From Brevundimonas bullata (lineage in GTDB: Bacteria; Pseudomonadota; Alphaproteobacteria; Caulobacterales; Caulobacteraceae): a stretch of 64,000 nt of DNA. The notes beneath the pieces were generated by a model, which saw only the letters and a list, made by a program, of their open reading frames with translations, was not told where the DNA came from and did not search any database. The position numbers and the translations under genes are program-made. Location of the stretch: assembly GCF_003350205.1 (NCBI RefSeq), contig NZ_QLLC01000020.1, positions 1 through 64,000 on the forward strand, written 5' to 3'. How positions within the stretch are numbered: position 1 is the stretch's first letter; each line of letters begins with the position of its first letter. Positions 1 through 64,000 of this stretch are shown piece by piece.

Positions 1-55
1 CGATCGTGCCGATGTTGCAGTGCGGCTTGTTACGTTCGAACTTTTCCTTGGCCAT
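1..55 (-). CDS. tuf: Elongation factor Tu, N-terminal fragment (cut by window edge)
   Basis: Only the first 18 codons are inside the window. They read [18 protein letters not shown], the invariant N-terminus of bacterial EF-Tu, the GTPase that delivers aminoacyl-tRNA to the ribosome. It lies just downstream of tRNA-Tyr and tRNA-Gly on the same strand, the tRNA-tuf arrangement conserved in many bacteria, so co-transcription with the tRNAs is likely. The rest of the gene lies to the left of the window. Confidence 0.93.
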
Positions 56-115
56 GGCCAAACTCCTGTGGCCCGGGTCCAAAGCGGAGGGGCGCTTCTG
101 CTCAGTTCAAAAATC

Positions 116-189
116 TGGAGCGGGTAGACGGGATCGAACCGACATCCTCAGCTTGGAAGGCTGCTGCACTACCATTGTGCTATACCCGC
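116..189 (-). tRNA. tRNA-Gly (anticodon TCC)
   Basis: The reverse strand folds into a complete cloverleaf: acceptor GCGGGTA with TACCCGC, a GGTTCGATCC T-arm, anticodon TCC in the loop CTTCCAA, and an encoded CCA end (TGG at 116-118). It lies between tRNA-Tyr and tuf on the same strand. Confidence 0.95.
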
Positions 190-285
190 GCGAAGAATGC
201 GTTGCCCCAACCTCTCGTAAGAGATTGGCGTTTCCGCACCCGATTCCTTTTCTGGGTTTCCGTCCTCTCGGCCTTGAAACGCGCG

Positions 286-369
286 TGGTGGGGGAAGAAG
301 GACTCGAACCTTCGAAGCTTTCGCAGCGGATTTACAGTCCGCCCCCTTTGCCACTCGGGACATTCCCCC
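286..369 (-). tRNA. tRNA-Tyr (anticodon GTA)
   Basis: The reverse strand has acceptor GGGGGAA paired with TTCCCCC, a long class II variable arm, anticodon GTA in CTGTAAA, a GGTTCGAGTCC T-arm and an encoded CCA. The 84-nt length fits tRNA-Tyr. It heads the tRNA-Tyr, tRNA-Gly, tuf transcription block. Confidence 0.95.
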
Positions 370-515
370 AGCGCGCGTTTTCAAAACCGGTCTGGATACG
401 CAACATCACGATCTTTCGATCATTTTGTCGCGAAAGCCTTCGTGTCCGGCGACGCCTGTAATAGAGGAAGCGCCTGACCCGAAGCCCTAGGGCCCAAATC
501 GGAGGCCGTCTTATA

Positions 516-1391
516 GTGTCGTCATTTTCAGAACGCAACGACCGGAAACCCGGTAAAAAGCAGTCTTTCCACAAACGCGTGGAAAGCCGGCCCGAGAAAG
601 GTTGGTCGCCTACGCCAACAGGCCGTTCCGGGGGCGATTCAGCCCCTAAAGCCCCGCGCGGCAAGGCGGAATCGGATAATTTTGTCTGGGGCCGCCATCC
701 CGTTTTGGCCGCCTTGGCCAATCCGGCCCGCCGCGGCATGGGCCGTTTGATGGTCACAGAGGACCGAGCCGCTGAAATCGAACGGGAAAATCTGGCGAAC
801 GGCCACCGAATCGAGGTGATTGATTCGACCGCCCTCGCCCGAATGCTGCCCGCCGGCGCCGTTCACCAGGGCATGGTCTTCAAGGTTCAGCCGCTGGAAG
901 GCGTCTCGCTGGAAGACATCGCCGAAGACGCCAGCGGCGTCATTGTCCTGCTGGATCAGCTGACAGACACCCAGAACGTCGGCGCCATCTTCCGCTCGGC
1001 CCTGGCCTTCGGCGCCAAGGGAATCGTCGTCCAGGACCGGCACTCGCCCGCCCTGGCCGGCGCCCTGGCCAAGGCGGCGGCCGGCGCGACAGAGCGCCTG
1101 CCCTGCGCCCGCGTGACGAATCTGAGTCGCGCACTGGAAAAACTGGCCGATCTGGGCTGGCGCGCCGTCGGTCTGGACGGTTCTGCTGAACAGACTCTGG
1201 AACAGGCGCTTGATTCGCGACCGACCGTTCTGGTCATGGGGTCCGAAGGCGACGGCGTGCGTCGTCTGGTGGCCGAGCACTGCGACATCATGGCCAAGAT
1301 CCCCATGCCCGGCGGATTCGAAAGCCTGAACGTGTCCAACGCGGCGGCTATCGCCCTGTATGAAGTCGCCCGCGCGCAACGCCCGGCTTGA
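516..1391 (+). CDS. rlmB: 23S rRNA (guanosine-2'-O)-methyltransferase RlmB, SpoU family
   Basis: The product (291 aa) is a SpoU/TrmH-type (SPOUT) methyltransferase. All three SpoU motifs are visible: motif 1 NVGAIFRSA, motif 2 VLVMGSEGDGVR and motif 3 MPGGFESLNVSNAAAIALYE, the trefoil-knot SAM site. Family members add a 2'-O-methyl group to a peptidyl-transferase-loop guanosine of 23S rRNA. The first 60 or so residues are basic, Pro/Gly-rich and probably disordered; the substrate-binding domain starts near FVWGRHPVLAAL. The start is GTG at 516. It is divergent from the tRNA-tuf block. Assignment to RlmB rather than another SpoU enzyme rests on the NVGAIFRSA and ESLNVSNAAA context and is likely but not certain. 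Confidence 0.88.
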   Translation: MSSFSERNDRKPGKKQSFHKRVESRPEKGWSPTPTGRSGGDSAPKAPRGKAESDNFVWGRHPVLAALANPARRGMGRLMVTEDRAAEIERENLANGHRIEVIDSTALARMLPAGAVHQGMVFKVQPLEGVSLEDIAEDASGVIVLLDQLTDTQNVGAIFRSALAFGAKGIVVQDRHSPALAGALAKAAAGATERLPCARVTNLSRALEKLADLGWRAVGLDGSAEQTLEQALDSRPTVLVMGSEGDGVRRLVAEHCDIMAKIPMPGGFESLNVSNAAAIALYEVARAQRPA

Positions 1392-1479
1392 TCTATCTCG
1401 CTCCCGCTGGCCTGCGTCGGCGGGAGCGAGTTTGCTGCGACGTCTTGGCGCAGCTTTCCTCGGGGCTTAATGAACCCTG

Positions 1480-2325
1480 ATGGAATTTCTCTCTGACCCC
1501 CACCTCATCAGTCAGGCCACCGCTCTCGGCAAGGTTCTGATGATCGACCTGGTCCTGGCCGGCGACAACGCCGTGGCCGTGGGCCTGGCCGCCGCCGCCC
1601 TGCCCCAGGAACAACGCCGCAAGGCCATCCTGATCGGTCTGGCCGCCGCCGTCGTCATGCGCATCGGTCTGGCCCTGATCACCGTGCAACTGCTGGCCAT
1701 CGTCGGCCTGCTGCTGGCGGGCGGTTTCCTGCTGCTGTGGGTGTGCTGGAAGATGTGGCGCGAATTGCGCGAACAGGCGACCCACGATCAGGCTGAAGCC
1801 GAGGCGGAGATTGAACGCGCCCTGGCCATCGAGCACGGCGGCGGTCCGTCCCCTGAGGAACTGGGCCTGAAGCGCAAGACCTTCGGCGCCGCCCTGCTCC
1901 AGATCATGATCGCCGACCTGACCATGAGCCTGGACAATGTGCTGGCTGTCGCCGGCGCCAGCCACGACCACCCCTGGATCATGGTCTTCGGCCTGATTCT
2001 GTCGATCGCCCTGATGGGTCTGGCCGCCAGCTTCATCGCCAAGCTGCTGAACCGCTATCGCTGGATCGCCTACGTCGGTCTGGTCATCGTTCTGTACGTC
2101 GCCCTGCACATGGTCTGGGACGGCGGACGTTCGGTCATCGTGCGTATGGGCCACGCCGATCAGTTCAACGCCTCGGCCCCCGCCTTCCTCGACATCGGCG
2201 AGGAAGAACAGGCCAAGCACATGAAACACGCCGGCGCGGGCAGCAAGGACGCGACCCCGGCGGGTCTGCCCGGCGCGCGGGAACAGCGAAATCCTCCAGC
2301 GGCGGACGCGGCGCCCGCCCAGTGA
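1480..2325 (+). CDS. TerC family integral membrane protein (YjbE type)
   Basis: The product (281 aa) is a multi-pass inner-membrane protein with the TerC signature: paired acidic motifs in membrane helices, LVLAGDNAVAVGLA near residue 26 and MSLDNVLAVAGASHDH in the second half. TerC/Alx proteins are linked to export of metals such as manganese and to tellurite resistance, but the substrate here cannot be read from sequence. A charged cytoplasmic loop (EAEAEIERALAIEHGG) divides two membrane halves, and the C-terminal tail (from about residue 230) is polar. It is followed by a strong bidirectional terminator shared with convergent metG. Confidence 0.85.
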   Translation: MEFLSDPHLISQATALGKVLMIDLVLAGDNAVAVGLAAAALPQEQRRKAILIGLAAAVVMRIGLALITVQLLAIVGLLLAGGFLLLWVCWKMWRELREQATHDQAEAEAEIERALAIEHGGGPSPEELGLKRKTFGAALLQIMIADLTMSLDNVLAVAGASHDHPWIMVFGLILSIALMGLAASFIAKLLNRYRWIAYVGLVIVLYVALHMVWDGGRSVIVRMGHADQFNASAPAFLDIGEEEQAKHMKHAGAGSKDATPAGLPGAREQRNPPAADAAPAQ

Positions 2326-2334
2326 CCTGATAGC

Positions 2335-2364
2335 AAAAAGGCCCGGAGCGATCCGGGCCTTTTC
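2335..2364. terminator. Bidirectional intrinsic terminator between terC-like gene and metG
   Basis: An AAGGCCCGGA stem pairs with TCCGGGCCTT around a short loop, with A residues on the left and a T-run on the right. It can therefore end transcripts from both converging genes. Confidence 0.88.
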
Positions 2365-2383
2365 TCTATTCAACGCTCAGAGG

Positions 2384-4093
2384 TTACCCCTCGGCGCCGC
2401 CGAAGCGTTCGGTCCATTCGGCGACCTGGGCGTCCTCGATCTTGGCGAACAGGACGGCGGGCGCGGCGACCATCTGACCGGCGGGGACCAGGGTCAGCAG
2501 GTCGGCGTCGGCGTTCGGCCACGACAGGTCGGTCGCGCCGACCGTCGCGCCGATGCGCTCGGCGCTGCCCGGCATGAAGGGGACGGTGATGCGGGCGAAA
2601 AGGGCGACCAAGGACAGGCCGGTGCGGACCACCACGGCGGCGCGGTCGCGGTCGGTCTTCAGCGCCGTCCAGGGGGCGGCTTCCTGAAGATACTCGTTGC
2701 CCATGACCCAGAGGGCGCGCGCGGCTTGGGCCGCCTTGCGGAACTCCATGGCCTCGAACTCGGCGGTCAGGGTTTCCAGACCGGCCTTGATGTCCGCCGC
2801 CAGCTTGGCTTCCAGCGGGCCGGCTTCGCCGCCCTCGGGCACGACGCCGTCGAACTTGGATTCCGTGAACTTGACGATGCGGTTGACGAAGTTGCCCAGG
2901 ACATCGGCCAGGTCCTTGTTCGTCGTCGCCTGGAACTGCTCCCAGGTGAAGGCCGCGTCAGAGTGCTCCGGGCCATAGGCGGTCAGGTGCCAGCGCCAGT
3001 AGTCGGCGGGCAGCAGTTCCAGCGCCTGATCCATGAAGACGCCCCGGCCCATGCTGGTCGAGAACTTGCCGCCGTACCAGTTCAGCCAGTTGAAGGCCTT
3101 CAGCTGATCGACCGTCTTCCACGGCTCGCCCGAGCCCAGGATGGTGGCGGGGAAGCTGACAGTGTGGAAGGCCACGTTGTCCTTGCCCATGAACTGGACG
3201 TAGCGGACATCGTCGGCGCCTTCATCCAGACGCCACCACGAGCGCCAGTCGCCGCCCGTCGCTTCCGCCCACTCCTCGGTCGCGCCGATGTATTCGATGG
3301 GGGCGTCGAACCAGACGTAGAAGACCTTGCCCTCCATGCCCGGACGCGGGCCGCCGTCGGGACCGACGACCGGCACGCCCCATTTCAGGTCGCGGGTGAT
3401 GCCGCGGTCGATCAGGCCTTCGTCCAGATGTTTGTAGGCGATGGAGCGGGCCAGCGGCTGCCAGCCTTCCGAGCGGGCGTCGACCCAGGCACGGACTTCG
3501 TCAGCCACCTTGGTCTGCAGCAGATAGAGGTGACGGGTGTCGCGGACCTCAAGATTACGGCTGCCTGAAACCGCTGAATAGGGGTTGATCAGGTCGGTCG
3601 GGTCCAGCAGGCGGCCGCAGTTGTCGCACTGGTCCCCGCGCGCCTTTTCGTAGGCGCAGTGCGGGCAGGTCCCCTCGACATAGCGGTCGGGCAGGAAGCG
3701 GGCGTCGTCGATCGAATAGATCATCCGGTCGACGCGCTCCTCGATCAGGCCGCGCTGTTCCAGCACCTTGGCGAAGTGCTGGGTCAGGCGGGTGTTCGGG
3801 GCGTTGGAGCTGCGGCCGAAAACGTCGAAGGACAGGCTGAAGGCCTCGCCGGCCTTCTTCTGGACCTGATGCTGCTCGTCGCAATAGGTGCGGACATCCT
3901 GGCCGGCGGCGGCGGCGGCCAGCTCGGCCGGGGTGCCGTGCTCATCGGTGGCGCAGACATAGAGGACGTCATGGCCGCGCCCGCGCATGAAGCGCGCCCA
4001 GACATCGGCGGGCAACATGGACCCGGCCAGATTCCCAAGGTGCTTGATGCCGTTGATGTAGGGCAGCGCCGAGGTGATGAGGATGCGGGCCAT
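2384..4093 (-). CDS. metG: Methionyl-tRNA synthetase
   Basis: The product (569 aa) charges tRNA-Met. Class I features are clear: N-terminal [17 protein letters not shown] containing the HIGH-like motif HLGN, the zinc-knuckle region [18 protein letters not shown] near residue 145, and the KMSKS-equivalent KFSTS in [13 protein letters not shown]. An anticodon-binding helical domain follows and there is no C-terminal tRNA-binding extension, so this is a short-form MetRS. The gene is convergent with the terC-like gene and lies 73 bp downstream of the MATE exporter gene. The ATG start sits directly before the conserved [11 protein letters not shown] sequence. Confidence 0.96.
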
Positions 4094-4166
4094 GGTCGTC
4101 CAGTCTGCGGGAGGAAGCAGACGGATATAGAGGGCGAAACCCGAGGCGTCACCCCGCCGTCACGCC

Positions 4167-5513
4167 TCAGGCCGGCAACCGCTTCGCTATCCGCACGAAC
4201 CGGCCGATCAGCAGCGCGCCGGAGATCAGGCTGGCCACGATGACCGACCAGACCAGACCGTCGACGCCGATCCGGTGGGCCAGCCACCAGCCCAGCGGGA
4301 TCATGATGATGCCGTAGGACAGAAGGTGCATCAGCGTCGGCCAGACCACGTCGCCCGACGCGCGGTTGGCCTGGGCAGCGACGACCTGCTGGGCGTCGGC
4401 GACGAAGAAGAGGGTCGCCAGCACCAGGGCCGGGGCTGCGATGGCCAGGATGGCCGGGTCGGTCGTATAGGCGCTGACCACCAGGGGCGCGGTCAGCCAC
4501 AGGCCGATGGCGATGATGAAGGCCAGGACCGTGACCACGCCGATGCCGGCCAGGCCCCCGCGCATGACGCCGTCCCGGTCGCGCGCCCCGTAACTGCGGC
4601 CCACCAGGACCGCCGTCGCCGAGCCCAGGCCCATGGGCACCATGAAGACGATGGCGGAGACGTTGATGACCACGGCCCAGCTGGCGGTCTCGGCGGCGCC
4701 CAGCTGGCCGGCGAAAACGGTCATGGCGGCGAAGGCGCCGACCTCGATGAAGTTGGACGAACCGGCGCCGACGCCGACCTTGACCTGCTCGCGCTCGACC
4801 GCCTTGTCGCGCTTGGGCTTGCTGAAGACGCCCAGAGCCCTCGCCTCGGGCAGGCGCAGGATGAAGATGACGAGGAAGATCGCCAGCGCGGTGCGCGCGC
4901 CGAAGGTGGCCCAGGCCGAGGCGACCGCGCCGTCGACGCCCAGCCCCAGAAGGTCTGGCACCAGCATCAGATTCAGACCCAGGTTGACGGCGTTGGCGAC
5001 CCACATGGCCACCATCCCCGCCTTGGGCCGATGCAGCCCCTCGAGGAAGAACTGGGCCGCGACCGAGATCAGATAGGCCGGCATCGAAAGCGCGAAGACC
5101 ATCAGGGCGGGCGAAGCGCCCTCGCCCAGTCCGTCTTCCAGACCCATGTGCTGCAGCCCGAACGGCCCCAGCAGCATCAGGGCGAACATGGAGACGAAGC
5201 CGATCTGCAACGCATAGACCATGCCCCGGCGCAGCACGGCGCCGACCTCGTCCTTGCGGCCCTCGCCCAGCAGGCGGGCGGTCATGACCTGTACGCCCAT
5301 CATCAGGCCGACCGCCGTGGTCAGGACGACCGACGACGGCGCCCAGGCCAGGGAGTGATAGGCCAGTTCGCGGCTGGCGTAGTGGCCGACGACGATGGCG
5401 TCGGTCAGGCCCATGGTCATGATGCCCAGACGCGCCAGCACGACCGGCCAGGCCAGCTTCAGCAGCTCGGACAGGGTCTCGCGGGTCTTGAAGCTGAACA
5501 GGGCGTTGGTCAT
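4167..5513 (-). CDS. MATE family multidrug efflux transporter (NorM-like)
   Basis: The product (448 aa) is a polytopic inner-membrane protein with about twelve hydrophobic segments in two homologous halves. The N-terminus (LLKLAWPVVLARLGIMTMGLTD) and the repeated GxxxG-rich helices match MATE antiporters, which use a sodium or proton gradient to export cationic drugs. The substrate cannot be inferred. It shares the strand with metG downstream and DUF1489 upstream, with short gaps, so loose co-transcription is possible. Confidence 0.88.
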   Translation of the reverse strand: MTNALFSFKTRETLSELLKLAWPVVLARLGIMTMGLTDAIVVGHYASRELAYHSLAWAPSSVVLTTAVGLMMGVQVMTARLLGEGRKDEVGAVLRRGMVYALQIGFVSMFALMLLGPFGLQHMGLEDGLGEGASPALMVFALSMPAYLISVAAQFFLEGLHRPKAGMVAMWVANAVNLGLNLMLVPDLLGLGVDGAVASAWATFGARTALAIFLVIFILRLPEARALGVFSKPKRDKAVEREQVKVGVGAGSSNFIEVGAFAAMTVFAGQLGAAETASWAVVINVSAIVFMVPMGLGSATAVLVGRSYGARDRDGVMRGGLAGIGVVTVLAFIIAIGLWLTAPLVVSAYTTDPAILAIAAPALVLATLFFVADAQQVVAAQANRASGDVVWPTLMHLLSYGIIMIPLGWWLAHRIGVDGLVWSVIVASLISGALLIGRFVRIAKRLPA

Positions 5514-5578
5514 GGGAGCCGGGACAGGCCACGGCGGCGGCCAAAGGTCAATACTCGCGACCTAAAGCCACGAAAGGG

Positions 5579-5977
5579 TCACCAAGCGCCGAGTTCGCGC
5601 AGCTCCCGCGCCAGATCGTCCGGCAGGTCCGTCGCCTCGGCCACGGACAGGTCCGGCGGCACGTCCTTGGGCTCCAGATAACGCCAGCCCTGAAACGGCC
5701 GCCGGGCCAGGGGCGCGGTGCGGATGACCTGACTGTCCAGCTTGATCTCGCAGCGGCTGGCCTTGCCCTCGCCGACCGTGGTGATGTCGAGGATGCGCTG
5801 ACGGCAGGTCACAGAGCCCTTCATGACCCAGTAGAGCGAACCGCCGTCCTCGATCTCGACGGCGCGCTTGGGCGTCATGCGGGTGTGGACGATGCGCCAG
5901 TCGGAACGGGCCGCGTTCGCCTCCAGCGTCTCGACCTCGGACACGCCGACGCAGAGTTTGATCATGTGAAGGGGCAT
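5579..5977 (-). CDS. DUF1489 family protein
   Basis: The product (132 aa) is a small soluble protein with the alphaproteobacterial DUF1489 pattern: N-terminal MPLHMIKLCVGV, a central TRMTPKRAVEIEDGGSLYWV and a late RPFQGWRYLEPKD. No catalytic residues or membrane segments are visible and the function of the family is unknown. It lies upstream of the MATE gene on the same strand. The ATG at 5977 matches the usual family start. Confidence 0.82.
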   Translation of the reverse strand: MPLHMIKLCVGVSEVETLEANAARSDWRIVHTRMTPKRAVEIEDGGSLYWVMKGSVTCRQRILDITTVGEGKASRCEIKLDSQVIRTAPLARRPFQGWRYLEPKDVPPDLSVAEATDLPDDLARELRELGAW

Positions 5978-6022
5978 GGGGGTGCAGATAGTCTCTTGGC
6001 GGGATTGGCGAAACCACCTCTT

Positions 6023-6143
6023 CCGTCATCCCGGGGCCGCGCAGCGGACCCAGGTCCCAGACGGCGGCTCTGATCCAGCCCTGCCCGTGTTTGAAGCCGA
6101 TGTCTGGGTCCCGGATCGGCCTGACGGCCGTCCGGGATGACGG
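6023..6143. repeat. Inverted-repeat element, GTCATCCCGG family
   Basis: The left end CCGTCATCCCGG (6023-6034) is the reverse complement of the right end CCGGGATGACGG (6132-6143), with further complementarity inside (GGGTCC/GGACCC). No coding frame fits. A second element with the same ends occurs at 25954-26057 and a variant at 33251-33367. Confidence 0.75.
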
Positions 6144-6148
6144 CGGGG

Positions 6149-8131
6149 TTAGTCGGCCTTCACCACGGCCAGAACCGCGCCGTCCACGACCTGATCGCCG
6201 ACGGCGACGTTGAACTCGGCCACCACGCCGTCGAAGGGCGCGGTCAGGGCGTGCTCCATCTTCATGGCCTCCAGCACCACGACGGGCTGGCCCTTGGTCA
6301 CGACGTCGCCGGCCTTGGCGGGCGCGGCCACGATCTTGCCGGGCATGGGGGCGCGCAGGCCGCCGTCGGAGGTGGAGCCGCCAGCAGCAGCTGTCAGACG
6401 AGGAAGGAACTCGAATACATCGCCTTCCTCAAAGACCACGACGCGGCCGTCGCCCGTTTCAGCCATCGCGACCTGTTCACCGTTGATGAAGACAAAAGCA
6501 GGCGAGCCCAGCGCCTGGAAAGTTCCATCGTCGGTGCGAAGATCAAAGGTGGAATGACGCGCCGCGCCACCGTGAACGCCGAGCAACTCACCCTGCACAC
6601 GCTCGCCGTCGTGATAGAGCGTAACCCCAGTCTTGGCTGAGGCGTTCATACGGAACGCGAACAGGCCGTCGTTCCAAGGCGGAGCTGCATTGTTGTAATC
6701 GAAGACGGCTTCGTCAGCGCGGATTCCGACTGCGGCAAGTGCAGCCGCGATACTTAGCGAAGAAGGCTTCGCAGCGATCAGCAACGCCTCCTCCGCCCCA
6801 ATGAAGCCCGTGTCCACGTCGCCCTCGACAAAGCGCGGGTGGTCCAGGCAGCGGGCCAGGAAGCCGGCGTTGGTGCGGACGGGCCAGACCTCGACCTCGC
6901 GGCAGGCGTCGGCCAGGCGGGCGGCGGCGGCTTCGCGGCTGTCGGCGTGGACGATCAGCTTGGCGATCATCGGGTCGTAGAACTGGCTGACCTCGCCGCC
7001 CTGCTCCACGCCGGTGTCGACACGAATGTCGTCCGGCATGACGAAGTGATCCAGCCGCCCGATGGACGGCAGGAAGCCGTGGGCCGGGTCCTCGGCATAG
7101 AGACGGGCCTCCATGGCCCAGCCCTTCATCGGGATGTCGGCCTGGGCCAGCGGGATGGGTTCGCCCGACGCGACGCGCAGCTGCCATTCGACCAGATCGA
7201 CGCCGGTGATGGATTCCGTGACCGGGTGCTCGACCTGCAGCCGGGTGTTCATTTCCATGAACCAGATGCGGTCGGCCTTCAGCCCGTCAGAGGCGTCGGC
7301 GATGAACTCGATGGTGCCTGCGCCCTGGTAGTTCACGGCCTTGGCGGCGCGGACGGCGGCGGCAGTGACGGCGTCGCGGGTGGCCTGATCCATGCCCGGC
7401 GCAGGCGCCTCTTCGATCACCTTCTGGTGGCGACGTTGCAACGAGCAGTCGCGCTCATGCAGGTGGACGACATTGCCGTGGCTGTCGCCGAAGACCTGCA
7501 CCTCGATGTGGCGCGGGCGGGTGATGTAGCTCTCGATCAGGACGCGCGGATCGCCGAACGACGACTGGCCCTCGCGCTGGGCCGAAGCCAGACCATCGGC
7601 GAAGTCCTCGGCGCGGTCGACCTTCTTCATGCCCTTACCGCCGCCGCCGGCGACCGCCTTGATCAGGACGGGATAGCCGATGCGCGCCGCCTCGGCCGTC
7701 AGGGTTTCGACCGACTGGTCCTCGCCCTGATAGCCGGGGGTGACGGGCACGCCGGCCTCGATCATCAGCTTCTTGGCCGCGTCCTTCAGGCCCATGGCGC
7801 GGATCGAGGACGGCTGCGGGCCGATCCAGACGATGCCGGCCGCCATCACCGCCTCGGCGAAGTCGGCGTTCTCGGACAGGAAGCCGTAGCCGGGGTGGAT
7901 GGCCTCCGCCCCCGTCGCCTTGGCCGCCGCCAGCACCTTGGCCGCATCCAGATAGGATTCGCGCGCCGCCGCCGGGCCGATCAGCACCGCATCGTCCGCT
8001 TCGCGAACGTGCAGCGCCTGAGCGTCGGCCTCGGAATAGACGGCGATGGTGCGCAGGCCCATGCGGCGGGCGGTGCGGAAGACGCGGCAGGCGATCTCGC
8101 CGCGATTGGCGACCAGGACGGACTTGAACAT
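6149..8131 (-). CDS. liuD: Methylcrotonyl-CoA carboxylase, biotin-containing alpha subunit
   Basis: The product (660 aa) is a biotin-dependent acyl-CoA carboxylase alpha chain. The order is a biotin-carboxylase domain (about residues 1-445; glycine-rich ATP loop KAVAGGGGKGMKKV, active-site region FMEMNTRLQVEHPVTE), a linker domain, and a C-terminal biotin carrier domain with EAMKMEH, the biotinylated lysine being about residue 624. It carboxylates biotin for transfer to 3-methylcrotonyl-CoA in leucine breakdown. The neighbouring hydratase and carboxyltransferase point to methylcrotonyl-CoA rather than propionyl- or acetyl-CoA. The upstream gap to the hydratase holds a repeat, so transcription with it is plausible but interrupted. 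Confidence 0.88.
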   Translation of the reverse strand: MFKSVLVANRGEIACRVFRTARRMGLRTIAVYSEADAQALHVREADDAVLIGPAAARESYLDAAKVLAAAKATGAEAIHPGYGFLSENADFAEAVMAAGIVWIGPQPSSIRAMGLKDAAKKLMIEAGVPVTPGYQGEDQSVETLTAEAARIGYPVLIKAVAGGGGKGMKKVDRAEDFADGLASAQREGQSSFGDPRVLIESYITRPRHIEVQVFGDSHGNVVHLHERDCSLQRRHQKVIEEAPAPGMDQATRDAVTAAAVRAAKAVNYQGAGTIEFIADASDGLKADRIWFMEMNTRLQVEHPVTESITGVDLVEWQLRVASGEPIPLAQADIPMKGWAMEARLYAEDPAHGFLPSIGRLDHFVMPDDIRVDTGVEQGGEVSQFYDPMIAKLIVHADSREAAAARLADACREVEVWPVRTNAGFLARCLDHPRFVEGDVDTGFIGAEEALLIAAKPSSLSIAAALAAVGIRADEAVFDYNNAAPPWNDGLFAFRMNASAKTGVTLYHDGERVQGELLGVHGGAARHSTFDLRTDDGTFQALGSPAFVFINGEQVAMAETGDGRVVVFEEGDVFEFLPRLTAAAGGSTSDGGLRAPMPGKIVAAPAKAGDVVTKGQPVVVLEAMKMEHALTAPFDGVVAEFNVAVGDQVVDGAVLAVVKAD

Positions 8132-8179
8132 GGCGGTCTTGAACTCTGCCTCTGCAAATGGGCGCCCTGCTCCACCTTG

Positions 8180-8314
8180 CTCCTCCCTGTTCGCAAAGCG
8201 AATGGGGAGGTGGCGCGGCGCCGAAGGCGACGTGACGGAGGGGGCGACTCCACGGCTGACGTTTACGTCGCCCCCTCCACCACTTCGTGGTCCCCCTCCC
8301 CACGCGTGGGGAGG
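8180..8314. repeat. Palindromic intergenic repeat between liuC and liuD
   Basis: The stretch holds imperfect inverted units (CCTCCC...GGGGAGG at both ends, with GGAGGGGGCGAC facing GTCGCCCCCTCC in the middle) and could fold as a large hairpin. It fills most of the 190-bp gap and has no coding frame of its own. Confidence 0.65.
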
Positions 8315-8323
8315 AAAGAAGTC

Positions 8324-9223
8324 TTATTGCGCCCAGCTGGGGGCGCGTTTGTCGAGGAAGGCGCGGACGCCTTCCTGTCCTTCTTCCGAGACGCGAGCGC
8401 GAGCAATGCGCTTGGCGGTCTCTTCCAGCAGGCGATGGTCGATCGTTTCGCCCGCCAGGTCGTTCACCAGACGCTTGGCCTCGCCCATGGCGCCGGGCGC
8501 GCAGGTCGTCAGGCTGTCGGTCAGCATGGAGATGAACTCATCTACCGAACCTTCTGGCAGGACCAGATCGATCAGACCGGCATGGGCGGCGTAGTCGGCG
8601 TCGAAGGTGTTGGCGGTCAGGAACAGCTGGCGAGCGCGACGGGCGCCGACGGCTTCGATGACATAGGGAGCGATGGTCGCGGGAATCAGGCCCAGCTTGA
8701 CCTCAGAGAAGGCGAAGCGCGCGCCCTCGACCGCCACGGCCATGTCGCAGGCGGCGACGATGCCCGCCCCGCCGCCCATGGCCGAGCCCTCGACCAGGGC
8801 CACCGTCAAGGCCGGCACATCGTGCAGGGCCTTGAGCATTTTCGCCAGACCCACGGCGTCGTCGCGGTTGTCGCTCTCGGACCAGCCGGCGGCGTCGGCC
8901 ATCCAGTTCAGGTCAGCGCCCGCGCTGAAGGTGCCGCCCGCGCCGCGGATGAAGACCACGCGCACCCGGTCCGCGCCGTGCAGGGTCTCGAACGCTTCAT
9001 AGAGGGCGGCGATGGTGGCGGCGTCGAAGGCGTTCTTCTTCGCCGGACGGTTGATCGTCACGAAGACCACGCCCGACGGCAGGGCGTCGATCTTGACCAG
9101 CTCATTGTCCGCGTCCGGCGCCGGATCGGCGACGAAGGGATGGGCGATGGCGTTCATCTCGGCGGCCTCGGCGTCGGTGATGTCGAGGGCATTCAGGTCT
9201 TCTTCGGTAGGTTGGTCAGTCAT
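8324..9223 (-). CDS. liuC: Methylglutaconyl-CoA hydratase / enoyl-CoA hydratase family protein
   Basis: The product (299 aa) is a crotonase-fold enzyme. Visible features are VVFVTINRPAKKNAFD, the first oxyanion segment GAGGTFSAGADLNWM, and GSAMGGGAGIVAACDMAVA with the second oxyanion and acid/base region. Placed between methylcrotonyl-CoA carboxylase genes, it probably hydrates 3-methylglutaconyl-CoA to HMG-CoA in leucine degradation. The start at 9223 is chosen because AAGGAG lies a few bases upstream. The N-terminus is about 45 residues longer than typical crotonases and acidic. The reading frame stays open upstream into a DUF559 frame with no stop. Confidence 0.85.
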   Translation of the reverse strand: MTDQPTEEDLNALDITDAEAAEMNAIAHPFVADPAPDADNELVKIDALPSGVVFVTINRPAKKNAFDAATIAALYEAFETLHGADRVRVVFIRGAGGTFSAGADLNWMADAAGWSESDNRDDAVGLAKMLKALHDVPALTVALVEGSAMGGGAGIVAACDMAVAVEGARFAFSEVKLGLIPATIAPYVIEAVGARRARQLFLTANTFDADYAAHAGLIDLVLPEGSVDEFISMLTDSLTTCAPGAMGEAKRLVNDLAGETIDHRLLEETAKRIARARVSEEGQEGVRAFLDKRAPSWAQ

Positions 9224-9667
9224 GGATGGCTCCTTCAAGCTCTGAACGCCTGAAATGTCTTCCTTCTCCACTTGGGGGAGAAGGTGGCCTGCGGAGCAGG
9301 TCGGATGAGGGGGCGATTTCCCCATTTGTGCCGCGCGAAGGCGGATCGCGTCCAGCAGGATATTGGGATTGTGCAAAAATGCTTCGTTTGAGAAGCGGAC
9401 AACGGCGAAACCCGCCTCGGCGAGGCGATGGTCGCGCAGGGCGTCTTCGGCCTCGCGCAGGCGATGAACGCCGCCGTCCAGTTCGATGACCAGCTTGAGG
9501 TCGAGACAGAGGAAGTCGGCGACATAGCCGGCGACAGGGGTCTGACGCCGGAATTTCCAGCCTTCGAAGCCGCGATTGCGCAGCAGGGCCCAGAGGCGGG
9601 ACTCGGCTGGCGTGGTGTCGGCTCGGAGACGACGGGCACGGCGCGTTCGGTCAGGCGACTGATGCAT
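9224..9667 (-). CDS. DUF559 endonuclease-like protein, frame open into liuC
   Basis: From ATG 9667 the frame encodes a DUF559 domain of about 115 residues: RRARRLRADTTPAESRLWALL, then FRRQTPVAGYVADFLCLDLK and LVIELDGGVH, the Asp and Glu-x-Asp pattern of this restriction-endonuclease-like (Vsr-related) family. The last 33 codons before 9223 are translated repeat DNA. No stop codon occurs before liuC, so read-through would give a 448-residue fusion. The gene lies between direct copies of a palindromic repeat, inside an otherwise contiguous leucine-pathway cluster, which suggests a later insertion. DUF559 function is not established; whether the protein is made separately is unknown. Confidence 0.7.
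9262..9315. repeat. Palindromic repeat, CTTCTCC...GGATGAGGGGG family, copy 1
   Basis: A CCTTCTCC...GGGGGAGAAGG hairpin is followed by GGTGGCCTGCGGAGCAGGTCGGATGAGGGGG. It is in the same orientation as copy 2 on the other side of the DUF559 frame, so the two flank it as direct repeats. Confidence 0.8.
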
Positions 9668-9682
9668 AAGGCCCAGCCTAAC

Positions 9683-9738
9683 CCCTTCTCCCCTCGGGGG
9701 AGAAGGTGGCTTGCGCCAGCGAGACGGATGAGGGGGCC
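9683..9738. repeat. Palindromic repeat, same family, copy 2
   Basis: The unit carries a CCTTCTCCCC/GGGGGAGAAGG hairpin followed by GGTGGCTTGCGCCAGCGAGACGGATGAGGGGG. It lies directly upstream of the DUF559 start. Confidence 0.8.
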
Positions 9739-9779
9739 GTCGGCTCCATGCTCCTTGTTCGCGCTTGCCTGCAGATAGC

Positions 9780-9832
9780 GCCCCCTCATCCGACCTGCTC
9801 CGCAGGCCACCTTCTCCCCCGAGGGGAGAAGG
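9780..9832. repeat. Palindromic repeat, same family, copy 3 (opposite orientation)
   Basis: The unit CCCCCTCATCCGACCTGCTCCGCAGG... with a CTTCTCCCCCGAGGGGAGAAGG hairpin is inverted relative to copy 2. The two could form a cruciform-like structure beyond the 3' end of liuB. Confidence 0.8.
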
Positions 9833-9857
9833 ATTCTTGGAGTGCCAAGGATGCAAT

Positions 9858-11456
9858 TTACATCCTGAACACGCCGAAGCGCGTTTCGGGGATGGGGGCG
9901 TTCAGGCTGGCGCTGATGGCCAGGCCCAGGACGTCGCGGGTCTGGGCCGGGTCGATGACGCCGTCGTCCCAGAGGCGGGCGGTGGCGTAATAGGGGTTGC
10001 CCTCGTCCTCGTACTTCTGACGGATCGGGGCCTTGAAGGTCTCGGCTTCGTCGGCGCTCCAAGTGTCAGCGTCGCGGTGAACGGTGGCCAGGACGCTGGC
10101 CGCCTGCTCGCCGCCCATCACCGAAATCCGGCTGTTGGGCCAGGTGAAGAGGAAGCGGGGCGAATAGGCGCGACCGCACATTCCGTAGTTGCCGGCGCCA
10201 AAGCTGCCGCCGATCAGGACGGTGAACTTGGGCACCTCGGCGCTGGCGACCGCCGTGACCAGCTTGGCGCCGTGCTTGGCGATGCCCTCGGCTTCGTACT
10301 TGCCGCCGACCATGAAGCCCGAGATGTTCTGCAGGAAGAGCAGCGGAATCTTGCGCTTGCAGGCCAGTTCGATGAAGTGCGCGCCCTTCTGGGCGCTCTC
10401 CGAGAACAGGACGCCGTTGTTGGCCAGGATGGCGACCGGATAGCCCCAGATGCGGGCGAAGCCGCAGACCAGGCTGGTGCCGTACAGGGCCTTGAACTCA
10501 TCGAAGTCCGAGCCGTCGACGATGCGGGCGATGACCTCGCGCACGTCATAGGGGGCGCGCACGTCGTCGGGGATGATGCCGTAAAGCTCTTGCGGGTCCA
10601 GGGCGGGGGCGCGCGGCTCGCGCACGTCCAGCGGCACGTCCTTGACCGTGTTCAGGTTGGCGACGATGGAGCGGACGATCTCCAGCGCGTGCTCGTCATT
10701 CTCGGCCACATGATCGACCACGCCGGACTTGCGGCCGTGAGTTTCAGCCCCGCCCAGTTCTTCGGCGGAGATGATCTCGCCGGTGGCGGCCTTCACCAGA
10801 GGCGGACCGGCCAGGAAGATGGTGCCCTGGTTGCGCACGATCACCGTCTCGTCGGACATGGCCGGGACATAGGCGCCGCCCGCCGTGCAGGAGCCCATGA
10901 CGCAGGCGATCTGCGGGATCGACCGGGCCGACATCCGCGCCTGATTGAAGAAGATGCGGCCGAAGTGGTCGCGGTCGGGGAAGACCTCGGCCTGGTGCGG
11001 CAGGTTGGCGCCGCCCGAATCAACCAAGTAGACGCAGGGCAAATTGTTCTGCTCGGCGATTTCCTGCGCCCGCAGGTGCTTCTTCACCGTCATGGGGAAG
11101 TAGGCGCCGCCCTTCACCGTGGGGTCGTTGGCGACGATCATGACCTCGCGGCCCGAAACGCGCCCGACGCCGCAGATCATGCCCGCGCCGGGGGCTTCAT
11201 CCCGATACATGCCGTTGGCGGCCAACTGGCCGACCTCGAGGAAGGGCGAGCCGGGGTCCAGCAGGCGCTCGACCCGGTCGCGCGGCAAGAGCTTGCCACG
11301 CGCCACATGGCGCTCGCGGCTGGCGTCGGAGCCCCCGCGCGCGGCCTTGGCGACCTTATCGAAAAGTTCGTCCCGCAGGGCGCGATTGTGCGCATCCAGC
11401 GTTTTGAAAGCAGGACTGTTGCGATCGACGGCGGAAATCAGCTTGGGCATGCCCAA
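9858..11456 (-). CDS. liuB: Methylcrotonyl-CoA carboxylase, carboxyltransferase beta subunit
   Basis: The product (532 aa) carries the two crotonase-like carboxyltransferase halves of the acyl-CoA carboxylase beta family. Diagnostic MCC-beta stretches include [40 protein letters not shown] and [16 protein letters not shown], and the C-terminal half ends in [15 protein letters not shown]. It transfers the carboxyl group from biotin of the alpha subunit to 3-methylcrotonyl-CoA. It is the first gene of the leucine cluster on this strand. ATG 11456 and ATG 11450 are both possible starts. Confidence 0.92.
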
Positions 11457-11529
11457 GGTTTAGGAGGCTTCCGCCTCGGGGGGAAGCGTCCGCTTTCCTG
11501 TCGAACGGATTCCGGCCTAAACCATCCCC

Positions 11530-13356
11530 ATGGTTGCTGAACGTCACGACACGCTGCCCGACACGTTGGAAGCCGCCCTCGCGCGGGTCTTCGACGGCGC
11601 CAGGAACACCCGCGCCAGCTGGTTCGCGCTGACGCGGGGCGAGCGGCTGTTCTCGGCCGGAGATCCCGCCGACACCCTCTATCTGCTGCGCGCCGGGCGG
11701 CTGGGCGTGTTTCGCGACGACAACGGACGCGGGCAACAGTTCGTCGGCGTCATCAAGCCGGGCGATCCCGTCGGCGAGATGGCCATGCTGGCGGGCACGA
11801 CCCACATGGCCAATGTCGTGGCTCTGCGCGACAGCGACGTGATCGCCCTGCCCCGTGACGCCTTCTTCGAGGCGGCCCGCGCCGAGCCCGCCCTGATGGC
11901 CGAACTGGGCCAGATCATGCTGATGCGGGCGCGCGAGCGGAACTCGACCGGATCAGACCCGACCGTCTTCGGTTTCGTCTCGGCGCGCGCCCAGCCGATT
12001 CGCAGTTTCGTCGAGCGGGTCGCGCGGGCGGTCGAGTCCCAGGGCTTCAGCTGCCGCATCATCGACCACAGCGCCCTGTCGTCCGCCGCCGAGTGGTTCT
12101 CGGGCGTGGAGGACGCGTACGACTACGTCCTCTATATTGCCGAATCCGATGAGCCAGGCTGGGCCTCGCTGTGCGCCCGGCAGGTGGACCGGATCTTTAT
12201 CGTGGGCGACGCCGACCACAGGCCGCAGGCGCCCGTCCTGCCGCCTGAGATCGAGGACGAAGCCCACCCCCTGAGCGACCTCATTCTGCTGCGTCCCGCG
12301 CATATGGCCCGGCCCACCAGGACGCGGGCCTGGCTGGAGGCGTTCAAGCCCGGTCGCTGGTTCCATGCCGTCGAGGGCCTGTTTGACGACACCGCGCGGA
12401 TTGCCCGTATCGTCACCGGCTCGGCGGTCGGGGTAGTGCTGTCGGGCGGCGGCGCCCGGGCCTATGCTCACATCGGCGCCCTGAAGGCCTTGCGCGAAGC
12501 CGGCATGCCGATCGACTTCATCGGCGGGTCCTCCATGGGCGCCGTCATCGCCGCCGGCCCCGGCCTGGGCTGGTCCGACGATGAGTTGGACGAACGCATC
12601 CGCAGGGCCTTCGTCGAATCCGATCCCCTGTCGGACATCGCCTTCCCCATCATCGCCATGACCCATGCCCGCAAGGTCGCGCGCCTGATGCAGGAGGCCT
12701 ATGGCGACGTGAATATCGAAGACATGCCCCTGCCCTTCTTCGCGGTCTCGACCAACCTGACATCCGGCAAGGTGGAGGTGCATCGCGAGGGGATGCTGCG
12801 CCACGCCCTGCGGGCCTCGATCTCCATTCCCGGCGTCATGCCGCCGGTGGTGATGAACGGCCAGGTGCTGGTCGATGGGGCCGTGCTGCGCAACTTCCCC
12901 AGCGAGGTCATGCGCCGCCTGAACAGCGGACCCGTCGTCGGCGTGGACGTGTCACAGACGCGTGGCGTCGATCCCAAGGCGCTGGAAGATCCGCCGTCCT
13001 GGTGGCGCTGGATCGTCTCGGGCGCCTGGAAGAAGGGGCCCCCGATCGTGTCGGTGCTGATGCGCTCGGCCACCCTGACGACCGAGGCCGAACTGATGCA
13101 GGCGCGGGCGGACACCGACCTGCTGATCCTGCCCAGGCCCGAGGGCGTCGATATCCGCGACTGGAAGGCCTACGCCCCCGCGGTGTCTTCAGGATACGCC
13201 GCGGCGAAGACGGCCCTGGCGACGCTGAAATGCCCGGTCGAGCACCTGCATCGGCGCCGCGTCAACGACGCTGCGCCACAAGAAACAGCCGAGGAAATGG
13301 TAGAAGCGTCGCTCCGTCCCGACGCTGTGGAAACGCCTCGGACAGTCGCAAGCTGA
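11530..13356 (+). CDS. Patatin-like phospholipase with N-terminal cyclic-nucleotide-binding domain
   Basis: The product (608 aa) resembles bacterial neuropathy-target-esterase proteins. Residues about 25-135 form a cNMP-binding beta-barrel (LFSAGDPADTLYLLRAGRLGV, GDPVGEMAML). Residues 300-480 form the patatin domain with an oxyanion loop SGGGARAYAHIG, nucleophile GSSMG (Ser about 335) and the DGA motif with the catalytic Asp about 449. It probably hydrolyses membrane lysophospholipids or esters at the inner face of the membrane, possibly gated by a nucleotide ligand; that gating is inferred. Its last 95 bp overlap the 3' end of the convergent methyltransferase gene. Confidence 0.87.
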   Translation: MVAERHDTLPDTLEAALARVFDGARNTRASWFALTRGERLFSAGDPADTLYLLRAGRLGVFRDDNGRGQQFVGVIKPGDPVGEMAMLAGTTHMANVVALRDSDVIALPRDAFFEAARAEPALMAELGQIMLMRARERNSTGSDPTVFGFVSARAQPIRSFVERVARAVESQGFSCRIIDHSALSSAAEWFSGVEDAYDYVLYIAESDEPGWASLCARQVDRIFIVGDADHRPQAPVLPPEIEDEAHPLSDLILLRPAHMARPTRTRAWLEAFKPGRWFHAVEGLFDDTARIARIVTGSAVGVVLSGGGARAYAHIGALKALREAGMPIDFIGGSSMGAVIAAGPGLGWSDDELDERIRRAFVESDPLSDIAFPIIAMTHARKVARLMQEAYGDVNIEDMPLPFFAVSTNLTSGKVEVHREGMLRHALRASISIPGVMPPVVMNGQVLVDGAVLRNFPSEVMRRLNSGPVVGVDVSQTRGVDPKALEDPPSWWRWIVSGAWKKGPPIVSVLMRSATLTTEAELMQARADTDLLILPRPEGVDIRDWKAYAPAVSSGYAAAKTALATLKCPVEHLHRRRVNDAAPQETAEEMVEASLRPDAVETPRTVAS

Positions 13357-14053
13357 GAGCGGTCAGGAAGGCCTCGCGCAGGGCCGTGTCGCCTGCCAGG
13401 GCGGTGAGATAGGGTCGCAACGCCGTTCCCTTCATCCACTCCAGCGCGGCGTTCTCGCCCGCCAGAACGTGCAGATAGGTCGTCGACCAGATGTCGATGT
13501 CGTTGCAAAGCGGCGCCAGAGCCTCGTAATAGGCCTCGGCAGGCAGAAGGGGCGCGATCGGGTCCACGCCGGTCAGGACCGAGGCCCACGGCCCCTCGGC
13601 CGCCGCCTCACGCATGATCGTATGGTGGCGCGTCTCCCAGGCCATGGGCATCTGCACCGCCAGCAGGCCGCCGGGCGCGAGGGCGCCAGCCAGATGAGCG
13701 AACAGGGCCGTGTGATCGGGCAACCATTGCAGCGAGGCGTTGGCGAGAATCAGGTCGGCGGGGCGATCCGGCGCCCAGGTCGCGATGTCGCCGACCGACC
13801 AGTCGATGTCGGCGGACAGGGCGCGGGCCTGCTCCAGCATGGCGGCGCTGGAATCCAGGCCGTATACCCTGGCGTTCGGGTGGCGGCGCTTCAGCAGGGC
13901 GGCGTGCTGGCCGGTTCCGCAGCCCAGATCCCAGATCTCGGCAGGATCAAGTTCCTCGGGCAGGCGCACGAGAAGATCGAGCGCGGCGCGGTCGCGCTGG
14001 GCTTCAAATCGGTTATACTGGCGGGGGTCCCAAAGGGGGAAAGCGTCGCTCAT
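13262..14053 (-). CDS. tam: SAM-dependent methyltransferase, trans-aconitate 2-methyltransferase-like
   Basis: The product (263 aa) is a class I methyltransferase. The SAM-binding motif IWDLGCGTGQHAALL is near residue 40, followed by the acidic ribose contact VYGLDSS and motif LILANASLQWLPDH. Length and the WDPRQYNRFEAQRDRAALDLL start match trans-aconitate methyltransferases, which detoxify trans-aconitate; the substrate is inferred only from family resemblance. ATG 14053 is chosen over upstream starts because those run into tRNA-His. The 3' end overlaps the convergent patatin gene by 95 bp. Confidence 0.8.
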   Translation of the reverse strand: MSDAFPLWDPRQYNRFEAQRDRAALDLLVRLPEELDPAEIWDLGCGTGQHAALLKRRHPNARVYGLDSSAAMLEQARALSADIDWSVGDIATWAPDRPADLILANASLQWLPDHTALFAHLAGALAPGGLLAVQMPMAWETRHHTIMREAAAEGPWASVLTGVDPIAPLLPAEAYYEALAPLCNDIDIWSTTYLHVLAGENAALEWMKGTALRPYLTALAGDTALREAFLTALSLRLSEAFPQRRDGATLLPFPRLFLVAQRR

Positions 14054-14096
14054 ATCGTCACCACTCCACGTCGCCGAAAGCGATTCGTGGGAGTGA

Positions 14097-14173
14097 TGGT
14101 ACCGCCTCTCAGGCTTGAACTGAGGACCTCCGGTTCCACAAACCGGCGCTCTAACCAACTGAGCTAAGGCGGC
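14097..14173 (-). tRNA. tRNA-His (anticodon GTG), without encoded G-1, discriminator A73
   Basis: The reverse strand gives acceptor GCCGCCT with AGGCGGT (G1 facing U72), anticodon stem CCGGT/ACCGG, loop TTGTGGA with anticodon GTG, a CAGTTCAAGCC T-arm and an encoded ACCA end. The base before position 1 is C, so the G-1 found in most tRNA-His is not encoded, and the discriminator is A rather than C. This matches the unusual alphaproteobacterial tRNA-His type. Confidence 0.92.
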
Positions 14174-14255
14174 GCGATCAACGCGAGGCCGGTTCTCTAG
14201 CGGGCCTCGCCCCGGTCAGCAATATGCATTTGAAGGAATTTCACTTTATCCCCCG

Positions 14256-14999
14256 TCAGTTCCAGCCTCGGCTGGCGATATACTGCTGCAAGGCGGTGAT
14301 CCGCGTCTGGTCCGAGGGGTGGGTCGAGGCGAACTCGGGCGTGCCCGACTGGCGCTGTTGCGCCATCAAGCGCCAAAGCGCGATGGATTCCGAGGGCTTG
14401 TAGCCGGCGGCGGCGACGTAATCGACGCCCAGACGGTCGGCTTCCAGCTCATGGCTGCGCGAAAAGGGCAGCAGCAGACCCAGTTGCGCACCCATGCCGC
14501 CCAGGGCGCCGATGGCCTGCGAATAGTCCCCTGCCCGGCTCTGGACCGCACCCAGGACCAGACCCGTCGTCGATTGGGTCGAATAGCGTTCGGCGGCGTG
14601 ACGGGCGACGACGTGACCGACCTCATGGCCGATGACGGTCGCCAGTTGATCATCGTTCTGGACCAGCTTCAGCAGACCCGTGGTGACGCCGATCTGACCC
14701 GACGGCAGGACGAAGGCGTTGGGGCTGGCGTCCTCGAACACCGCATAGTCCCACTGGCGCCCCGCGAGCCCCGCCGCCTGAACCATCCGCCCGCCGACAC
14801 GGCGCACACGTTCGTTCTGCGCGGCGTTGGTCGACACCTTCTGCGACCGCAGCGTCTCGGCCCAGGCGGCGTTGGACTGCTGCATCAGGGCGCTGTCGTC
14901 GACGATCAGGAACTGATTGCGGCCGAGGCTCTCGTTGTAGGCGCAGGCGCCCAGGCCGATCGTGGTGACGGCGGCGATGACGGCGACGAATGTCTTCAT
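14256..14999 (-). CDS. M48 family zinc metalloprotease, lipoprotein
   Basis: The product (247 aa) begins with a signal sequence ending in a lipobox (IGLGAC, Cys19), so it is probably anchored to the periplasmic side of a membrane. The zinc site HEVGH is at about residues 125-129 and the third ligand region is SRSHELEADRLGVDY. This matches the LoiP/BepA/Oma1-like M48 group, involved in outer-membrane protein quality control. It stands alone between tRNA-His and the tonB operon. A GAGGG Shine-Dalgarno lies about 8 bases before the ATG. Confidence 0.88.
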   Translation of the reverse strand: MKTFVAVIAAVTTIGLGACAYNESLGRNQFLIVDDSALMQQSNAAWAETLRSQKVSTNAAQNERVRRVGGRMVQAAGLAGRQWDYAVFEDASPNAFVLPSGQIGVTTGLLKLVQNDDQLATVIGHEVGHVVARHAAERYSTQSTTGLVLGAVQSRAGDYSQAIGALGGMGAQLGLLLPFSRSHELEADRLGVDYVAAAGYKPSESIALWRLMAQQRQSGTPEFASTHPSDQTRITALQQYIASRGWN

Positions 15000-15082
15000 G
15001 GCAAAGCCCTCTGATTATTCCTGCCGAACATGAGCAAGCTTGCCTCTTCGCGCCAGTCCCGCCGCGCTGATCAGCGGACAAA

Positions 15083-15114
15083 GAAAAACGCCCCGGAGTT
15101 TCCTCCGGGGCGTT
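15083..15114 (-). terminator. Intrinsic terminator of the exbB-exbD-tonB operon
   Basis: On the reverse strand a perfect 12-bp stem (AACGCCCCGGAG with CTCCGGGGCGTT) around a 4-base loop is followed by a T-run. It lies 24 bp after the tonB stop codon. Confidence 0.9.
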
Positions 15115-15137
15115 CAACCTGATCTCTAGAGAGATCC

Positions 15138-15668
15138 TTAGTCCAGACGGAAGCGGGTCGTGAACTCGACGCGGGCGCCGACGGCGGCGCCGTCAACAGT
15201 CCGCGGCGCCAGACGACCCGAACGGGCCGCCCGAAGAACCGCTTGGCCGAAACCGGCGCCGGCGGGATCTTCATCCACAACGCGACAATCCGAGAGGCTG
15301 CCGTTCGGGGCAACCGCGCAGTTCACCTTGGCCGAACCCGATTCGATGCCGCGCGATTGGGCGCGTTCCGGGAATTCCGGCGCGACCTGGCGGGACCAGC
15401 TCGGGTTAGTGATGACCGAAGGCTTCGGCGGCGCGGGAGGAGCCGGCGGAGGCGGCGGAGGGGGAACCTCCATCAGCTCGACGTCGACGGCCTCGTCCTC
15501 GTAGGTCATCTCCTTCAACACGAACTTGTTGTTATACAAGTACAGGCCCGCCAGGGCGTGAACGATCACCGAGACGGTGATGCCCACGACGGCGCCGGTC
15601 GAAAGCTTCTTCTTCTTCTTCGGCGGATCCAGAATCGGATCGCGGTGGACGTGAGGTTCAGCTGTCAT
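15138..15668 (-). CDS. tonB: TonB family energy transducer
   Basis: The product (176 aa) has a basic cytoplasmic start (DPPKKKKKLS), one membrane helix (AVVGITVSVIVHALAGLYLY), a short proline-rich periplasmic spacer (PPPPPPPAPPAPPKP) and a C-terminal TonB domain (residues about 95-176, RAARSGRLAPRTVDGAAVGARVEF). It passes proton-motive energy from ExbBD to outer-membrane TonB-dependent receptors, which Caulobacterales carry in large numbers. The spacer is short compared with E. coli TonB. It is last in the exbB-exbD-tonB operon, before a strong terminator. Confidence 0.88.
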   Translation of the reverse strand: MTAEPHVHRDPILDPPKKKKKLSTGAVVGITVSVIVHALAGLYLYNNKFVLKEMTYEDEAVDVELMEVPPPPPPPAPPAPPKPSVITNPSWSRQVAPEFPERAQSRGIESGSAKVNCAVAPNGSLSDCRVVDEDPAGAGFGQAVLRAARSGRLAPRTVDGAAVGARVEFTTRFRLD

Positions 15669-15686
15669 GCTATGCGCCCCGCCCCC

Positions 15687-16118
15687 TTACGAGTTGTCTT
15701 CGCCAACCAGGGCGACGCTGTAGAAACCATTGTCCTGGAGGGCGTTCATGACCTGCATGAAGTCGCCGTACCGGGTCTGCTGGTCTGCACGAATGAAAAT
15801 ACGTTCTTCCGAAGGGTTCCTGCGTCCGATCTGCACCCGCAGGTCATCGCCCAAAGCACCGGGAGAAGACTTGAGGTCGCCGATCCACACGTCGCCATCG
15901 TTCTGGATGGAGATGAAGACCGGCGTCGGCGGATTCTTGCCCGGAGGCGCGACGGCGCGAGGCAGTTTCACCGGCACCGACACGGTGGCGAGCGGAGCCG
16001 CCACCATGAAGATGATGAGGAGGACGAGCATGATGTCCACGAAGGGTGTGACATTGATCTCGGCATTAGCCTCGACGGTGTACTTGCCGCCGCCGGAACC
16101 GGAAAGTTTGGCGGCCAT
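15687..16118 (-). CDS. exbD: Biopolymer transporter ExbD
   Basis: The product (143 aa) has a short cytoplasmic segment, one membrane helix carrying the proton-relay aspartate in VTPFVDIMLVLLIIFMV, and a periplasmic domain (VFISIQNDGDVWIG, then RIFIRADQQTRYGDFM). With ExbB it forms the proton channel that drives TonB. It lies 5 bp after exbB and 18 bp before tonB, indicating one operon. Only one exbD copy is present. Confidence 0.93.
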   Translation of the reverse strand: MAAKLSGSGGGKYTVEANAEINVTPFVDIMLVLLIIFMVAAPLATVSVPVKLPRAVAPPGKNPPTPVFISIQNDGDVWIGDLKSSPGALGDDLRVQIGRRNPSEERIFIRADQQTRYGDFMQVMNALQDNGFYSVALVGEDNS

Positions 16119-16123
16119 CCGTC

Positions 16124-17035
16124 TTACGCTCCCTTGTCGAGCTGACGCGAGATGGCGTTGATCAGTTCAGCGTTGAAGCCGTCCGAACGCGTGCCGTAGT
16201 TCGAGATACGCGTGTTGAAGTAGTTGTAGAAGATAACGGCCGGGATAGCGGCGAACAGGCCGATACCCGTAGCCAGCAGGGCTTCAGCAATACCCGGAGC
16301 AACGACGGCCAGGTTGGTCGTGTTGGACTCGGCGATGCCGATGAAGGAGTTCATGATGCCGTAAACGGTGCCGAACAGACCCACGAACGGACCGGTCGAA
16401 CCCGTCGAAGCCAGGAACTGCTGGCCGCCCGAGAGGCGCTTGGGCAGACCGGCTTGAACGGCGGCGACGGCGGTTTGGGCGCGCAGCAGAGCCGAGTCGC
16501 GGTGATCGCCGGTGACGCTCAGGCCAGCCTGACGCGACAGTTCGATTTCTTCGGTAGCGGCGGCGGCCATGTCGGCCAGCGGGTTGCCGTCGAACTCTTC
16601 CGAGGTCGAAACGCGACGCATGTCAGCGATGGTGCGAGCGCCGCGGAAGGCTTCCAGGAAGCGGTCGGTGGCTTTGTTCAGCGCGCCGAACTCCAGCAGC
16701 TTGATGAGCAGCAGGGTCCACGAGAAGATCGAGGCCAGCAGCAGGCCGATCATGACGATCTTAACGACGGCCGTGGCTTCCATGAACATGGAGACCGGGG
16801 TGATGCCGCCGCTGTGACCGCCGGAAACCGATTCACTGACCGTGGTGGGGTCAGCGGCCGGAGCAGCAGCGTCAGCAGCCGGAGCAGCAGCATCGGCGGC
16901 CGGAGCGGCGGTCGAGGCGGCGGCTGCCGGAGCGGCCGGGGTTGCGGCGTCTTGCGCCAGAACCGGCGAGCTCGCCATCAGGACGGCAGCGCCGGCCAGT
17001 GCGAGGAGGATATTCGTCTTCTTGCTAGCGAGCAT
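16124..17035 (-). CDS. exbB: ExbB/TolQ/MotA family proton channel protein with periplasmic Ala-Pro repeat
   Basis: The product (303 aa from ATG 17035) starts with a cleavable signal peptide ending VLAQDA. A low-complexity Ala/Pro/Asp segment with tandem DAAAPAA units follows, then three membrane helices of the MotA/TolQ/ExbB family (MIGLLLASIFSWTLLLIKL; STGSTGPFVGLFGTVYGI; FAAIPAVIFYNYF). Together with ExbD it harvests proton-motive force for TonB. The signal peptide and periplasmic spacer make it longer than enterobacterial ExbB but are common in other proteobacteria. An alternative upstream start at 17065 would put charged residues before the signal peptide and is less likely. Confidence 0.9.
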   Translation of the reverse strand: MLASKKTNILLALAGAAVLMASSPVLAQDAATPAAPAAAASTAAPAADAAAPAADAAAPAADPTTVSESVSGGHSGGITPVSMFMEATAVVKIVMIGLLLASIFSWTLLLIKLLEFGALNKATDRFLEAFRGARTIADMRRVSTSEEFDGNPLADMAAAATEEIELSRQAGLSVTGDHRDSALLRAQTAVAAVQAGLPKRLSGGQQFLASTGSTGPFVGLFGTVYGIMNSFIGIAESNTTNLAVVAPGIAEALLATGIGLFAAIPAVIFYNYFNTRISNYGTRSDGFNAELINAISRQLDKGA

Positions 17036-17474
17036 TGTTCGCCAGTTCCTGCTTTGGTCTGACACGTGGAACCCAAGACACGGACCGCGTCAGTCGGCCG
17101 TCCCTATAATGAAATTTCACCACCGACGAGATCGAGCCCGCCGAGTGGAACCGCCCCCGCAACGGTCGTTCGAAAACAACCGTCGCCGCCAAGGTCCAGG
17201 ACACAATATCCCGGTAGCCCCGACCTGCAAGCAGGAATGCGGTTAAGACCCTTTGGCGAACGCCTATCTTAGCGTCAAGTCCGCAAAGTTTCTTTTCCCC
17301 TTCGCACGTGCAGCAATCGGGAAGTTCGGCAAAATATTTGCGATTTTTGTAATGTTGGCGACACGAAAGTGTCGCATCACGCCGGGTTACGGGCATGCAA
17401 TGCCCATGGCGAAATTTAGACCATTTTAGGGCAAGGCTTTCCCCGCGAGGGAAAGACGTGAGTTGTAGGGGGAG
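17036..17474. promoter_or_regulatory. 439-bp upstream region of exbB with palindromes and a possible promoter
   Basis: No gene is seen here. On the exbB strand a TTGACGC at 17272-17278 matches the Caulobacter housekeeping -35, followed about 14 bases later by GCCAAAGG, a weak -10. Farther out are two perfect palindromes, GCGACAC/GTGTCGC (17358-17375) and GGGCAT/ATGCCC (17391-17405), which could be operators. The promoter call is tentative; the long leader hints at regulation of this iron-uptake-type operon. Confidence 0.35.
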
Positions 17475-17550
17475 TGGTGCCTGGAGGCGGGTTCGAACCA
17501 CCGACACGCGGATTTTCAATCCGCTGCTCTACCAGCTGAGCTATCCAGGC
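17475..17550 (-). tRNA. tRNA-Phe (anticodon GAA)
   Basis: The reverse strand folds with acceptor GCCTGGA/TCCAGGC, anticodon GAA in TTGAAAA, T-arm GGTTCGAACC and an encoded ACCA end. The length is 76 nt. Confidence 0.95.
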
Positions 17551-17623
17551 CACGCGACGTCGCCGCGAGAGGCGGGTCTATAGGCGAGGCTGACGGGGCT
17601 GTCCAGACGCCAATTCACTCAAT

Positions 17624-17779
17624 TCAGCGATCTTTTTCATCTTCGGCCACTTCGTCGGTCGGAACGGCGTAGCCGCCGGTGAACCAGCGTTGCAGATCCA
17701 CGTCGGCGCATCGTTTGGAGCAGAAGGGCTTGTAGGCTTCGACAGCCTTCTGGCGGCGGCAGATGGGGCAGAGCGACAT
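17624..17779 (-). CDS. yacG: DNA gyrase inhibitor / zinc-binding protein YacG
   Basis: This 51-residue protein has the four-cysteine zinc knuckle of YacG: CPIC near residue 4 and CSKRC near residue 20, followed by VDLQRWFTGGYAVP, the conserved gyrase-contact region. In E. coli YacG binds GyrB and limits gyrase activity. Its ATG shares one base with the stop codon of the upstream RNase gene (TAATG), so translation is probably coupled. The maf-rng-yacG order is common in alphaproteobacteria. Confidence 0.9.
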   Translation of the reverse strand: MSLCPICRRQKAVEAYKPFCSKRCADVDLQRWFTGGYAVPTDEVAEDEKDR

Positions 17780-18816
17780 TAGGGAGCCTCTTCTATTCTG
17801 ACGGCGCCGGCGGCCATCGACGGATCAGCCAGGAGACCGCCCCTCGGGCCGAGGGCCTCGACCAGGGGCGCAGCCAGCGCCGCCGCTTCAGGCGCACAGC
17901 GCGCGACAAAGCGCGGCGTGGCGGGATCGGACAACAGGGCCAGACGCAACTGGCGCACTATATCTATGCTGCGCGCCTCCAAACTAGGTCGTCCCGCCCC
18001 GTCGAGCAGTCGTTCATCCAGCGGCGTCCTTCGCCACGGCAGGGACAGTTGCATCAGGCCGAACCGGCTCAACGGCCCGAACGCCGCCTGCGGTTCCCCC
18101 GCGAAGGCTGCGCGCGCCATCTTCATTATAGTGTCGCCGTGCAGCCCGACGCCGATCAGGTCGATCACGATCAGACCGCCCCACCCCTTCAGCGTCAGCA
18201 GCCGGGCGGCGTGAGCCAGGCCCTCGCGATTGGCCGTCTCGCGGTTCTTGCGGGAATCACGGCCCGGCGCAGGGGCATGGTCGATGTCGACGGCGATCAG
18301 GGCGCGGGTGCGCTGGATCATCAGGTCCAAGCCGCAGGAGGGATCGACGACGCTGGAGGACAGCGCGTCCTCCTCGGCCTCGAGGGCGGCGCGAATCGCA
18401 GCTACTCCGGTCTGAGGCGTGACGCCAGGCGCCAAGACAGAGAGAATCGCAGCCACGTCCGGCCCCGGCGCCAGCAGGCGCGGCTCGCCCGACGCGTCAC
18501 CGAGACGGCGCAGCACCGGGCCTTTGCGTTCGCGGGGTTCGGCGGAGACTTCGACCTCGACCTTGGTCCCCTCCCCCGGTTTGTCGTTCTGGCCCAGAGG
18601 CAGGAACCCATAGGGCTCGCCCGCACCCAGATCGACGAAGGCGCCGCGCAGGGCCGGTTCGACCCGCGCGATGCGCCCCACGCTGCGCGCGCCCAGCCGA
18701 TCGCTCGGCTGGTCGCTGTCACGCTGGATAATCAGATTGTGGTAGCGCCCCTTGCGGGCGATGACGCCGCGGGTCTCGCCCGGCGCCTGATCGAGGAAGA
18801 CCTCGATACCGGCCAT
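17779..18816 (-). CDS. rng: Short-form ribonuclease E/G family protein
   Basis: The product (345 aa from ATG 18816) has an N-terminal S1-like RNA-binding region (ARSVGRIARVEPALRGAFVDLG) and the RNase E/G catalytic core. Two magnesium-binding aspartates are in ALIAVDID and GGLIVIDLIG, and FGPLSRFGLMQLS matches the conserved SRFGLLEMS segment. It is much shorter than E. coli RNase G, and the CPxCxG zinc link needed for the classical tetramer is not seen. It probably takes part in rRNA or mRNA processing. The gene starts one base after the maf stop codon. Confidence 0.83.
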   Translation of the reverse strand: MAGIEVFLDQAPGETRGVIARKGRYHNLIIQRDSDQPSDRLGARSVGRIARVEPALRGAFVDLGAGEPYGFLPLGQNDKPGEGTKVEVEVSAEPRERKGPVLRRLGDASGEPRLLAPGPDVAAILSVLAPGVTPQTGVAAIRAALEAEEDALSSSVVDPSCGLDLMIQRTRALIAVDIDHAPAPGRDSRKNRETANREGLAHAARLLTLKGWGGLIVIDLIGVGLHGDTIMKMARAAFAGEPQAAFGPLSRFGLMQLSLPWRRTPLDERLLDGAGRPSLEARSIDIVRQLRLALLSDPATPRFVARCAPEAAALAAPLVEALGPRGGLLADPSMAAGAVRIEEAP

Positions 18817-18817
18817 G

Positions 18818-19417
18818 TCAGGCGATCCTGGGCCGCCAGCCGGCGCCCCGAAGCAGATTGGCCGCTTCATAGAGAGGCAGACCCATGACGGCGGGATGAC
18901 TGCCGACGATCCGGCGCACGAAGGCGGCGGCCGCCCCCTGGATGCCGTATCCGCCCGCCTTGCCGCGCCATTCGCCTGAGGCGACGTAGGTGGCGATCTC
19001 TTCGGCGGACAGGGTCTTGAACGAGACCCGGGTGTCGACGACGCGGCAGGTCGTCTGACCGCCCGCGATCACAACGACGCCGGTGAAGACGCGGTGATTG
19101 CGGCCCGACAGCAGTTCGAGGAAACGCCTGGCCTCGGCCTCGTCCGCCGGCTTTTCCAGCAGGCGACGGCCCAAGGCCACCACCGTGTCGGCGGCCAGGA
19201 CGATGGCGTCGGGCGACCGCGCGGCCACGACCTCGGCCTTGCCGCGCGCCAGGCGCTCGGCCAGACGCATCGGCGTCTCGCCTTTCAGCGGGGTCTCGTC
19301 GATATCGGCGGGATCAACATGATCGGGAACCACCCCGATCTGCGCCAGCAGTTCAATGCGGCGCGGGCTCGACGAGGCCAGAACCAGCCTCGGAGCCGAA
19401 AGGTCAGGACGCGACAC
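18818..19417 (-). CDS. maf: Maf-like nucleoside triphosphate pyrophosphatase
   Basis: The product (199 aa) carries Maf motifs: LVLASSSPRRIELLAQIG at the N-terminus, the acidic VLAADTVVALG centre, and GKAGGYGIQGAAAAFV, where the Q-G-A element marks the dTTP/UTP-preferring subgroup. Such enzymes hydrolyse non-canonical or excess nucleotides and influence cell division. It lies between infA and rng on the same strand with minimal gaps, suggesting one operon. Confidence 0.9.
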   Translation of the reverse strand: MSRPDLSAPRLVLASSSPRRIELLAQIGVVPDHVDPADIDETPLKGETPMRLAERLARGKAEVVAARSPDAIVLAADTVVALGRRLLEKPADEAEARRFLELLSGRNHRVFTGVVVIAGGQTTCRVVDTRVSFKTLSAEEIATYVASGEWRGKAGGYGIQGAAAAFVRRIVGSHPAVMGLPLYEAANLLRGAGWRPRIA

Positions 19418-19425
19418 GCGCGTCC

Positions 19426-19644
19426 TTACTTGAAGCGATAGGTGATGCGGCCCTTGGTCAGGTCGTAGGGCGTCATTTCAACCAGCACCTTGTCGCCCGC
19501 CAGGACGCGGATGCGGTTCTTGCGCATCTTGCCGGCGGTGTGGGCGATGATCTCGTGGTCGTTTTCCAGCGTTACGCGGAAGGTGGCGTTCGGCAGCAGT
19601 TCGCTGACGGTGCCGGGGAACTCGAGAAGCTCTTCCTTGGCCAT
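19426..19644 (-). CDS. infA: Translation initiation factor IF-1
   Basis: The product (72 aa) is a single S1/OB-fold protein starting [20 protein letters not shown] and ending [12 protein letters not shown], as in nearly all bacterial IF-1 proteins. It binds the ribosomal A site during initiation. It lies 8 bp before maf. The open frame extends upstream, but the ATG at 19644 matches the universal start. Confidence 0.96.
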
Positions 19645-19745
19645 GCGGTCTCTCTCACCCGAAAAACAGCTTAAGGCTCGCGTCGGGTGTGAACGCGAGC
19701 CGTGAAGGAGGCGCCTAATGCACCAAAATGCCGAAATAGTCGAGT

Positions 19746-20213
19746 TCAGCCGCGTCGATAGACGGCGCAAACCAGCGTGAACAGCCGACGGGCGGTTTCC
19801 TTGTCGATCTCGACCTTGCCTTCGAGGCGACCTTTAAGCAGTTCGGCGCCCTCGTTGTGCAGACCGCGACGGCCCATATCGACCGACTCGATCTGGCTGG
19901 GCGAGGAGCCGCGCAGGGCCTCGTAGTAGCTTTCGCAGATCAGGGCGTAGTCGCGGATCACCGTCTTCATCGGCGACAGCGACAGGACGTGGGTGCGGGC
20001 GAAGTCCGGCCCTGTGATGTCGAAGGCCAGGCGGTTGTCCTGCGACGACAGGCGCAGGGCGTAGGGCCCGCCCGCGGCGCCCTCGGGCGCAAAGCTGTTC
20101 TGCTCGACCAGATCAAAGATGGCGACGCGGCGCTGATGCTCGATCTCGGCGGTGGCGGCCGGAAGGGTCGCGGCGTCCACCTCGATGGCTGTCAGCTTGT
20201 GCGGTCCGCTCAT
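19746..20213 (-). CDS. UPF0262 family protein
   Basis: The product (155 aa) is a conserved alphaproteobacterial protein of unknown function: [11 protein letters not shown] at the start, [13 protein letters not shown] in the middle, and [20 protein letters not shown] followed by [17 protein letters not shown] near the end. No membrane segments or catalytic signature are seen. Its ATG overlaps the upstream DUF2948 stop as ATGA, which indicates translational coupling in the murA to infA block. Confidence 0.85.
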
Positions 20214-20692
20214 GGCTTGGTCTCGTCCAGGTGGGTCGGGGCCATGCGCGCAGGCCAGCGGTCCGACAGGTCGGTCAGCACGGCGTCCAGGCACTCCACG
20301 TCGATTCGCAGATCGCCGCCGCCGGCGAACATCAGGATGACCCGTCCGCCGGGGGCCTCGGTCGGTTCGAAGTCGAGGGCCAGCAGCTCCAGCGCCGATT
20401 CGGGCGCGCGCGGCAGGCGGCGACTCTTGACCGCCTCGACGTCGCCGAACTGCATGGCGGACATGACGCGCGTGCCGCCGCATTCCCAGCAAAAGCGCGA
20501 CAGGACAATGGTCAGGCGCCGCGCTTCCCTTTCCCAGCTGATGTCGACGGGACGCATGATGGCGTCCTGAAGCGCTGCCGAGATGATCTGCAGATCGACG
20601 GCGTCCTCGGCCAGCAGGCGCAAGGGCTCCATCGGCGCCAGGGATTCGGCCGCCGCGTCGTTGTCAGAGACCGCCTGGACCTCAGTGCTCAT
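20210..20692 (-). CDS. DUF2948 family protein
   Basis: The product (160 aa) matches the DUF2948 pattern: [40 protein letters not shown] and [19 protein letters not shown]. The function is unknown. Its start lies inside the last codons of murA (11-bp overlap) and its stop overlaps the UPF0262 start by 4 bp, so the three proteins are probably made in step. Conserved tight linkage to murA suggests a role near cell envelope synthesis, but this is inference. Confidence 0.85.
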
Positions 20693-21971
20693 CCGCCTCG
20701 CCTTTCACGCGCCGGACATCGGCGCCGCAGGCTCCCAGCTTTTCTTCCATCCGCTCGAAGCCGCGATCCAGATGATACACACGACCGACCGTGGTTTCGC
20801 CCTCCGCGACCAGACCGGCCATGACCAGGCTGATCGAGGCGCGCAGATCGGTGGCCATGACCGGGGCGCCGTGCAGCTTCTCGACGCCGCGCACATGGGC
20901 CTCGCCCGCGTGGACCGAGATGTCGGCGCCCAGACGCGCCAGCTCGGGCGCGTGCATGAAGCGGTTCTCGAAGATGTTCTCGTGGATGACGCTCTCACCC
21001 TCGGCGGTCGTCATCAGGGCCATGAACTGGGCCTGCAGGTCGGTGGCGAAGCCCGGATAGATCTCGGTCGTGACGTTGACGGCCTTGAGCCGCTGCGTCG
21101 GGTCGCGGCGCACGATGAGGCCGTCGGCGGTCGGCTCGGCCTCGACGCCGGCCTCGATCATTTTGTCGGTCAGGGCGGTGATCAGGTCGGCGCGGCCCTT
21201 GGTCAGGCGCACTTCGCCCCCGGCCATGGCCGCGGCCAGGGCATAGCTGCCCATCTCGATGCGGTCGGGAATCACCGACCAGGTCGTGCCGTTCAGCGAC
21301 GTAACGCCGGTGATGGTCAGGACATCGGTGTCCAGGCCTTCGATCCTGGCCCCCATGGCGATCAGGCAACGGGCCAGGTCGCCGATTTCGGGTTCGCGGG
21401 CCGCGCGTTTCAGCACCGTCGTTCCATTGGCCAAAACAGCCGCCAGCAGGGCGTGCTCGGTCGCGCCGACCGAGACGAAGGGAAACTCGATCTCGGCCCC
21501 GTGCAGCCCCTTGGGCGCATGGGCGGAGACATAGCCCTCTTCCAGTTCGATCGCCGCCCCCATGGCGGCCAGCGCCATCAGGTGGAGATCGACGGGCCGG
21601 GCGCCGATGGTGCAGCCGCCCGGCAGGGAGACCTTGGCGTGGCCCATGCGCGCCAGCAGCGGCCCCAGGACGTTGAACGAAGCCCGCATCTGGCGAACCA
21701 GATCATAGGGGGCGAAGGTCGAGGTCAGTTCGGGGGCGTGGAACAGGGTCTCTTGGCCGTCAGCGCCATCGCGTTCCGTCACCTGAACGCCGAACTGCTG
21801 CAACAGCTGGCCCAGGAAGCGGGTGTCGGCGAGACGCGGCATATTGGTCAGCAGCAGGGGCTGATCCGTCAGGATCGAAGCCGCCATCAGCTTGATGGCC
21901 GAATTCTTGGCGCCGCTGACCTCGATCTGGCCGTTCAGGCGGTTGCCGCCGTGGATGACGATGCTGTCCAT
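20682..21971 (-). CDS. murA: UDP-N-acetylglucosamine 1-carboxyvinyltransferase
   Basis: The product (429 aa) catalyses the first committed step of peptidoglycan synthesis, transferring enolpyruvate from PEP to UDP-GlcNAc. The N-terminal substrate lysine is in [10 protein letters not shown] (about residue 22). The fosfomycin-target cysteine is in [15 protein letters not shown] (about Cys120), so the enzyme should be fosfomycin-sensitive unless transport differs. The two inside-out barrel domains give the usual length. ATG 21971 is chosen because the next residues [13 protein letters not shown] match family starts. Confidence 0.96.
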
Positions 21972-22073
21972 GGAATCTTTCGCGGCCGGAAACACTGCGC
22001 CCCGGCGAACCGCTTATCTAGCAAGCCCTTACGCCCTCGCGAAAGAGCCGTATGCGCGCAAGGACGATGACTT

Positions 22074-22244
22074 TCAGTTGCGCTCTGTCGCGGGGCGCGG
22101 CGCGGCGGTCGGCGCCTTGCGGCGCTTGAGGTTGGTGCGCAGGGCGGCGGCCAGCCGAACGGCCCGTTCGGCCTTGGCCTTCTGTTCACGGGTCGGCTCC
22201 ACGACCGGAGCTAGGGGAACGGCGTCTTTGGGCGGGGTATCCAT
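22074..22244 (-). CDS. Small basic conserved hypothetical protein
   Basis: The product (56 aa) ends in a basic helix, AERAVRLAAALRTNLKRRKA, after a proline-rich start. Similar short proteins ending in AALRxNLxRRKAQ are found in many alphaproteobacteria. The role is unknown; the basic tail suggests nucleic-acid or ribosome contact, which is only an inference. It lies about 100 bp upstream of murA on the same strand. Confidence 0.55.
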   Translation of the reverse strand: MDTPPKDAVPLAPVVEPTREQKAKAERAVRLAAALRTNLKRRKAPTAAPRPATERN

Positions 22245-22342
22245 GGCGTGCAGCAGACCGCGTGCAAAGTTTTTGATCAAGCGTGCATTTTCCACTTGGC
22301 CCGGCCGAAGCCGTTGGCTATACGGCCGCTTCCTCAGTGAGG

Positions 22343-22417
<75 letters not shown>

Positions 22418-22418
22418 T

Positions 22419-22455
22419 CCGGACCCTTGCAGATCAACAATTTGCAAGGGTCCGG
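22419..22455. repeat. Perfect 13-bp inverted repeat directly after tRNA-Thr
   Basis: CCGGACCCTTGCA (22419-22431) is the exact reverse complement of TGCAAGGGTCCGG (22443-22455), separated by 11 bases. It begins two bases after the tRNA CCA end. No T-run follows, so it may be a processing or 3'-protection stem, or a rho-assisted terminator. Confidence 0.8.
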
Positions 22456-22589
22456 GCCAATCTTCCCGACAATCCAATGCGATGTCCTGACGCAGGTGAT
22501 TTGCGCCTGCTCGGCCCCTGACGTCTGGTCAAGACCGCTCCGCTCCCGCTAGACCTTGCGACCTCAGTTCGAGGGGTTTGGGGGCTTTC

Positions 22590-25889
<3,300 letters not shown>

Positions 25890-25912
25890 CGCGCGTCAGC
25901 CCTGAAACGAAG

Positions 25913-25943
25913 AAGGCCCGACCATCCGGTCGGGCCTTTTTTC
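25913..25943 (+). terminator. Intrinsic terminator after the amidohydrolase gene
   Basis: Perfect stem AAGGCCCGACC with GGTCGGGCCTT, loop of 4, followed by TTTT. It begins 24 bp after the stop codon. Confidence 0.92.
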
Positions 25944-25953
25944 GTGCTCTAAA

Positions 25954-26057
25954 CGTCATCCCGGAAGCGGCGAAGCCGTTATCCGGGACCGCAGGAAACA
26001 CTCACGGCGGCATCTAGGGCGGTCCCGGCTCTTCGCTGCGCTGCGGCCGGGATGACG
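25954..26057. repeat. Inverted-repeat element, GTCATCCCGG family, copy 2
   Basis: The element starts CGTCATCCCGG and ends CCGGGATGACG, with internal GGGACC/GGTCCC arms. It shares its ends with the element at 6023-6143. It fills the gap between the terminator and the DedA gene. Confidence 0.78.
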
Positions 26058-26067
26058 ACGGCGGAAG

Positions 26068-26724
26068 CTACTTGACCGTCGCAGCCAGCAAGGCCGAGCG
26101 CCTGGCCGCCCTGCCCTTCAGCCAGCGCATGGCGACGACGGCGACGACCACAAGAGCGCCAAAGGCGATCAGCATCAGGGTCGGGCCGTGCGCCTCGCTC
26201 ATGAACTCCAGCTGCGCCAGACCCTTGGCGGCCAGATAGCCGGGCGCCAGCATGGCCAGGACCCAGACGAAGGCGGACGTCACATTGGCCAGTTGGAACA
26301 CGCGCTGGCGCATCCGCAGAACGCCCACCATGACCGGCACAAAGGCCCGCAGCGGACCGAAGAAGCGGCCGATGAAGATGGAGGCCACGCCGTAACGACG
26401 GCAGTAGAGCCGCGTCCACGCGATCTTGCGACGATGCGGCAGCAGCATGGGCTGGCGCAGCACGCCCGTGCCCAGTCGCCGCCCGATCCAGTAGGAGATG
26501 GCGTCGCCCATGACCGCGCCGATGACGCAGCCGGCGATGATGGTCAGCGGGTCCAGCACGCCCGCAGCCACCAGACCGCCCGCCGCCACCAGCAAGCCGG
26601 TGGCCGGCACGAAGGCGCCGATGACCACCAGAGATTCGAAAAACGTGACCAACCCTAGAACGACCCCGGCCCAGACATGGTGTCTGGCGATGAAATCGGC
26701 GGCCGAACTAAGCAAACTATCCAT
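26068..26724 (-). CDS. DedA family membrane protein
   Basis: The product (218 aa) is a polytopic membrane protein with DedA/VTT-domain features: FFESLVVIGAFVPATGLLVAAGGL with a membrane-embedded Glu, GDAISYWIGRRLG, and the conserved GRFFGPLRAFVPVMVG. DedA proteins take part in lipid-carrier (undecaprenyl phosphate) or phospholipid flipping and in envelope homeostasis. It stands alone on this strand. Confidence 0.9.
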   Translation of the reverse strand: MDSLLSSAADFIARHHVWAGVVLGLVTFFESLVVIGAFVPATGLLVAAGGLVAAGVLDPLTIIAGCVIGAVMGDAISYWIGRRLGTGVLRQPMLLPHRRKIAWTRLYCRRYGVASIFIGRFFGPLRAFVPVMVGVLRMRQRVFQLANVTSAFVWVLAMLAPGYLAAKGLAQLEFMSEAHGPTLMLIAFGALVVVAVVAMRWLKGRAARRSALLAATVK

Positions 26725-26845
26725 ACTGGTCCTCTATCGTCTCCCGCATATGGGAGATCGCCCCCCAAAGGGAATGCGGCGATGGGACGCCACCGACGGA
26801 AACAGGCAGGCCGTGGCGCGAACGCCTCAGTCTGGGCCGTGGAGT

Positions 26846-27457
26846 CTAGTTGCCGCCGATCTGGAGCGAGACGCCGGCGGACTTGGAGGTCGTGTCCATG
26901 TCCCGCACGTCCGAACGGTCCCGCAGCGGCGCATAGGCCCGGCTGCGATAGCCGCCTTCATAGCCGAACGGCTCGACGACGCCGAAAGGACGCCCATAGG
27001 CGCCATAGGGAAGCCCCCACGCCGAGCCATAGCCATAACCATAACCCCAGGGGCTGTTCTTGGTCTGACTGACCATCAGATTCAGCGTGCCGGTCTCTCC
27101 CAGGGGCAGGGACACCGCCGCCGAATAGTCTCGATAGCCGCCCGTGCCCATGCCGACGCTGAACTGTCCGTGCATCTTGCGCGGCCCGGCCTCCGCCTCG
27201 GCCCAGGGATCGATCGGCGCCGGCGAGGCGCTGACCGTGCGCTCGCCGATCCAGCGGGAAATCTGCGCATCCGTCGACAGGCCGTGCGGGGCGGCGCTCT
27301 GCACCGTCGTGCTGGGCGAGGCGTCGGAGGTGGATTCGGCCAGGAGGGCGGCGGAGGCTGTCGGAATAGCCTGTTCGCCGCGCGGCGCGGTCGTGACCAC
27401 GCCCTCCGGGTCCATGTTCGCCAGCAACATCGCGGCGGCGGCCAGTTCGATCATCAT
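26846..27457 (-). CDS. Hypothetical secreted or surface protein
   Basis: The product (203 aa) is not a family I recognise. It has a short hydrophobic start (MMIELAAAAMLLANM), a polar Ser/Thr/Ala-rich stretch, and a C-terminal half rich in Gly, Tyr and aromatic residues (SVGMGTGGYRDYSAAVSLPLG, WGYGYGYGSAWGLPYG). That alternating pattern is compatible with outer-membrane or periplasmic beta-structure. No cysteine pairs or catalytic motif are seen. Confidence 0.55.
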   Translation of the reverse strand: MMIELAAAAMLLANMDPEGVVTTAPRGEQAIPTASAALLAESTSDASPSTTVQSAAPHGLSTDAQISRWIGERTVSASPAPIDPWAEAEAGPRKMHGQFSVGMGTGGYRDYSAAVSLPLGETGTLNLMVSQTKNSPWGYGYGYGSAWGLPYGAYGRPFGVVEPFGYEGGYRSRAYAPLRDRSDVRDMDTTSKSAGVSLQIGGN

Positions 27458-27519
27458 GCGCCCGTACTCCCGTTCACGACTACCCTAACCGCAAATGCGG
27501 CCCCAAAACGACTATTCGC

Positions 27520-28011
27520 TCAGGCGGTCCCGTCACCGCGCCCCAGCGGGTCAGGCAGGGCCTCGCCTTCCGGCACAAAGCTGAGGGCGACGGAATTGAT
27601 GCAGTAGCGCAGGCCGGACGGGGGCGGACCGTCGGGGAAGACGTGGCCCTGATGGCTGTCGCAGCGGGCGCAGCGCGTTTCGACGCGGACCATGCCATAG
27701 CTGTCGTCACGCACGGCGCGCACATGAGCCTCGTCCACCGGCACGCTGAAGCTGGGCCAGCCGGTGCCGCTTTCGAACTTGGTGGCCGAGCGGAACAGCG
27801 GCAGGCCGCATTCGCGGCAACAGAAGACTCCGGCCCGCTTCTCGCCCAGCAAGGTGCCGCAGAAAGGCGCCTCGGTGCCGTGGGCCAGCAGGACGCGCTT
27901 TTCCTCCGGCGACAGGTCGGCCTCCAGCGCGATGCGCTGGCTCTCGCTCGGCGGCGTCAGATCAAAGCCCGAAGGCGAACGCAGAGGCGTGGGGGATTCG
28001 GTCTGGGTCAT
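27520..28011 (-). CDS. msrB: Peptide-methionine (R)-S-oxide reductase MsrB
   Basis: The product (163 aa from ATG 28011) repairs methionine-R-sulfoxide in proteins. Zinc-binding cysteines are in CCRECGLP and CARCDSHQGHVFPDG, the substrate pocket in SGTGWPSF, and the catalytic cysteine in LRYCINSVALSF. The frame extends upstream through repeat DNA, but the start before TQTESPTPLRSPSGFDLTPP gives the usual length. No msrA is adjacent. Confidence 0.93.
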   Translation of the reverse strand: MTQTESPTPLRSPSGFDLTPPSESQRIALEADLSPEEKRVLLAHGTEAPFCGTLLGEKRAGVFCCRECGLPLFRSATKFESGTGWPSFSVPVDEAHVRAVRDDSYGMVRVETRCARCDSHQGHVFPDGPPPSGLRYCINSVALSFVPEGEALPDPLGRGDGTA

Positions 28012-28285
28012 GCTCCTAATGTAGTCAGGGCGACAGAGATTGCACGGACGGCCGGTTGGCGAACTTGCGAAAAGGCCACCGAGAACCCTCTCCCGGCGGG
28101 AGAGGGCTTGAGCCTCCAAGAGCGTAGCGATTGGAAAGGCGAAAGTGTGAGGGGCTGCGGCCTCATTCGGCGATAGCCGTGGCGCGGCGGCTTGCGCCGA
28201 CGGATACCGACGCCCCTCATCCGGCCCTGCGGGCCACCTTCTCCCATCGGGAGAAGGACGACCGAGATCAGCGTCAGTCCCCAGA
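28012..28285. repeat. Intergenic region with palindromic repeats
   Basis: No gene is seen. CCCTCTCCCGGCGGGAGAGGG forms a hairpin near 28087-28107. Another copy of the CTCATCCGG...CTTCTCCCATCGGGAGAAGG family spans 28211-28257, in the orientation of copy 3 at 9780. The rest is a spacer resembling the flanks of the same repeat family. Confidence 0.65.
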
Positions 28286-28318
28286 ATCAAAACACCCCCG
28301 GGCGCGAACCCAGGGGTG
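28286..28318 (-). terminator. Intrinsic terminator downstream of the S41-like gene
   Basis: On the reverse strand CACCCCTGGG pairs with CCCGGGGGTG around TTCGCG and is followed by TTTTGATT. It lies about 80 bp past the stop codon of the S41-like gene, beyond two further hairpin units. Confidence 0.75.
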
Positions 28319-28326
28319 AGATGGAC

Positions 28327-28395
28327 GGGCCTCAAGTAGCCCGAAGGGCGGTAGGCCCACTAACCGGCCTCAAGTAGCGCGAAGCGCGGTAGGCC
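28327..28395. repeat. Two tandem hairpin units (CTCAAGTAGC-CGAAG-GCGGTAG family)
   Basis: Units at 28327-28358 and 28366-28395 share GGCCTCAAGTAGC, CGAAG, GCGGTAGGCC. Each has outer GGCCT/AGGCC arms and an inner GCGC or GCCC stem around GAAG. The two inner stems differ by compensating changes. A related unit lies at 36600-36629. Confidence 0.8.
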
Positions 28396-28397
28396 CC

Positions 28398-29876
28398 TTA
28401 AAAGAGCCCACCCACCCAGGCGCGAACGGCGGCTTCGTCGGTCGGGTTGCCGGTGTAGGTCAGGCCCTGGGCCGGGCCATAGCCCTGGTTGTTGCCACGC
28501 TGACGCGTGGTCCAGGCCTTGTGGCCATAGCTGAGGTCCGAATAGTTCGACGGCAGGCGCTGCACGGTCGGCTCGATGAAGATGGAGTCCACGTCGGTAG
28601 CCGAACCGGCCAGTTGCACGTTCGGCAGACGGGTCAGCAGGTCGAGGGTGTCCAGGCAGCCGTTGGTGCAGCCGCCGTCGACCAGAACCACGACCTTCCC
28701 CTGCACCGGGTTGGCGGCGCCGGTGTCGGCCACGGACGGACGGCCCGGCATGACGAAGGTCTGCTGACCAGCAGCCAGGGCGGCGTCAAAGGCGGCGACA
28801 ATGGCCTGGGTCTGCTTGATGACCGGGGCCGATTCCTGCACGAAGCGCGGGTCCGACTGCATCCGGTTCAGGGTGTCGGCGAACCACTGGCGATTGGCGG
28901 CGGTGGCGCGATAGGTGATCTGACCGGCTTCCGGCTGGCGGCTGACGGTGAACTCCGGCGTCCAGATGCGGTTGGCCAGGCCATAGCCGCGCGAGGTGGC
29001 GTTGACCGAACCGCCCTCGGCGCCGCGCAGGTCGATGACCAGGCCCTGCGCACCGCGCAGCGTTGCGATCTGGCTCTCCACCTGGGCGAAGAAGGCGTCC
29101 CAGCCGGCGTTGTCTTCCAGCGAGTTGACGTGAACCCACGGACGACCGTCAACCTGCTCGATCGACAGCTTGGTCGCGCCCGGCGTGAAGACCGAGGCGC
29201 GGTAGGCGGCCTCCAGGTTCGCCGCCGTCGCCGGTTGCGGGCTCATCTTGTATTCGCGGGCGCGACGGCCGACCTGGAACTCGCAGGTCGAGGGCACGCC
29301 GCCGACCATGGGGTTGTTGCGGTTCCACAGGAGGTAGGGCGCGGTGCGGACCCGGGCCGCCTCGGTGGTCAGGTCGCCTTCAAAGCCGTCGAGCTTGGCC
29401 TTGGCGAAGTCCGCGATGGGCTGAAGGTTGCAGGTCTTGACCACGGCGCCGACCGGCGGCGCGCCGCGCACGCCCGGCTGGACGTAGGAGACGACGTATT
29501 CGCCGTTGCGCCAGGCGGTGGCCACGCCGGGCCAGCCGGTGGCGAAGAAGGGGCTGGCCGCTTCAAAGGTCGGGTTGGTGGCGATGTTCGAGTCGCGGAA
29601 GCCATTGGCGTAGTAGCGCAGCAGGTAGGCGTGGCTTTCGCCGCTGTTGACCTGACCGGCCTTGGACAGGGCGTCTTGCAGCCCGGCGTCGATCCAGCTG
29701 CGGAAGGTTTCGCTGGCGGCGCCCGGCACCACGGCGGCGGGGTGGTTGGCCTTCAGCGCGTCGTGCGTGGCCTGAAGATCCTGGCGGGCCAGGTCGCTGA
29801 AGTTCTGAGCCGAGGCGTTGCCGGCCGCGAGGGCCAGGGCGAGAACAGCCGCCGAAGCGGTGAGCAGACGTTGCAT
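28398..29876 (-). CDS. Secreted S41-peptidase-like protein, probable catalytic serine missing
   Basis: The product (492 aa) has a signal peptide ending ASAQ. The C-terminal half resembles the S41 (tail-specific/C-terminal processing protease) core: RGAQGLVIDLRGAEGGS, then GKVVVLVDGGCTNGCLDTLDLL. In S41 enzymes the latter segment normally carries the nucleophilic serine; here it reads CTNGC with no serine, so peptidase activity is doubtful. Paired cysteines (GGCTNGC and earlier STCEF, KTCNL) suggest disulfides in the periplasm. It may be a binding or scaffold protein. The assignment rests on fold-level pattern only. Confidence 0.65.
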   Translation of the reverse strand: MQRLLTASAAVLALALAAGNASAQNFSDLARQDLQATHDALKANHPAAVVPGAASETFRSWIDAGLQDALSKAGQVNSGESHAYLLRYYANGFRDSNIATNPTFEAASPFFATGWPGVATAWRNGEYVVSYVQPGVRGAPPVGAVVKTCNLQPIADFAKAKLDGFEGDLTTEAARVRTAPYLLWNRNNPMVGGVPSTCEFQVGRRAREYKMSPQPATAANLEAAYRASVFTPGATKLSIEQVDGRPWVHVNSLEDNAGWDAFFAQVESQIATLRGAQGLVIDLRGAEGGSVNATSRGYGLANRIWTPEFTVSRQPEAGQITYRATAANRQWFADTLNRMQSDPRFVQESAPVIKQTQAIVAAFDAALAAGQQTFVMPGRPSVADTGAANPVQGKVVVLVDGGCTNGCLDTLDLLTRLPNVQLAGSATDVDSIFIEPTVQRLPSNYSDLSYGHKAWTTRQRGNNQGYGPAQGLTYTGNPTDEAAVRAWVGGLF

Positions 29877-30050
29877 GAAGGGAACTCCCAGAGGCCGTCG
29901 AAACGCGGTTTCGCCGTGTTTAAACCCAAGAAAGGCCGTCGTTAAACCCCCGCGACGAATTGACCGTCACGCTGGGCCCCGTGCCTGGCCCCGTGCTCGC
30001 CCTCGTCGCCGCCCGTTTACTCGGGCCGACCTGCGCCCTAGTTCGGGCGG

Positions 30051-30434
30051 ATGCATCGCTTCTCTGACCTGTTCCTGACGTCCAGCGGCCGCATCGGCCG
30101 GATCGCCTTCCTCGTGGGGGCGGGCCTGGTGCTGGGAGTCTGGGCGGCGTTCGACCTGCTGGCGCCTTTGGCCGTGCGCGACATGGCGGGCTGGCTGGTC
30201 GCAGCCGCCCTGCTCTACAGCGCCGCCTGCCTGCTGTCGCAACGGCTGCACGACCGGGGGCGGTCGGGATGGTGGAGCGGGCCGATCCTGCTGGCTTTCG
30301 CCATGGCCTGGCCGCAGCCCCAGGCCCCGTTCGACTGGATCGCCCTCGGGCTGCTGGTTCTGGTCGCCGCGGACCTGATCCTGCTGCCGGGCCAGAAGGC
30401 CTTCAACCGTTACGGCGCGCCCACCCGGGGCTGA
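30051..30434 (+). CDS. DUF805 family membrane protein
   Basis: The product (127 aa) begins RFSDLFLTSSGRIGRIAFLVG and contains SQRLHDRGRSGWWSGP, the DUF805 signature, ending in QKAFNRYGAP. Four hydrophobic segments are visible. Function is unknown; family members are often found as stand-alone inner-membrane proteins. It is convergent with lipB. Confidence 0.85.
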   Translation: MHRFSDLFLTSSGRIGRIAFLVGAGLVLGVWAAFDLLAPLAVRDMAGWLVAAALLYSAACLLSQRLHDRGRSGWWSGPILLAFAMAWPQPQAPFDWIALGLLVLVAADLILLPGQKAFNRYGAPTRG

Positions 30435-30443
30435 GGCGAAGGA

Positions 30444-31160
30444 TCAGAGCGGCGGCTCGCCGTCCTGAACCGCACCGAACACCCGCTGGAACGAGGCCTT
30501 TAACGCCCCGTCCGCCTCGTCCATCGTCGCCAGGACGCCGAGATCGACCAGGCTGGTGACGCCGTGCTCGGTGATGCCGCAGGGCACGATGCCGCCGAAA
30601 TGATCGAGGTCTGGCTCCACGTTCAGGCTGATGCCGTGGAAGCTGACCCATTTGCGGACCTTGACCCCGATGGCGGCGATCTTGTCCTCGCGAGACCAGC
30701 CCGCGCCCTTGCGCTCGACCCAGACGCCGACGCGGCCCTCGCGCATTCCGGCCTCGACGCCGAACTGATCCAGGGCGCCGATGATCCAGTCCTCAAGCCC
30801 ATGCACGAAGGCGCGCACGTCCTTGCCGCGCCTGCTCAGGTCCAGCATGACATAGGCCACGCGCTGGCCCGGGCCGTGATAGGTGAACTGCCCGCCCCTT
30901 CCCGTGCGGTGGACTGGGAAGCGGTCGGGCGCCAGCAGGTCGTCGTCCTTGGACGAGACGCCCGCCGTATAAAGGGGCGGATGCTCCAGCAGCCAGACCA
31001 CCTCCTCGGCCTCGCCCGCCGCGATGGCGGCGACGCGGGCCTCCATGGCGGCGACGGCGGGTTCGTAGTCGACATAGCCGGTCGAGACCGCCCATTCGAC
31101 GGGACGACCGTCGGCGCGGATCAAAGATGGTTGGGTGATACTTAACGGGTCGGCAAGCAT
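30444..31160 (-). CDS. lipB: Octanoyl-[acyl carrier protein]:protein N-octanoyltransferase LipB
   Basis: The product (238 aa) transfers octanoate from ACP to the lipoyl domains of dehydrogenase complexes. Motifs are [44 protein letters not shown], the catalytic lysine in [17 protein letters not shown] and the acyl-accepting cysteine in GGIVPCGI. It is divergent from the FliN-like gene with a very short gap. Confidence 0.93.
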
Positions 31161-31211
31161 GACGCTTCAATGTGTCTCTCGACGGGGCGGCGCAAGGGCC
31201 TCCCCTTCATT

Positions 31212-31475
31212 GTGAGTATCATCTTGAGCCAGATCGAAGCCGTCGAAGTCGAGATTTCGGTCGTGCTGGGCCGTTCGGTCCTGCCGATGCAACAGCTGCT
31301 GCGCATGGGTCGCGGCGCGGTGATCCCGCTGGACGCCTCTGAACGCGACGAGGTCTGGATCCTGGCCAACAACCACCCGGTAGCGCGCGGCGAGATCGAG
31401 ATTCGCGACGACCGCATCGCCATCACCGTGACCCGCCCCGCCGACATCTATGACTTCATGGCCGGCGCGGCATAA
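31212..31475 (+). CDS. FliN/FliM C-terminal (SpoA) domain protein
   Basis: The product (87 aa from GTG 31212; an in-frame ATG at 31170 would add 14 residues) is a single SpoA domain: IEAVEVEISVVLGRSVLPMQQLLRM, GRGAVIPLDASERDEVWILANN and VARGEIEIRDDRIAITVTR. SpoA domains form the flagellar motor switch C-ring and the sorting platform of type III secretion. It is isolated from other flagellar genes here, beside lipB. Given flaF-flbT in the same window, a role in the flagellar switch is likely. Confidence 0.78.
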   Translation: MSIILSQIEAVEVEISVVLGRSVLPMQQLLRMGRGAVIPLDASERDEVWILANNHPVARGEIEIRDDRIAITVTRPADIYDFMAGAA

Positions 31476-31624
31476 TGCTGGAGCCGCGGTCAGAAGGCTC
31501 CGCCTTCTCGACCCGACGCGGCTCTCGATGGTGAAACCGCAGGAAAAGCCGAGACTTCGTCTATTTCCGCAAAAGCCTCTTTTCTTTCCGTCGCCTCTCC
31601 GCTATTGCCCGCCCTCCGATGCGA

Positions 31625-31709
31625 GCGGTCGTGGCGGAATTGGTAGACGCGCAGCGTTGAGGTCGCTGTGGGGCAACCCGTGGAAGTTCGAGTCTTCTCG
31701 ACCGCACCA
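31625..31709 (+). tRNA. tRNA-Leu (anticodon GAG)
   Basis: Acceptor GCGGTCG pairs with CGACCGC. The anticodon is GAG in the loop GTTGAGGTC, there is a long class II variable arm, and ACCA is encoded. The length is 85 nt. Confidence 0.95.
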
Positions 31710-31773
31710 TCTGATCTGACAGGGCGATATTCGGCTTTCTACCAAGGCTGACAACATTCGGGGAGGCAGACAC

Positions 31774-33189
31774 GTGAGCAACACGGATTCCGCCTCCCCG
31801 GCCCCTGAACACGACATCGAAACCGAAGATCACGTCGCCCTGGGCGAGGACTACGCCCTGACGGCGTCCTTCGTCGAAAAGGTCGTGGACGCCGCCGACG
31901 ACGGCGACGGCATGCGCCTACGCGGCCTGCTGGAAGACCTGCACCCCGCCGACGTCGCCGACCTGATGGGCTTCCTGACGTCCGAGCACCGCGCCGTCGT
32001 GGTCCAGTGGCTGCCGCCTGACCTTCTGGCCGACACCCTGCCCGAGCTGGACGACGGCATCCGCGAGGAAGTGCTGGAGCGGGTGCCTCACCTGACCCTG
32101 GCCGAGGCTCTGCAAGAGCTGGACTCCGACGACGCCGCCGCCGTGGTCGAGGACCTGGAGGACGACCAGCGCGAGAAGGTGCTGGCCGCCATGCCCGAGG
32201 AGGATCGCGCCGCGATCGAAAGCTCGCTGGGCTATCCTGAAGATTCCGCTGGCCGCCTGATGCAGCGCGAGGTCATGGCCGCGCCGCTGTTCTGGAACGT
32301 CGGCGACACCATCGACCACGTCCGGCGTCAGGGCGAGGACCTGCCCGAGCTCTTCTTCGACATCTATGTGGTCGACCCGTTGAACCGCCCGGTCGGCGGC
32401 GTCGCCATCAGCCGCCTGCTGCGGGCGCCGCGCGAGACCCCGCTGTCCGAGCTGATGCAGCCGGTCAACGAGATCGACGTCGATGTGGACCAGGAAGAGG
32501 TCGCCTACATCTTCGAGAAGTACAACCTGATCTCGGCCCCGGTCGTGGACACCGGCGGGCGGCTGGTCGGTCAGCTGACGGTCGATGACATCGTCCACAT
32601 CATTCAGGAAGAAAACCGCGAGGACATCCTGCGTCTGGCCGGTGTTTCGGACGAGGACCGCTCTTCGGGCGTGCTGGAGATCGTGCGCGGTCGCGTGCCG
32701 TGGCTGGGCATCAACCTGTTCACGGCCGTCCTGGGCGCCGCTGTCATCGCCGTCTTCGAGGGCACGATCCAGCAGATCGTCGCCCTGGCCGTGCTGATGC
32801 CCATCGTCTCGGCCATCGGCGGCAACGCCGGCACCCAGGCCCTGGCGGTGACGGTCCGCGCCCTGGCCACGCGGGAACTGACCTCGTCCAACGCCGTACG
32901 AACCTTCTGGCGCGAGATGATGGTCGGCCTGGTCAACGGTCTGGTCCTCTCGCCCCTGATCGGTCTGGCGGCGGGCTTCTGGTTCCAGGACTGGCGCCTG
33001 GGCGCGGTCATCGCCGCGGCCATGATCCTGAACCTGCTGGTCGCGGCCACGGTCGGCGTGCTGACGCCGCTGACCCTGTCCAAGCTGAAGTTCGACCCCG
33101 CCGTCTCCTCGGCGGTCTTCGTGACGGCGACGACGGACTTCTTCGGCTTCCTGATCTTCCTCGGCCTGGCGACCATCGTCCTCCTTTAA
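31774..33189 (+). CDS. mgtE: Magnesium transporter MgtE
   Basis: The product (471 aa) has the MgtE layout: an acidic N-domain of helical repeats (LLEDLHPADVADLMGFL, LDSDDAAAVVEDLEDDQREKVLAAM), a CBS pair (RLMQREVMAAPLFWNVGDTI; LMQPVNEIDVDVDQEEVAYIF) and five membrane helices at the C-terminus, with the selectivity segment ATVGVLTPLTLSKLKFDPA. The cytoplasmic domains sense magnesium and gate the channel. It sits alone after tRNA-Leu. Confidence 0.95.
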   Translation: MSNTDSASPAPEHDIETEDHVALGEDYALTASFVEKVVDAADDGDGMRLRGLLEDLHPADVADLMGFLTSEHRAVVVQWLPPDLLADTLPELDDGIREEVLERVPHLTLAEALQELDSDDAAAVVEDLEDDQREKVLAAMPEEDRAAIESSLGYPEDSAGRLMQREVMAAPLFWNVGDTIDHVRRQGEDLPELFFDIYVVDPLNRPVGGVAISRLLRAPRETPLSELMQPVNEIDVDVDQEEVAYIFEKYNLISAPVVDTGGRLVGQLTVDDIVHIIQEENREDILRLAGVSDEDRSSGVLEIVRGRVPWLGINLFTAVLGAAVIAVFEGTIQQIVALAVLMPIVSAIGGNAGTQALAVTVRALATRELTSSNAVRTFWREMMVGLVNGLVLSPLIGLAAGFWFQDWRLGAVIAAAMILNLLVAATVGVLTPLTLSKLKFDPAVSSAVFVTATTDFFGFLIFLGLATIVLL

Positions 33190-33250
33190 AGGGCGCGTTT
33201 TCACGTGAGTGTTGGCGAACCGATGGCCGCATGAGCCCCGTTTCCTTGCC

Positions 33251-33367
33251 CGTCATCCTCGCCCTTGTGGCGAGGATCCAGACACGCAGCCAAACCCATT
33301 TTGAGCGATCCGCTTAACCAAGGCCCGCGTTGAGGATCTGGATCCTCGCCACAGGGGCGAGGATGAC
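33251..33367. repeat. Inverted-repeat element, GTCATCCTCGCC variant
   Basis: CGTCATCCTCGCCCTTGTGG... at the left is mirrored by ...CCACAGGGGCGAGGATGAC at the right, each followed inward by CGAGGATCCAGA or its complement. It resembles the GTCATCCCGG elements in size (about 115 bp) and in its GTCATCC ends. Confidence 0.78.
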
Positions 33368-33455
33368 GCAGGTGTAAGCGACAGCGCCAAAACTGAACGC
33401 GTCCTGCTCTGAAGCGGGACGACGTGCTTCGGAACGCGGCTTGCTGCTTCGCCTG

Positions 33456-34292
33456 ATGGGCGAGCGCGCCCGTTCCGAATTGGGTCAATCCGTGTCCGCA
33501 ACAACGTCCCAGCGTCTGAAGGTGTCCCGCGAGGGTCTGCTTCTGATCAAGAGCTTCGAGGGCTTTCGCCCCCGGACCGTGCGTCGTCGCGACGGCGTGC
33601 CGGTCATCGGCTACGGGCACGTGAAATCCGCCCGCCCCGGCGCGACCATCACCGAGGCCGAGGCCGAACTGCTGCTGCAATACGATCTGCTGCCCATCGT
33701 CGAGGCCATCAACAGCCGCGTCTCGATCCCGCTGAACCAGCATCAGTTCGACGCCCTGGCCAGCTTCATCTTCTCGGTCGGGGTCCAGCGTTTCGAAGGC
33801 TCCGACGTGCTGGAGCGCCTGAACGCCGGTTCAACGGCCCAAGCCGCCGAGGCCCTGAGCGGTTGGCCGGATCGGGTCCAGCCGCCTGTCGACGCCCCCT
33901 ATCGCCGCCGCTCGGCCGAACGCGCCCTGTTCGACGCCGCGCCCGACCTCCCCGCGCCGCTGGACGCCCTGCTGACCGCGCCCGTTCGCGGCCCCAACGC
34001 CGTCCAGCACGCCGAAGATGAGACGCCCGCCACCGTGCAGGTGCTGCGTCACGAGAAGCGCACGGCGCAGACGCCGGCCTGGAACGACACCGGCGCCGTC
34101 ATCTTCATCGGTGGCGTCGGCCTGCTGGCCTTCATCGCCGGAATCGCCGCCTTCCGTCGCGTGCTGGCGGATCATCAGGCCACCGACGGCACGGTTCTGA
34201 TCGGCGGGGTTTTGGCCGTCATCGGTCTGATCTTCATCGGCGTCGCGGGCTGGAACCTGACGCGCAAGCGGAACAATAAGCGCGCCGTCTGA
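33456..34292 (+). CDS. GH24 lysozyme-like protein with C-terminal membrane helices
   Basis: The product (278 aa from ATG 33456; TTG 33441 is an alternative) has a T4-type lysozyme domain: LLLIKSFEGFRP with the catalytic Glu, RRDGVPVIGYGHV with the Asp, and LNQHQFDALASFIFSVG with VQRFEGSDVLERLN. The position of the T4 Thr26 equivalent appears to be Val (PVIGYGH). Two C-terminal membrane helices (AVIFIGGVGLLAFIAGIAAF; VLIGGVLAVIGLIFIGVAGW) would anchor it. It has no phage neighbours, so a housekeeping role in wall remodelling is possible, as is prophage ancestry. Confidence 0.8.
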   Translation: MGERARSELGQSVSATTSQRLKVSREGLLLIKSFEGFRPRTVRRRDGVPVIGYGHVKSARPGATITEAEAELLLQYDLLPIVEAINSRVSIPLNQHQFDALASFIFSVGVQRFEGSDVLERLNAGSTAQAAEALSGWPDRVQPPVDAPYRRRSAERALFDAAPDLPAPLDALLTAPVRGPNAVQHAEDETPATVQVLRHEKRTAQTPAWNDTGAVIFIGGVGLLAFIAGIAAFRRVLADHQATDGTVLIGGVLAVIGLIFIGVAGWNLTRKRNNKRAV

Positions 34293-34334
34293 CGCCACTT
34301 TGCGAAGCGCGTGCGCGATGCTACGCCTTGCGGC

Positions 34335-35501
34335 ATGAGCATTCCCTTCGCGCCCCAATCCATGGAATTCGGCCTCGGCGAGAACGCCGACGCCATTCGT
34401 GAAACCACCGCCCGCTGGGCCGCCGACCGGCTGGCCCCCCTCGCCGCCGAGATCGACGAGAAGAACGAATTCAGGCGCGAGCTGTGGCCCGAGATGGGCG
34501 AGCTGGGCCTGCACGGCATCACGGTCGAAGAAGAGTTCGGCGGCCTCGGCCTCGGCTACCTCGAACACGTGGTGGCGATGGAGGAAGTGTCGCGCGCCTC
34601 GGCCTCGATCGGCCTGAGCTACGGCGCCCACTCCAACCTGTGCGTCAACCAGATCCGCCGCTGCGGCACGCCCGAGCAGAAGCAGAAGTATCTGCCCAAG
34701 CTGATCTCGGGCGAACACGTCGGCTCCCTGGCCATGTCGGAGGCCGGTTCCGGCTCGGACGTCATGTCGATGCGCACCCGCGCCGACAAGAAGGGCGACC
34801 GCTATGTTCTGAACGGCACCAAGTTCTGGATCACCAACGCCCCCTCGGCCGACACCCTGGTGGTCTACGCCAAGTCCGACCCCGAGGCCGGCTCCAAGGG
34901 CTGCACCGCCTTCATCGTCGAGCGCGGCATGAAGGGCTTCAGCGTCTCCAAGAAGCTGGACAAGATGGGCATGCGCGGCTCCGACACCGCCGAGCTGGTG
35001 TTCGAAGACTGCGAGATCCCGGAAGAGAACGTCATGGGCCCTGTCGGCGGCGGGGCCGGAGTGCTGATGAGCGGCCTGGACTATGAGCGCGCCGTCCTGG
35101 CGGGCGGGCCGCTGGGCATCATGCAGGCGGCGCTGGACGTGGTCCTGCCCTACGTTCGGGATCGCAAGCAGTTCGGCAAGCCCATCGGCAGCTTCCAGCT
35201 GATGCAGGCCAAGGTGGCCGACATGTACGTCGCCCTGAACAGCGCCCGCGCCTATGTCTATGCCGTGGCTCGCGCCTGCGATCAGGGCAAGACCACCCGC
35301 TACGATGCCGCAGGCGCCATCCTGCTGGCCTCGGAAAATGCGGTGAAAGTGTCGCTGGAGGCCGTGCAGGCCCTGGGCGGCGCCGGTTACACCAAGGAAT
35401 GGCCGGTCGAGCGCCTGGTCCGCGACGCCAAGCTCTATGACATCGGCGCCGGCACCAACGAAATCAGGCGCTTCCTGATCGGGCGCGAACTGCTGGGCTG
35501 A
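34335..35501 (+). CDS. ivd: Isovaleryl-CoA dehydrogenase
   Basis: The product (388 aa from ATG 34335) is an FAD-dependent acyl-CoA dehydrogenase. FAD/substrate motifs are [19 protein letters not shown] and [17 protein letters not shown]. The catalytic glutamate is in [17 protein letters not shown], the position typical of isovaleryl-CoA dehydrogenase rather than of short- and medium-chain enzymes. The C-terminus has [22 protein letters not shown]. It makes 3-methylcrotonyl-CoA, the substrate of the carboxylase encoded at 6.1-11.5 kb, so the leucine pathway is split across the window. Confidence 0.9.
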
Positions 35502-35553
35502 CGGAACGACACGGCGGGCGGACGGTTTCTTTTGCTCACGCAGGAGAGCCGCC

Positions 35554-35742
35554 ATGCCCGCCAAATCCGCCGCCCAACAGAAGGCCGCCGGGGCCGCCCT
35601 GTCCGCCAAGCGCGGCGAAACGCCGAAATCCAGGCTGAAAGGCGCGTCGAAATCCATGATGGAGTCGATGAGCAAAAAGCAGCTTGAGGAATTCGCCCAT
35701 ACGCCGCGCAAGGGCAAACCCGAGCACGTGACGAAACATTAA
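35554..35742 (+). CDS. DUF3008 family small basic protein
   Basis: The product (62 aa) matches DUF3008: PAKSAAQQKAAGAALSAKRG, GASKSMMESMSKKQLEEFA and a basic tail. The function is unknown; members are short, lysine-rich and widely conserved in alphaproteobacteria. A GGAGAGCC ribosome-binding site precedes the ATG. Confidence 0.85.
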   Translation: MPAKSAAQQKAAGAALSAKRGETPKSRLKGASKSMMESMSKKQLEEFAHTPRKGKPEHVTKH

Positions 35743-35823
35743 GCCGCACCCTATGCGTGAGGGATGGCGCAGGGTTCGCGCCGCCCCTAACTTGGCGAAC
35801 ATTCGCTCCCCGAGTCTCGCCTG

Positions 35824-36600
35824 ATGACGCTTGTTTCCCCGCCGCCGCCCGATGAGAGCCGGACGTTTTCGGACGTTCTGGAATCTCTGGGCCATGGCGA
35901 CGATCCCAAGCTGACCTTGAAGGAAATGGTCGAGGCCTTCGGCGAACGAGGCTTCGGCGCTGTCATTCTGATGTTGTCGCTGATGGCCCTGCTGCCCTGG
36001 CCCCCAGGGGGAAAGGCGGTGTTCTCGGCCCCCATCATCCTGATCGCCGCCGAACTGGCCCTGCAACGCGACAAGGTCTGGCTGCCGCGCTGGCTGATGA
36101 AGGTCACGCTTGGCCGCGAGACCTACCGGCGGCTGCTGGCCTCTCACTACGCCGCCCCGCGCTGGCTTCGTCGCTGGGTGCTGCTGGGCGAGGTTCAGAT
36201 CGGCTTCGGTCGATGGTCGGCCCGCTACGGCTTTTCAGACTGGGTTCGGCAAGCCGTCAGAAAGCGCCCCGACAGCCCGACGACCATTGAGCTTCTGCGG
36301 CGCGCCGAACGCCTGACCCGCCCACGCTGGCCCATCATGACCGGCGAGGCCGCCGATGTGGTGATCGGGATCATCTGCATCCTTCTGGCCATGATGATGG
36401 CCTTGCCCGTGCCCTTCGGCGACGCCCTGCCCGGCCTGACCCTGGCGATCTTTGGTCTGGCCATTATTCAGAGGGACGGCGTCTTCATCGTCGCCGGACT
36501 GATCGGCACGGCCATCTGCACCGTCTATCTGGCCCTGGTGTGGACCACCGTCGTGGCCATTGTTCACGGCATCGCCCACTGGTTCGGCACGCTGTTCTAG
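35824..36600 (+). CDS. ExoD family exopolysaccharide synthesis protein
   Basis: The product (258 aa) matches ExoD: a cytoplasmic N-terminus (KLTLKEMVEAFGERGFGAVILMLSLMALLPWPPGGKAVFS) and C-terminal hydrophobic segments (VVIGIICILLAMMMALPVPFG, DALPGLTLAIFGLAIIQRDG). ExoD was first linked to exopolysaccharide production and alkaline tolerance in rhizobia; its biochemical role is not known. It is the last plus-strand gene before the flagellar flaF-flbT pair. Confidence 0.85.
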   Translation: MTLVSPPPPDESRTFSDVLESLGHGDDPKLTLKEMVEAFGERGFGAVILMLSLMALLPWPPGGKAVFSAPIILIAAELALQRDKVWLPRWLMKVTLGRETYRRLLASHYAAPRWLRRWVLLGEVQIGFGRWSARYGFSDWVRQAVRKRPDSPTTIELLRRAERLTRPRWPIMTGEAADVVIGIICILLAMMMALPVPFGDALPGLTLAIFGLAIIQRDGVFIVAGLIGTAICTVYLALVWTTVVAIVHGIAHWFGTLF

Positions 36601-36629
36601 CGCTCAAGTCGCGCGCAGCGCGATAGCGC
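36600..36629. repeat. Hairpin unit at the exoD stop codon (CTCAAGT-GCGCG family)
   Basis: GCGCTCAAGTCGCGCGCAGCGCGATAGCGC has outer GCGCT/AGCGC arms and an inner CGCGC/GCGCG stem. Its CTCAAGT and TAG positions match the units at 28327-28395. It begins on the last base of the exoD stop codon. Confidence 0.65.
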
Positions 36630-36641
36630 ACATCAAGATAC

Positions 36642-36673
36642 AAAAAGCGCCGCCGGGTTGCCCCAGCGACGCT
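36642..36673 (-). terminator. Strong intrinsic terminator of the flaF-side transcript
   Basis: On the reverse strand a 12-bp stem (AGCGTCGCTGGG with CCCGGCGGCGCT, two G-U pairs) closes a GCAA tetraloop and is followed by TTTTTG. It lies about 200 bp downstream of the flaF stop codon. Confidence 0.88.
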
Positions 36674-36718
36674 TCATTGTCTGACCGCGAACGGCCTAAC
36701 CGCTGCCTCCCCGAAGGA

Positions 36719-36784
36719 TCAGGCCCGGACCTCCCGCGAGGTCCAGATCGCGGCTGGCGCTCGCGATTGATGACAATGAGACAC
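36719..36784 (-). CDS. Possible 21-residue small protein with perfect Shine-Dalgarno
   Basis: AAAGGAGGTG (36789-36798, reverse strand), a full match to the 16S rRNA anti-Shine-Dalgarno, stands four bases before GTG 36784. The frame runs 21 codons to TGA (MSHCHQSRAPAAIWTSREVRA). Parts of the frame form the hairpins of the candidate RNA, so it could act as a leader peptide or a small protein. No homologue is known to me. Confidence 0.4.
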   Translation of the reverse strand: MSHCHQSRAPAAIWTSREVRA

Positions 36785-36870
36785 TGGCCACCTCCTTTCA
36801 GCTGCTTGAACAGGAAGGTCAGGCTAGGTCCGGTCGCGGCCTGTCGTAAAGGCCGCTCCCGCCATCGTGA

Positions 36871-37233
36871 TCAGGCCGGTTGAGGCGAAGGCGCCAGGCC
36901 CTGCATGACCATGCGGTTGATGTCGATCAGGGTCTCGAAATCCCCCTCGCCGCGCATCACCGCCGAGCTGTGGCGACCGATGAACAGGTCCAGGGAAATG
37001 ATCTGCGCCCGCAAAGCTTGCGGCATGGCGTTGGTCGAGTCGCTGCACGACGTGGACAGCGTCGACCACAGCCGACGGTTCCAGTCGATCGCGTCGATCC
37101 GGGTGGCGATGTCCAGCTTGTCGACCGTGGACGCGTGCATCAGGGCGCGCGTCACCTGGCCGAACAGCCGATATTCCATTTCGCGCGGTGATTCAGCCCG
37201 CGTCGCCGCCGTCTTGTACGCTTGAAGCGACAT
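36871..37233 (-). CDS. flaF: Flagellar biosynthesis regulator FlaF
   Basis: The product (120 aa) matches Fla[31 protein letters not shown] at the start and [23 protein letters not shown] near the end. In Caulobacter FlaF promotes flagellin synthesis or secretion and opposes FlbT, which represses flagellin mRNA translation. Its first 41 bp overlap the end of flbT, so the pair is translationally coupled. Confidence 0.92.
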
Positions 37234-37618
37234 TGCCGAGCCTTTGGTCTTCGTAATCGACGATCTTACGGGCGCCCATCAGGGCCTTGTAGTACTGCCG
37301 CGCCAGCACGTGCTTGGAGCAGGTCACGCATTCCGCCAGGATGTCCGGGTTGCGAACCGCCCCCATGAACTCGGTCAGGCGCAGGGCGAACTCGTCATAG
37401 AAGTTCGCCGCCGACGGCTCGTCCAGATACATCATCATGACGGGGAAATAGATGCGGCGCGCGGGCGTGGTCACGTCCTCGGGCTGCATGATGTCCTTCT
37501 CACGCAGGACGCTGGCCTTGTTCTGCAGGACCAGGACGCCGCGCCGGTCGCCGTTCTGGACGACGGCGCCGTTCAGGACGAATTTCTCGCCGGGCTTGAG
37601 CGATAATTTCAGCGGCAA
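37193..37618 (-). CDS. flbT: Flagellar biosynthesis repressor FlbT
   Basis: The product (141 aa) matches Flb[26 protein letters not shown], the basic segment [28 protein letters not shown], and [21 protein letters not shown]. In Caulobacter FlbT binds flagellin mRNA 5' leaders and promotes their decay until the hook is complete. No flagellin gene is in the window. Confidence 0.93.
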
Positions 37619-37786
37619 AGGGGATCTCCGTAGCGCACCCCAACCTGAACGGTCGGCGACTGAAGAACTGTAAAGCAGCGTGGTTAACCATCTCTTCCCG
37701 CGTCACTGCGGCAAACGCCGCATGCATCAATCAACGGAACGTCGCCCCTGCCTGAGCCGTTAGCTTGATCAGCAAGGAGGCGCACA

Positions 37787-38221
37787 ATGGGCAACCCGGA
37801 CCACGATTTCGACGCCCAGGATCAGGCCGAAATCTATGACGAGACCCACATCGACGATGAAGGCGACGGCGAGTTATCGCTGGATGAAGCCGACGACGTT
37901 CTGGACGTGACCCAGGCCGAAGGCGACGGCGACGAGGAGCCGTTCGACGAGGACGATCAGGACCTGGACCAGGCGCTCGCGCTTGACGGCATCGAAGCCG
38001 AGGCGGACGCCCTGTTGGGCCTGGATGCCCAGCGCGTCAGCGAAATCGACGCCAACGGCGAGGTCGGTTCCGCCCCGGACGAGGTCGAGCTGGTCTATGC
38101 CGGTCTGATGCGCAACCAGCGCGGCGCCCAGGCCAGCGCCGCCCACTGGGAGGCCAAGCGCCTCTCGGATGACGACATCGAGGACCTGGGCTACGGCCCA
38201 GACAGAGAGGAAACAGCATGA
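37787..38221 (+). CDS. Highly acidic hypothetical protein
   Basis: The product (144 aa) is dominated by Asp and Glu over its first 90 residues (GDGDEEPFDEDDQDLDQALALDG), then has a more balanced tail with LMRNQRGAQASAAHWEAKRLSDDDIEDLGYGP. No family is recognised. AAGGAGG lies seven bases before the ATG. Its stop overlaps the start of the next small gene (ATGA), so the two are co-translated. Confidence 0.65.
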   Translation: MGNPDHDFDAQDQAEIYDETHIDDEGDGELSLDEADDVLDVTQAEGDGDEEPFDEDDQDLDQALALDGIEAEADALLGLDAQRVSEIDANGEVGSAPDEVELVYAGLMRNQRGAQASAAHWEAKRLSDDDIEDLGYGPDREETA

Positions 38222-38424
38222 GCGAACATCACCCCACCAAGACCCAGGAAGACTGCGACCCCAACACCCCGCCCGCGAAGGCCGCGGCGCGTGAGGAGGG
38301 CAAGCCGGACCAGTTGAAGGACAAGGCCAAGGACGCCGAGAACCGTCAGGAAGCCCTGATCGATGAAGGCGTCGAGGAAACCTTCCCCGCCAGCGACCCG
38401 GTCTCGGCCAAACGCATCACCTGA
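38218..38424 (+). CDS. Conserved small hydrophilic protein
   Basis: The product (68 aa) is charged and ends with the pattern ALIDEGVEETFPASDPVSAKR. An E-E-[ST]-FPASDPP tail of this kind is shared by many short alphaproteobacterial proteins of unknown role. It is translationally coupled to the upstream acidic protein. Confidence 0.75.
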   Translation: MSEHHPTKTQEDCDPNTPPAKAAAREEGKPDQLKDKAKDAENRQEALIDEGVEETFPASDPVSAKRIT

Positions 38425-38499
38425 CGGGCGGCACGGTCTGTTCAGGCGCGTCTTGATAAGCTACCTGCTCCATTCCACCTTGATTGGAGCAGGTTTTTC

Positions 38500-39360
38500 A
38501 TGAGCCGGTTCGAAGGCACGTCCAACTATATCGCCACCGACGACCTGAAGGTGGCGGTCAATGCGGCGGTGGCGCTGGAGCGCCCATTGCTGATCAAGGG
38601 CGAGCCCGGCACCGGCAAGACGGTTCTGGCCTATGAGCTAGCGCGGGCGCTGAACGCCCCCCTCATCACCTGGCACGTCAAGTCGACGACCAAGGCCCAC
38701 AACGGCCTCTATGAATACGACGCCGTCAGCCGTCTTCGCGACAGCCAGCTGGGCGACGAGCGCGTCCATGACGTGCGCAACTACCTGAAGAAGGGCAAGC
38801 TGTGGGAGGCCTTCACCGCCCCGGCCCGCCCGGTCCTGCTGATCGACGAGATCGACAAGGCCGACATCGAATTCCCCAACGACCTGTTGCAAGAACTCGA
38901 CCGCATGGAGTTCTACGTCCAGGAGATCGACGAAACGATCCGCGCTGAAATCCGCCCGGTCGTGGTCATCACCTCGAACAATGAAAAGGAGCTGCCGGAC
39001 GCCTTCCTGCGCCGCTGCTTCTTCCACTACATCCGCTTTCCCGACGCCGAGACCATGCAGGACATCGTCGAGGTCCACTTCCCCGGCATCAAGCCGAGGC
39101 TGGTCGCCGAGGCGCTGCGGACCTTCTATGAAATCCGCGACACGCCGGGCCTGAAGAAGAAGCCCTCGACCTCGGAACTGCTGGACTGGCTCAAGCTGCT
39201 GCTGGTCGATGACGTCTCGCCGGAGACCCTGCGCGAAAAGACGCCGGGCAAGCTGATCCCGCCCCTGCACGGCGCCCTGCTGAAGAACGAGCAGGACGTC
39301 CACCTGTTCGAGCGGCTGGCCTTCCTGAACCGCCGCGAGGGCGGCCGTCCCGGCGGCTGA
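38500..39360 (+). CDS. MoxR-type AAA+ ATPase
   Basis: The product (286 aa) has Walker A GEPGTGKTVLAYELARAL (about residue 38), Walker B VLLIDEIDKAD, sensor 1 VVITSNNEKELPDAFLRRC and an arginine-finger region. It belongs to the MoxR/CbbQ group, chaperone-like ATPases that usually act with a VWA-domain partner. No VWA gene follows in the window, so its partner must be elsewhere. Confidence 0.88.
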   Translation: MSRFEGTSNYIATDDLKVAVNAAVALERPLLIKGEPGTGKTVLAYELARALNAPLITWHVKSTTKAHNGLYEYDAVSRLRDSQLGDERVHDVRNYLKKGKLWEAFTAPARPVLLIDEIDKADIEFPNDLLQELDRMEFYVQEIDETIRAEIRPVVVITSNNEKELPDAFLRRCFFHYIRFPDAETMQDIVEVHFPGIKPRLVAEALRTFYEIRDTPGLKKKPSTSELLDWLKLLLVDDVSPETLREKTPGKLIPPLHGALLKNEQDVHLFERLAFLNRREGGRPGG

Positions 39361-39452
39361 GACCGCCGCGCTTCGGCCGTCTTCGATTACCGCGATTTCA
39401 CTGGAATAGCTGCGCCTTGCGCGCACAATCGGACCCGAACAGGAGCCGACCC

Positions 39453-40334
39453 ATGCATCATCTCCTCTGGCCCGCCTGCGCCCTCGCGCTGATGACCGCC
39501 GCCTGCGACAACGCCGGCACGGTCCGCATCACCTCGACCTCGTCCGGCAAGGAAGCCGGCGTGCTCAAGGTCGTGGACACTCTGCAATGCCCGCAGACCC
39601 AAGGCGTGCTGACGCGCAAGGGTTCGGCCCGGGCCGACGGGACGACCTGCGTCTATAGCGGCCCGCGCGGCTCCGAAGTCACCCTGCATCTGGTGTCGCT
39701 GAACGGCGGATCGGTTCAGGACGCCCTCAAGGTGTTCGAGAACCGCCTGTCCGCCGACCTGCCCGAAGCCTTGGCCGAAGCCCGCGCCGATGAGGATCGC
39801 GCTCGCGCCGAAGCCGACCGCGCGCAGGCCGACGCCGCCAGGGCCGAGGCCGATGCCGAACGTGCGGGCGCCGATGCCGAGCGCGCCGCCGCCGACGCCG
39901 CTGCAGACTCCGCCCACATCAGCGCGCCCGGCATGCGCATCGACGCCCAGGGCGACAAGGCCACCGTCCGCCTGCCCGGCATGAGGATCGACGCCGACGG
40001 CGACCGCGCCAACATCAAGATCGGCGGCATCACCATTCGCGCCGACGACAAGAGCGGTCAGGTGAACGTGCGCTCGACCGACGAGGTCGTCAGCATCGAC
40101 GCCCACGACAATACCGCCCGCATCCGCACCAGCGCCCCGGGCGAGGCCGTGCGCGCCACCTTCCTGATGACCGCCGACCAGTCCTCGACCACCGGCTGGC
40201 GCGTCGTCGGCTATGAGGCGCGCGGCCCCTCGGGCGGCCCCATCGTCGTCGCCACCGTCCGCGGCAAGGATCGTAACGAAAACCGTGTGTTCGAGGCCGC
40301 CAAGGCCCTGGTGACGCTGAACGTCGGGGATTAA
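39453..40334 (+). CDS. Putative lipoprotein with charged helix and four short beta-repeats
   Basis: The product (293 aa from ATG 39453) has a lipobox (LMTAAC, Cys about 15). A globular segment with two cysteines (LQCPQTQG, TTCVYSG) follows. Then comes an alanine-rich charged helix of repeating ARAEAD/ADAERA units (about residues 107-150), then about four tandem 16-residue units of the form PGMRIDAxGDxAxVRL. The end is a beta-rich domain (ATFLMTADQSSTTGWRVVGYEARG). I do not recognise the family. It may be an envelope protein with a rigid stalk. Confidence 0.65.
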   Translation: MHHLLWPACALALMTAACDNAGTVRITSTSSGKEAGVLKVVDTLQCPQTQGVLTRKGSARADGTTCVYSGPRGSEVTLHLVSLNGGSVQDALKVFENRLSADLPEALAEARADEDRARAEADRAQADAARAEADAERAGADAERAAADAAADSAHISAPGMRIDAQGDKATVRLPGMRIDADGDRANIKIGGITIRADDKSGQVNVRSTDEVVSIDAHDNTARIRTSAPGEAVRATFLMTADQSSTTGWRVVGYEARGPSGGPIVVATVRGKDRNENRVFEAAKALVTLNVGD

Positions 40335-40376
40335 CCCCCACGAATCGCAACGCTCGCCCTTGATCGAGCGTTCGGG

Positions 40377-41084
40377 ATGCGTCACCTCACCTGCCCCATG
40401 CGCAGGACCCCGATTTTGGCCGAAGAACACGAAGACCTGGCGCCCAAGCCCAAGCCCAGAACGCCCAAGCCCCCGCGCGCCTGGCAGCGGATGCTGTCGG
40501 GCCGTCGCCTCGACCTGCTCGATCCGTCGCCGTTCGACATCGAGATCGAGGACATCGCCCACGGCCTGGCCCGCGTCGCCCGCTGGAACGGCCAGACCAT
40601 CGGCGAGCACGCCTTCTCGGTCGCCCAACACTCGCTGGTGGTGGAAGAGATCGCCGCGCACATCCGTCCGGGTCTAGAACCGAAATGGCGGCTGGCCGCC
40701 CTGCTGCACGACGCCTCTGAATACGTGATCGGCGACATGATCTCGCCGTTCAAGTCGGCGCTGGGCGCCGGCTACAAGGACTTCGAGGCCCGGCTGGAAG
40801 CCGCCATCCACGTCCGCTTCCAACTGCCGCCCAAGACGCCGCAGACCATCAAGACCCTGATCAAGAAGGCCGATCGCGCCTGCGCCTTCTATGAAGCGAC
40901 GCAGCTGGCCGGCTTCAACCGGCGCGAGTCGCTCCAGATCTTCGGCGCCCCGCCCGCCGGCTATGACCTGATCATCGACCCCCTGCCCGCCTCGGTGGCG
41001 CAGCAACGCTATCTGGACCGCTACCGCGTTCTGGCCGAAGCTGTCGGCATCCTGCCCGGCGCCGACGCCTGGCACACGGAATAG
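40377..41084 (+). CDS. HD-domain phosphohydrolase (YfbR-like)
   Basis: The product (235 aa) contains an HD metal site: VAQHSLVVEEIAAHI, LAALLHDASEYVIGDMISPFK with His-Asp, and KKADRACAFYEAT with the distal Asp. This matches YfbR-type 5'-nucleotidases and related HD hydrolases; the substrate is unproven. It lies 7 bp upstream of the NUDIX-like regulator, so the two are likely one transcript with a nucleotide-related role. Confidence 0.8.
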   Translation: MRHLTCPMRRTPILAEEHEDLAPKPKPRTPKPPRAWQRMLSGRRLDLLDPSPFDIEIEDIAHGLARVARWNGQTIGEHAFSVAQHSLVVEEIAAHIRPGLEPKWRLAALLHDASEYVIGDMISPFKSALGAGYKDFEARLEAAIHVRFQLPPKTPQTIKTLIKKADRACAFYEATQLAGFNRRESLQIFGAPPAGYDLIIDPLPASVAQQRYLDRYRVLAEAVGILPGADAWHTE

Positions 41085-41091
41085 GGACTGC

Positions 41092-42048
41092 ATGACGCAA
41101 GGGGCGGCGACCCAGGGCAACGAGCAAGGCGTGCGGATCGGCCTGTCGGCCGTGGTCATCGCCTTGCGCGCCGGTCAGGCCGTCGTCCTGACCACCCACG
41201 CCGCCGACGGCGCCCCGGCCCTGCCCTTCGGCCCCTTCGACCCGGCGCGTGACCGCACCTTCGAACTGGCCCTGCGCGCCTTCGTGACCCAGCAAACCGG
41301 CTTTCCGCTCGGCTTTGTCGAACAGCTCTATACCTTCGGCGACGCGGGCCGCGCCTCGCCGCGCGCCACGCCCGGCCCTGAGCGCGCGCGCGAGGTCTCG
41401 GTCGGCTACCTGGCCCTGACCGCCGAGGCGCCCGAGGCCCCCGGCCTGGACGCCGCCTGGACCCCCGTCTTCGACATCTTCCCGTGGGAGGACTGGCGCG
41501 ACGGCCCGCCCGCCGTGATGACGCCCCTTTCGCCCGCCCTGCGCGCCTGGGCCGCCGACGACGCCCGCCGCCTGGGTCGGGCCGAGACCCTGTTCGCCCT
41601 GACGCCGGATCGCCGCTGGAACGAGGAACGGGTGCTGGAACGCTACGAGCTGCTCTACGAGGCCGGGCTGGTCGCCGAGTCCGGCCGCGACCACGACCGC
41701 TCCGCGCCGTCACCGCTGCCTGACCTGCCGATGGCCTCGGACCACCGCCGCATCGTCGCCACGGCGCTGGGCCGCCTGCGCTCCAAGCTCAAGTACCGCC
41801 CGGTCCTGTTCGACCTGACGCCCGACACCTTCACCCTGTCGGCGCTACAGGCCGCCGCCGAGGCCGTCGCGGGGCTTTCGCTGCACAAGCAGAACTTCCG
41901 CCGCGGGGTCGAACGCGCCGGCTTGGTCCAGGCCACCGGCGTGTTTTCCAGCGACACCGGCGGTCGTCCGGCCGAGCTGTTTCGCTTCGTCGGCATTGAT
42001 CCGCTGGGCGGTCCCGCGCCCGGCCTGACCCTGCCCGGACAGCGCTGA
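41092..42048 (+). CDS. NUDIX-like NAD regulator with winged-helix C-terminus
   Basis: The product (318 aa) resembles the NrtR-type arrangement: an N-terminal NUDIX-fold domain (IGLSAVVIALRAGQAVVLTTH, SVGYLALTA) and a C-terminal winged helix (VATALGRLRSKLKYRPVLFDLTPDTFTLSALQAAAEAV, HKQNFRRGVERAGLV). The catalytic Nudix box (GX5EX7REUXEEXGU) is not seen; the equivalent region reads RTFELALRAFVTQQTGFPLG, so it is probably a sensor rather than an enzyme. Proteins of this kind control NAD metabolism genes. Confidence 0.75.
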   Translation: MTQGAATQGNEQGVRIGLSAVVIALRAGQAVVLTTHAADGAPALPFGPFDPARDRTFELALRAFVTQQTGFPLGFVEQLYTFGDAGRASPRATPGPERAREVSVGYLALTAEAPEAPGLDAAWTPVFDIFPWEDWRDGPPAVMTPLSPALRAWAADDARRLGRAETLFALTPDRRWNEERVLERYELLYEAGLVAESGRDHDRSAPSPLPDLPMASDHRRIVATALGRLRSKLKYRPVLFDLTPDTFTLSALQAAAEAVAGLSLHKQNFRRGVERAGLVQATGVFSSDTGGRPAELFRFVGIDPLGGPAPGLTLPGQR

Positions 42049-42143
42049 AACTTTTATCGAATTTCTTGCCTAGAATCGCTTGCGGCCCGCGCCGCCTTTG
42101 ACTAGAGAAGCCCCTCGCTCGACCAAGCGAATATCGGCCCCGC

Positions 42144-42233
<90 letters not shown>

Positions 42234-42547
42234 CACACTCACTCGCTAGATTGAAGTCTCCCCCACAGCGGGAGATAGCCCCCACATTCCCGTGCTTTAG
42301 CGGCTGACGGAGACCGCATTCGCGTCTCTCGTAGCCGCCCGCCGCCTCCATTCACGGCCGTGACCCGCGCCCGTCTCCGTCTAGCGCGAGGCGGTCTGGT
42401 TTGGGCCTTTTCCTGCTTTTCCTGCTATCGCCATTTTATCAGGGTTTCGGCATCGGGGAATCGCAGGCCGATCTCTCGAAAGTCACGACTATTCCGTGCC
42501 TTGCCTGATTAGAAAGCCAGAATTCCCCTGCGTAATAACAGGAAAAC
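42234..42547. other. Non-coding border between tRNA-Ser and the recombinase cassette
   Basis: No convincing gene is seen. Features are a TCTCCC/GGGAGA hairpin shortly after the tRNA, a direct repeat TTTTCCTGC TTTTCCTGC near 42409, and its inverse CAGGAAAA near 42539. The sequence becomes less GC-rich toward the right. An attachment junction may lie here, but no copy of the tRNA 3' end was found within the window. Confidence 0.5.
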
Positions 42548-42606
42548 AAATCGACGGAACAGGATCGTAAATCGACCGAACAGGGCTTTATATCGACCCG
42601 AACAGG
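42548..42606. repeat. Three 21-bp-phased direct repeats, ATCGACSGAACAGG
   Basis: AATCGACGGAACAGG, AATCGACCGAACAGG and TATCGACCCGAACAGG have their ATCGAC starts at 42550, 42571 and 42592, a spacing of 21 bp twice. Such two-helical-turn spacing suits protein binding on one face of DNA. They end about 40 bp from the recombinase stop codon. Confidence 0.8.
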
Positions 42607-42647
42607 CTGATAATTTTGGCGACGATGTAGTGGGTGCTGCGCGAGGC

Positions 42648-44261
42648 TCAGCCGGCGTAGAGACGCCGCTGCTCAGCCCAGGCGAGCGGCATATCGCAGG
42701 TCATGAGCGCTTGGAGGCTCATGGCCTCTTTCTGCGTGCCGTCAAGAATGGCGCGCTTGAGGTCCGGAGCCAGGAAGGCGACACGGATCAAGCGCGCGGC
42801 ATAGCCATCGGTCATGCCTTCCTTGCGGGCGATGGCCGCCAGGGTCGCTTCCTCGCCTGTCATCAACTTACGCTTCCAAGCTTCAGCTCGCACGAGCGCC
42901 GCGCTCAACGACCCATCGACAGTCCGGCGCATGATGGGGCTCGCCCCATCCGGGCCGATAATGGTGAGGGCGCCGCGACGCGTGACAGAGAGCGGCAGGC
43001 GCAGAAGCGGCATGTCCTCGAGCCGCTCCAGGCGTTCAAGGATCATCCGGCCCGCGTCCGTGACCCACTCGTCGCAGCGGGTCGGATCGAGGCGTATGAG
43101 CATCGTATCACGCCCGATTTCGATGCGATCGATGAGATCACGAATAGCAGACCAATCGCCCGTCCCCTCGATCGGCATGAGCGGCGCGACGGCGTTGAGC
43201 ACCCCAGCCTCAATGATCGGCGCGGAGATTCTCCCGTGGACGCCAGCCGCACCCGACTTGCCCTTCTGGATCGCCGTCGAGACGTAGTACCGATAAGTCG
43301 CCCCGCCCTTCCTCGGCGCACTGACCGGTGACATCGTGTGGCCAGCGCTGTCGAAAATCAGGCCCGTAAGTGGAGCCCCGGCGTGGGGCGGCCTCGCCTT
43401 CCCGGGCTTTCGCTTCCTCCTCGTCTCGTCCAGCAGTTGCTGTACTGCGTCGAAGGTTTCGCGATCGACCAGGGCCGGATGCTGGCCAGGATAGACGTCG
43501 TCCTTGTGGGGGATATCGCCGGCGTAAATGGGGTTGCGCAGCATGTGATAGGCGCCCCCGCGCTCAATCGCCATGCCGCCCTTCGGCTCCCCCGCCTTGT
43601 TCGTCCAGCGCTTGGAGGTCACGCCTCGCGCCGCCAGTTCGTCTATCATCCGATTGACGGACCGGAGTTCAAGGTAGCGCTGGAACATCCAGCGCACGAT
43701 CTCAGCCTCGGCCTCGTTGATCTTCAGCGTCCGCCCGTCTGGATCATAGCCAAGGACGGGCCGTCCACCCATCCAGAGCCCCTTCTTCTTCGAGGCCGCA
43801 ATCTTGTCGCGTATCCGCTCGCCCGTGACCTCGCGCTCGAACTGAGCGAATGAAAGAAGCACGTTTAGGGTCAACCGGCCCATGGACGTCGTGGTGTTGA
43901 AGGCCTGGGTTATACTGACGAAGCTGGCGCCCGCGCAGTCAAGGACATCGACGATCCTGGAGAAGTCCGACAGCGACCGCGTCAGGCGGTCAACTTTATA
44001 GACCACGACCACATCGACCCGCTTAGCCGCGATCTCCGTCATCAGGCTACGCAGCGCCGGGCGCTCCAGATTGCCCCCGCTGAAGCCGCCATCGTCGTAT
44101 ATCTCGGGAAGGAGCACCCAGCCCTCCCCCGCTTGAGACATCACGTAGGCGGCGCAGGCGTCACGCTGCGCATGCAGCGAGTTATAGTCCTGCTCCAGCC
44201 CCTCCTCGGCGCTCTTGCGGGTGTAGATGGCGCAGCGGATCGTCTTGGGCGCTAACATCAA
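42648..44261 (-). CDS. Large serine recombinase
   Basis: The product (537 aa) has an N-terminal resolvase domain (CAIYTRKSAEEGLEQDYNSLHAQRD with the catalytic Ser; VVYKVDRLTRSLSDF; FNTTTSMGRLTLNVLLSFAQFERE). A recombinase domain (GGRPVLGYDPDGRTL to YAGDIPHKDDVYPGQHPALVD) and a long C-terminal part follow. It lacks a clear CxxC zinc ribbon. Such enzymes integrate and excise mobile elements. ATGA overlap joins it to DUF2924 upstream. It stands at the cassette edge next to the phased repeats. Confidence 0.93.
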   Translation of the reverse strand: MMLAPKTIRCAIYTRKSAEEGLEQDYNSLHAQRDACAAYVMSQAGEGWVLLPEIYDDGGFSGGNLERPALRSLMTEIAAKRVDVVVVYKVDRLTRSLSDFSRIVDVLDCAGASFVSITQAFNTTTSMGRLTLNVLLSFAQFEREVTGERIRDKIAASKKKGLWMGGRPVLGYDPDGRTLKINEAEAEIVRWMFQRYLELRSVNRMIDELAARGVTSKRWTNKAGEPKGGMAIERGGAYHMLRNPIYAGDIPHKDDVYPGQHPALVDRETFDAVQQLLDETRRKRKPGKARPPHAGAPLTGLIFDSAGHTMSPVSAPRKGGATYRYYVSTAIQKGKSGAAGVHGRISAPIIEAGVLNAVAPLMPIEGTGDWSAIRDLIDRIEIGRDTMLIRLDPTRCDEWVTDAGRMILERLERLEDMPLLRLPLSVTRRGALTIIGPDGASPIMRRTVDGSLSAALVRAEAWKRKLMTGEEATLAAIARKEGMTDGYAARLIRVAFLAPDLKRAILDGTQKEAMSLQALMTCDMPLAWAEQRRLYAG

Positions 44262-44680
44262 GCGGCGACCTCACGCAGGCCAAAGAACCGCGGACCGTTC
44301 CACCGGACGCCCGTAATGGCGCGGGCGACGTGGGAGAGGCTCTTGTAGGGCCGGCCCTCCCAGACAAATCCTCCCTCCACCACCTCGACCTGATGTCGCT
44401 GCCCCTGCCAGGTCCGTTCCAGCCGCGAACCGGACTTGAAGGCTGCGGTGCGGATGGTGGCTTTACGTCCCGTCCGATGCCGAGCGGCGGTCTGGGCCAG
44501 ACGCTTATCAAGGACGCTGTCCCCGCCTTCGACCGCCATCTGCATGCGCTCGGCCAGAGCCCGGCGCATGAGGTCCCCGGATCGAAGCGGCGGCGGTTCG
44601 CCGAAGCGCCCACGCCAGACCGCGCGCAGGGCGTCGATTTTCATCGTCTCAAGCGCCTGAAGATCGTCGACGCAGCTCAC
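44258..44680 (-). CDS. DUF2924 domain protein
   Basis: The product (140 aa) matches DUF2924: LRAVWRGRFGEPPPLRSGDLMRRALAER at the start and RTWQGQRHQVEVVEGGFVWEGRPYKSLSHVARAITGVRWNGPRFFGL at the end. This domain is nearly always found directly upstream of large serine recombinases, so it may act as a recombination cofactor, but its function is not established. It overlaps both neighbours by 4 bp. Confidence 0.88.
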   Translation of the reverse strand: MSCVDDLQALETMKIDALRAVWRGRFGEPPPLRSGDLMRRALAERMQMAVEGGDSVLDKRLAQTAARHRTGRKATIRTAAFKSGSRLERTWQGQRHQVEVVEGGFVWEGRPYKSLSHVARAITGVRWNGPRFFGLREVAA

Positions 44681-44943
44681 TGGCCCGCCTCCTGCATGAT
44701 CCGCCAGCGCCGACCGACCTCGGCCTTCGCGCTCACGACGGTGTAGCCCTTGCGTTTGAGCGCGCCGGCCATGGCGCCGCGGATCGAATGGGCCTGCCAG
44801 GCGGTCACGGCTATCATCTGCGCCATGGAGGCGCCGTCAGGGCCGCCCAGCAGGGCGATCAGATGATCCAGCTTGGAAAGCCTCGGGCCAACCGGGGCGA
44901 GCGTATCGCCGGATGTGTCGATGTCGATGTTGGCCTTGGTCAT
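44677..44943 (-). CDS. DUF3489 domain protein
   Basis: The product (88 aa) has the DUF3489 helix-turn-helix-like pattern: SKLDHLIALLGGPDGASMAQMIAVTAWQAHSIRGAMAG and LKRKGYTVVS. It is likely DNA-binding. It is first in the DUF3489-DUF2924-recombinase operon with 4-bp overlaps. Confidence 0.88.
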   Translation of the reverse strand: MTKANIDIDTSGDTLAPVGPRLSKLDHLIALLGGPDGASMAQMIAVTAWQAHSIRGAMAGALKRKGYTVVSAKAEVGRRWRIMQEAGQ

Positions 44944-45012
44944 GATGTTCCGGTCCAGGTGAGCCAGGCTAAGCGCCCTACTGACCTGAGCCCGGGGCGG
45001 CCGGGCGGTTCA

Positions 45013-45558
45013 CTACCGCTCTGGGCCAGACGCTTGTCCAATGGTTTCCTGGCCCAAACCCTTCTTCTTGTGGGAGCCGATCTCGCCCAAGGTGAAGTTG
45101 CTGCTGAAGGCCGAGAACAGGCGCTCGACCTCGTCGATGCGGAAGTATCGGTCATTAGCCGTTCGGCTGGTGGGCTTGTCGCGCCGGGCATGGTGATCGG
45201 CCGTGGCCTTGGGCACCATGTAGACTTGGCGCAGCGCGCCGCCCTCACCCGATAAAATAACGATCGCCAGCCAATCGAACATGTCTCCGGCCTTGTAATC
45301 GACGTAGGCCGCGCCCCTCTTAAAGGTCCGCGACTTCACCGAAATCCGCTGCGCAGGCGCGCCCAGGGGCTGGGCGATGACATCGTAATGGGGCCAGTTG
45401 TCGGGAACTTTTAACGCGGGAATGCCGGCGAGCGTCAGCTCGGCCGCGACCAGCATTTCGCAGGCATCGCCCATTTGTTTGGTCGTGAAGCGCCGGCCGG
45501 CCGACGCACCCGGCGTAACGCCATCGGCATCGACAGCGGCTTTAGGGGCGGCATCCAT
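45013..45558 (-). CDS. PD-(D/E)XK endonuclease-like protein
   Basis: The product (181 aa) shows the fold seen in group-I-intron-type and restriction-like nucleases: a helix with Glu34 (KQMGDACEMLVAAEL), then HYDVIA with Asp59, then RISVKSRT with Lys75. This gives D...xVK, with Ser rather than Glu before the lysine pair. The N-terminal 20 residues are disordered. It is divergent from a small XRE regulator, as in control of restriction genes by C proteins, and a solitary methyltransferase lies 0.8 kb away. Target and role are unknown. Confidence 0.68.
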   Translation of the reverse strand: MDAAPKAAVDADGVTPGASAGRRFTTKQMGDACEMLVAAELTLAGIPALKVPDNWPHYDVIAQPLGAPAQRISVKSRTFKRGAAYVDYKAGDMFDWLAIVILSGEGGALRQVYMVPKATADHHARRDKPTSRTANDRYFRIDEVERLFSAFSSNFTLGEIGSHKKKGLGQETIGQASGPER

Positions 45559-45677
45559 TCAGCGGACCTCCCGTAGACGACAAGTGACATCGTCATGGTC
45601 TCAACCACAAACAAGTCAAGCCGATTGTCTCTGATCGTCTGTAGACCTATCGACGACATCGCCATGTCCAAGTGGGG
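45559..45677. promoter_or_regulatory. Divergent control region between nuclease and XRE regulator
   Basis: The 119-bp gap has GTCT-GT-AGAC (45637-45646) and a second GTAGACGAC near 45572, with related GACATCGTC/GACGACATCG pairs. These could be operator half-sites for the adjacent XRE protein. They do not exactly match known C-boxes, so the call is tentative. Confidence 0.3.
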
Positions 45678-45884
45678 ATGGAAAACGTCCGTCAACGCCT
45701 TGCCGCCAATCTGCAAAAGCACCGCCGCGCCAAGGATCTTAGCCAGGAAGCCTTTGCCCACGAGGCAGGCATCCATCGAACCTACGTGAGTGATCTCGAA
45801 AGAGGAGCGCGGAACCCGACGATCGATGTAATCGACCGCCTGGCCCGCGCCTTGAACGTCAAGATTAGCGATCTGCTAGACTGA
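45678..45884 (+). CDS. XRE family transcriptional regulator (C-protein-like)
   Basis: The product (68 aa) is a single helix-turn-helix domain: NLQKHRRAKDLSQEAFAHEAGIHRTYVSDLERGARNPTIDVI. It has the size and layout of restriction-modification controller proteins. ATG 45678 is chosen over GTG 45672. It is divergent from the PD-(D/E)XK gene and convergent with DUF5681. Confidence 0.88.
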   Translation: MENVRQRLAANLQKHRRAKDLSQEAFAHEAGIHRTYVSDLERGARNPTIDVIDRLARALNVKISDLLD

Positions 45885-45907
45885 GAACAGTCGCTCCATA
45901 AACCCAG

Positions 45908-46330
45908 CTATCTCTTTGAGCGTTCGGCCAGACTGATCATGAACGCCCGGATCAACGGGTCCTTGGAGCCAACGTCCTGATAATCGGGAGCATGCTGATC
46001 AATCAACCTCAGGCGACTATCTTGGATGATGTTGTCCCCGAAGGCGTCCTGGATCAGCTTGATCGCTTGTCTCTGCTGAGAGATCTTTCCGTTCGCCGCG
46101 TCGATGAAGATGCGGTAGTAAATGGCCTGATCCAGGGTCATTTTCTTGACCCCGCCTGGCGTTTTCACTGGGATTTTGATCCGGGCGATCGCACGCACGT
46201 CACGGCCTTGCTGGCTCGGGATTTGCGCTTGCGGGACCTTGCGCGGACGCCCCTTCGGATTCCCCGACCTGCCAGGCTTGAACCGCGTATCTTTGGCCGG
46301 ATTATTGGGGGCCTCGGGATGGTCGGTCAT
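45908..46330 (-). CDS. DUF5681 domain protein
   Basis: The product (140 aa) has the DUF5681 N-terminal motif TRFKPGRSGNPKGRPRK, a basic patch, then a helical part (ALIDQAIYY-like MTLDQAIYYRIFIDAANGKI). This domain usually appears in prophages and islands next to methyltransferases or terminases; its role is unknown. Its start overlaps the methyltransferase stop (ATGA). Confidence 0.85.
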   Translation of the reverse strand: MTDHPEAPNNPAKDTRFKPGRSGNPKGRPRKVPQAQIPSQQGRDVRAIARIKIPVKTPGGVKKMTLDQAIYYRIFIDAANGKISQQRQAIKLIQDAFGDNIIQDSRLRLIDQHAPDYQDVGSKDPLIRAFMISLAERSKR

Positions 46331-47658
46331 GCCGCGCCCTCCTCGGCTTGCTGGCTCGCCCTCACCTCGGCGACGTCAGCGAACACCCGGCCATCCCCCT
46401 CAAGCGTCGCCTGAAGCTTGGCCCTTTCACTGAGGCGGCGGATGATGACGTCGCAATAGAGCGGATCGATCTCGACGCCGCACCCGCGGCGGCCGGTCCG
46501 GTGCGCCGCCAGAAGGGTGCTGCCAGAGCCCGCAAAGGGATCCAGCACGATGTCGCCACGGCGCGAGCAGTCGCGGATGGCGTCCATGATCATGGCGACA
46601 GGCTTCACGGTGGGGTGATCGGCCAGGTCCTCGTCCCGACCGGCGCCGAAACTGTTGGCTCCGGCATAAGCCCAAACATTGGTCCTATACCGGCCGTGCC
46701 GCCCGAGCTCCACGTTGTTCACGTGCGGCGCTCGGCCGTATTTGAAGACGAGCACCAGTTCATGCGCCGATCGATAGAGCGAGCCCATGCCCCCGTTGGT
46801 CTTGGTCCAGACGCAAAGGTTTTTCAACTCGCTGTAGGCGGCGGTTCCCGCCTGCAGAATCTCGGGCAAATGGCGCCAGTCCATGCAGTGGAAATGGATG
46901 GATCCCTCCGTCGACGCCTTGGTCACCTGTGTGAAGACCCGAAAGAGGAAGTTAGCGAATTCTTGGCTGGCCATCTCTCCCGACGCCATAGCGAACTCTC
47001 GATGCTGGGCCTTTCCCAACCCGGAAACATGGCCTGCGATGGGGAGATTGTATGGCGGATCAGCGAACACCATCCCCGCCTTCTCCTCGCCGAGGAGTTG
47101 AGCGTAGGTCTCAGTCTGCAACGCATCCCCGCAGATCAGGCGATGACGCCCGATCTGCCAGACATCGCCCGGGCGCGTGACAGCGGGGCCCGCAGCGGAT
47201 GCAGGCACTGCGTCATCGGGGATGCCCTTGGCGACTTCCGTTCCGATGTCGCTGAGAATGGCGTCGATCTCGGGCAATTCGAAACCGGTCAGGCACAGAT
47301 CGAAATCCACATCCAGATCGGCCAGGTACTGGAACTCGACCCCAAGCAGGTTGCGATCCCAGCCGGCGTTCTCCGCCAGTCGATTATCCGCAATGACGTA
47401 GGCGCGCACGTCGGTCTCGCTCATGTCGGCCAGGCAGACCGTCGGGACCTCAGTCAGGCCCAACTGTTTGGCCGCAGCGATCCGGCCATGGCCGGCGACG
47501 ACGCCATCATCCTTGTCGATGAGCACCGGGCTGGCGAAGCCGAACCGCTGGATAGAGCGGGCGATCTGGTCGATCTGCTTTTGACTGTGGGTTCGTGGGT
47601 TTCCAGCGCGTGGCCGCAGGTCGCTAATGGGGCGATATGTGATTTGCAGGTGGGACAT
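46327..47658 (-). CDS. ParB-like domain plus DNA methyltransferase fusion
   Basis: The product (443 aa) begins with a ParB/sulfiredoxin-like domain (residues about 5-110; ISDLRPRAGNPRTHS, VVAGHGRIAAAKQLG). An N6-adenine/N4-cytosine methyltransferase of beta order follows: DPPYN at 200-204 comes before the SAM motif DPFAGSGSTLLAA near residue 395. It likely modifies island or phage DNA. No cognate restriction enzyme is fused; the nearby PD-(D/E)XK protein is a candidate partner. Confidence 0.9.
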   Translation of the reverse strand: MSHLQITYRPISDLRPRAGNPRTHSQKQIDQIARSIQRFGFASPVLIDKDDGVVAGHGRIAAAKQLGLTEVPTVCLADMSETDVRAYVIADNRLAENAGWDRNLLGVEFQYLADLDVDFDLCLTGFELPEIDAILSDIGTEVAKGIPDDAVPASAAGPAVTRPGDVWQIGRHRLICGDALQTETYAQLLGEEKAGMVFADPPYNLPIAGHVSGLGKAQHREFAMASGEMASQEFANFLFRVFTQVTKASTEGSIHFHCMDWRHLPEILQAGTAAYSELKNLCVWTKTNGGMGSLYRSAHELVLVFKYGRAPHVNNVELGRHGRYRTNVWAYAGANSFGAGRDEDLADHPTVKPVAMIMDAIRDCSRRGDIVLDPFAGSGSTLLAAHRTGRRGCGVEIDPLYCDVIIRRLSERAKLQATLEGDGRVFADVAEVRASQQAEEGAA

Positions 47659-47873
47659 AAGGCGTTCCCGTCATGCGCCGGGGCCCGCTGCGTGGATGAC
47701 CCGGCTGTTCAAGAAAGCCATGCCCTGCGAATGCTGAGCATGGGTCTTGATGACGGCGGCATTCAAGCAGGTCGGCCGTCGGACAGCGGTTCGGGGTGGC
47801 GTCGCCTCAGGCAACGCAGGTCTCCGCTGGAGACAATCTATAAATACGTCAAAAGCGCGCGCGGTGAAAGACT

Positions 47874-48311
47874 CTACCGTTGAATCCGCCAGACCTCCTC
47901 CTCCAGCCCCGGCATCGTCAGCTGGAAGATCAGGGTCTCGACCGAGGGGCGATCGTTGGGGAAAATCAGGGCCAGGACCATGAACAAGCCGACATAGAGG
48001 CCAACGACCGGTAAGGCCGTCTTCAAACTCCCGGCCGCCTGGACCAAAGTCAGGCCCGTCTCGCGCCGCCCAAATCCTGGCTGGGCTATCACGACAAGAG
48101 ACGCCGCCAGCGCTAGGATCTTGCCCTGCCAGTTCCAGTCGCCGCCCAGCGGCAGGTTCGGGAACAGGCCGTATCCGTTGGTCAGCATCAGGTCGTTCAT
48201 TAGGACCAGCGCCGCCGCCGCCAACAGCCAGGGCAGGGACATCCGCCCCGGCAGAAGAGCCCCCAGCACGATGCCCGCGCCCAGCATCAGGGCCACTACG
48301 CCCAGATTCCA
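47874..48311 (-). pseudogene. Truncated CPBP family intramembrane protease
   Basis: The frame encodes several membrane helices (ALMLGAGIVLGALL, LPWLLAAAALVLMND, GLYVGLFMVLALIFP) and ends FQLTMPGLEEEVWR followed by three residues and a stop. This is just at the EExxxR motif of CPBP (CAAX-like) proteases, so the second half with the remaining catalytic residues is missing. No normal start is present either: the frame runs upstream through RFHWNLG. The break at about 47880 probably marks the cassette border or an old rearrangement. Confidence 0.65.
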
Positions 48312-48769
48312 ATGAAACCGTCCACGCCGCGCTCCTTGATATCTGCGAACGGGACGATTTCTGCCCCGACCGGTGCGGCGCCCGCTTCTCGAAAGACGGC
48401 GAAACGGATCTCAGAACCCGGCGACCTGGCTCCTCACGCCGCCATCCGCCTCACGCGACTGGAGGGCGCGGCGATATCCTCCACACCAGACGCCGTGCAC
48501 CTTCTTCGAGGGCAGCCTGCATCGGCTCCAAAGGCTTTGGAAGGGTCCTCGCTCGGGACTTTGTCGCCACTTCCGCCTCTTCTCTCCCGCCCGCACTCCA
48601 CTCAGCCGACCAAAGCTGTCCCCACCCTGATACGGGATCAGAAGCTCGTGGACGCATATCTGTCCGGGCCTCCTACCGGCTTGTAGGCAGCAGACCTTGT
48701 CAACGTAGTTCAGAACAGGCGCGCTACCTTTCCGGGAAAGCCGTTGTACGATGGTGTCCGGGAGGCGCT
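48312..48769. other. Non-coding stretch upstream of the Gabija operon
   Basis: No frame here has a convincing start, ribosome-binding site or family match. A TTGTCA at 48697 and GCTACC at 48723 sit at a spacing too long for a confident promoter. GGGAGG precedes the first Gabija gene. Confidence 0.5.
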
Positions 48770-50794
48770 ATGTATCTGTCGAATCTGAAGATTGAAAACT
48801 TCCGGGCGTTCGGCTCCGAAGCCGCGGGCACGTCGCTGGACCTCACGCTGTCGCAGGGTCTGAACCTCCTGGTCGGCGAAAACGACGCGGGCAAGACCGC
48901 CGTCGTCGACGCCATACGCCACCTCCTATGGACCACGAGCCAGGATTTCCACCGCTTGACGGAGGACGACTTCCACGTCGAAGGCGACGAGCGCGCCCGG
49001 GACATGAAGATCACCGCCGTCTTCGAGGGGCTCAGCCTGCTTCAGCGGGCGGCGTTCCTAGAATATCTGACGATCGCCGACGGTGCCGAGCCCTCCTTGT
49101 CGATCTCGTTGCTGGCGCGCAGACAGGACCGCGCTGGCGGGCAGAAGGGCCGCGCGAGCGTCTTTTTCCGCGCTGGGGCCGACGCCAAGGGTCCGCCGGT
49201 CGAGGGTGCCTTAAGAGAGTTCCTGCGCTGCACCTATCTCAAACCGCTCCGGGACGCCGAAGGGGAGCTCAGCGCCGGCAGGAGCTCACGGCTATCGCAG
49301 ATCTTGAAGTCACACCCCGACTTTTCGGAACAGGCAAAAAGCGACTGGTCGGCCGAGGCCCCGACAATCTCGCCCACTACCCTCGTGGGGATCATGAAGC
49401 AGGCGGAACACCTGATCCGCTCCAACAGCGTCGTCCAGGCGGTGCATACCAACATCAACAGCCAGTTCCTCGAGGACCTATCCCTCGGGACAGAGATACT
49501 CACCGCAGCTATCTCCGTGGCCCGCAGCGCCGACCTGCAGCAGATTCTCGAGAAGCTTGAGCTGGCGCTGGACCCCAAGGCCGGCGTCGGCCTCCCGACA
49601 CGGCGCGGCCTCGGACTGAATAACGTCCTGTTCATGGCCACCGAACTGCTGCTCCTCGGCGCGTCCGACGGCATGCCATTACTACTGATCGAGGAACCGG
49701 AGGCCCACCTTCACCCGCAGATGCAGCTTCGCCTGATGGAGATGCTGGAAGCACGGGCCGCGCCTCCCGCATTGCCTCCTCCCTCTCTGGAAGGCGATCC
49801 TCAATCGGAAGCGCATGCGGAACCGAGCGCCACCCTGCCGCCCTCGCCGCTTCCATCGGAGCGGGTTCAGGTCATCGTGACGACCCACAGCCCCACGCTG
49901 GCCTCCAAGGCCGACGTCGAGACGCTGACCCTGATCACCCAACACCAGGCGTTTTCTCTTGCGGCGACCTGCACCCAGCTCGACGCGAGCGATTACTCGT
50001 TCCTGCGCAGGTTCCTGGACGCGACCAAGGCCAATCTGTTCTTCTCCAAAGCGGTCGTTGTCGTCGAGGGCGACGGTGAGAACATCATCCTCCCGGCCCT
50101 TGCCAAGGCGCTGGGGCGGTCTTTCTCGAAGTACGGCGTCTCGGTCGTGAGCGTTGGCCACCGTGGCCTGTTCCGGTATTCGCGGATCTTCCAACGGAAT
50201 GATGAGCGCAAAGTCCCGATCCGGGTCGCGTGTGTGGCGGACCGGGACGTACCGCCCGCGGAGGCCAAGGCCTATGTCCCGCCCCCTCCGCCTCCAAAGG
50301 AGGGCAAGGAGGCGACCCGCAAATTCGCCGACGAGTTCAGCCTCGAGGAGCTCCAAGGCTTCTCGGACAAGCTCCGGGAGCGGGACGGGGAACCGGTCCA
50401 GACCTTCGTCTCCCCCAGCTGGACACTCGAACACGACATGGCGCTCGATCCGGCTTTCCGCCCCCTCGTGCATCGCGCGATCAGGCTGGCGCGGCGCGCC
50501 AAGAATAGCGGGGTGCCGCTGTCGAATCAGGCAGTGGCCCAGGTGCGCACCAAGGCCGACGGAGACCTGGCGGCCTGGACCACCGAGGACCTCAGCCACG
50601 CTCAGATCGCCGCCAAAATCTACGAGCCCCTTTTCGACAAGAAAGCCTCCAAGGCTGAGACGGCCCAATACCTCGCCGACGAGCTTGAGCGCGCAAACCT
50701 GTCTCCGACGGAGCTGGTCGCCCGCCTGCCGGCCTACTTGGTCAGCGCGATTGAATACGTCACGGCGCCGGTCGACATCGAAGAGGCCATATGA
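48770..50794 (+). CDS. gajA: Gabija-type OLD family ATPase/TOPRIM endonuclease GajA
   Basis: The product (674 aa) has an ABC/SMC-type ATPase domain: Walker A GENDAGKT at 36-43, Walker B LLLIEEPEAHLHPQ near 304-316 and an H-loop VTTHSPTLASK near 370. A TOPRIM nuclease domain follows, with AVVVVEGDGENIILP near 428 and VACVADRDVP near 487. This is the class 2 OLD arrangement of GajA, a nuclease triggered when phage infection depletes nucleotides. It is longer than characterised GajA; a Pro/Ser-rich insertion (about 329-366) lies between Walker B and the H-loop. The stop overlaps the helicase start (ATGA). Confidence 0.88.
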   Translation: MYLSNLKIENFRAFGSEAAGTSLDLTLSQGLNLLVGENDAGKTAVVDAIRHLLWTTSQDFHRLTEDDFHVEGDERARDMKITAVFEGLSLLQRAAFLEYLTIADGAEPSLSISLLARRQDRAGGQKGRASVFFRAGADAKGPPVEGALREFLRCTYLKPLRDAEGELSAGRSSRLSQILKSHPDFSEQAKSDWSAEAPTISPTTLVGIMKQAEHLIRSNSVVQAVHTNINSQFLEDLSLGTEILTAAISVARSADLQQILEKLELALDPKAGVGLPTRRGLGLNNVLFMATELLLLGASDGMPLLLIEEPEAHLHPQMQLRLMEMLEARAAPPALPPPSLEGDPQSEAHAEPSATLPPSPLPSERVQVIVTTHSPTLASKADVETLTLITQHQAFSLAATCTQLDASDYSFLRRFLDATKANLFFSKAVVVVEGDGENIILPALAKALGRSFSKYGVSVVSVGHRGLFRYSRIFQRNDERKVPIRVACVADRDVPPAEAKAYVPPPPPPKEGKEATRKFADEFSLEELQGFSDKLRERDGEPVQTFVSPSWTLEHDMALDPAFRPLVHRAIRLARRAKNSGVPLSNQAVAQVRTKADGDLAAWTTEDLSHAQIAAKIYEPLFDKKASKAETAQYLADELERANLSPTELVARLPAYLVSAIEYVTAPVDIEEAI

Positions 50795-52710
50795 TCCCCG
50801 TCGAGATAGCGGATGCAGACATCGACGAGATCGCCGCCTTCATGGGCCGGAACTTCGATGCCGCAGACTGCCGGCAGATCCTCAAGGCGCGCGAGACGCT
50901 CGACGTCCAGGCCGCCCCCGGAAGCGGCAAGACGACGCTGCTGGTCGCCAAGCTGGCCCTACTCGGCGCGCGCTGGTCCCACGCCCGCCAGGGGATCTGC
51001 GTCCTGTCCCATACCAATGTGGCCCGCGTGGAGGTGGAGACGCGCCTCCACCTCCACCCCGCAGGCCGCGCCTTGCTGAGCTATCCGCACTTCATCGGCA
51101 CCATCCAGACCTTCGCCCACCAGTACCTGGCGCTGCCGTATCTAAGGGGTTTGGGGATCACACTCCGCAGCGTCGATGACGCGCGCTTCACAGCCGCGGC
51201 AAGGAGGCTCGTCAAGCTCAACAGCTTCTGGCACGCCAGAAAATATCTTGAGCGCAATCCAAATCGGGCTGAGGGCATCCTGTCTTCACTTACACTTTCG
51301 GGCGCGGATCTGGATCTTACCTGCGGCGAAAGCCTGCCGAGCGAGACGACCGACACCTTCAAGAGCTTCCATAACCTGAAATGGCGGCTCGCCCGCGACG
51401 GCGTCTTTCGCTTCGCAGATATGTTCGCCTTCGCTCAGCGCGCTCTCAGAGAAGTCCCCGGAATCGCAGAAGCCGTAAGCAGTCGGTTCCCTGTAGTGTT
51501 CTTCGACGAGATGCAAGACACTGGCGCCCTCCAGGAGGCCTTGGCCGAGGCGGCTTTCGGCAACCGCTCGACGATCCAGCGCTTTGGGGACTGCAACCAA
51601 GGCATATTCGATAGTTCAGATCATGCCGAGGCGCCAAACAGCTTTCCGGTAGAGGACGCGGTCGACCTTTCTCACAGCCGCCGCTTCGGCCCGTTTATCG
51701 CCGCGGCCGCCTCTACCCTCACGGTCGTTCGCGCCCAGAAGATCGTGGGAAACACCGACCGCGCCGAGAAGCGGCATGCCATCTTCCTGTTCGACCGGTC
51801 CTGCGTAGACCGGGTGCTGCCCGCTTTCGGCGACCATGTGCTCGCGGAATTCCCCGCACCGCTTGCCTACGGGTTCGTCGCCAAGGCGGTCGCGCTGCGG
51901 AAAAAGGGTGAAGGCGCATCCTGGCCGCGCCACCTCGGCGATTACTGGCCGGACTTTGATGCAACCCAGACATCGCGCTCGAACGGCCTGAATACCTTGA
52001 TTGGCTATGTTCGCCGGGCGCGTGCGGTCCTGACGGAAGATGGGGCTCTCCACGCAGCAGCGCCGATCATCTGGGAGGGCGTCACAGCCCTGCTTCACAA
52101 TCACGCCTGCGAGCTCCCGACAGGGGAGTCGATCGGGAAGAAGTCCGTGCTCAGGGCGCTAGATGAGACGGTCCCGGACGCCTCGGCCCGTCTGCTCGCG
52201 GCCGTGCATGAGTGTTGCCTTGGCCCACCGCTCGTCGAGGCGAATTGGAAGACGATCGTCCAGAACCTCGTCACCTCACTGACGCCCTTGATCTCGACAG
52301 CCTCGGCCGCTGACGACTTCCTCATCTGGGATTCAGAGGCGCCGGCGGTCGACGACAAGCCCACCGAACGCCGAAACACCTATGAGCATTTGGGGGACGG
52401 CCGATCGGTCGCGATCGACCTCAACACCATCGCGGGGGTCAAGGGTGAGACGCACGATGCGACACTCGTGCTGACATCTTCCAAGAGCAAGCTGTACGAC
52501 GTCAAGGAGGCGCTGGGCCCGCTTTCGGGCACCGCTGCCGCTAGGGCGAAGACCACCATCCCGCCGCAGCTCATGAACCTCTTTGTCGGGATCACACGAC
52601 CCAAATCGCTGCTCTGCCTGGCCGTCGTCGCCGATCACATGACAGAGCCCCAGAAGACCGCGTTGATCGGCAACGGATGGCTCATCCAGGACCTGCGTGT
52701 GCTTAGATGA
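50791..52710 (+). CDS. gajB: Gabija-type UvrD-like helicase GajB
   Basis: The product (639 aa) is a superfamily 1 helicase: Walker A QAAPGSGKTTLLVAKLA near 41, motif Ia LSHTNVARVEVETRL, motif II FFDEMQDTG near 238, motif III QRFGDCNQGIF, motif IV/V VKGETHDATLVLTS and motif VI MNLFVGITRPKSLLCL. Translationally coupled to GajA by a 4-bp overlap, it forms the standard Gabija pair. It is about 140 residues longer than the founding GajB, with extra sequence between motifs III and V. Confidence 0.88.
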   Translation: MIPVEIADADIDEIAAFMGRNFDAADCRQILKARETLDVQAAPGSGKTTLLVAKLALLGARWSHARQGICVLSHTNVARVEVETRLHLHPAGRALLSYPHFIGTIQTFAHQYLALPYLRGLGITLRSVDDARFTAAARRLVKLNSFWHARKYLERNPNRAEGILSSLTLSGADLDLTCGESLPSETTDTFKSFHNLKWRLARDGVFRFADMFAFAQRALREVPGIAEAVSSRFPVVFFDEMQDTGALQEALAEAAFGNRSTIQRFGDCNQGIFDSSDHAEAPNSFPVEDAVDLSHSRRFGPFIAAAASTLTVVRAQKIVGNTDRAEKRHAIFLFDRSCVDRVLPAFGDHVLAEFPAPLAYGFVAKAVALRKKGEGASWPRHLGDYWPDFDATQTSRSNGLNTLIGYVRRARAVLTEDGALHAAAPIIWEGVTALLHNHACELPTGESIGKKSVLRALDETVPDASARLLAAVHECCLGPPLVEANWKTIVQNLVTSLTPLISTASAADDFLIWDSEAPAVDDKPTERRNTYEHLGDGRSVAIDLNTIAGVKGETHDATLVLTSSKSKLYDVKEALGPLSGTAAARAKTTIPPQLMNLFVGITRPKSLLCLAVVADHMTEPQKTALIGNGWLIQDLRVLR

Positions 52711-52780
52711 GGCCAGCGAGGCGAGCAGTGGAGTTGGTCGGGGCAAGCTTAGAGGTGCCTAGAAGGCGACCTTCCGAGGG

Positions 52781-53332
52781 TCAGCAACGAGTCAGACCTG
52801 CGCACTCGGCATCTGACCGAACCTGCTCGATCCGCCGCTTCACCTTGTAGGCGGTGAAGTTCTTGTCGCGGGTGTTCACCGCCTTGAACTTCGAACCGTC
52901 GATGGCGACGAGGGCCGATCCGAACAGGCCCAACTGTCGGCACAGCACCACGAACTGCGCACAGGCCGCCTGGATCGCAGGGCCATTCTCGCGGCGGAAG
53001 TCGGCGATGGTCTTGTGGTCCGGCGCCAGCCGCCCCGTTAGCCACATCAGTTCGACGTTGCGCTGCGCCTCACGCTCCAGTCGCCGGCTCGACTGCACCT
53101 TGTTCAGGTAGCCGTAGACGTAGAGCTTCAGCAGCATGGCCGGGTGGTAAGCGGGCCGTCCCGTCGCTGCGGGCGTCATCCCCTCAAACCCCAGCCCCTT
53201 CAGATCCAGCTCGTCGACGAAGACATCGACCACCCGGACCGGATTATCCTCGGCCACATAGTCATCAAGACACTCGGGAAGCAGCGTCTGCTGCCGGCGA
53301 TCTGCACCCTGAACGAAGCGGCTCATACCCAC
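52781..53332 (-). pseudogene. IS1182-type transposase, N-terminal fragment
   Basis: The 183 codons match the start of IS1182/IS5-group transposases: RRQQTLLPECLDDYVAEDNPVRVVDVFVDELDL, TGRPAYHPAMLLKLYVYGYLN, SSRRLEREAQRNVELMWLTGRL, and the first catalytic Asp in ALVAIDGSKFKAVN. The frame leaves the family soon after YKVKRRIEQV and stops, so the C-terminal catalytic residues are missing. It separates Gabija from BREX. Confidence 0.85.
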
Positions 53333-53395
53333 CTCCTGCTGACCTCAGAAGGCTAAGCTAATTCGCTCCATACCAAGACGTTTTTACACAGCCTC
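52820..53395 (-). mobile_element. IS1182-type insertion sequence remnant
   Basis: The upstream terminus reads GAGGCTGTGTAAAAACG on the reverse strand (53379-53395), matching IS1182-family ends. The other end and two thirds of the transposase are gone. The left limit is approximate, set where the protein similarity ends. Confidence 0.7.
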
Positions 53396-53448
53396 AGTCA
53401 GGTCCGGCTATTCGCCCCCCCTCCCTCCTTTGCGTATAAGGGCCATTC

Positions 53449-55536
53449 TCAGCAGTTCTGGATATAGGTCACATAGAAGCCCCGGATCATCCGGTGCTCT
53501 TGCATCCGTTCCCCTAGCGAAAAGCCGTTCATCTTTCGGGGTGTAGGCTGAAAAATATCCAACCCACGATCCAGAACCATCTTCCAGCCGGTGTCCGTTG
53601 TAATGTCGCGTGCATGGAGCGTTCCGGTTCCATCAAAGACCCAGGTGAAATCAACGCCCGTACCAGTGCAGGCCTCGGTGATCCCATCGAGGCATTCCCG
53701 CTGCTCTTGAATGTTCCCATCGTCCGGAGCGGTGACAAGATGCACCGCGACCTGATCTTCGGGCTGTTTGCGTCGGATCAGCATCTCGATCAGTTCCATC
53801 ACGTTGCGCGCCTGATAAAACTTCCGGACATATGGATCGGTAATGACAATCCGCGTTGCTCCATCCGTCCATGGGCCAAAGATCTTGTCGAAGCTGATGC
53901 CCTTGCGGTTTTCCGTGAAGACGACATGCCCGGGCTTCGGGACAAAAGCAGGAGCAGGAGCAGCGGCAACATCAGGCGCTGCGGAGGCAGCCGACGCTGA
54001 CGCTGGCACCGCCGAAATCGGCACGACCTCAGGCTGATCCGCACTGACATCCACATCGCCGGCAGACCGCCGATGGTAGAACTGAGGAAACTCTTCTTCC
54101 TCCAGCGTGGTGACAGCGCGCTTTGCTCCATCCGACGCGATGTAATGGAAATCAGCGCTTTCAAAGGTGCTGTCGATCCGCAGGAGCTGGTCTTTCACCC
54201 GTTTGCGGCATTCAATCGCAAACCGCAGCAACTCTTCAACCTCAGCTTCCGTCTCGCCGCCATTCGGGAAAATCAGCTTCAACAGGCCGGACATGGTTTT
54301 GCTGATCGCTGCACGGTCCCGGATATGGGTCTGAACGGGAATGGTGAAGTAGCGATCCGGCCGGTGCGAGAAGTCCTCGGCACGCAGGTGACGCAGGATT
54401 TCAGCAAGATAGTCGACGATGAACCCATAGCCAGACGTGAACATATCGCCTCGAATGATGCCTACCTCCCATCCCGGGAGATAGGCATGCAATCGATCGA
54501 TAAAGGCGCTGTCGTGGAACTGCGGCGGCAGCGCCTCGAACAGGTCAGTATTTTTCAGCATCCATGGGACGTTATGGTCTGTATTGCCAACGAAGGCGAA
54601 ACTGGCCTCAGCACCCATGGGATTTACCCCCCGCGAGAACTGCTTGTTCGCCATGTAGTTCTTCATGATATCGACAAGCGCCTTGTTAGCTGTCTTATCG
54701 CGGCCGGCAAATTCGTCAAAAGCGACGACATCCCAATAGCCAACCAACCCAATCCGCCCATTGGAGTTGTTCACGAAGAGCTTAGGAATCGTGACTTCAC
54801 CCCCGGAGATCAACTGACCATGAGGGGAGAACTCGGAATAGATATGCGATTTGCCCGTCCCCTTGGGACCAAGCTCAATGAGGTTGTAGTTGCGCTCGAC
54901 GAAGGGGATCAGTCGTAACAGTTGCAAAAGTTTCGACCTGCGCCCGAACAGAGAGGGGTCAAACCCGATGCTCTGCATCAGAAGATCAATCCATTCCGCG
55001 GTGGTGAATTTGTCACGCGTCTCGCGATACCCGTCATAGTCGACGCGGGCGATCTGGATCGGTTTCAGCGTATCGATGATCCAGGGGGAAATCCGGCTGT
55101 CTTCCGAGAACTCATATTGCACATCGGCGATGCACCAAATTCCGGTAACCAGCAGTTTCGGATGGGCCTTGACCGTGGCGCTGTCGATCGCAACCCGTTT
55201 GATCCCAAGGTTCTCAAACACCGCCTCATAGGCGTCGGTCTTTTCGTTCAACGCAACGCTGACCTGATCGATGACCTTGTAGCGGCCACGCTCCTTGATT
55301 GTCGACTGGACCAGCCCTGCTTCGGAACGATGGACGTAATGTTTGCGCAGGATATCCTTGACCGTCTCGATGCCTGTCGCAATCGAGGCTTCGTCGTCGG
55401 TGGCGCAGTATTGGCCAAGCAGGTATTCGAGCACATAGGTGGGAACAATGGCATTCCCCTTCACGGCCTTCACCAGGTCCTTGCGAACCACGAAACCGGC
55501 AAAATGCTCGTTTATCTTGTCATCAAGGGTCGACAT
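53449..55536 (-). CDS. brxL: BREX protein BrxL with C-terminal MIT_C-like domain
   Basis: The product (695 aa from ATG 55536) has the BrxL N-terminal region and AAA+ core: LIELGPKGTGKSHIYSEFSP (Walker A), VVAFDEFAGRDKTANKALVD (Walker B) and NPMGAEASFAFVGNTDHNVPWML. After an Ala/Pro linker the last 140 or so residues (ITDPYVRKFYQARNVMELIEML, AVHLVTAP, LHARDITTDTGWKMVLDRGLD) closely resemble the C-terminal domain of human MITD1. BrxL is needed for BREX phage defence; it is the last gene of the operon. I see no clear Lon-type Ser/Lys protease signature. Confidence 0.88.
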   Translation of the reverse strand: MSTLDDKINEHFAGFVVRKDLVKAVKGNAIVPTYVLEYLLGQYCATDDEASIATGIETVKDILRKHYVHRSEAGLVQSTIKERGRYKVIDQVSVALNEKTDAYEAVFENLGIKRVAIDSATVKAHPKLLVTGIWCIADVQYEFSEDSRISPWIIDTLKPIQIARVDYDGYRETRDKFTTAEWIDLLMQSIGFDPSLFGRRSKLLQLLRLIPFVERNYNLIELGPKGTGKSHIYSEFSPHGQLISGGEVTIPKLFVNNSNGRIGLVGYWDVVAFDEFAGRDKTANKALVDIMKNYMANKQFSRGVNPMGAEASFAFVGNTDHNVPWMLKNTDLFEALPPQFHDSAFIDRLHAYLPGWEVGIIRGDMFTSGYGFIVDYLAEILRHLRAEDFSHRPDRYFTIPVQTHIRDRAAISKTMSGLLKLIFPNGGETEAEVEELLRFAIECRKRVKDQLLRIDSTFESADFHYIASDGAKRAVTTLEEEEFPQFYHRRSAGDVDVSADQPEVVPISAVPASASAASAAPDVAAAPAPAFVPKPGHVVFTENRKGISFDKIFGPWTDGATRIVITDPYVRKFYQARNVMELIEMLIRRKQPEDQVAVHLVTAPDDGNIQEQRECLDGITEACTGTGVDFTWVFDGTGTLHARDITTDTGWKMVLDRGLDIFQPTPRKMNGFSLGERMQEHRMIRGFYVTYIQNC

Positions 55537-55543
55537 CGGCACC

Positions 55544-58057
55544 TCAGAAATCGAAATCTGTGCTGATCCCGCGCTTCAGTAGCAATGGCTGTGAAGCGTG
55601 ATCTTCGAAATGGCTGGTCTTGCCGATGCGTGTCCGCAGCTTCAGAAATACTGTCTGATTGTTATAGGCGTCTGCGCCCCGGGACAGCAGGAAGTTGCGC
55701 GATAGCTCGCGCTCACGCGGGTTCTCGGACGCAAAATCAAACTCCAGCTCGGCTTCGTCAGAGATGAGTGCTTCATCACCTGCAAAGATTGCGGCATAGA
55801 CCTGCCGGGGCTGCTGTTTTTCGGTAACCGGCTCCGCCTGATAGAATGTGATCTGGATCTGACCTGTCGTGATCTGGGCGCGGGCCGGCGGAATGATCTG
55901 CACCGACACCTGCCCGATATCCTCCTTGCGCTGCTTTCCCACACGCAGAACCGGCAGGACGATCTCCTGCAGGCTCGCCCCACCATGGACAAAGCGGCTG
56001 CCTGATCCTTTCACGCGCAGACGGTTGATCGAGTTCGGGATCAAGATGTCCTGATCACCACCCAAGCCAAGCTGCGCGGCCGTGAACTTCTTCATACCAA
56101 CGCCGCTGCTAAGGCCCCGACCGATCACATAGCGCCGATTGCGTGTGACGATGTCGCCTTCCGGCTCACTCAGCGCAAAGCCGCTTTCTTCTAAAGCCTT
56201 GTGCTGCCAAAGGAACCCATGATCCGCGGTGATCAGGATGTTCGAGAAATTGGCCGAGGTCAGCTTGCGCACCAGCTTCACCAGATCCTCAATGGCAGTC
56301 TCCGCCGCCGCAGGAACATTCTCTTCGGTGGCCAGCTTGTCGCCAATCGCGTCGATCTGATTGTGGTACAGGTAGAGAACATCATTATCTCGAAAGAGGC
56401 CCTTGCCCTCTGATGTCGCGAGATTCATGAAATCTTTCGCCGCCAGAACCTTGACTCGGTCCCCCGCCCGACCAGCAGCCAGCGCCTTTTCACGAGCGAC
56501 CGCGCCCATGGTGCTTTCACCGTCCAGCAACACCAGGTCATTGTCATTGCGAATGGCCAACTTCTGGTGCGGCAAGAGCGCCGCCATGCCAAGCTGAGTA
56601 TAGCTGGGTAAGGCTCCGATCATCGGCGTCAGCTCGGCATCAAACCGGTTGAGCTTACGGATCTCCCGCAGTGTCTCTTCGGCTACTTCGTAGCGGAGCG
56701 CGTCCGAGATGATGACGACGACTTTCTGTGGGTTCTCAAGGCGTCGGTAGAACGCAACCTGCTCTTGGTAAAAACCCATTTGACGCGGGAATCCCGGCAC
56801 CGCCCAATCCGTCAGACGGGTTACCTGATCCTGCCAAGCATCGTTCAGCTTCAGCACGAAATTCGTAGTGTAGCGGTTCTCGACCGCGTCATAGAGCGCG
56901 GACAACAGCCCCGACTGCCCGCTTTTCTGCATGTGATAGATAAACTTGCGATAAAGCTGGTCCAGGCGGAACCAGCTCGCGGAATAGCGCTTCACGCCGT
57001 CGGACAGGCTGGTCATGGTCAGGTCGGCCTCAGCCAAGGCCTGCTGGAACTCGGTCGCGTAACCGATGGCCTGATAGACGTCCGCGTAACGAGCATACCA
57101 ATGACTCTGACGGCGATCGCGTACCCATTTCAGCACATCTGTCGCCGCCAGGCTCTGCTGGGCCAACCCCTCGACGATGGCGATGACGATCCGCCGATCT
57201 ACCTCTTCGAAATGGTCATGCGGCATCAGCTTGCGGAAATCACGTGGTGCCAGATCGTCCCGGATCTTCAGCACATCCTGATAATCGCCCGAGAGCTTTT
57301 CGAACGCCTCTCCCCACCGGCGCGAGGCGCTCCAGCGGCGGAACATCAGCGCAGCATCCGTGCTCAGGGCGGCAGCCTCGCCCATCGCGCGCGCCCAGGC
57401 ACTGGAAAAGAGTGTGATGGCGAAGTCCTGAAAATCCGGTTCGGAAGTCACATAGCCATAACGCGTGGCCACTTCCTTCCAGAAGAACTCCGCCAGCCCG
57501 ACCCGATCCATCAGCCGCAGCGCTTCATCACGCTCTTCGGCTAATTCGGCCAGCAGAGCCTCGATCACCGTATCCAGATCGCCATCCGCACCGGCGCAGA
57601 CTGCGAGCATCTTACGGCGGACATCATTCGCGCTTTGCGACGGGCGCTCGCGCTCGATGGCGCGCAGGGCTTCCAGCCGCTTGCCGGAACGGTAGAATTC
57701 GGCGTGATCGCGCACGGCGGCTTCGTATTTCGCCGAAATGCCGAGATCGGCTACCCATATCGCCGCCTGATCGGCGCGGAAGACCGCGCTGGCCAGTTGC
57801 ACATCCAACAACCAGTTCTCAGCCATCGGCGGCTCAGGGCCATCCTTAAAGAGAAGGAACCGCGCTTTCGGCTCCTGCCGCAGCATGCGGTATTTAAGGC
57901 CGAATTCGCTGTTGGCGATCTCCACCTTGGTCACGCCCGGCAGGTCAACGGCATCGAATGCCGCGCGCAGATCGCGAACGGCGTCATACCAGAAGACTAT
58001 GCGGTGCCCCTGATCCTCATAAAGCCGCATCAGGCCGGCGGTGATGCGGTCAGTCAT
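55544..58057 (-). CDS. pglZ: BREX-1 phosphatase-domain protein PglZ (type A)
   Basis: The product (837 aa) has the alkaline-phosphatase superfamily core of PglZ: KVVVIISDALRYEVAEETL with the metal-binding Asp, IGALPSYTQLGMAALLPH, and ILITADHGFLWQHKALEES with the distal Asp-His pair. The N-terminus (MRLYEDQGHRIVFWYDAVRDL) is that of type A PglZ. It is a core BREX component acting with PglX and BrxC. Its start overlaps the pglX stop by 8 bp. Confidence 0.94.
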   Translation of the reverse strand: MTDRITAGLMRLYEDQGHRIVFWYDAVRDLRAAFDAVDLPGVTKVEIANSEFGLKYRMLRQEPKARFLLFKDGPEPPMAENWLLDVQLASAVFRADQAAIWVADLGISAKYEAAVRDHAEFYRSGKRLEALRAIERERPSQSANDVRRKMLAVCAGADGDLDTVIEALLAELAEERDEALRLMDRVGLAEFFWKEVATRYGYVTSEPDFQDFAITLFSSAWARAMGEAAALSTDAALMFRRWSASRRWGEAFEKLSGDYQDVLKIRDDLAPRDFRKLMPHDHFEEVDRRIVIAIVEGLAQQSLAATDVLKWVRDRRQSHWYARYADVYQAIGYATEFQQALAEADLTMTSLSDGVKRYSASWFRLDQLYRKFIYHMQKSGQSGLLSALYDAVENRYTTNFVLKLNDAWQDQVTRLTDWAVPGFPRQMGFYQEQVAFYRRLENPQKVVVIISDALRYEVAEETLREIRKLNRFDAELTPMIGALPSYTQLGMAALLPHQKLAIRNDNDLVLLDGESTMGAVAREKALAAGRAGDRVKVLAAKDFMNLATSEGKGLFRDNDVLYLYHNQIDAIGDKLATEENVPAAAETAIEDLVKLVRKLTSANFSNILITADHGFLWQHKALEESGFALSEPEGDIVTRNRRYVIGRGLSSGVGMKKFTAAQLGLGGDQDILIPNSINRLRVKGSGSRFVHGGASLQEIVLPVLRVGKQRKEDIGQVSVQIIPPARAQITTGQIQITFYQAEPVTEKQQPRQVYAAIFAGDEALISDEAELEFDFASENPRERELSRNFLLSRGADAYNNQTVFLKLRTRIGKTSHFEDHASQPLLLKRGISTDFDF

Positions 58058-61000
58058 CCGCGGCCTCCAGCCCCTTGATCGGCTTCAGCGCGCCGGCGAA
58101 CAGCGGATAGTTGCGCTTCACCCCGTCATCCAGATCGATGGCGATCTTCTGCTGCGCCATGGGATAGACGACATCGCGTTCCCATTCGGTCAGCTCGGCG
58201 ATCTGTTTGATGACCGTAGTTGTTTCCTTCTGCGCCTTTGTTTGCTGGGCGGGCGTAGCGGCAGGATCGTCGGCCAGCTTTTCCAGCCGGGCACGCTCCA
58301 CCTCCAGCTTGTGAATGAATTCGCGCAGATACTGGTTCAGCACGACGGAGACCGTGTCGGGCCGATAGCGGTGCATGTAGATCAGCGCGTTGAAGCTGCC
58401 CCTGGGGCTGGAAAACATCCAATAGATCGGGCGCTTCTTGTAGCGGCGCACATGATATTCGAAGAAATCCTTCGTGAACCAGCGGCGCAAATCCTTGCCG
58501 ATCGCCTTTTCGATGAAGGCGAGGTTTTCGCGGAATTTCGCCTCGCCAAAGGTGACACGCAGGAAGTCGCGGGCACGGCTGACGATGTCATCGGCAAACC
58601 AGTCGGCATCCAGTACCGGGATGACATTGTCGCGGTCTGGGGCGAAGCTGGGCTCCGGCACGCGGGCCAGATACTCCTCGATCCCCTCTCCCTGATTGGC
58701 AAGGATCAGGCCTGGCGCATCGAAGCTGTAGCGCCCGAACATGCAGCCCACGGCATAGTGGAGGAATTCGGCCACCGTATCCTCGCGCAGCCGCGCCTCC
58801 CGCTCCTCTTCCGAGGACTTCACGCCATAGCGGTAGGCCGGGTTGCAGGTGAGGGTGATTTCCTCGATCGGCACCTCGGGGGTGAGTTCGTCAGCCAAGC
58901 CATAGGCGTCGATGAAAATGCGGTTGTTCTCTTCCTCCAACCGTTGCATCTCGTTCGTCATGCCCCGCCAATGGGTGCGGAGCTTGACGTAGGTGGCCAC
59001 CAATGTTTCGCCCCGATGATCAGGCGAGAGCAGCGGAAGCGTGGTGAAATCCCAAGAGGTTTCGTAGGCGTCCCAATCTGCTTTGGCGAGTTTGACCAAA
59101 TCGTCCACAAGGTGCGAAACAGACACTCCATCATAGCCCTCGAAAACGGGAAGGAGCTTCATGCTACCGGGACCAAAATCTTTGGCTGCCACTACTCGTA
59201 GCAAGGGCGGAACGGCTTTGGAGTGCAGAAAACCCAATGTGAAATCTAATGCGCGTTTCTTGTCGCCAAAAAACATGGAATTCTTCTGGTCGAATACGTG
59301 ACCTTGCGACACTCGTCGAACCGACAACCTGCTTGCGATTGTGTTGTAGGCCAAGCCGTCTCGGAAGTAGTATTGTTCATTCCTGACAGTTGCGCTTCTA
59401 TGAGATTTAATCTCTAATCCGTCGGATGCCCAATCGAGAATAAACTCGTGGTTCCCATACCATTTTCTAAAATCACTACCCTTTACGTACGGAACCCACT
59501 TTCCCGACCAACTTGATTTCGTTTCAAGTGTCACGCCGAAGTCAATCGCGTCACGATTAACTTCGCCCCAAGAGCGAATAAAGCGTGGGTTATCTCCCGT
59601 TTGGAGGCCAGTAAACGCTTCGGCATACTCTTTCAGAGGTGTCCCTTTTGCATAGGCCTCCCGAGTGTGGTCCGAGACGAAATACGCAACCACGTTTCGA
59701 GGCAGACGAGCGAAGTCAGCCCCGCGCGCGCGATGTTCCCCGTGCTTGCTTCGAAGCATGGACGCCTTCTCATCGGAAGTCTGACCCTCAGTCAGATCGA
59801 AAAATTGAGCTTCTCGATTGGGATCGCCATCCTTTTGAGATACAAAGCATGCGACCTGTACAACTTCGCCCTTAATTTCGTCGAAAGCGCGAGGGCCAAG
59901 GTGGGCCAACTGCAGGAATGGCGACGCGGTCAACAATCGAACACGCATTTCTGTATAGTCATCGCCGAACAGCCAGCTATCCATTGCGATCATTGATGAA
60001 ATACCATGCTTTCTTGACAGCTTGCTCAAGCGATCAATGAACGCTGAATATAGATCGGAAAAGCAATCCGAAAACTCTTCAACCAGGAAAGATTGAAGTT
60101 GGCCGTTTAGATCACCCTTTTTCTTGTAGGGCGGGTTGGCCACGACCACATGATACTTAGGCGACAGCGCCTCGGCCATGCGCAACACGGCCACGACGCG
60201 CTCCTGCACCTCCTTCAGCAGCAAGTCGGATCCGAAATCCCGTGCCTCGACCACCCGCAGCGTCTCGGCCGGATCACGCAGCTTCGGCACGATCAGCGAA
60301 CCAACGTTCTTGGCCTGCTCGTACTGCCCCAGTGTCTTACGAAGTTCATCCGTGAACAGATCCTTGCCCACCACGGCGGCCACGTCCTGCATCTCGGTAG
60401 GTGTGAAGCGCACATTTTGCAGCACGACAATATCAGGCTTCGCCTCCATCCTCAGGAACCGCCGCCGCCCCAGCTTTGCCGCCGCCTTCATCGACAGCGC
60501 AAAGGCCGCCAAGGCGCCTGCGCGGTTATCAATCTCGATGCCCGTCAGGTTATGCGTCAGGATCAGGCCGGGGATTTCGGCCGCGTCATGGCCTTCCTCG
60601 GCATAGATTTCATAGAGCAGGTCAAACGCATAGGTCAGCATATGGCCCGAACCGCAGGCCGGATCGCAAATGCGGACATCCTCAGGCCGGGCGATCTTCA
60701 GGAAGTCCGTTTCCGGCTCTTCCGGCGCGATGTAATAATCCATCTTCGCCGCCAGCTTCGACTGCGGACGGTTCAGCAGCCACAGCCGCCCCAGCGAGTT
60801 TTCCACCAGATAGCGGACTATCCAATGCGGGGTGAAGAGCTGCGTCGCGGCGGGAATATTTTCCGCCGTGATCTTCTGGTTCTTCTTCAGGCCTGCAAAG
60901 ACCTGATCCTTCTTCTCGCTGATATAGAACTGGTAAAGCCAGCCGATGATCTCGACATCCTGGCAGGCATCTTCGGTCATCACCTCGCGCAGGCGGGCAA

Positions 61001-61535
61001 GGATACTGTCCGGCGACAGCAGATCGTCGGGCACCAGCAGCTCGGTAAAATCCTCGGCCCGGTCGAGCATATCGGCGCGCTCGAACATATACGGCATCGC
61101 GCCATGCCATTCGTTGCAGGCGTGGATCAGCAGCAGCCGATAGGCTTCCGCCTGCCCATCATGGACGGGGCGGGTACCGTTCAGATATTCGGCAATCTCG
61201 GGCCGGGCGCGATCCGGCAGATTGCCGGCCATAGCCTCCGCCAGAATCTCGGGCCGGGTGGCGCCATCGGCGGGTGAAACGACGCGCGGGTTGGTCAGGC
61301 CCGTCAAATCCATGAAGCGCAGCGCGGTGAAGCGGTTGAACCAGGTGTAGGCCGCCTGTTCGATCACGTGGGCGCGGTTGCTGTTAGCGGCCGCTTCCAG
61401 CTTGGCAATCGCCTTGGAATGTTCGCGGCGAGCCGCTGCGCCTTCTGCTAGAATCATGTCCAGCCGGGCGGTGACCTGATCGATCAGCAGGTTGCGCGCG
61501 CTTTGCGCAAATTTCTTCAGCGCGTTGGTATCCAT
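58050..61535 (-). CDS. pglX: BREX-1 adenine-specific DNA methyltransferase PglX
   Basis: The product (1161 aa) has SAM motif I DPACGSGHMLTYAFDLL (about residue 291) and catalytic NPPY (about 467-470), typical of N6-adenine methyltransferases. It marks host DNA at a non-palindromic site so that BREX can tell it from phage DNA. The part after NPPY, about residues 473-815 (DNA 59.1-60.1 kb), is conspicuously AT-richer than both flanks and contains the presumed target-recognition region. Its ATG shares one base with the brxC stop (TGATG). Confidence 0.95.
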   Translation of the reverse strand: MDTNALKKFAQSARNLLIDQVTARLDMILAEGAAARREHSKAIAKLEAAANSNRAHVIEQAAYTWFNRFTALRFMDLTGLTNPRVVSPADGATRPEILAEAMAGNLPDRARPEIAEYLNGTRPVHDGQAEAYRLLLIHACNEWHGAMPYMFERADMLDRAEDFTELLVPDDLLSPDSILARLREVMTEDACQDVEIIGWLYQFYISEKKDQVFAGLKKNQKITAENIPAATQLFTPHWIVRYLVENSLGRLWLLNRPQSKLAAKMDYYIAPEEPETDFLKIARPEDVRICDPACGSGHMLTYAFDLLYEIYAEEGHDAAEIPGLILTHNLTGIEIDNRAGALAAFALSMKAAAKLGRRRFLRMEAKPDIVVLQNVRFTPTEMQDVAAVVGKDLFTDELRKTLGQYEQAKNVGSLIVPKLRDPAETLRVVEARDFGSDLLLKEVQERVVAVLRMAEALSPKYHVVVANPPYKKKGDLNGQLQSFLVEEFSDCFSDLYSAFIDRLSKLSRKHGISSMIAMDSWLFGDDYTEMRVRLLTASPFLQLAHLGPRAFDEIKGEVVQVACFVSQKDGDPNREAQFFDLTEGQTSDEKASMLRSKHGEHRARGADFARLPRNVVAYFVSDHTREAYAKGTPLKEYAEAFTGLQTGDNPRFIRSWGEVNRDAIDFGVTLETKSSWSGKWVPYVKGSDFRKWYGNHEFILDWASDGLEIKSHRSATVRNEQYYFRDGLAYNTIASRLSVRRVSQGHVFDQKNSMFFGDKKRALDFTLGFLHSKAVPPLLRVVAAKDFGPGSMKLLPVFEGYDGVSVSHLVDDLVKLAKADWDAYETSWDFTTLPLLSPDHRGETLVATYVKLRTHWRGMTNEMQRLEEENNRIFIDAYGLADELTPEVPIEEITLTCNPAYRYGVKSSEEEREARLREDTVAEFLHYAVGCMFGRYSFDAPGLILANQGEGIEEYLARVPEPSFAPDRDNVIPVLDADWFADDIVSRARDFLRVTFGEAKFRENLAFIEKAIGKDLRRWFTKDFFEYHVRRYKKRPIYWMFSSPRGSFNALIYMHRYRPDTVSVVLNQYLREFIHKLEVERARLEKLADDPAATPAQQTKAQKETTTVIKQIAELTEWERDVVYPMAQQKIAIDLDDGVKRNYPLFAGALKPIKGLEAADD

Positions 61536-64000
61536 CAGACAATCACTTTCTTGCCCGCGCCAATCTCGGCCAGCAGGGTCTTTTTCATCTCATCGAGGTA
61601 GCGGGTCACATCGTCCTCATCTTCGAGATAGGTTTTCGCGAAGGGGACCGTGATCGACTGAGCCTTGATATACTGGGGCTTTGTCGGTGCCGGCGGCACG
61701 TATGGCTTAGCCGGGGCTTCGGCCACGCCGCCGGCAGGTTCGGGCTGAGGCGTGGGAGACGGCGCCGGTGCAGGCGTAAGTTCGGCGATCCGCGTCAGCG
61801 TGTCGGCCAAAAGGTTGGAACGCACCTCTGTCGCCCGATGGCGCAAGGCCGGGATCAGGCTTTGCGAGGCTACGCCGGCTTTCTGCACGGCAAGCTCATC
61901 GCGGATACGCGCCTGCTGCTCTGGCGGTAGCGCACGGAATTCTGAGGTCTGGGCGATTTTATCAGCCACCTCGTCAATCGCGGCGATGACAGCGTTGCGC
62001 TCAGCCAGAACCGTTTGTTCGATAAGCTCTTTCAGGGTGTAGAAATCCGCCTTCAACTCCTGAATTGCAGTGCCCTTGAAGCACTGCGGATCAGCCAGAA
62101 CCTGACGCATCGTACCGGCAGCAGTATCCTCGTCATAGGCAAGGTTCTGGTCCTGCGCGGCCAGGAATGCGCGCACCTCATCATAGATTCCCTTTTGCGG
62201 GCCGGACATGAAGCTGCGGACCTTGTCGAGGATATCCTCCTTGGCATCCAGAAGCTGATCCTCCTGCTCCACCGGGCCGGTAATGAACCAGGTCGCCGAC
62301 TGGTCGCGCATGCTTTCGAGCAGGTGCCGCAAGGGATCGAGAGCGGCAACAAACGGGTAGCCCGCCGCCTGCCGCCCAAGCGTCTCCAGTTCGCTGGTCA
62401 GCTTGCGCAACTGCGCCTGCCACTCCGCACCAAGACTGCGCGCGTCATTCCCCGAGGCGGGTAGGTCGAACAGTGCCTGGAACAGTTCACGCGATTTACG
62501 GATCTGGGCGGGGGTGAACTCGATCTGCGGCGAGAGCAGGATATTGCCGAGGCTATGGCTGTTGCGCAGCCCCTGAATAAGTGCCTGCCCTTCCAGCAGG
62601 GCGCTGTCGGCACGCGCCTCAAGCTTGCCGCGCGCGACGAGGCTCGCGGTCAGGCAAAGAACGGCGATAGAGGGCCAGCCATAAGGTTTCGCACCAAACT
62701 TCTCGACCAAGGCCTTCGCAGAGACCCGCGTCCCAAGCTGCATCTGGGCCTGAGCATGGTTCAGCACATCCTGCTCAGCTTCGGTCAAACCGCTGCCTTC
62801 AGCGCCGAAAAGCTCACCATCCGTTTTGCCTGCACGGGCAAGATCCGCTTCGGTGTAGGTGGCGCCGCGTAGCACAGGCAGGCTGGTGTAGACCTTGTCC
62901 ACCAAGGTCTGGAAACCTTTGACCAGCCGCTCCTGCGGGTCTTCCCCACCGATCTCCAGTTCAGCTCCGCGCACGAACAGCCGCGCCTCTGCCATCAGGC
63001 TGCGGAGCCGCTGCACCAGATCCTTTTCACGCCGCGTATTCTGATCCCGCTTTTCCGCGATGATACGATCGCGGCCAGGTTGGGCATCCCCGCTGGTGAC
63101 CTGACGGGCAAATTTTACGGTCTGGAGCCACAGGATGAGATCGCGAGTAAAGCGTACATCCCGCCCCAGCATGACAACCATCTCATCGCTTGCCATGCTG
63201 TTCGAACGCACCACGTCCGGTGCGTCGGAATCGTCGCTGAAGGGCGAGATGATATTCACCGAAAGCTCGTGCTCCCGGTTCAGGCCGTGCCCGTCGAGCT
63301 TACGGGTAAAGGCATAGTCAACACCCGTACCCGCATGCTTGATCTTGCCGTGACGCAGGATCGCACCGAAAGCGAGTTCGTCGAGTTGCCGTTCGATCTC
63401 AGCGGGATCGACAGCAATCGCCTTGATCTCGGCCTCAACGTCCTTTTCCTCGTTCGTGAGGAATTCATAGACTTCGCCATTGCGCTGGATCAGCGTCTGA
63501 CGTTCCAGAAGCGACAAAGCCTCTTCGATATTGCGGCGCTGCTCGGTCTGATCCGCCTCGAACCGGGACAACATGAGGATCGATATATTGCGCGCAGTCG
63601 GCTTGAATTCCTTGACGTATTTTACAAGGAACAAGACTTTCAGCACCCGCACAGCAAAATCGTCGCCAAGGTTCTTTTCAGCCAGCTGGATCGACTGCTG
63701 AACTGATGACTTCAGTGCGGTGCGGATCCCCTCGAACATCAGATCGAAGGTCGCAAGCCTCCCGACCGGCGTATCTGCCAGCCGCTTCGCCACCTCCTGA
63801 AACACTCCCAGCATCGAGCGTTCGCCAACCGAGCTATGCTTGCCCTCAAACGCGTTATGCTGCGAGAGGCCCATGATCGCACGCTGAAACAGATCATACT
63901 GGTAATTCGGGAACGGATAGCTCGCGATAAACTGCTCTTTTCCGGAAAAATTCTTGAACTTGAAAGAATTATCGCCAAAATCGAACAGCGTGCGTAGATT
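61535..64000 (-). CDS. brxC: BREX P-loop protein BrxC, C-terminal part (cut by window edge)
   Basis: The frame is open from the window's right edge through 821 codons, so the ATG at 63874 is internal. The visible part (FIASYPFPNYQYDLFQRAIMGLS, RSMLGVFQEVAKRLAD, LEDEDDVTRYLDEMKKTLLAEI) matches the C-terminal two thirds of BrxC/PglY, a large ATPase. The Walker A lies outside the window. A helical, charged region and a Pro-rich linker (about 70-130 residues before the end) precede the C-terminus. brxA and brxB are expected farther right. Confidence 0.92.
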   Translation of the reverse strand, partial: NLRTLFDFGDNSFKFKNFSGKEQFIASYPFPNYQYDLFQRAIMGLSQHNAFEGKHSSVGERSMLGVFQEVAKRLADTPVGRLATFDLMFEGIRTALKSSVQQSIQLAEKNLGDDFAVRVLKVLFLVKYVKEFKPTARNISILMLSRFEADQTEQRRNIEEALSLLERQTLIQRNGEVYEFLTNEEKDVEAEIKAIAVDPAEIERQLDELAFGAILRHGKIKHAGTGVDYAFTRKLDGHGLNREHELSVNIISPFSDDSDAPDVVRSNSMASDEMVVMLGRDVRFTRDLILWLQTVKFARQVTSGDAQPGRDRIIAEKRDQNTRREKDLVQRLRSLMAEARLFVRGAELEIGGEDPQERLVKGFQTLVDKVYTSLPVLRGATYTEADLARAGKTDGELFGAEGSGLTEAEQDVLNHAQAQMQLGTRVSAKALVEKFGAKPYGWPSIAVLCLTASLVARGKLEARADSALLEGQALIQGLRNSHSLGNILLSPQIEFTPAQIRKSRELFQALFDLPASGNDARSLGAEWQAQLRKLTSELETLGRQAAGYPFVAALDPLRHLLESMRDQSATWFITGPVEQEDQLLDAKEDILDKVRSFMSGPQKGIYDEVRAFLAAQDQNLAYDEDTAAGTMRQVLADPQCFKGTAIQELKADFYTLKELIEQTVLAERNAVIAAIDEVADKIAQTSEFRALPPEQQARIRDELAVQKAGVASQSLIPALRHRATEVRSNLLADTLTRIAELTPAPAPSPTPQPEPAGGVAEAPAKPYVPPAPTKPQYIKAQSITVPFAKTYLEDEDDVTRYLDEMKKTLLAEIGAGKKVIV

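What the first reader, a model, noticed from the sequence alone, without database searches (positions are those of the whole stretch)
53449..55140. BrxL-like AAA+ protein carrying a MITD1-like C-terminal domain
The last 140 or so residues contain ITDPYVRKFYQ, a following VHLVTAP strand, and LHARDI...GWKMVLDRGLD, the pattern of the MIT_C (phospholipase-D-like, membrane-associating) domain of eukaryotic MITD1. BrxL is usually described as AAA+ with a Lon-like region. A lipid- or polyphosphate-binding fold at the end of a BREX effector would suggest action at the membrane or on phosphodiester substrates. The BREX genes and the BrxL core are visible directly; the MIT_C match is from memory of the human sequence.
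Basis: partly seen in the sequence, partly recalled or inferred. Interest (0 to 1): 0.68.

Follow-up and report, generated by a model that had tools for sequence, protein, structure and literature searches.

The report
BREX BrxL with MITD1-like C-terminal domain
This bacterial phage-defence protein (BrxL of a complete BREX system) really does end in the same phospholipase-D-like domain found in the human cell-division protein MITD1; the combination is common and already catalogued, but bacterial and human copies share the same putative active-site residues, which makes the disputed question of cutting enzyme versus binding module directly testable.

Summary
Observation confirmed. The ORF at 53449-55542 (-), 697 aa, is BrxL_N + BrxL AAA+ ATPase + a C-terminal MIT_C domain (residues 548-694; Pfam E=1e-36). 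A single-sequence search finds human MITD1 (E about 5e-14), and the family profile gives E=4e-43. The predicted domain structure matches MITD1 best (TM 0.82 on the target), then PLD-superfamily enzymes. There is no Lon domain. The gene is intact in a complete type I BREX locus. It is not new: PADLOC holds a full-length model of this BrxL type. A 2026 NAR survey (PMC12839542) reports 1030 of 2913 BrxL proteins with this C-terminal replacement, called an 'HKD-endoDNase' with an HRD motif. In my samples 7 of 17 BrxL-bearing Pseudomonadota genomes carry it. What I add: the 'HKD' domain and MITD1's domain are one family. H643 is invariant and R645 nearly so; both are kept in human MITD1, while the Asp is Asn there. 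The catalytic Lys is Arg and no GSxN motif is seen. One BrxL sub-clade is 44-50% identical to human MITD1 (window: 31%). Most likely function: a flexibly tethered, DNA-backbone-directed PLD-like domain, probably a nuclease, unproven. Membrane action is not excluded.

The parts
53449..55542 (-). brxL, 697 aa, BREX type I BrxL with C-terminal MIT_C
55114..55509 (-). BrxL_N domain (residues 12-143)
   Evidence: Pfam PF20442 E=3.7e-49
54148..55083 (-). BrxL AAA+ ATPase domain (residues 154-465), Walker A GPKGTGKS and Walker B VVAFDE intact
   Evidence: Pfam PF13337 E=4.5e-125; sequence; conserved in A1/A4
53932..54084 (-). Ala/Pro-rich linker (residues about 487-537), predicted disordered
   Evidence: sequence; pLDDT below 50 over most of 487-531 in the full model
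53461..53901 (-). MIT_C (MITD1-type PLD-like) domain, residues 548-694
   Evidence: Pfam PF16565 E=9.8e-37; MITD1 by phmmer, profile and fold
53593..53616 (-). H643-x-R645-x4-D650 motif, the PLD 'HKD' equivalent with Lys replaced by Arg
   Evidence: H643 100%, R645 99%, D650 92% of 76 bacterial domains; human MITD1 has H, R, N
55544..58057 (-). pglZ (BREX-1 PglZ type A)
   Evidence: TIGR02687 1.1e-226
58050..61535 (-). pglX (BREX-1 adenine methyltransferase)
   Evidence: NF033452 E=0
61535..64000 (-). brxC; continues past the window to contig position 65074, followed by brxB (65078-65680), brxA (65683-66312) and a WYL-domain regulator (66422-67303)
   Evidence: contig beyond the window

Best explanation
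This is the BrxL effector of a complete type I BREX system in which the usual inactive Lon-like C-terminal domain is replaced by a PLD-like MIT_C domain on a flexible linker. Shown by sequence and prediction: the domain content, the MITD1-type PLD-like fold, the intact ATPase motifs, the complete locus, and the conserved H-x-R-x4-D site. Inferred: as in Acinetobacter BrxL, the N-terminal and AAA+ parts assemble ATP-dependently on unmethylated phage DNA. The tethered PLD-like domains, possibly paired as in single-motif PLD nucleases and the MITD1 crystals, then act on the DNA phosphodiester backbone, most likely by cleaving it, using H643 as nucleophile and R645 in place of the usual lysine.
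For: Domains and family. Fold closest to MITD1, then PLD6/Zucchini (E 5.5e-4), PLD2, Nuc 1byr (3.7e-3). The predicted strand (HxR..) - turn (D) - strand hairpin resembles the PLD active-site hairpin (reading of secondary structure). H643 is 76/76, R645 99%; in a survey of 80 loci 71 are HxRx4D, 5 HxRx4N, 1 HxRx4S, 2 HxCx4D. The domain is found almost only on BrxL in BREX loci. Published census and the same functional proposal (PMC12839542). DNA-loaded dodecameric BrxL structure (PMC10164562).
Against: The HKD lysine is Arg in nearly all members; Lys-to-Arg changes such as PLD2 K758R are, to my knowledge, standard catalytically inactive mutants (use of such mutants: PMC3648575). No GSxN motif at the canonical spacing. 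The Asp is Asn in some members and in human. Human MITD1 keeps the same His and Arg and, to my knowledge, has no reported catalytic activity. Structural similarity to true PLD enzymes is modest (TM about 0.4), superposition of H643 on a catalytic His could not be tested, and a profile comparison with one PLD protein found nothing. Domain net charge is -3, not an obvious DNA binder.
Confidence: 0.48

Rival explanations
1. MIT_C on BrxL is a non-catalytic phosphate-binding or assembly module: the H/R pocket grips DNA backbone or another BREX protein, or joins rings as the inactive Lon-like domain does in Acinetobacter BrxL, while PglZ supplies the nuclease.
For: Lys replaced by Arg and GSxN absent across the family. 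The Lon-like domain it replaces is also inactive and serves ring dimerisation (PMC10164562). The locus retains PglZ type A, a reported nuclease (PMC12205998, title).
Against: His 100% and Arg 99% conservation with the neighbouring hairpin and RGLD looks like an active or ligand-binding site rather than a plain dimerisation surface; the long disordered linker suits a tethered arm better than a rigid ring contact.
Confidence: 0.3
2. The domain binds membrane lipid, as in MITD1, placing BREX restriction at the inner membrane where phage DNA enters.
For: Same family as MITD1, whose domain binds membranes (Hadders 2012, cited). One bacterial protein joins MIT_C to a dynamin-family GTPase, a membrane-remodelling class. 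22 of 27 strongly conserved bacterial positions are kept in human MITD1.
Against: In bacteria the domain is overwhelmingly fused to a DNA-loading ATPase in BREX loci. Net charge is negative; surface charge was not tested. The dynamin fusion is a single case.
Confidence: 0.12
3. Convergent or chance similarity; the C-terminus is really a degenerate Lon-like domain.
For: Database names call the protein 'Lon protease-like'.
Against: MIT_C E=1e-36 against no Lon hit; the TIGR02653 match stops at position 477; the fold search gives MITD1/PLD.
Confidence: 0.01

Closest known systems
BrxL with C-terminal 'HKD-endoDNase' (Rakesh and Krishnan 2026, PMC12839542); PADLOC PDLC02508
   Same: Same architecture and HRD motif; PADLOC model covered 1-695 of 698 at E=0; the paper counts 1030 of 2913
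   Different: Nothing essential. The paper's main text never mentions MITD1 (its 'MIT' hit is 'mitigate').
Acinetobacter BrxL, PDB 8emc/8emh
   Same: N-terminal and AAA+ domains, E about 1e-138 over residues 5-481
   Different: C-terminal Lon-like fold there; MIT_C here
Human MITD1 C-terminal domain, PDB 2ymb/4a5z
   Same: Family, predicted fold, H/R/GW/RGLD residues
   Different: No MIT domain here; 31% identical; human has Asn in place of D650
Single-motif PLD nucleases (Nuc 1byr, Zucchini/PLD6)
   Same: General fold, HxRx4D resembling HxKx4D
   Different: Lys replaced by Arg, no GSxN, TM only about 0.4, activity unknown

Membership tests
BrxL (type I BREX) | BrxL_N and BrxL_ATPase domains with Walker A/B | tested here: met
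   (3.7e-49, 4.5e-125); motifs
BrxL (type I BREX) | Encoded as last gene after brxA-brxB-brxC-pglX-pglZ | tested here: met
BrxL (type I BREX) | Full-length match to a curated BrxL model | tested here: met
   PDLC02508 E=0, 1-695/698; TIGR02688 602 bits
Lon-type BrxL (TIGR02653) | Lon-like C-terminal domain | tested here: not met
   569.7 bits, below the 628 cut-off, matched only 3-477/675
MIT_C (PF16565) | Score above curated cut-off, full-length domain | tested here: met
   126.5 bits against 25, 1-141/142
MITD1 (as a protein) | N-terminal MIT domain binding ESCRT-III | tested here: not met
   No MIT domain found
HKD phospholipase-D superfamily | PLD-like fold | tested here: met
   Foldseek: MITD1, then PLD6, PLD2, Nuc; AlphaFold model, not experiment
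HKD phospholipase-D superfamily | HxK(x)4D(x)6GSxN catalytic motif | tested here: not met
   HxR(x)4D with no GSxN at that spacing
HKD phospholipase-D superfamily | Nuclease or phosphodiesterase activity | not testable with these tools
   needs biochemistry

The most novel reading that the evidence does not exclude
BREX BrxL, bacterial dynamin-like and eukaryotic MITD1 proteins share one ancestral H-x-R phosphate-site module. The MITD1 domain of the eukaryotic abscission machinery has its nearest relatives found here in a sub-clade of BREX BrxL (44-50% identity), so either a domain from a phage-defence system entered the eukaryotic ESCRT machinery (or the reverse), and human MITD1 either has an overlooked phosphodiesterase activity or the BrxL 'nuclease' is not one.
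Probability: 0.25. Interest if true: 0.68.

Novelty: already known. Interest (0 to 1): 0.4.

Why it matters
BREX restriction chemistry is still debated, and about a third of type I BrxL proteins carry this domain (1030 of 2913, PMC12839542). Recognising that the proposed BrxL 'HRD nuclease' and the membrane-binding domain of human MITD1 are the same family, with the same conserved His and Arg, sets two literatures against each other and yields simple paired mutants (H643A, R645A and the MITD1 equivalents) that would decide whether this site cuts, binds DNA, or binds lipid.

Tried and rejected
Truncation by the adjacent IS1182 remnant: rejected, domain complete. Weak MIT_C hits in other Pseudomonadota (L008-L011): partial matches at profile positions 61-127 that scored only about 13-14 bits; from the aligned sequence I read them as ABC-transporter ATPases, so chance. 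Sequence-profile link to an ordinary PLD protein of the same genome: nothing found with a single-sequence template. Full-length AlphaFold model: AAA+ core poorly predicted (pLDDT about 30 over 220-364), so used only for linker and C-terminal domain. Phage records: no MIT_C match. Menshen domain paper and the original MITD1 structure paper are not held. Apparent N-terminal loss of BrxC: only the window edge.

Full report
Observation. The minus-strand frame 53449-55542 encodes a 697-residue protein. Pfam assigns BrxL_N (12-143), BrxL_ATPase (154-465) and MIT_C (548-694, E=9.8e-37, 126.5 bits against a cut-off of 25).

Structure. AlphaFold2 on the C-terminal 181 residues gave mean pLDDT 84.6, pTM 0.79. 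Foldseek against the PDB puts the MITD1 entries first (E 2.5e-13, TM 0.82 on the target), followed with much weaker scores by Zucchini/PLD6, PLD2, phosphatidylserine synthase and the nuclease Nuc. Against viral structures the best are PLD-domain proteins. The full-length model has a poor AAA+ core, but places a disordered Ala/Pro-rich linker before the domain.

Locus. Upstream in operon order lie pglZ type A, pglX and brxC. Beyond the window edge lie brxB, brxA and a WYL-domain protein. The system is therefore a complete type I BREX. A Gabija pair (48770-52710) lies downstream on the opposite strand, separated by an IS1182 transposase remnant.

How common. In a spread of 398 Pseudomonadota genomes, 17 have BrxL and 7 have MIT_C, all 7 among the 17. 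Further samples: 18 of 391 genomes (20 places, of which 18 are BrxL fusions, one stand-alone, one remnant), and 6 of 369 over the cut-off, all in BrxL-sized frames. Plasmids of Alphaproteobacteria, Gammaproteobacteria, Actinomycetota and Bacteroidota carry it. Of the 22 IMG/VR contigs with MIT_C, 20 are BrxL fusions, one is an end fragment (L084) and one is a PglZ-MIT_C join (L104). Phage records have none. These counts agree with the published 1030 of 2913 BrxL proteins (PMC12839542).

Active-site residues. Across 76 bacterial domains Q577, N580, H643, G652, W653, R659, G660, L661, D662 and R684 are invariant, R645 is 99% and D650 92%. Human MITD1 keeps all of these except D650, which is Asn. 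The motif is H-x-R-x4-D in 71 of 80 loci, with N, S or C variants in 8 and one remnant not matched. Compared with the PLD consensus HxK(x)4D(x)6GSxN (as given in PMC11442185), the Lys is Arg and GSxN is missing. PMC12839542 argues that the conservative change 'likely preserves' activity. I consider that open: Lys-to-Arg changes are used as inactive PLD mutants (K758R/K898R in PMC3648575; that these are the inactive mutants is my own knowledge), and the same His/Arg pair sits in MITD1, which is known for membrane binding (Hadders 2012 title).

Evolution. A tree of BrxL N-terminal plus ATPase parts needs two changes between MIT_C and other C-termini, and a single origin is not rejected (p-AU 0.38). 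MIT_C domains form two clades: A (the window and most BREX-1) and B (Thioflavicoccus, Hymenobacter monticola and others, including BrxL fusions from several genomes and contigs). Human MITD1 groups with B against A with 100/99 support, and is 44-50% identical to B but 31% to the window; B members are only 23-29% identical to the window domain. The tree is unrooted and has one eukaryote, so direction and timing are unknown.

Other bacterial contexts. A Candidatus Thiodictyon plasmid protein joins Dynamin_N (2.8e-20) to MIT_C (2.7e-21). A Paenarthrobacter plasmid protein joins IF2_N to MIT_C. One genome has a stand-alone 155-residue MIT_C. All keep H-x-R. The dynamin fusion is the only bacterial evidence that leans towards membranes.

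Mechanism. Acinetobacter BrxL loads on DNA as a dodecamer, with the Lon-like domains joining two rings (PMC10164562). I infer that the MIT_C type uses the same DNA-loading core, with the PLD-like domains hanging on a flexible linker and acting on the backbone, cleavage being the likeliest outcome (about even odds), non-catalytic binding next, membrane attachment least. No step of this is shown experimentally.

Novelty. The architecture is in PADLOC, is annotated by NCBI as 'MIT C-terminal domain-containing' when split from BrxL, is listed as a BREX-associated Pfam in the literature (PMC12715929), and is counted and interpreted in PMC12839542. I found no paper in the held library that links BrxL with MITD1. 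The finding is real but already known in kind; the added value is the MITD1 identity of the 'HKD' domain and the conflict it exposes.

Noticed in passing
L043, L050, L042, L099-L109, L122, L123: A sub-clade of MIT_C domains, nearly all on BrxL, is 44-50% identical to human MITD1's domain but only 23-29% to the window's; the tree groups human MITD1 with it (100/99).
   Followed up: partly
L125:5640-8483 (Candidatus Thiodictyon plasmid pTs485): A 947-aa bacterial protein with a Dynamin_N GTPase domain and a C-terminal MIT_C; no BREX genes annotated within 8 kb.
   Followed up: partly
L041:8443-9492 (Paenarthrobacter plasmid pYJN5-1): An IF2_N domain fused to MIT_C, with no BREX genes annotated within 9 kb.
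   Followed up: partly
L124:8053-8520 (minus strand): Stand-alone 155-aa MIT_C protein next to ABC polysaccharide-export-like genes near a contig end; the same genome also has a BrxL-MIT_C (L123).
   Followed up: no
L104:2294-4231: A frame joining part of PglZ to MIT_C in a 4.5-kb viral-collection contig; a deletion between neighbouring pglZ and brxL or an assembly join.
   Followed up: no
window 48770-52710: Gabija pair GajA (with OLD-like TOPRIM) and GajB on the plus strand, tail-to-tail with BREX.
   Followed up: partly
window 52781-53332: IS1182-family transposase remnant (183 of about 488 aa) between Gabija and brxL.
   Followed up: no
window 42144-47658: tRNA-Ser followed by a large serine recombinase (42648-44261, minus) and a ParB_N plus N6_N4 methyltransferase fusion (46327-47658, minus): possible integrated island edge.
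   Followed up: no
L038, L039, L040: Short MIT_C remnants in Paracoccus and Roseovarius contigs: decayed brxL copies or contig ends.
   Followed up: no
L093:319-1899 (Planktothrix agardhii plasmid p2): A separate gene annotated as a phospholipase D-like protein sits between pglZ and a BrxL without MIT_C, perhaps the same function supplied as a separate protein.
   Followed up: no
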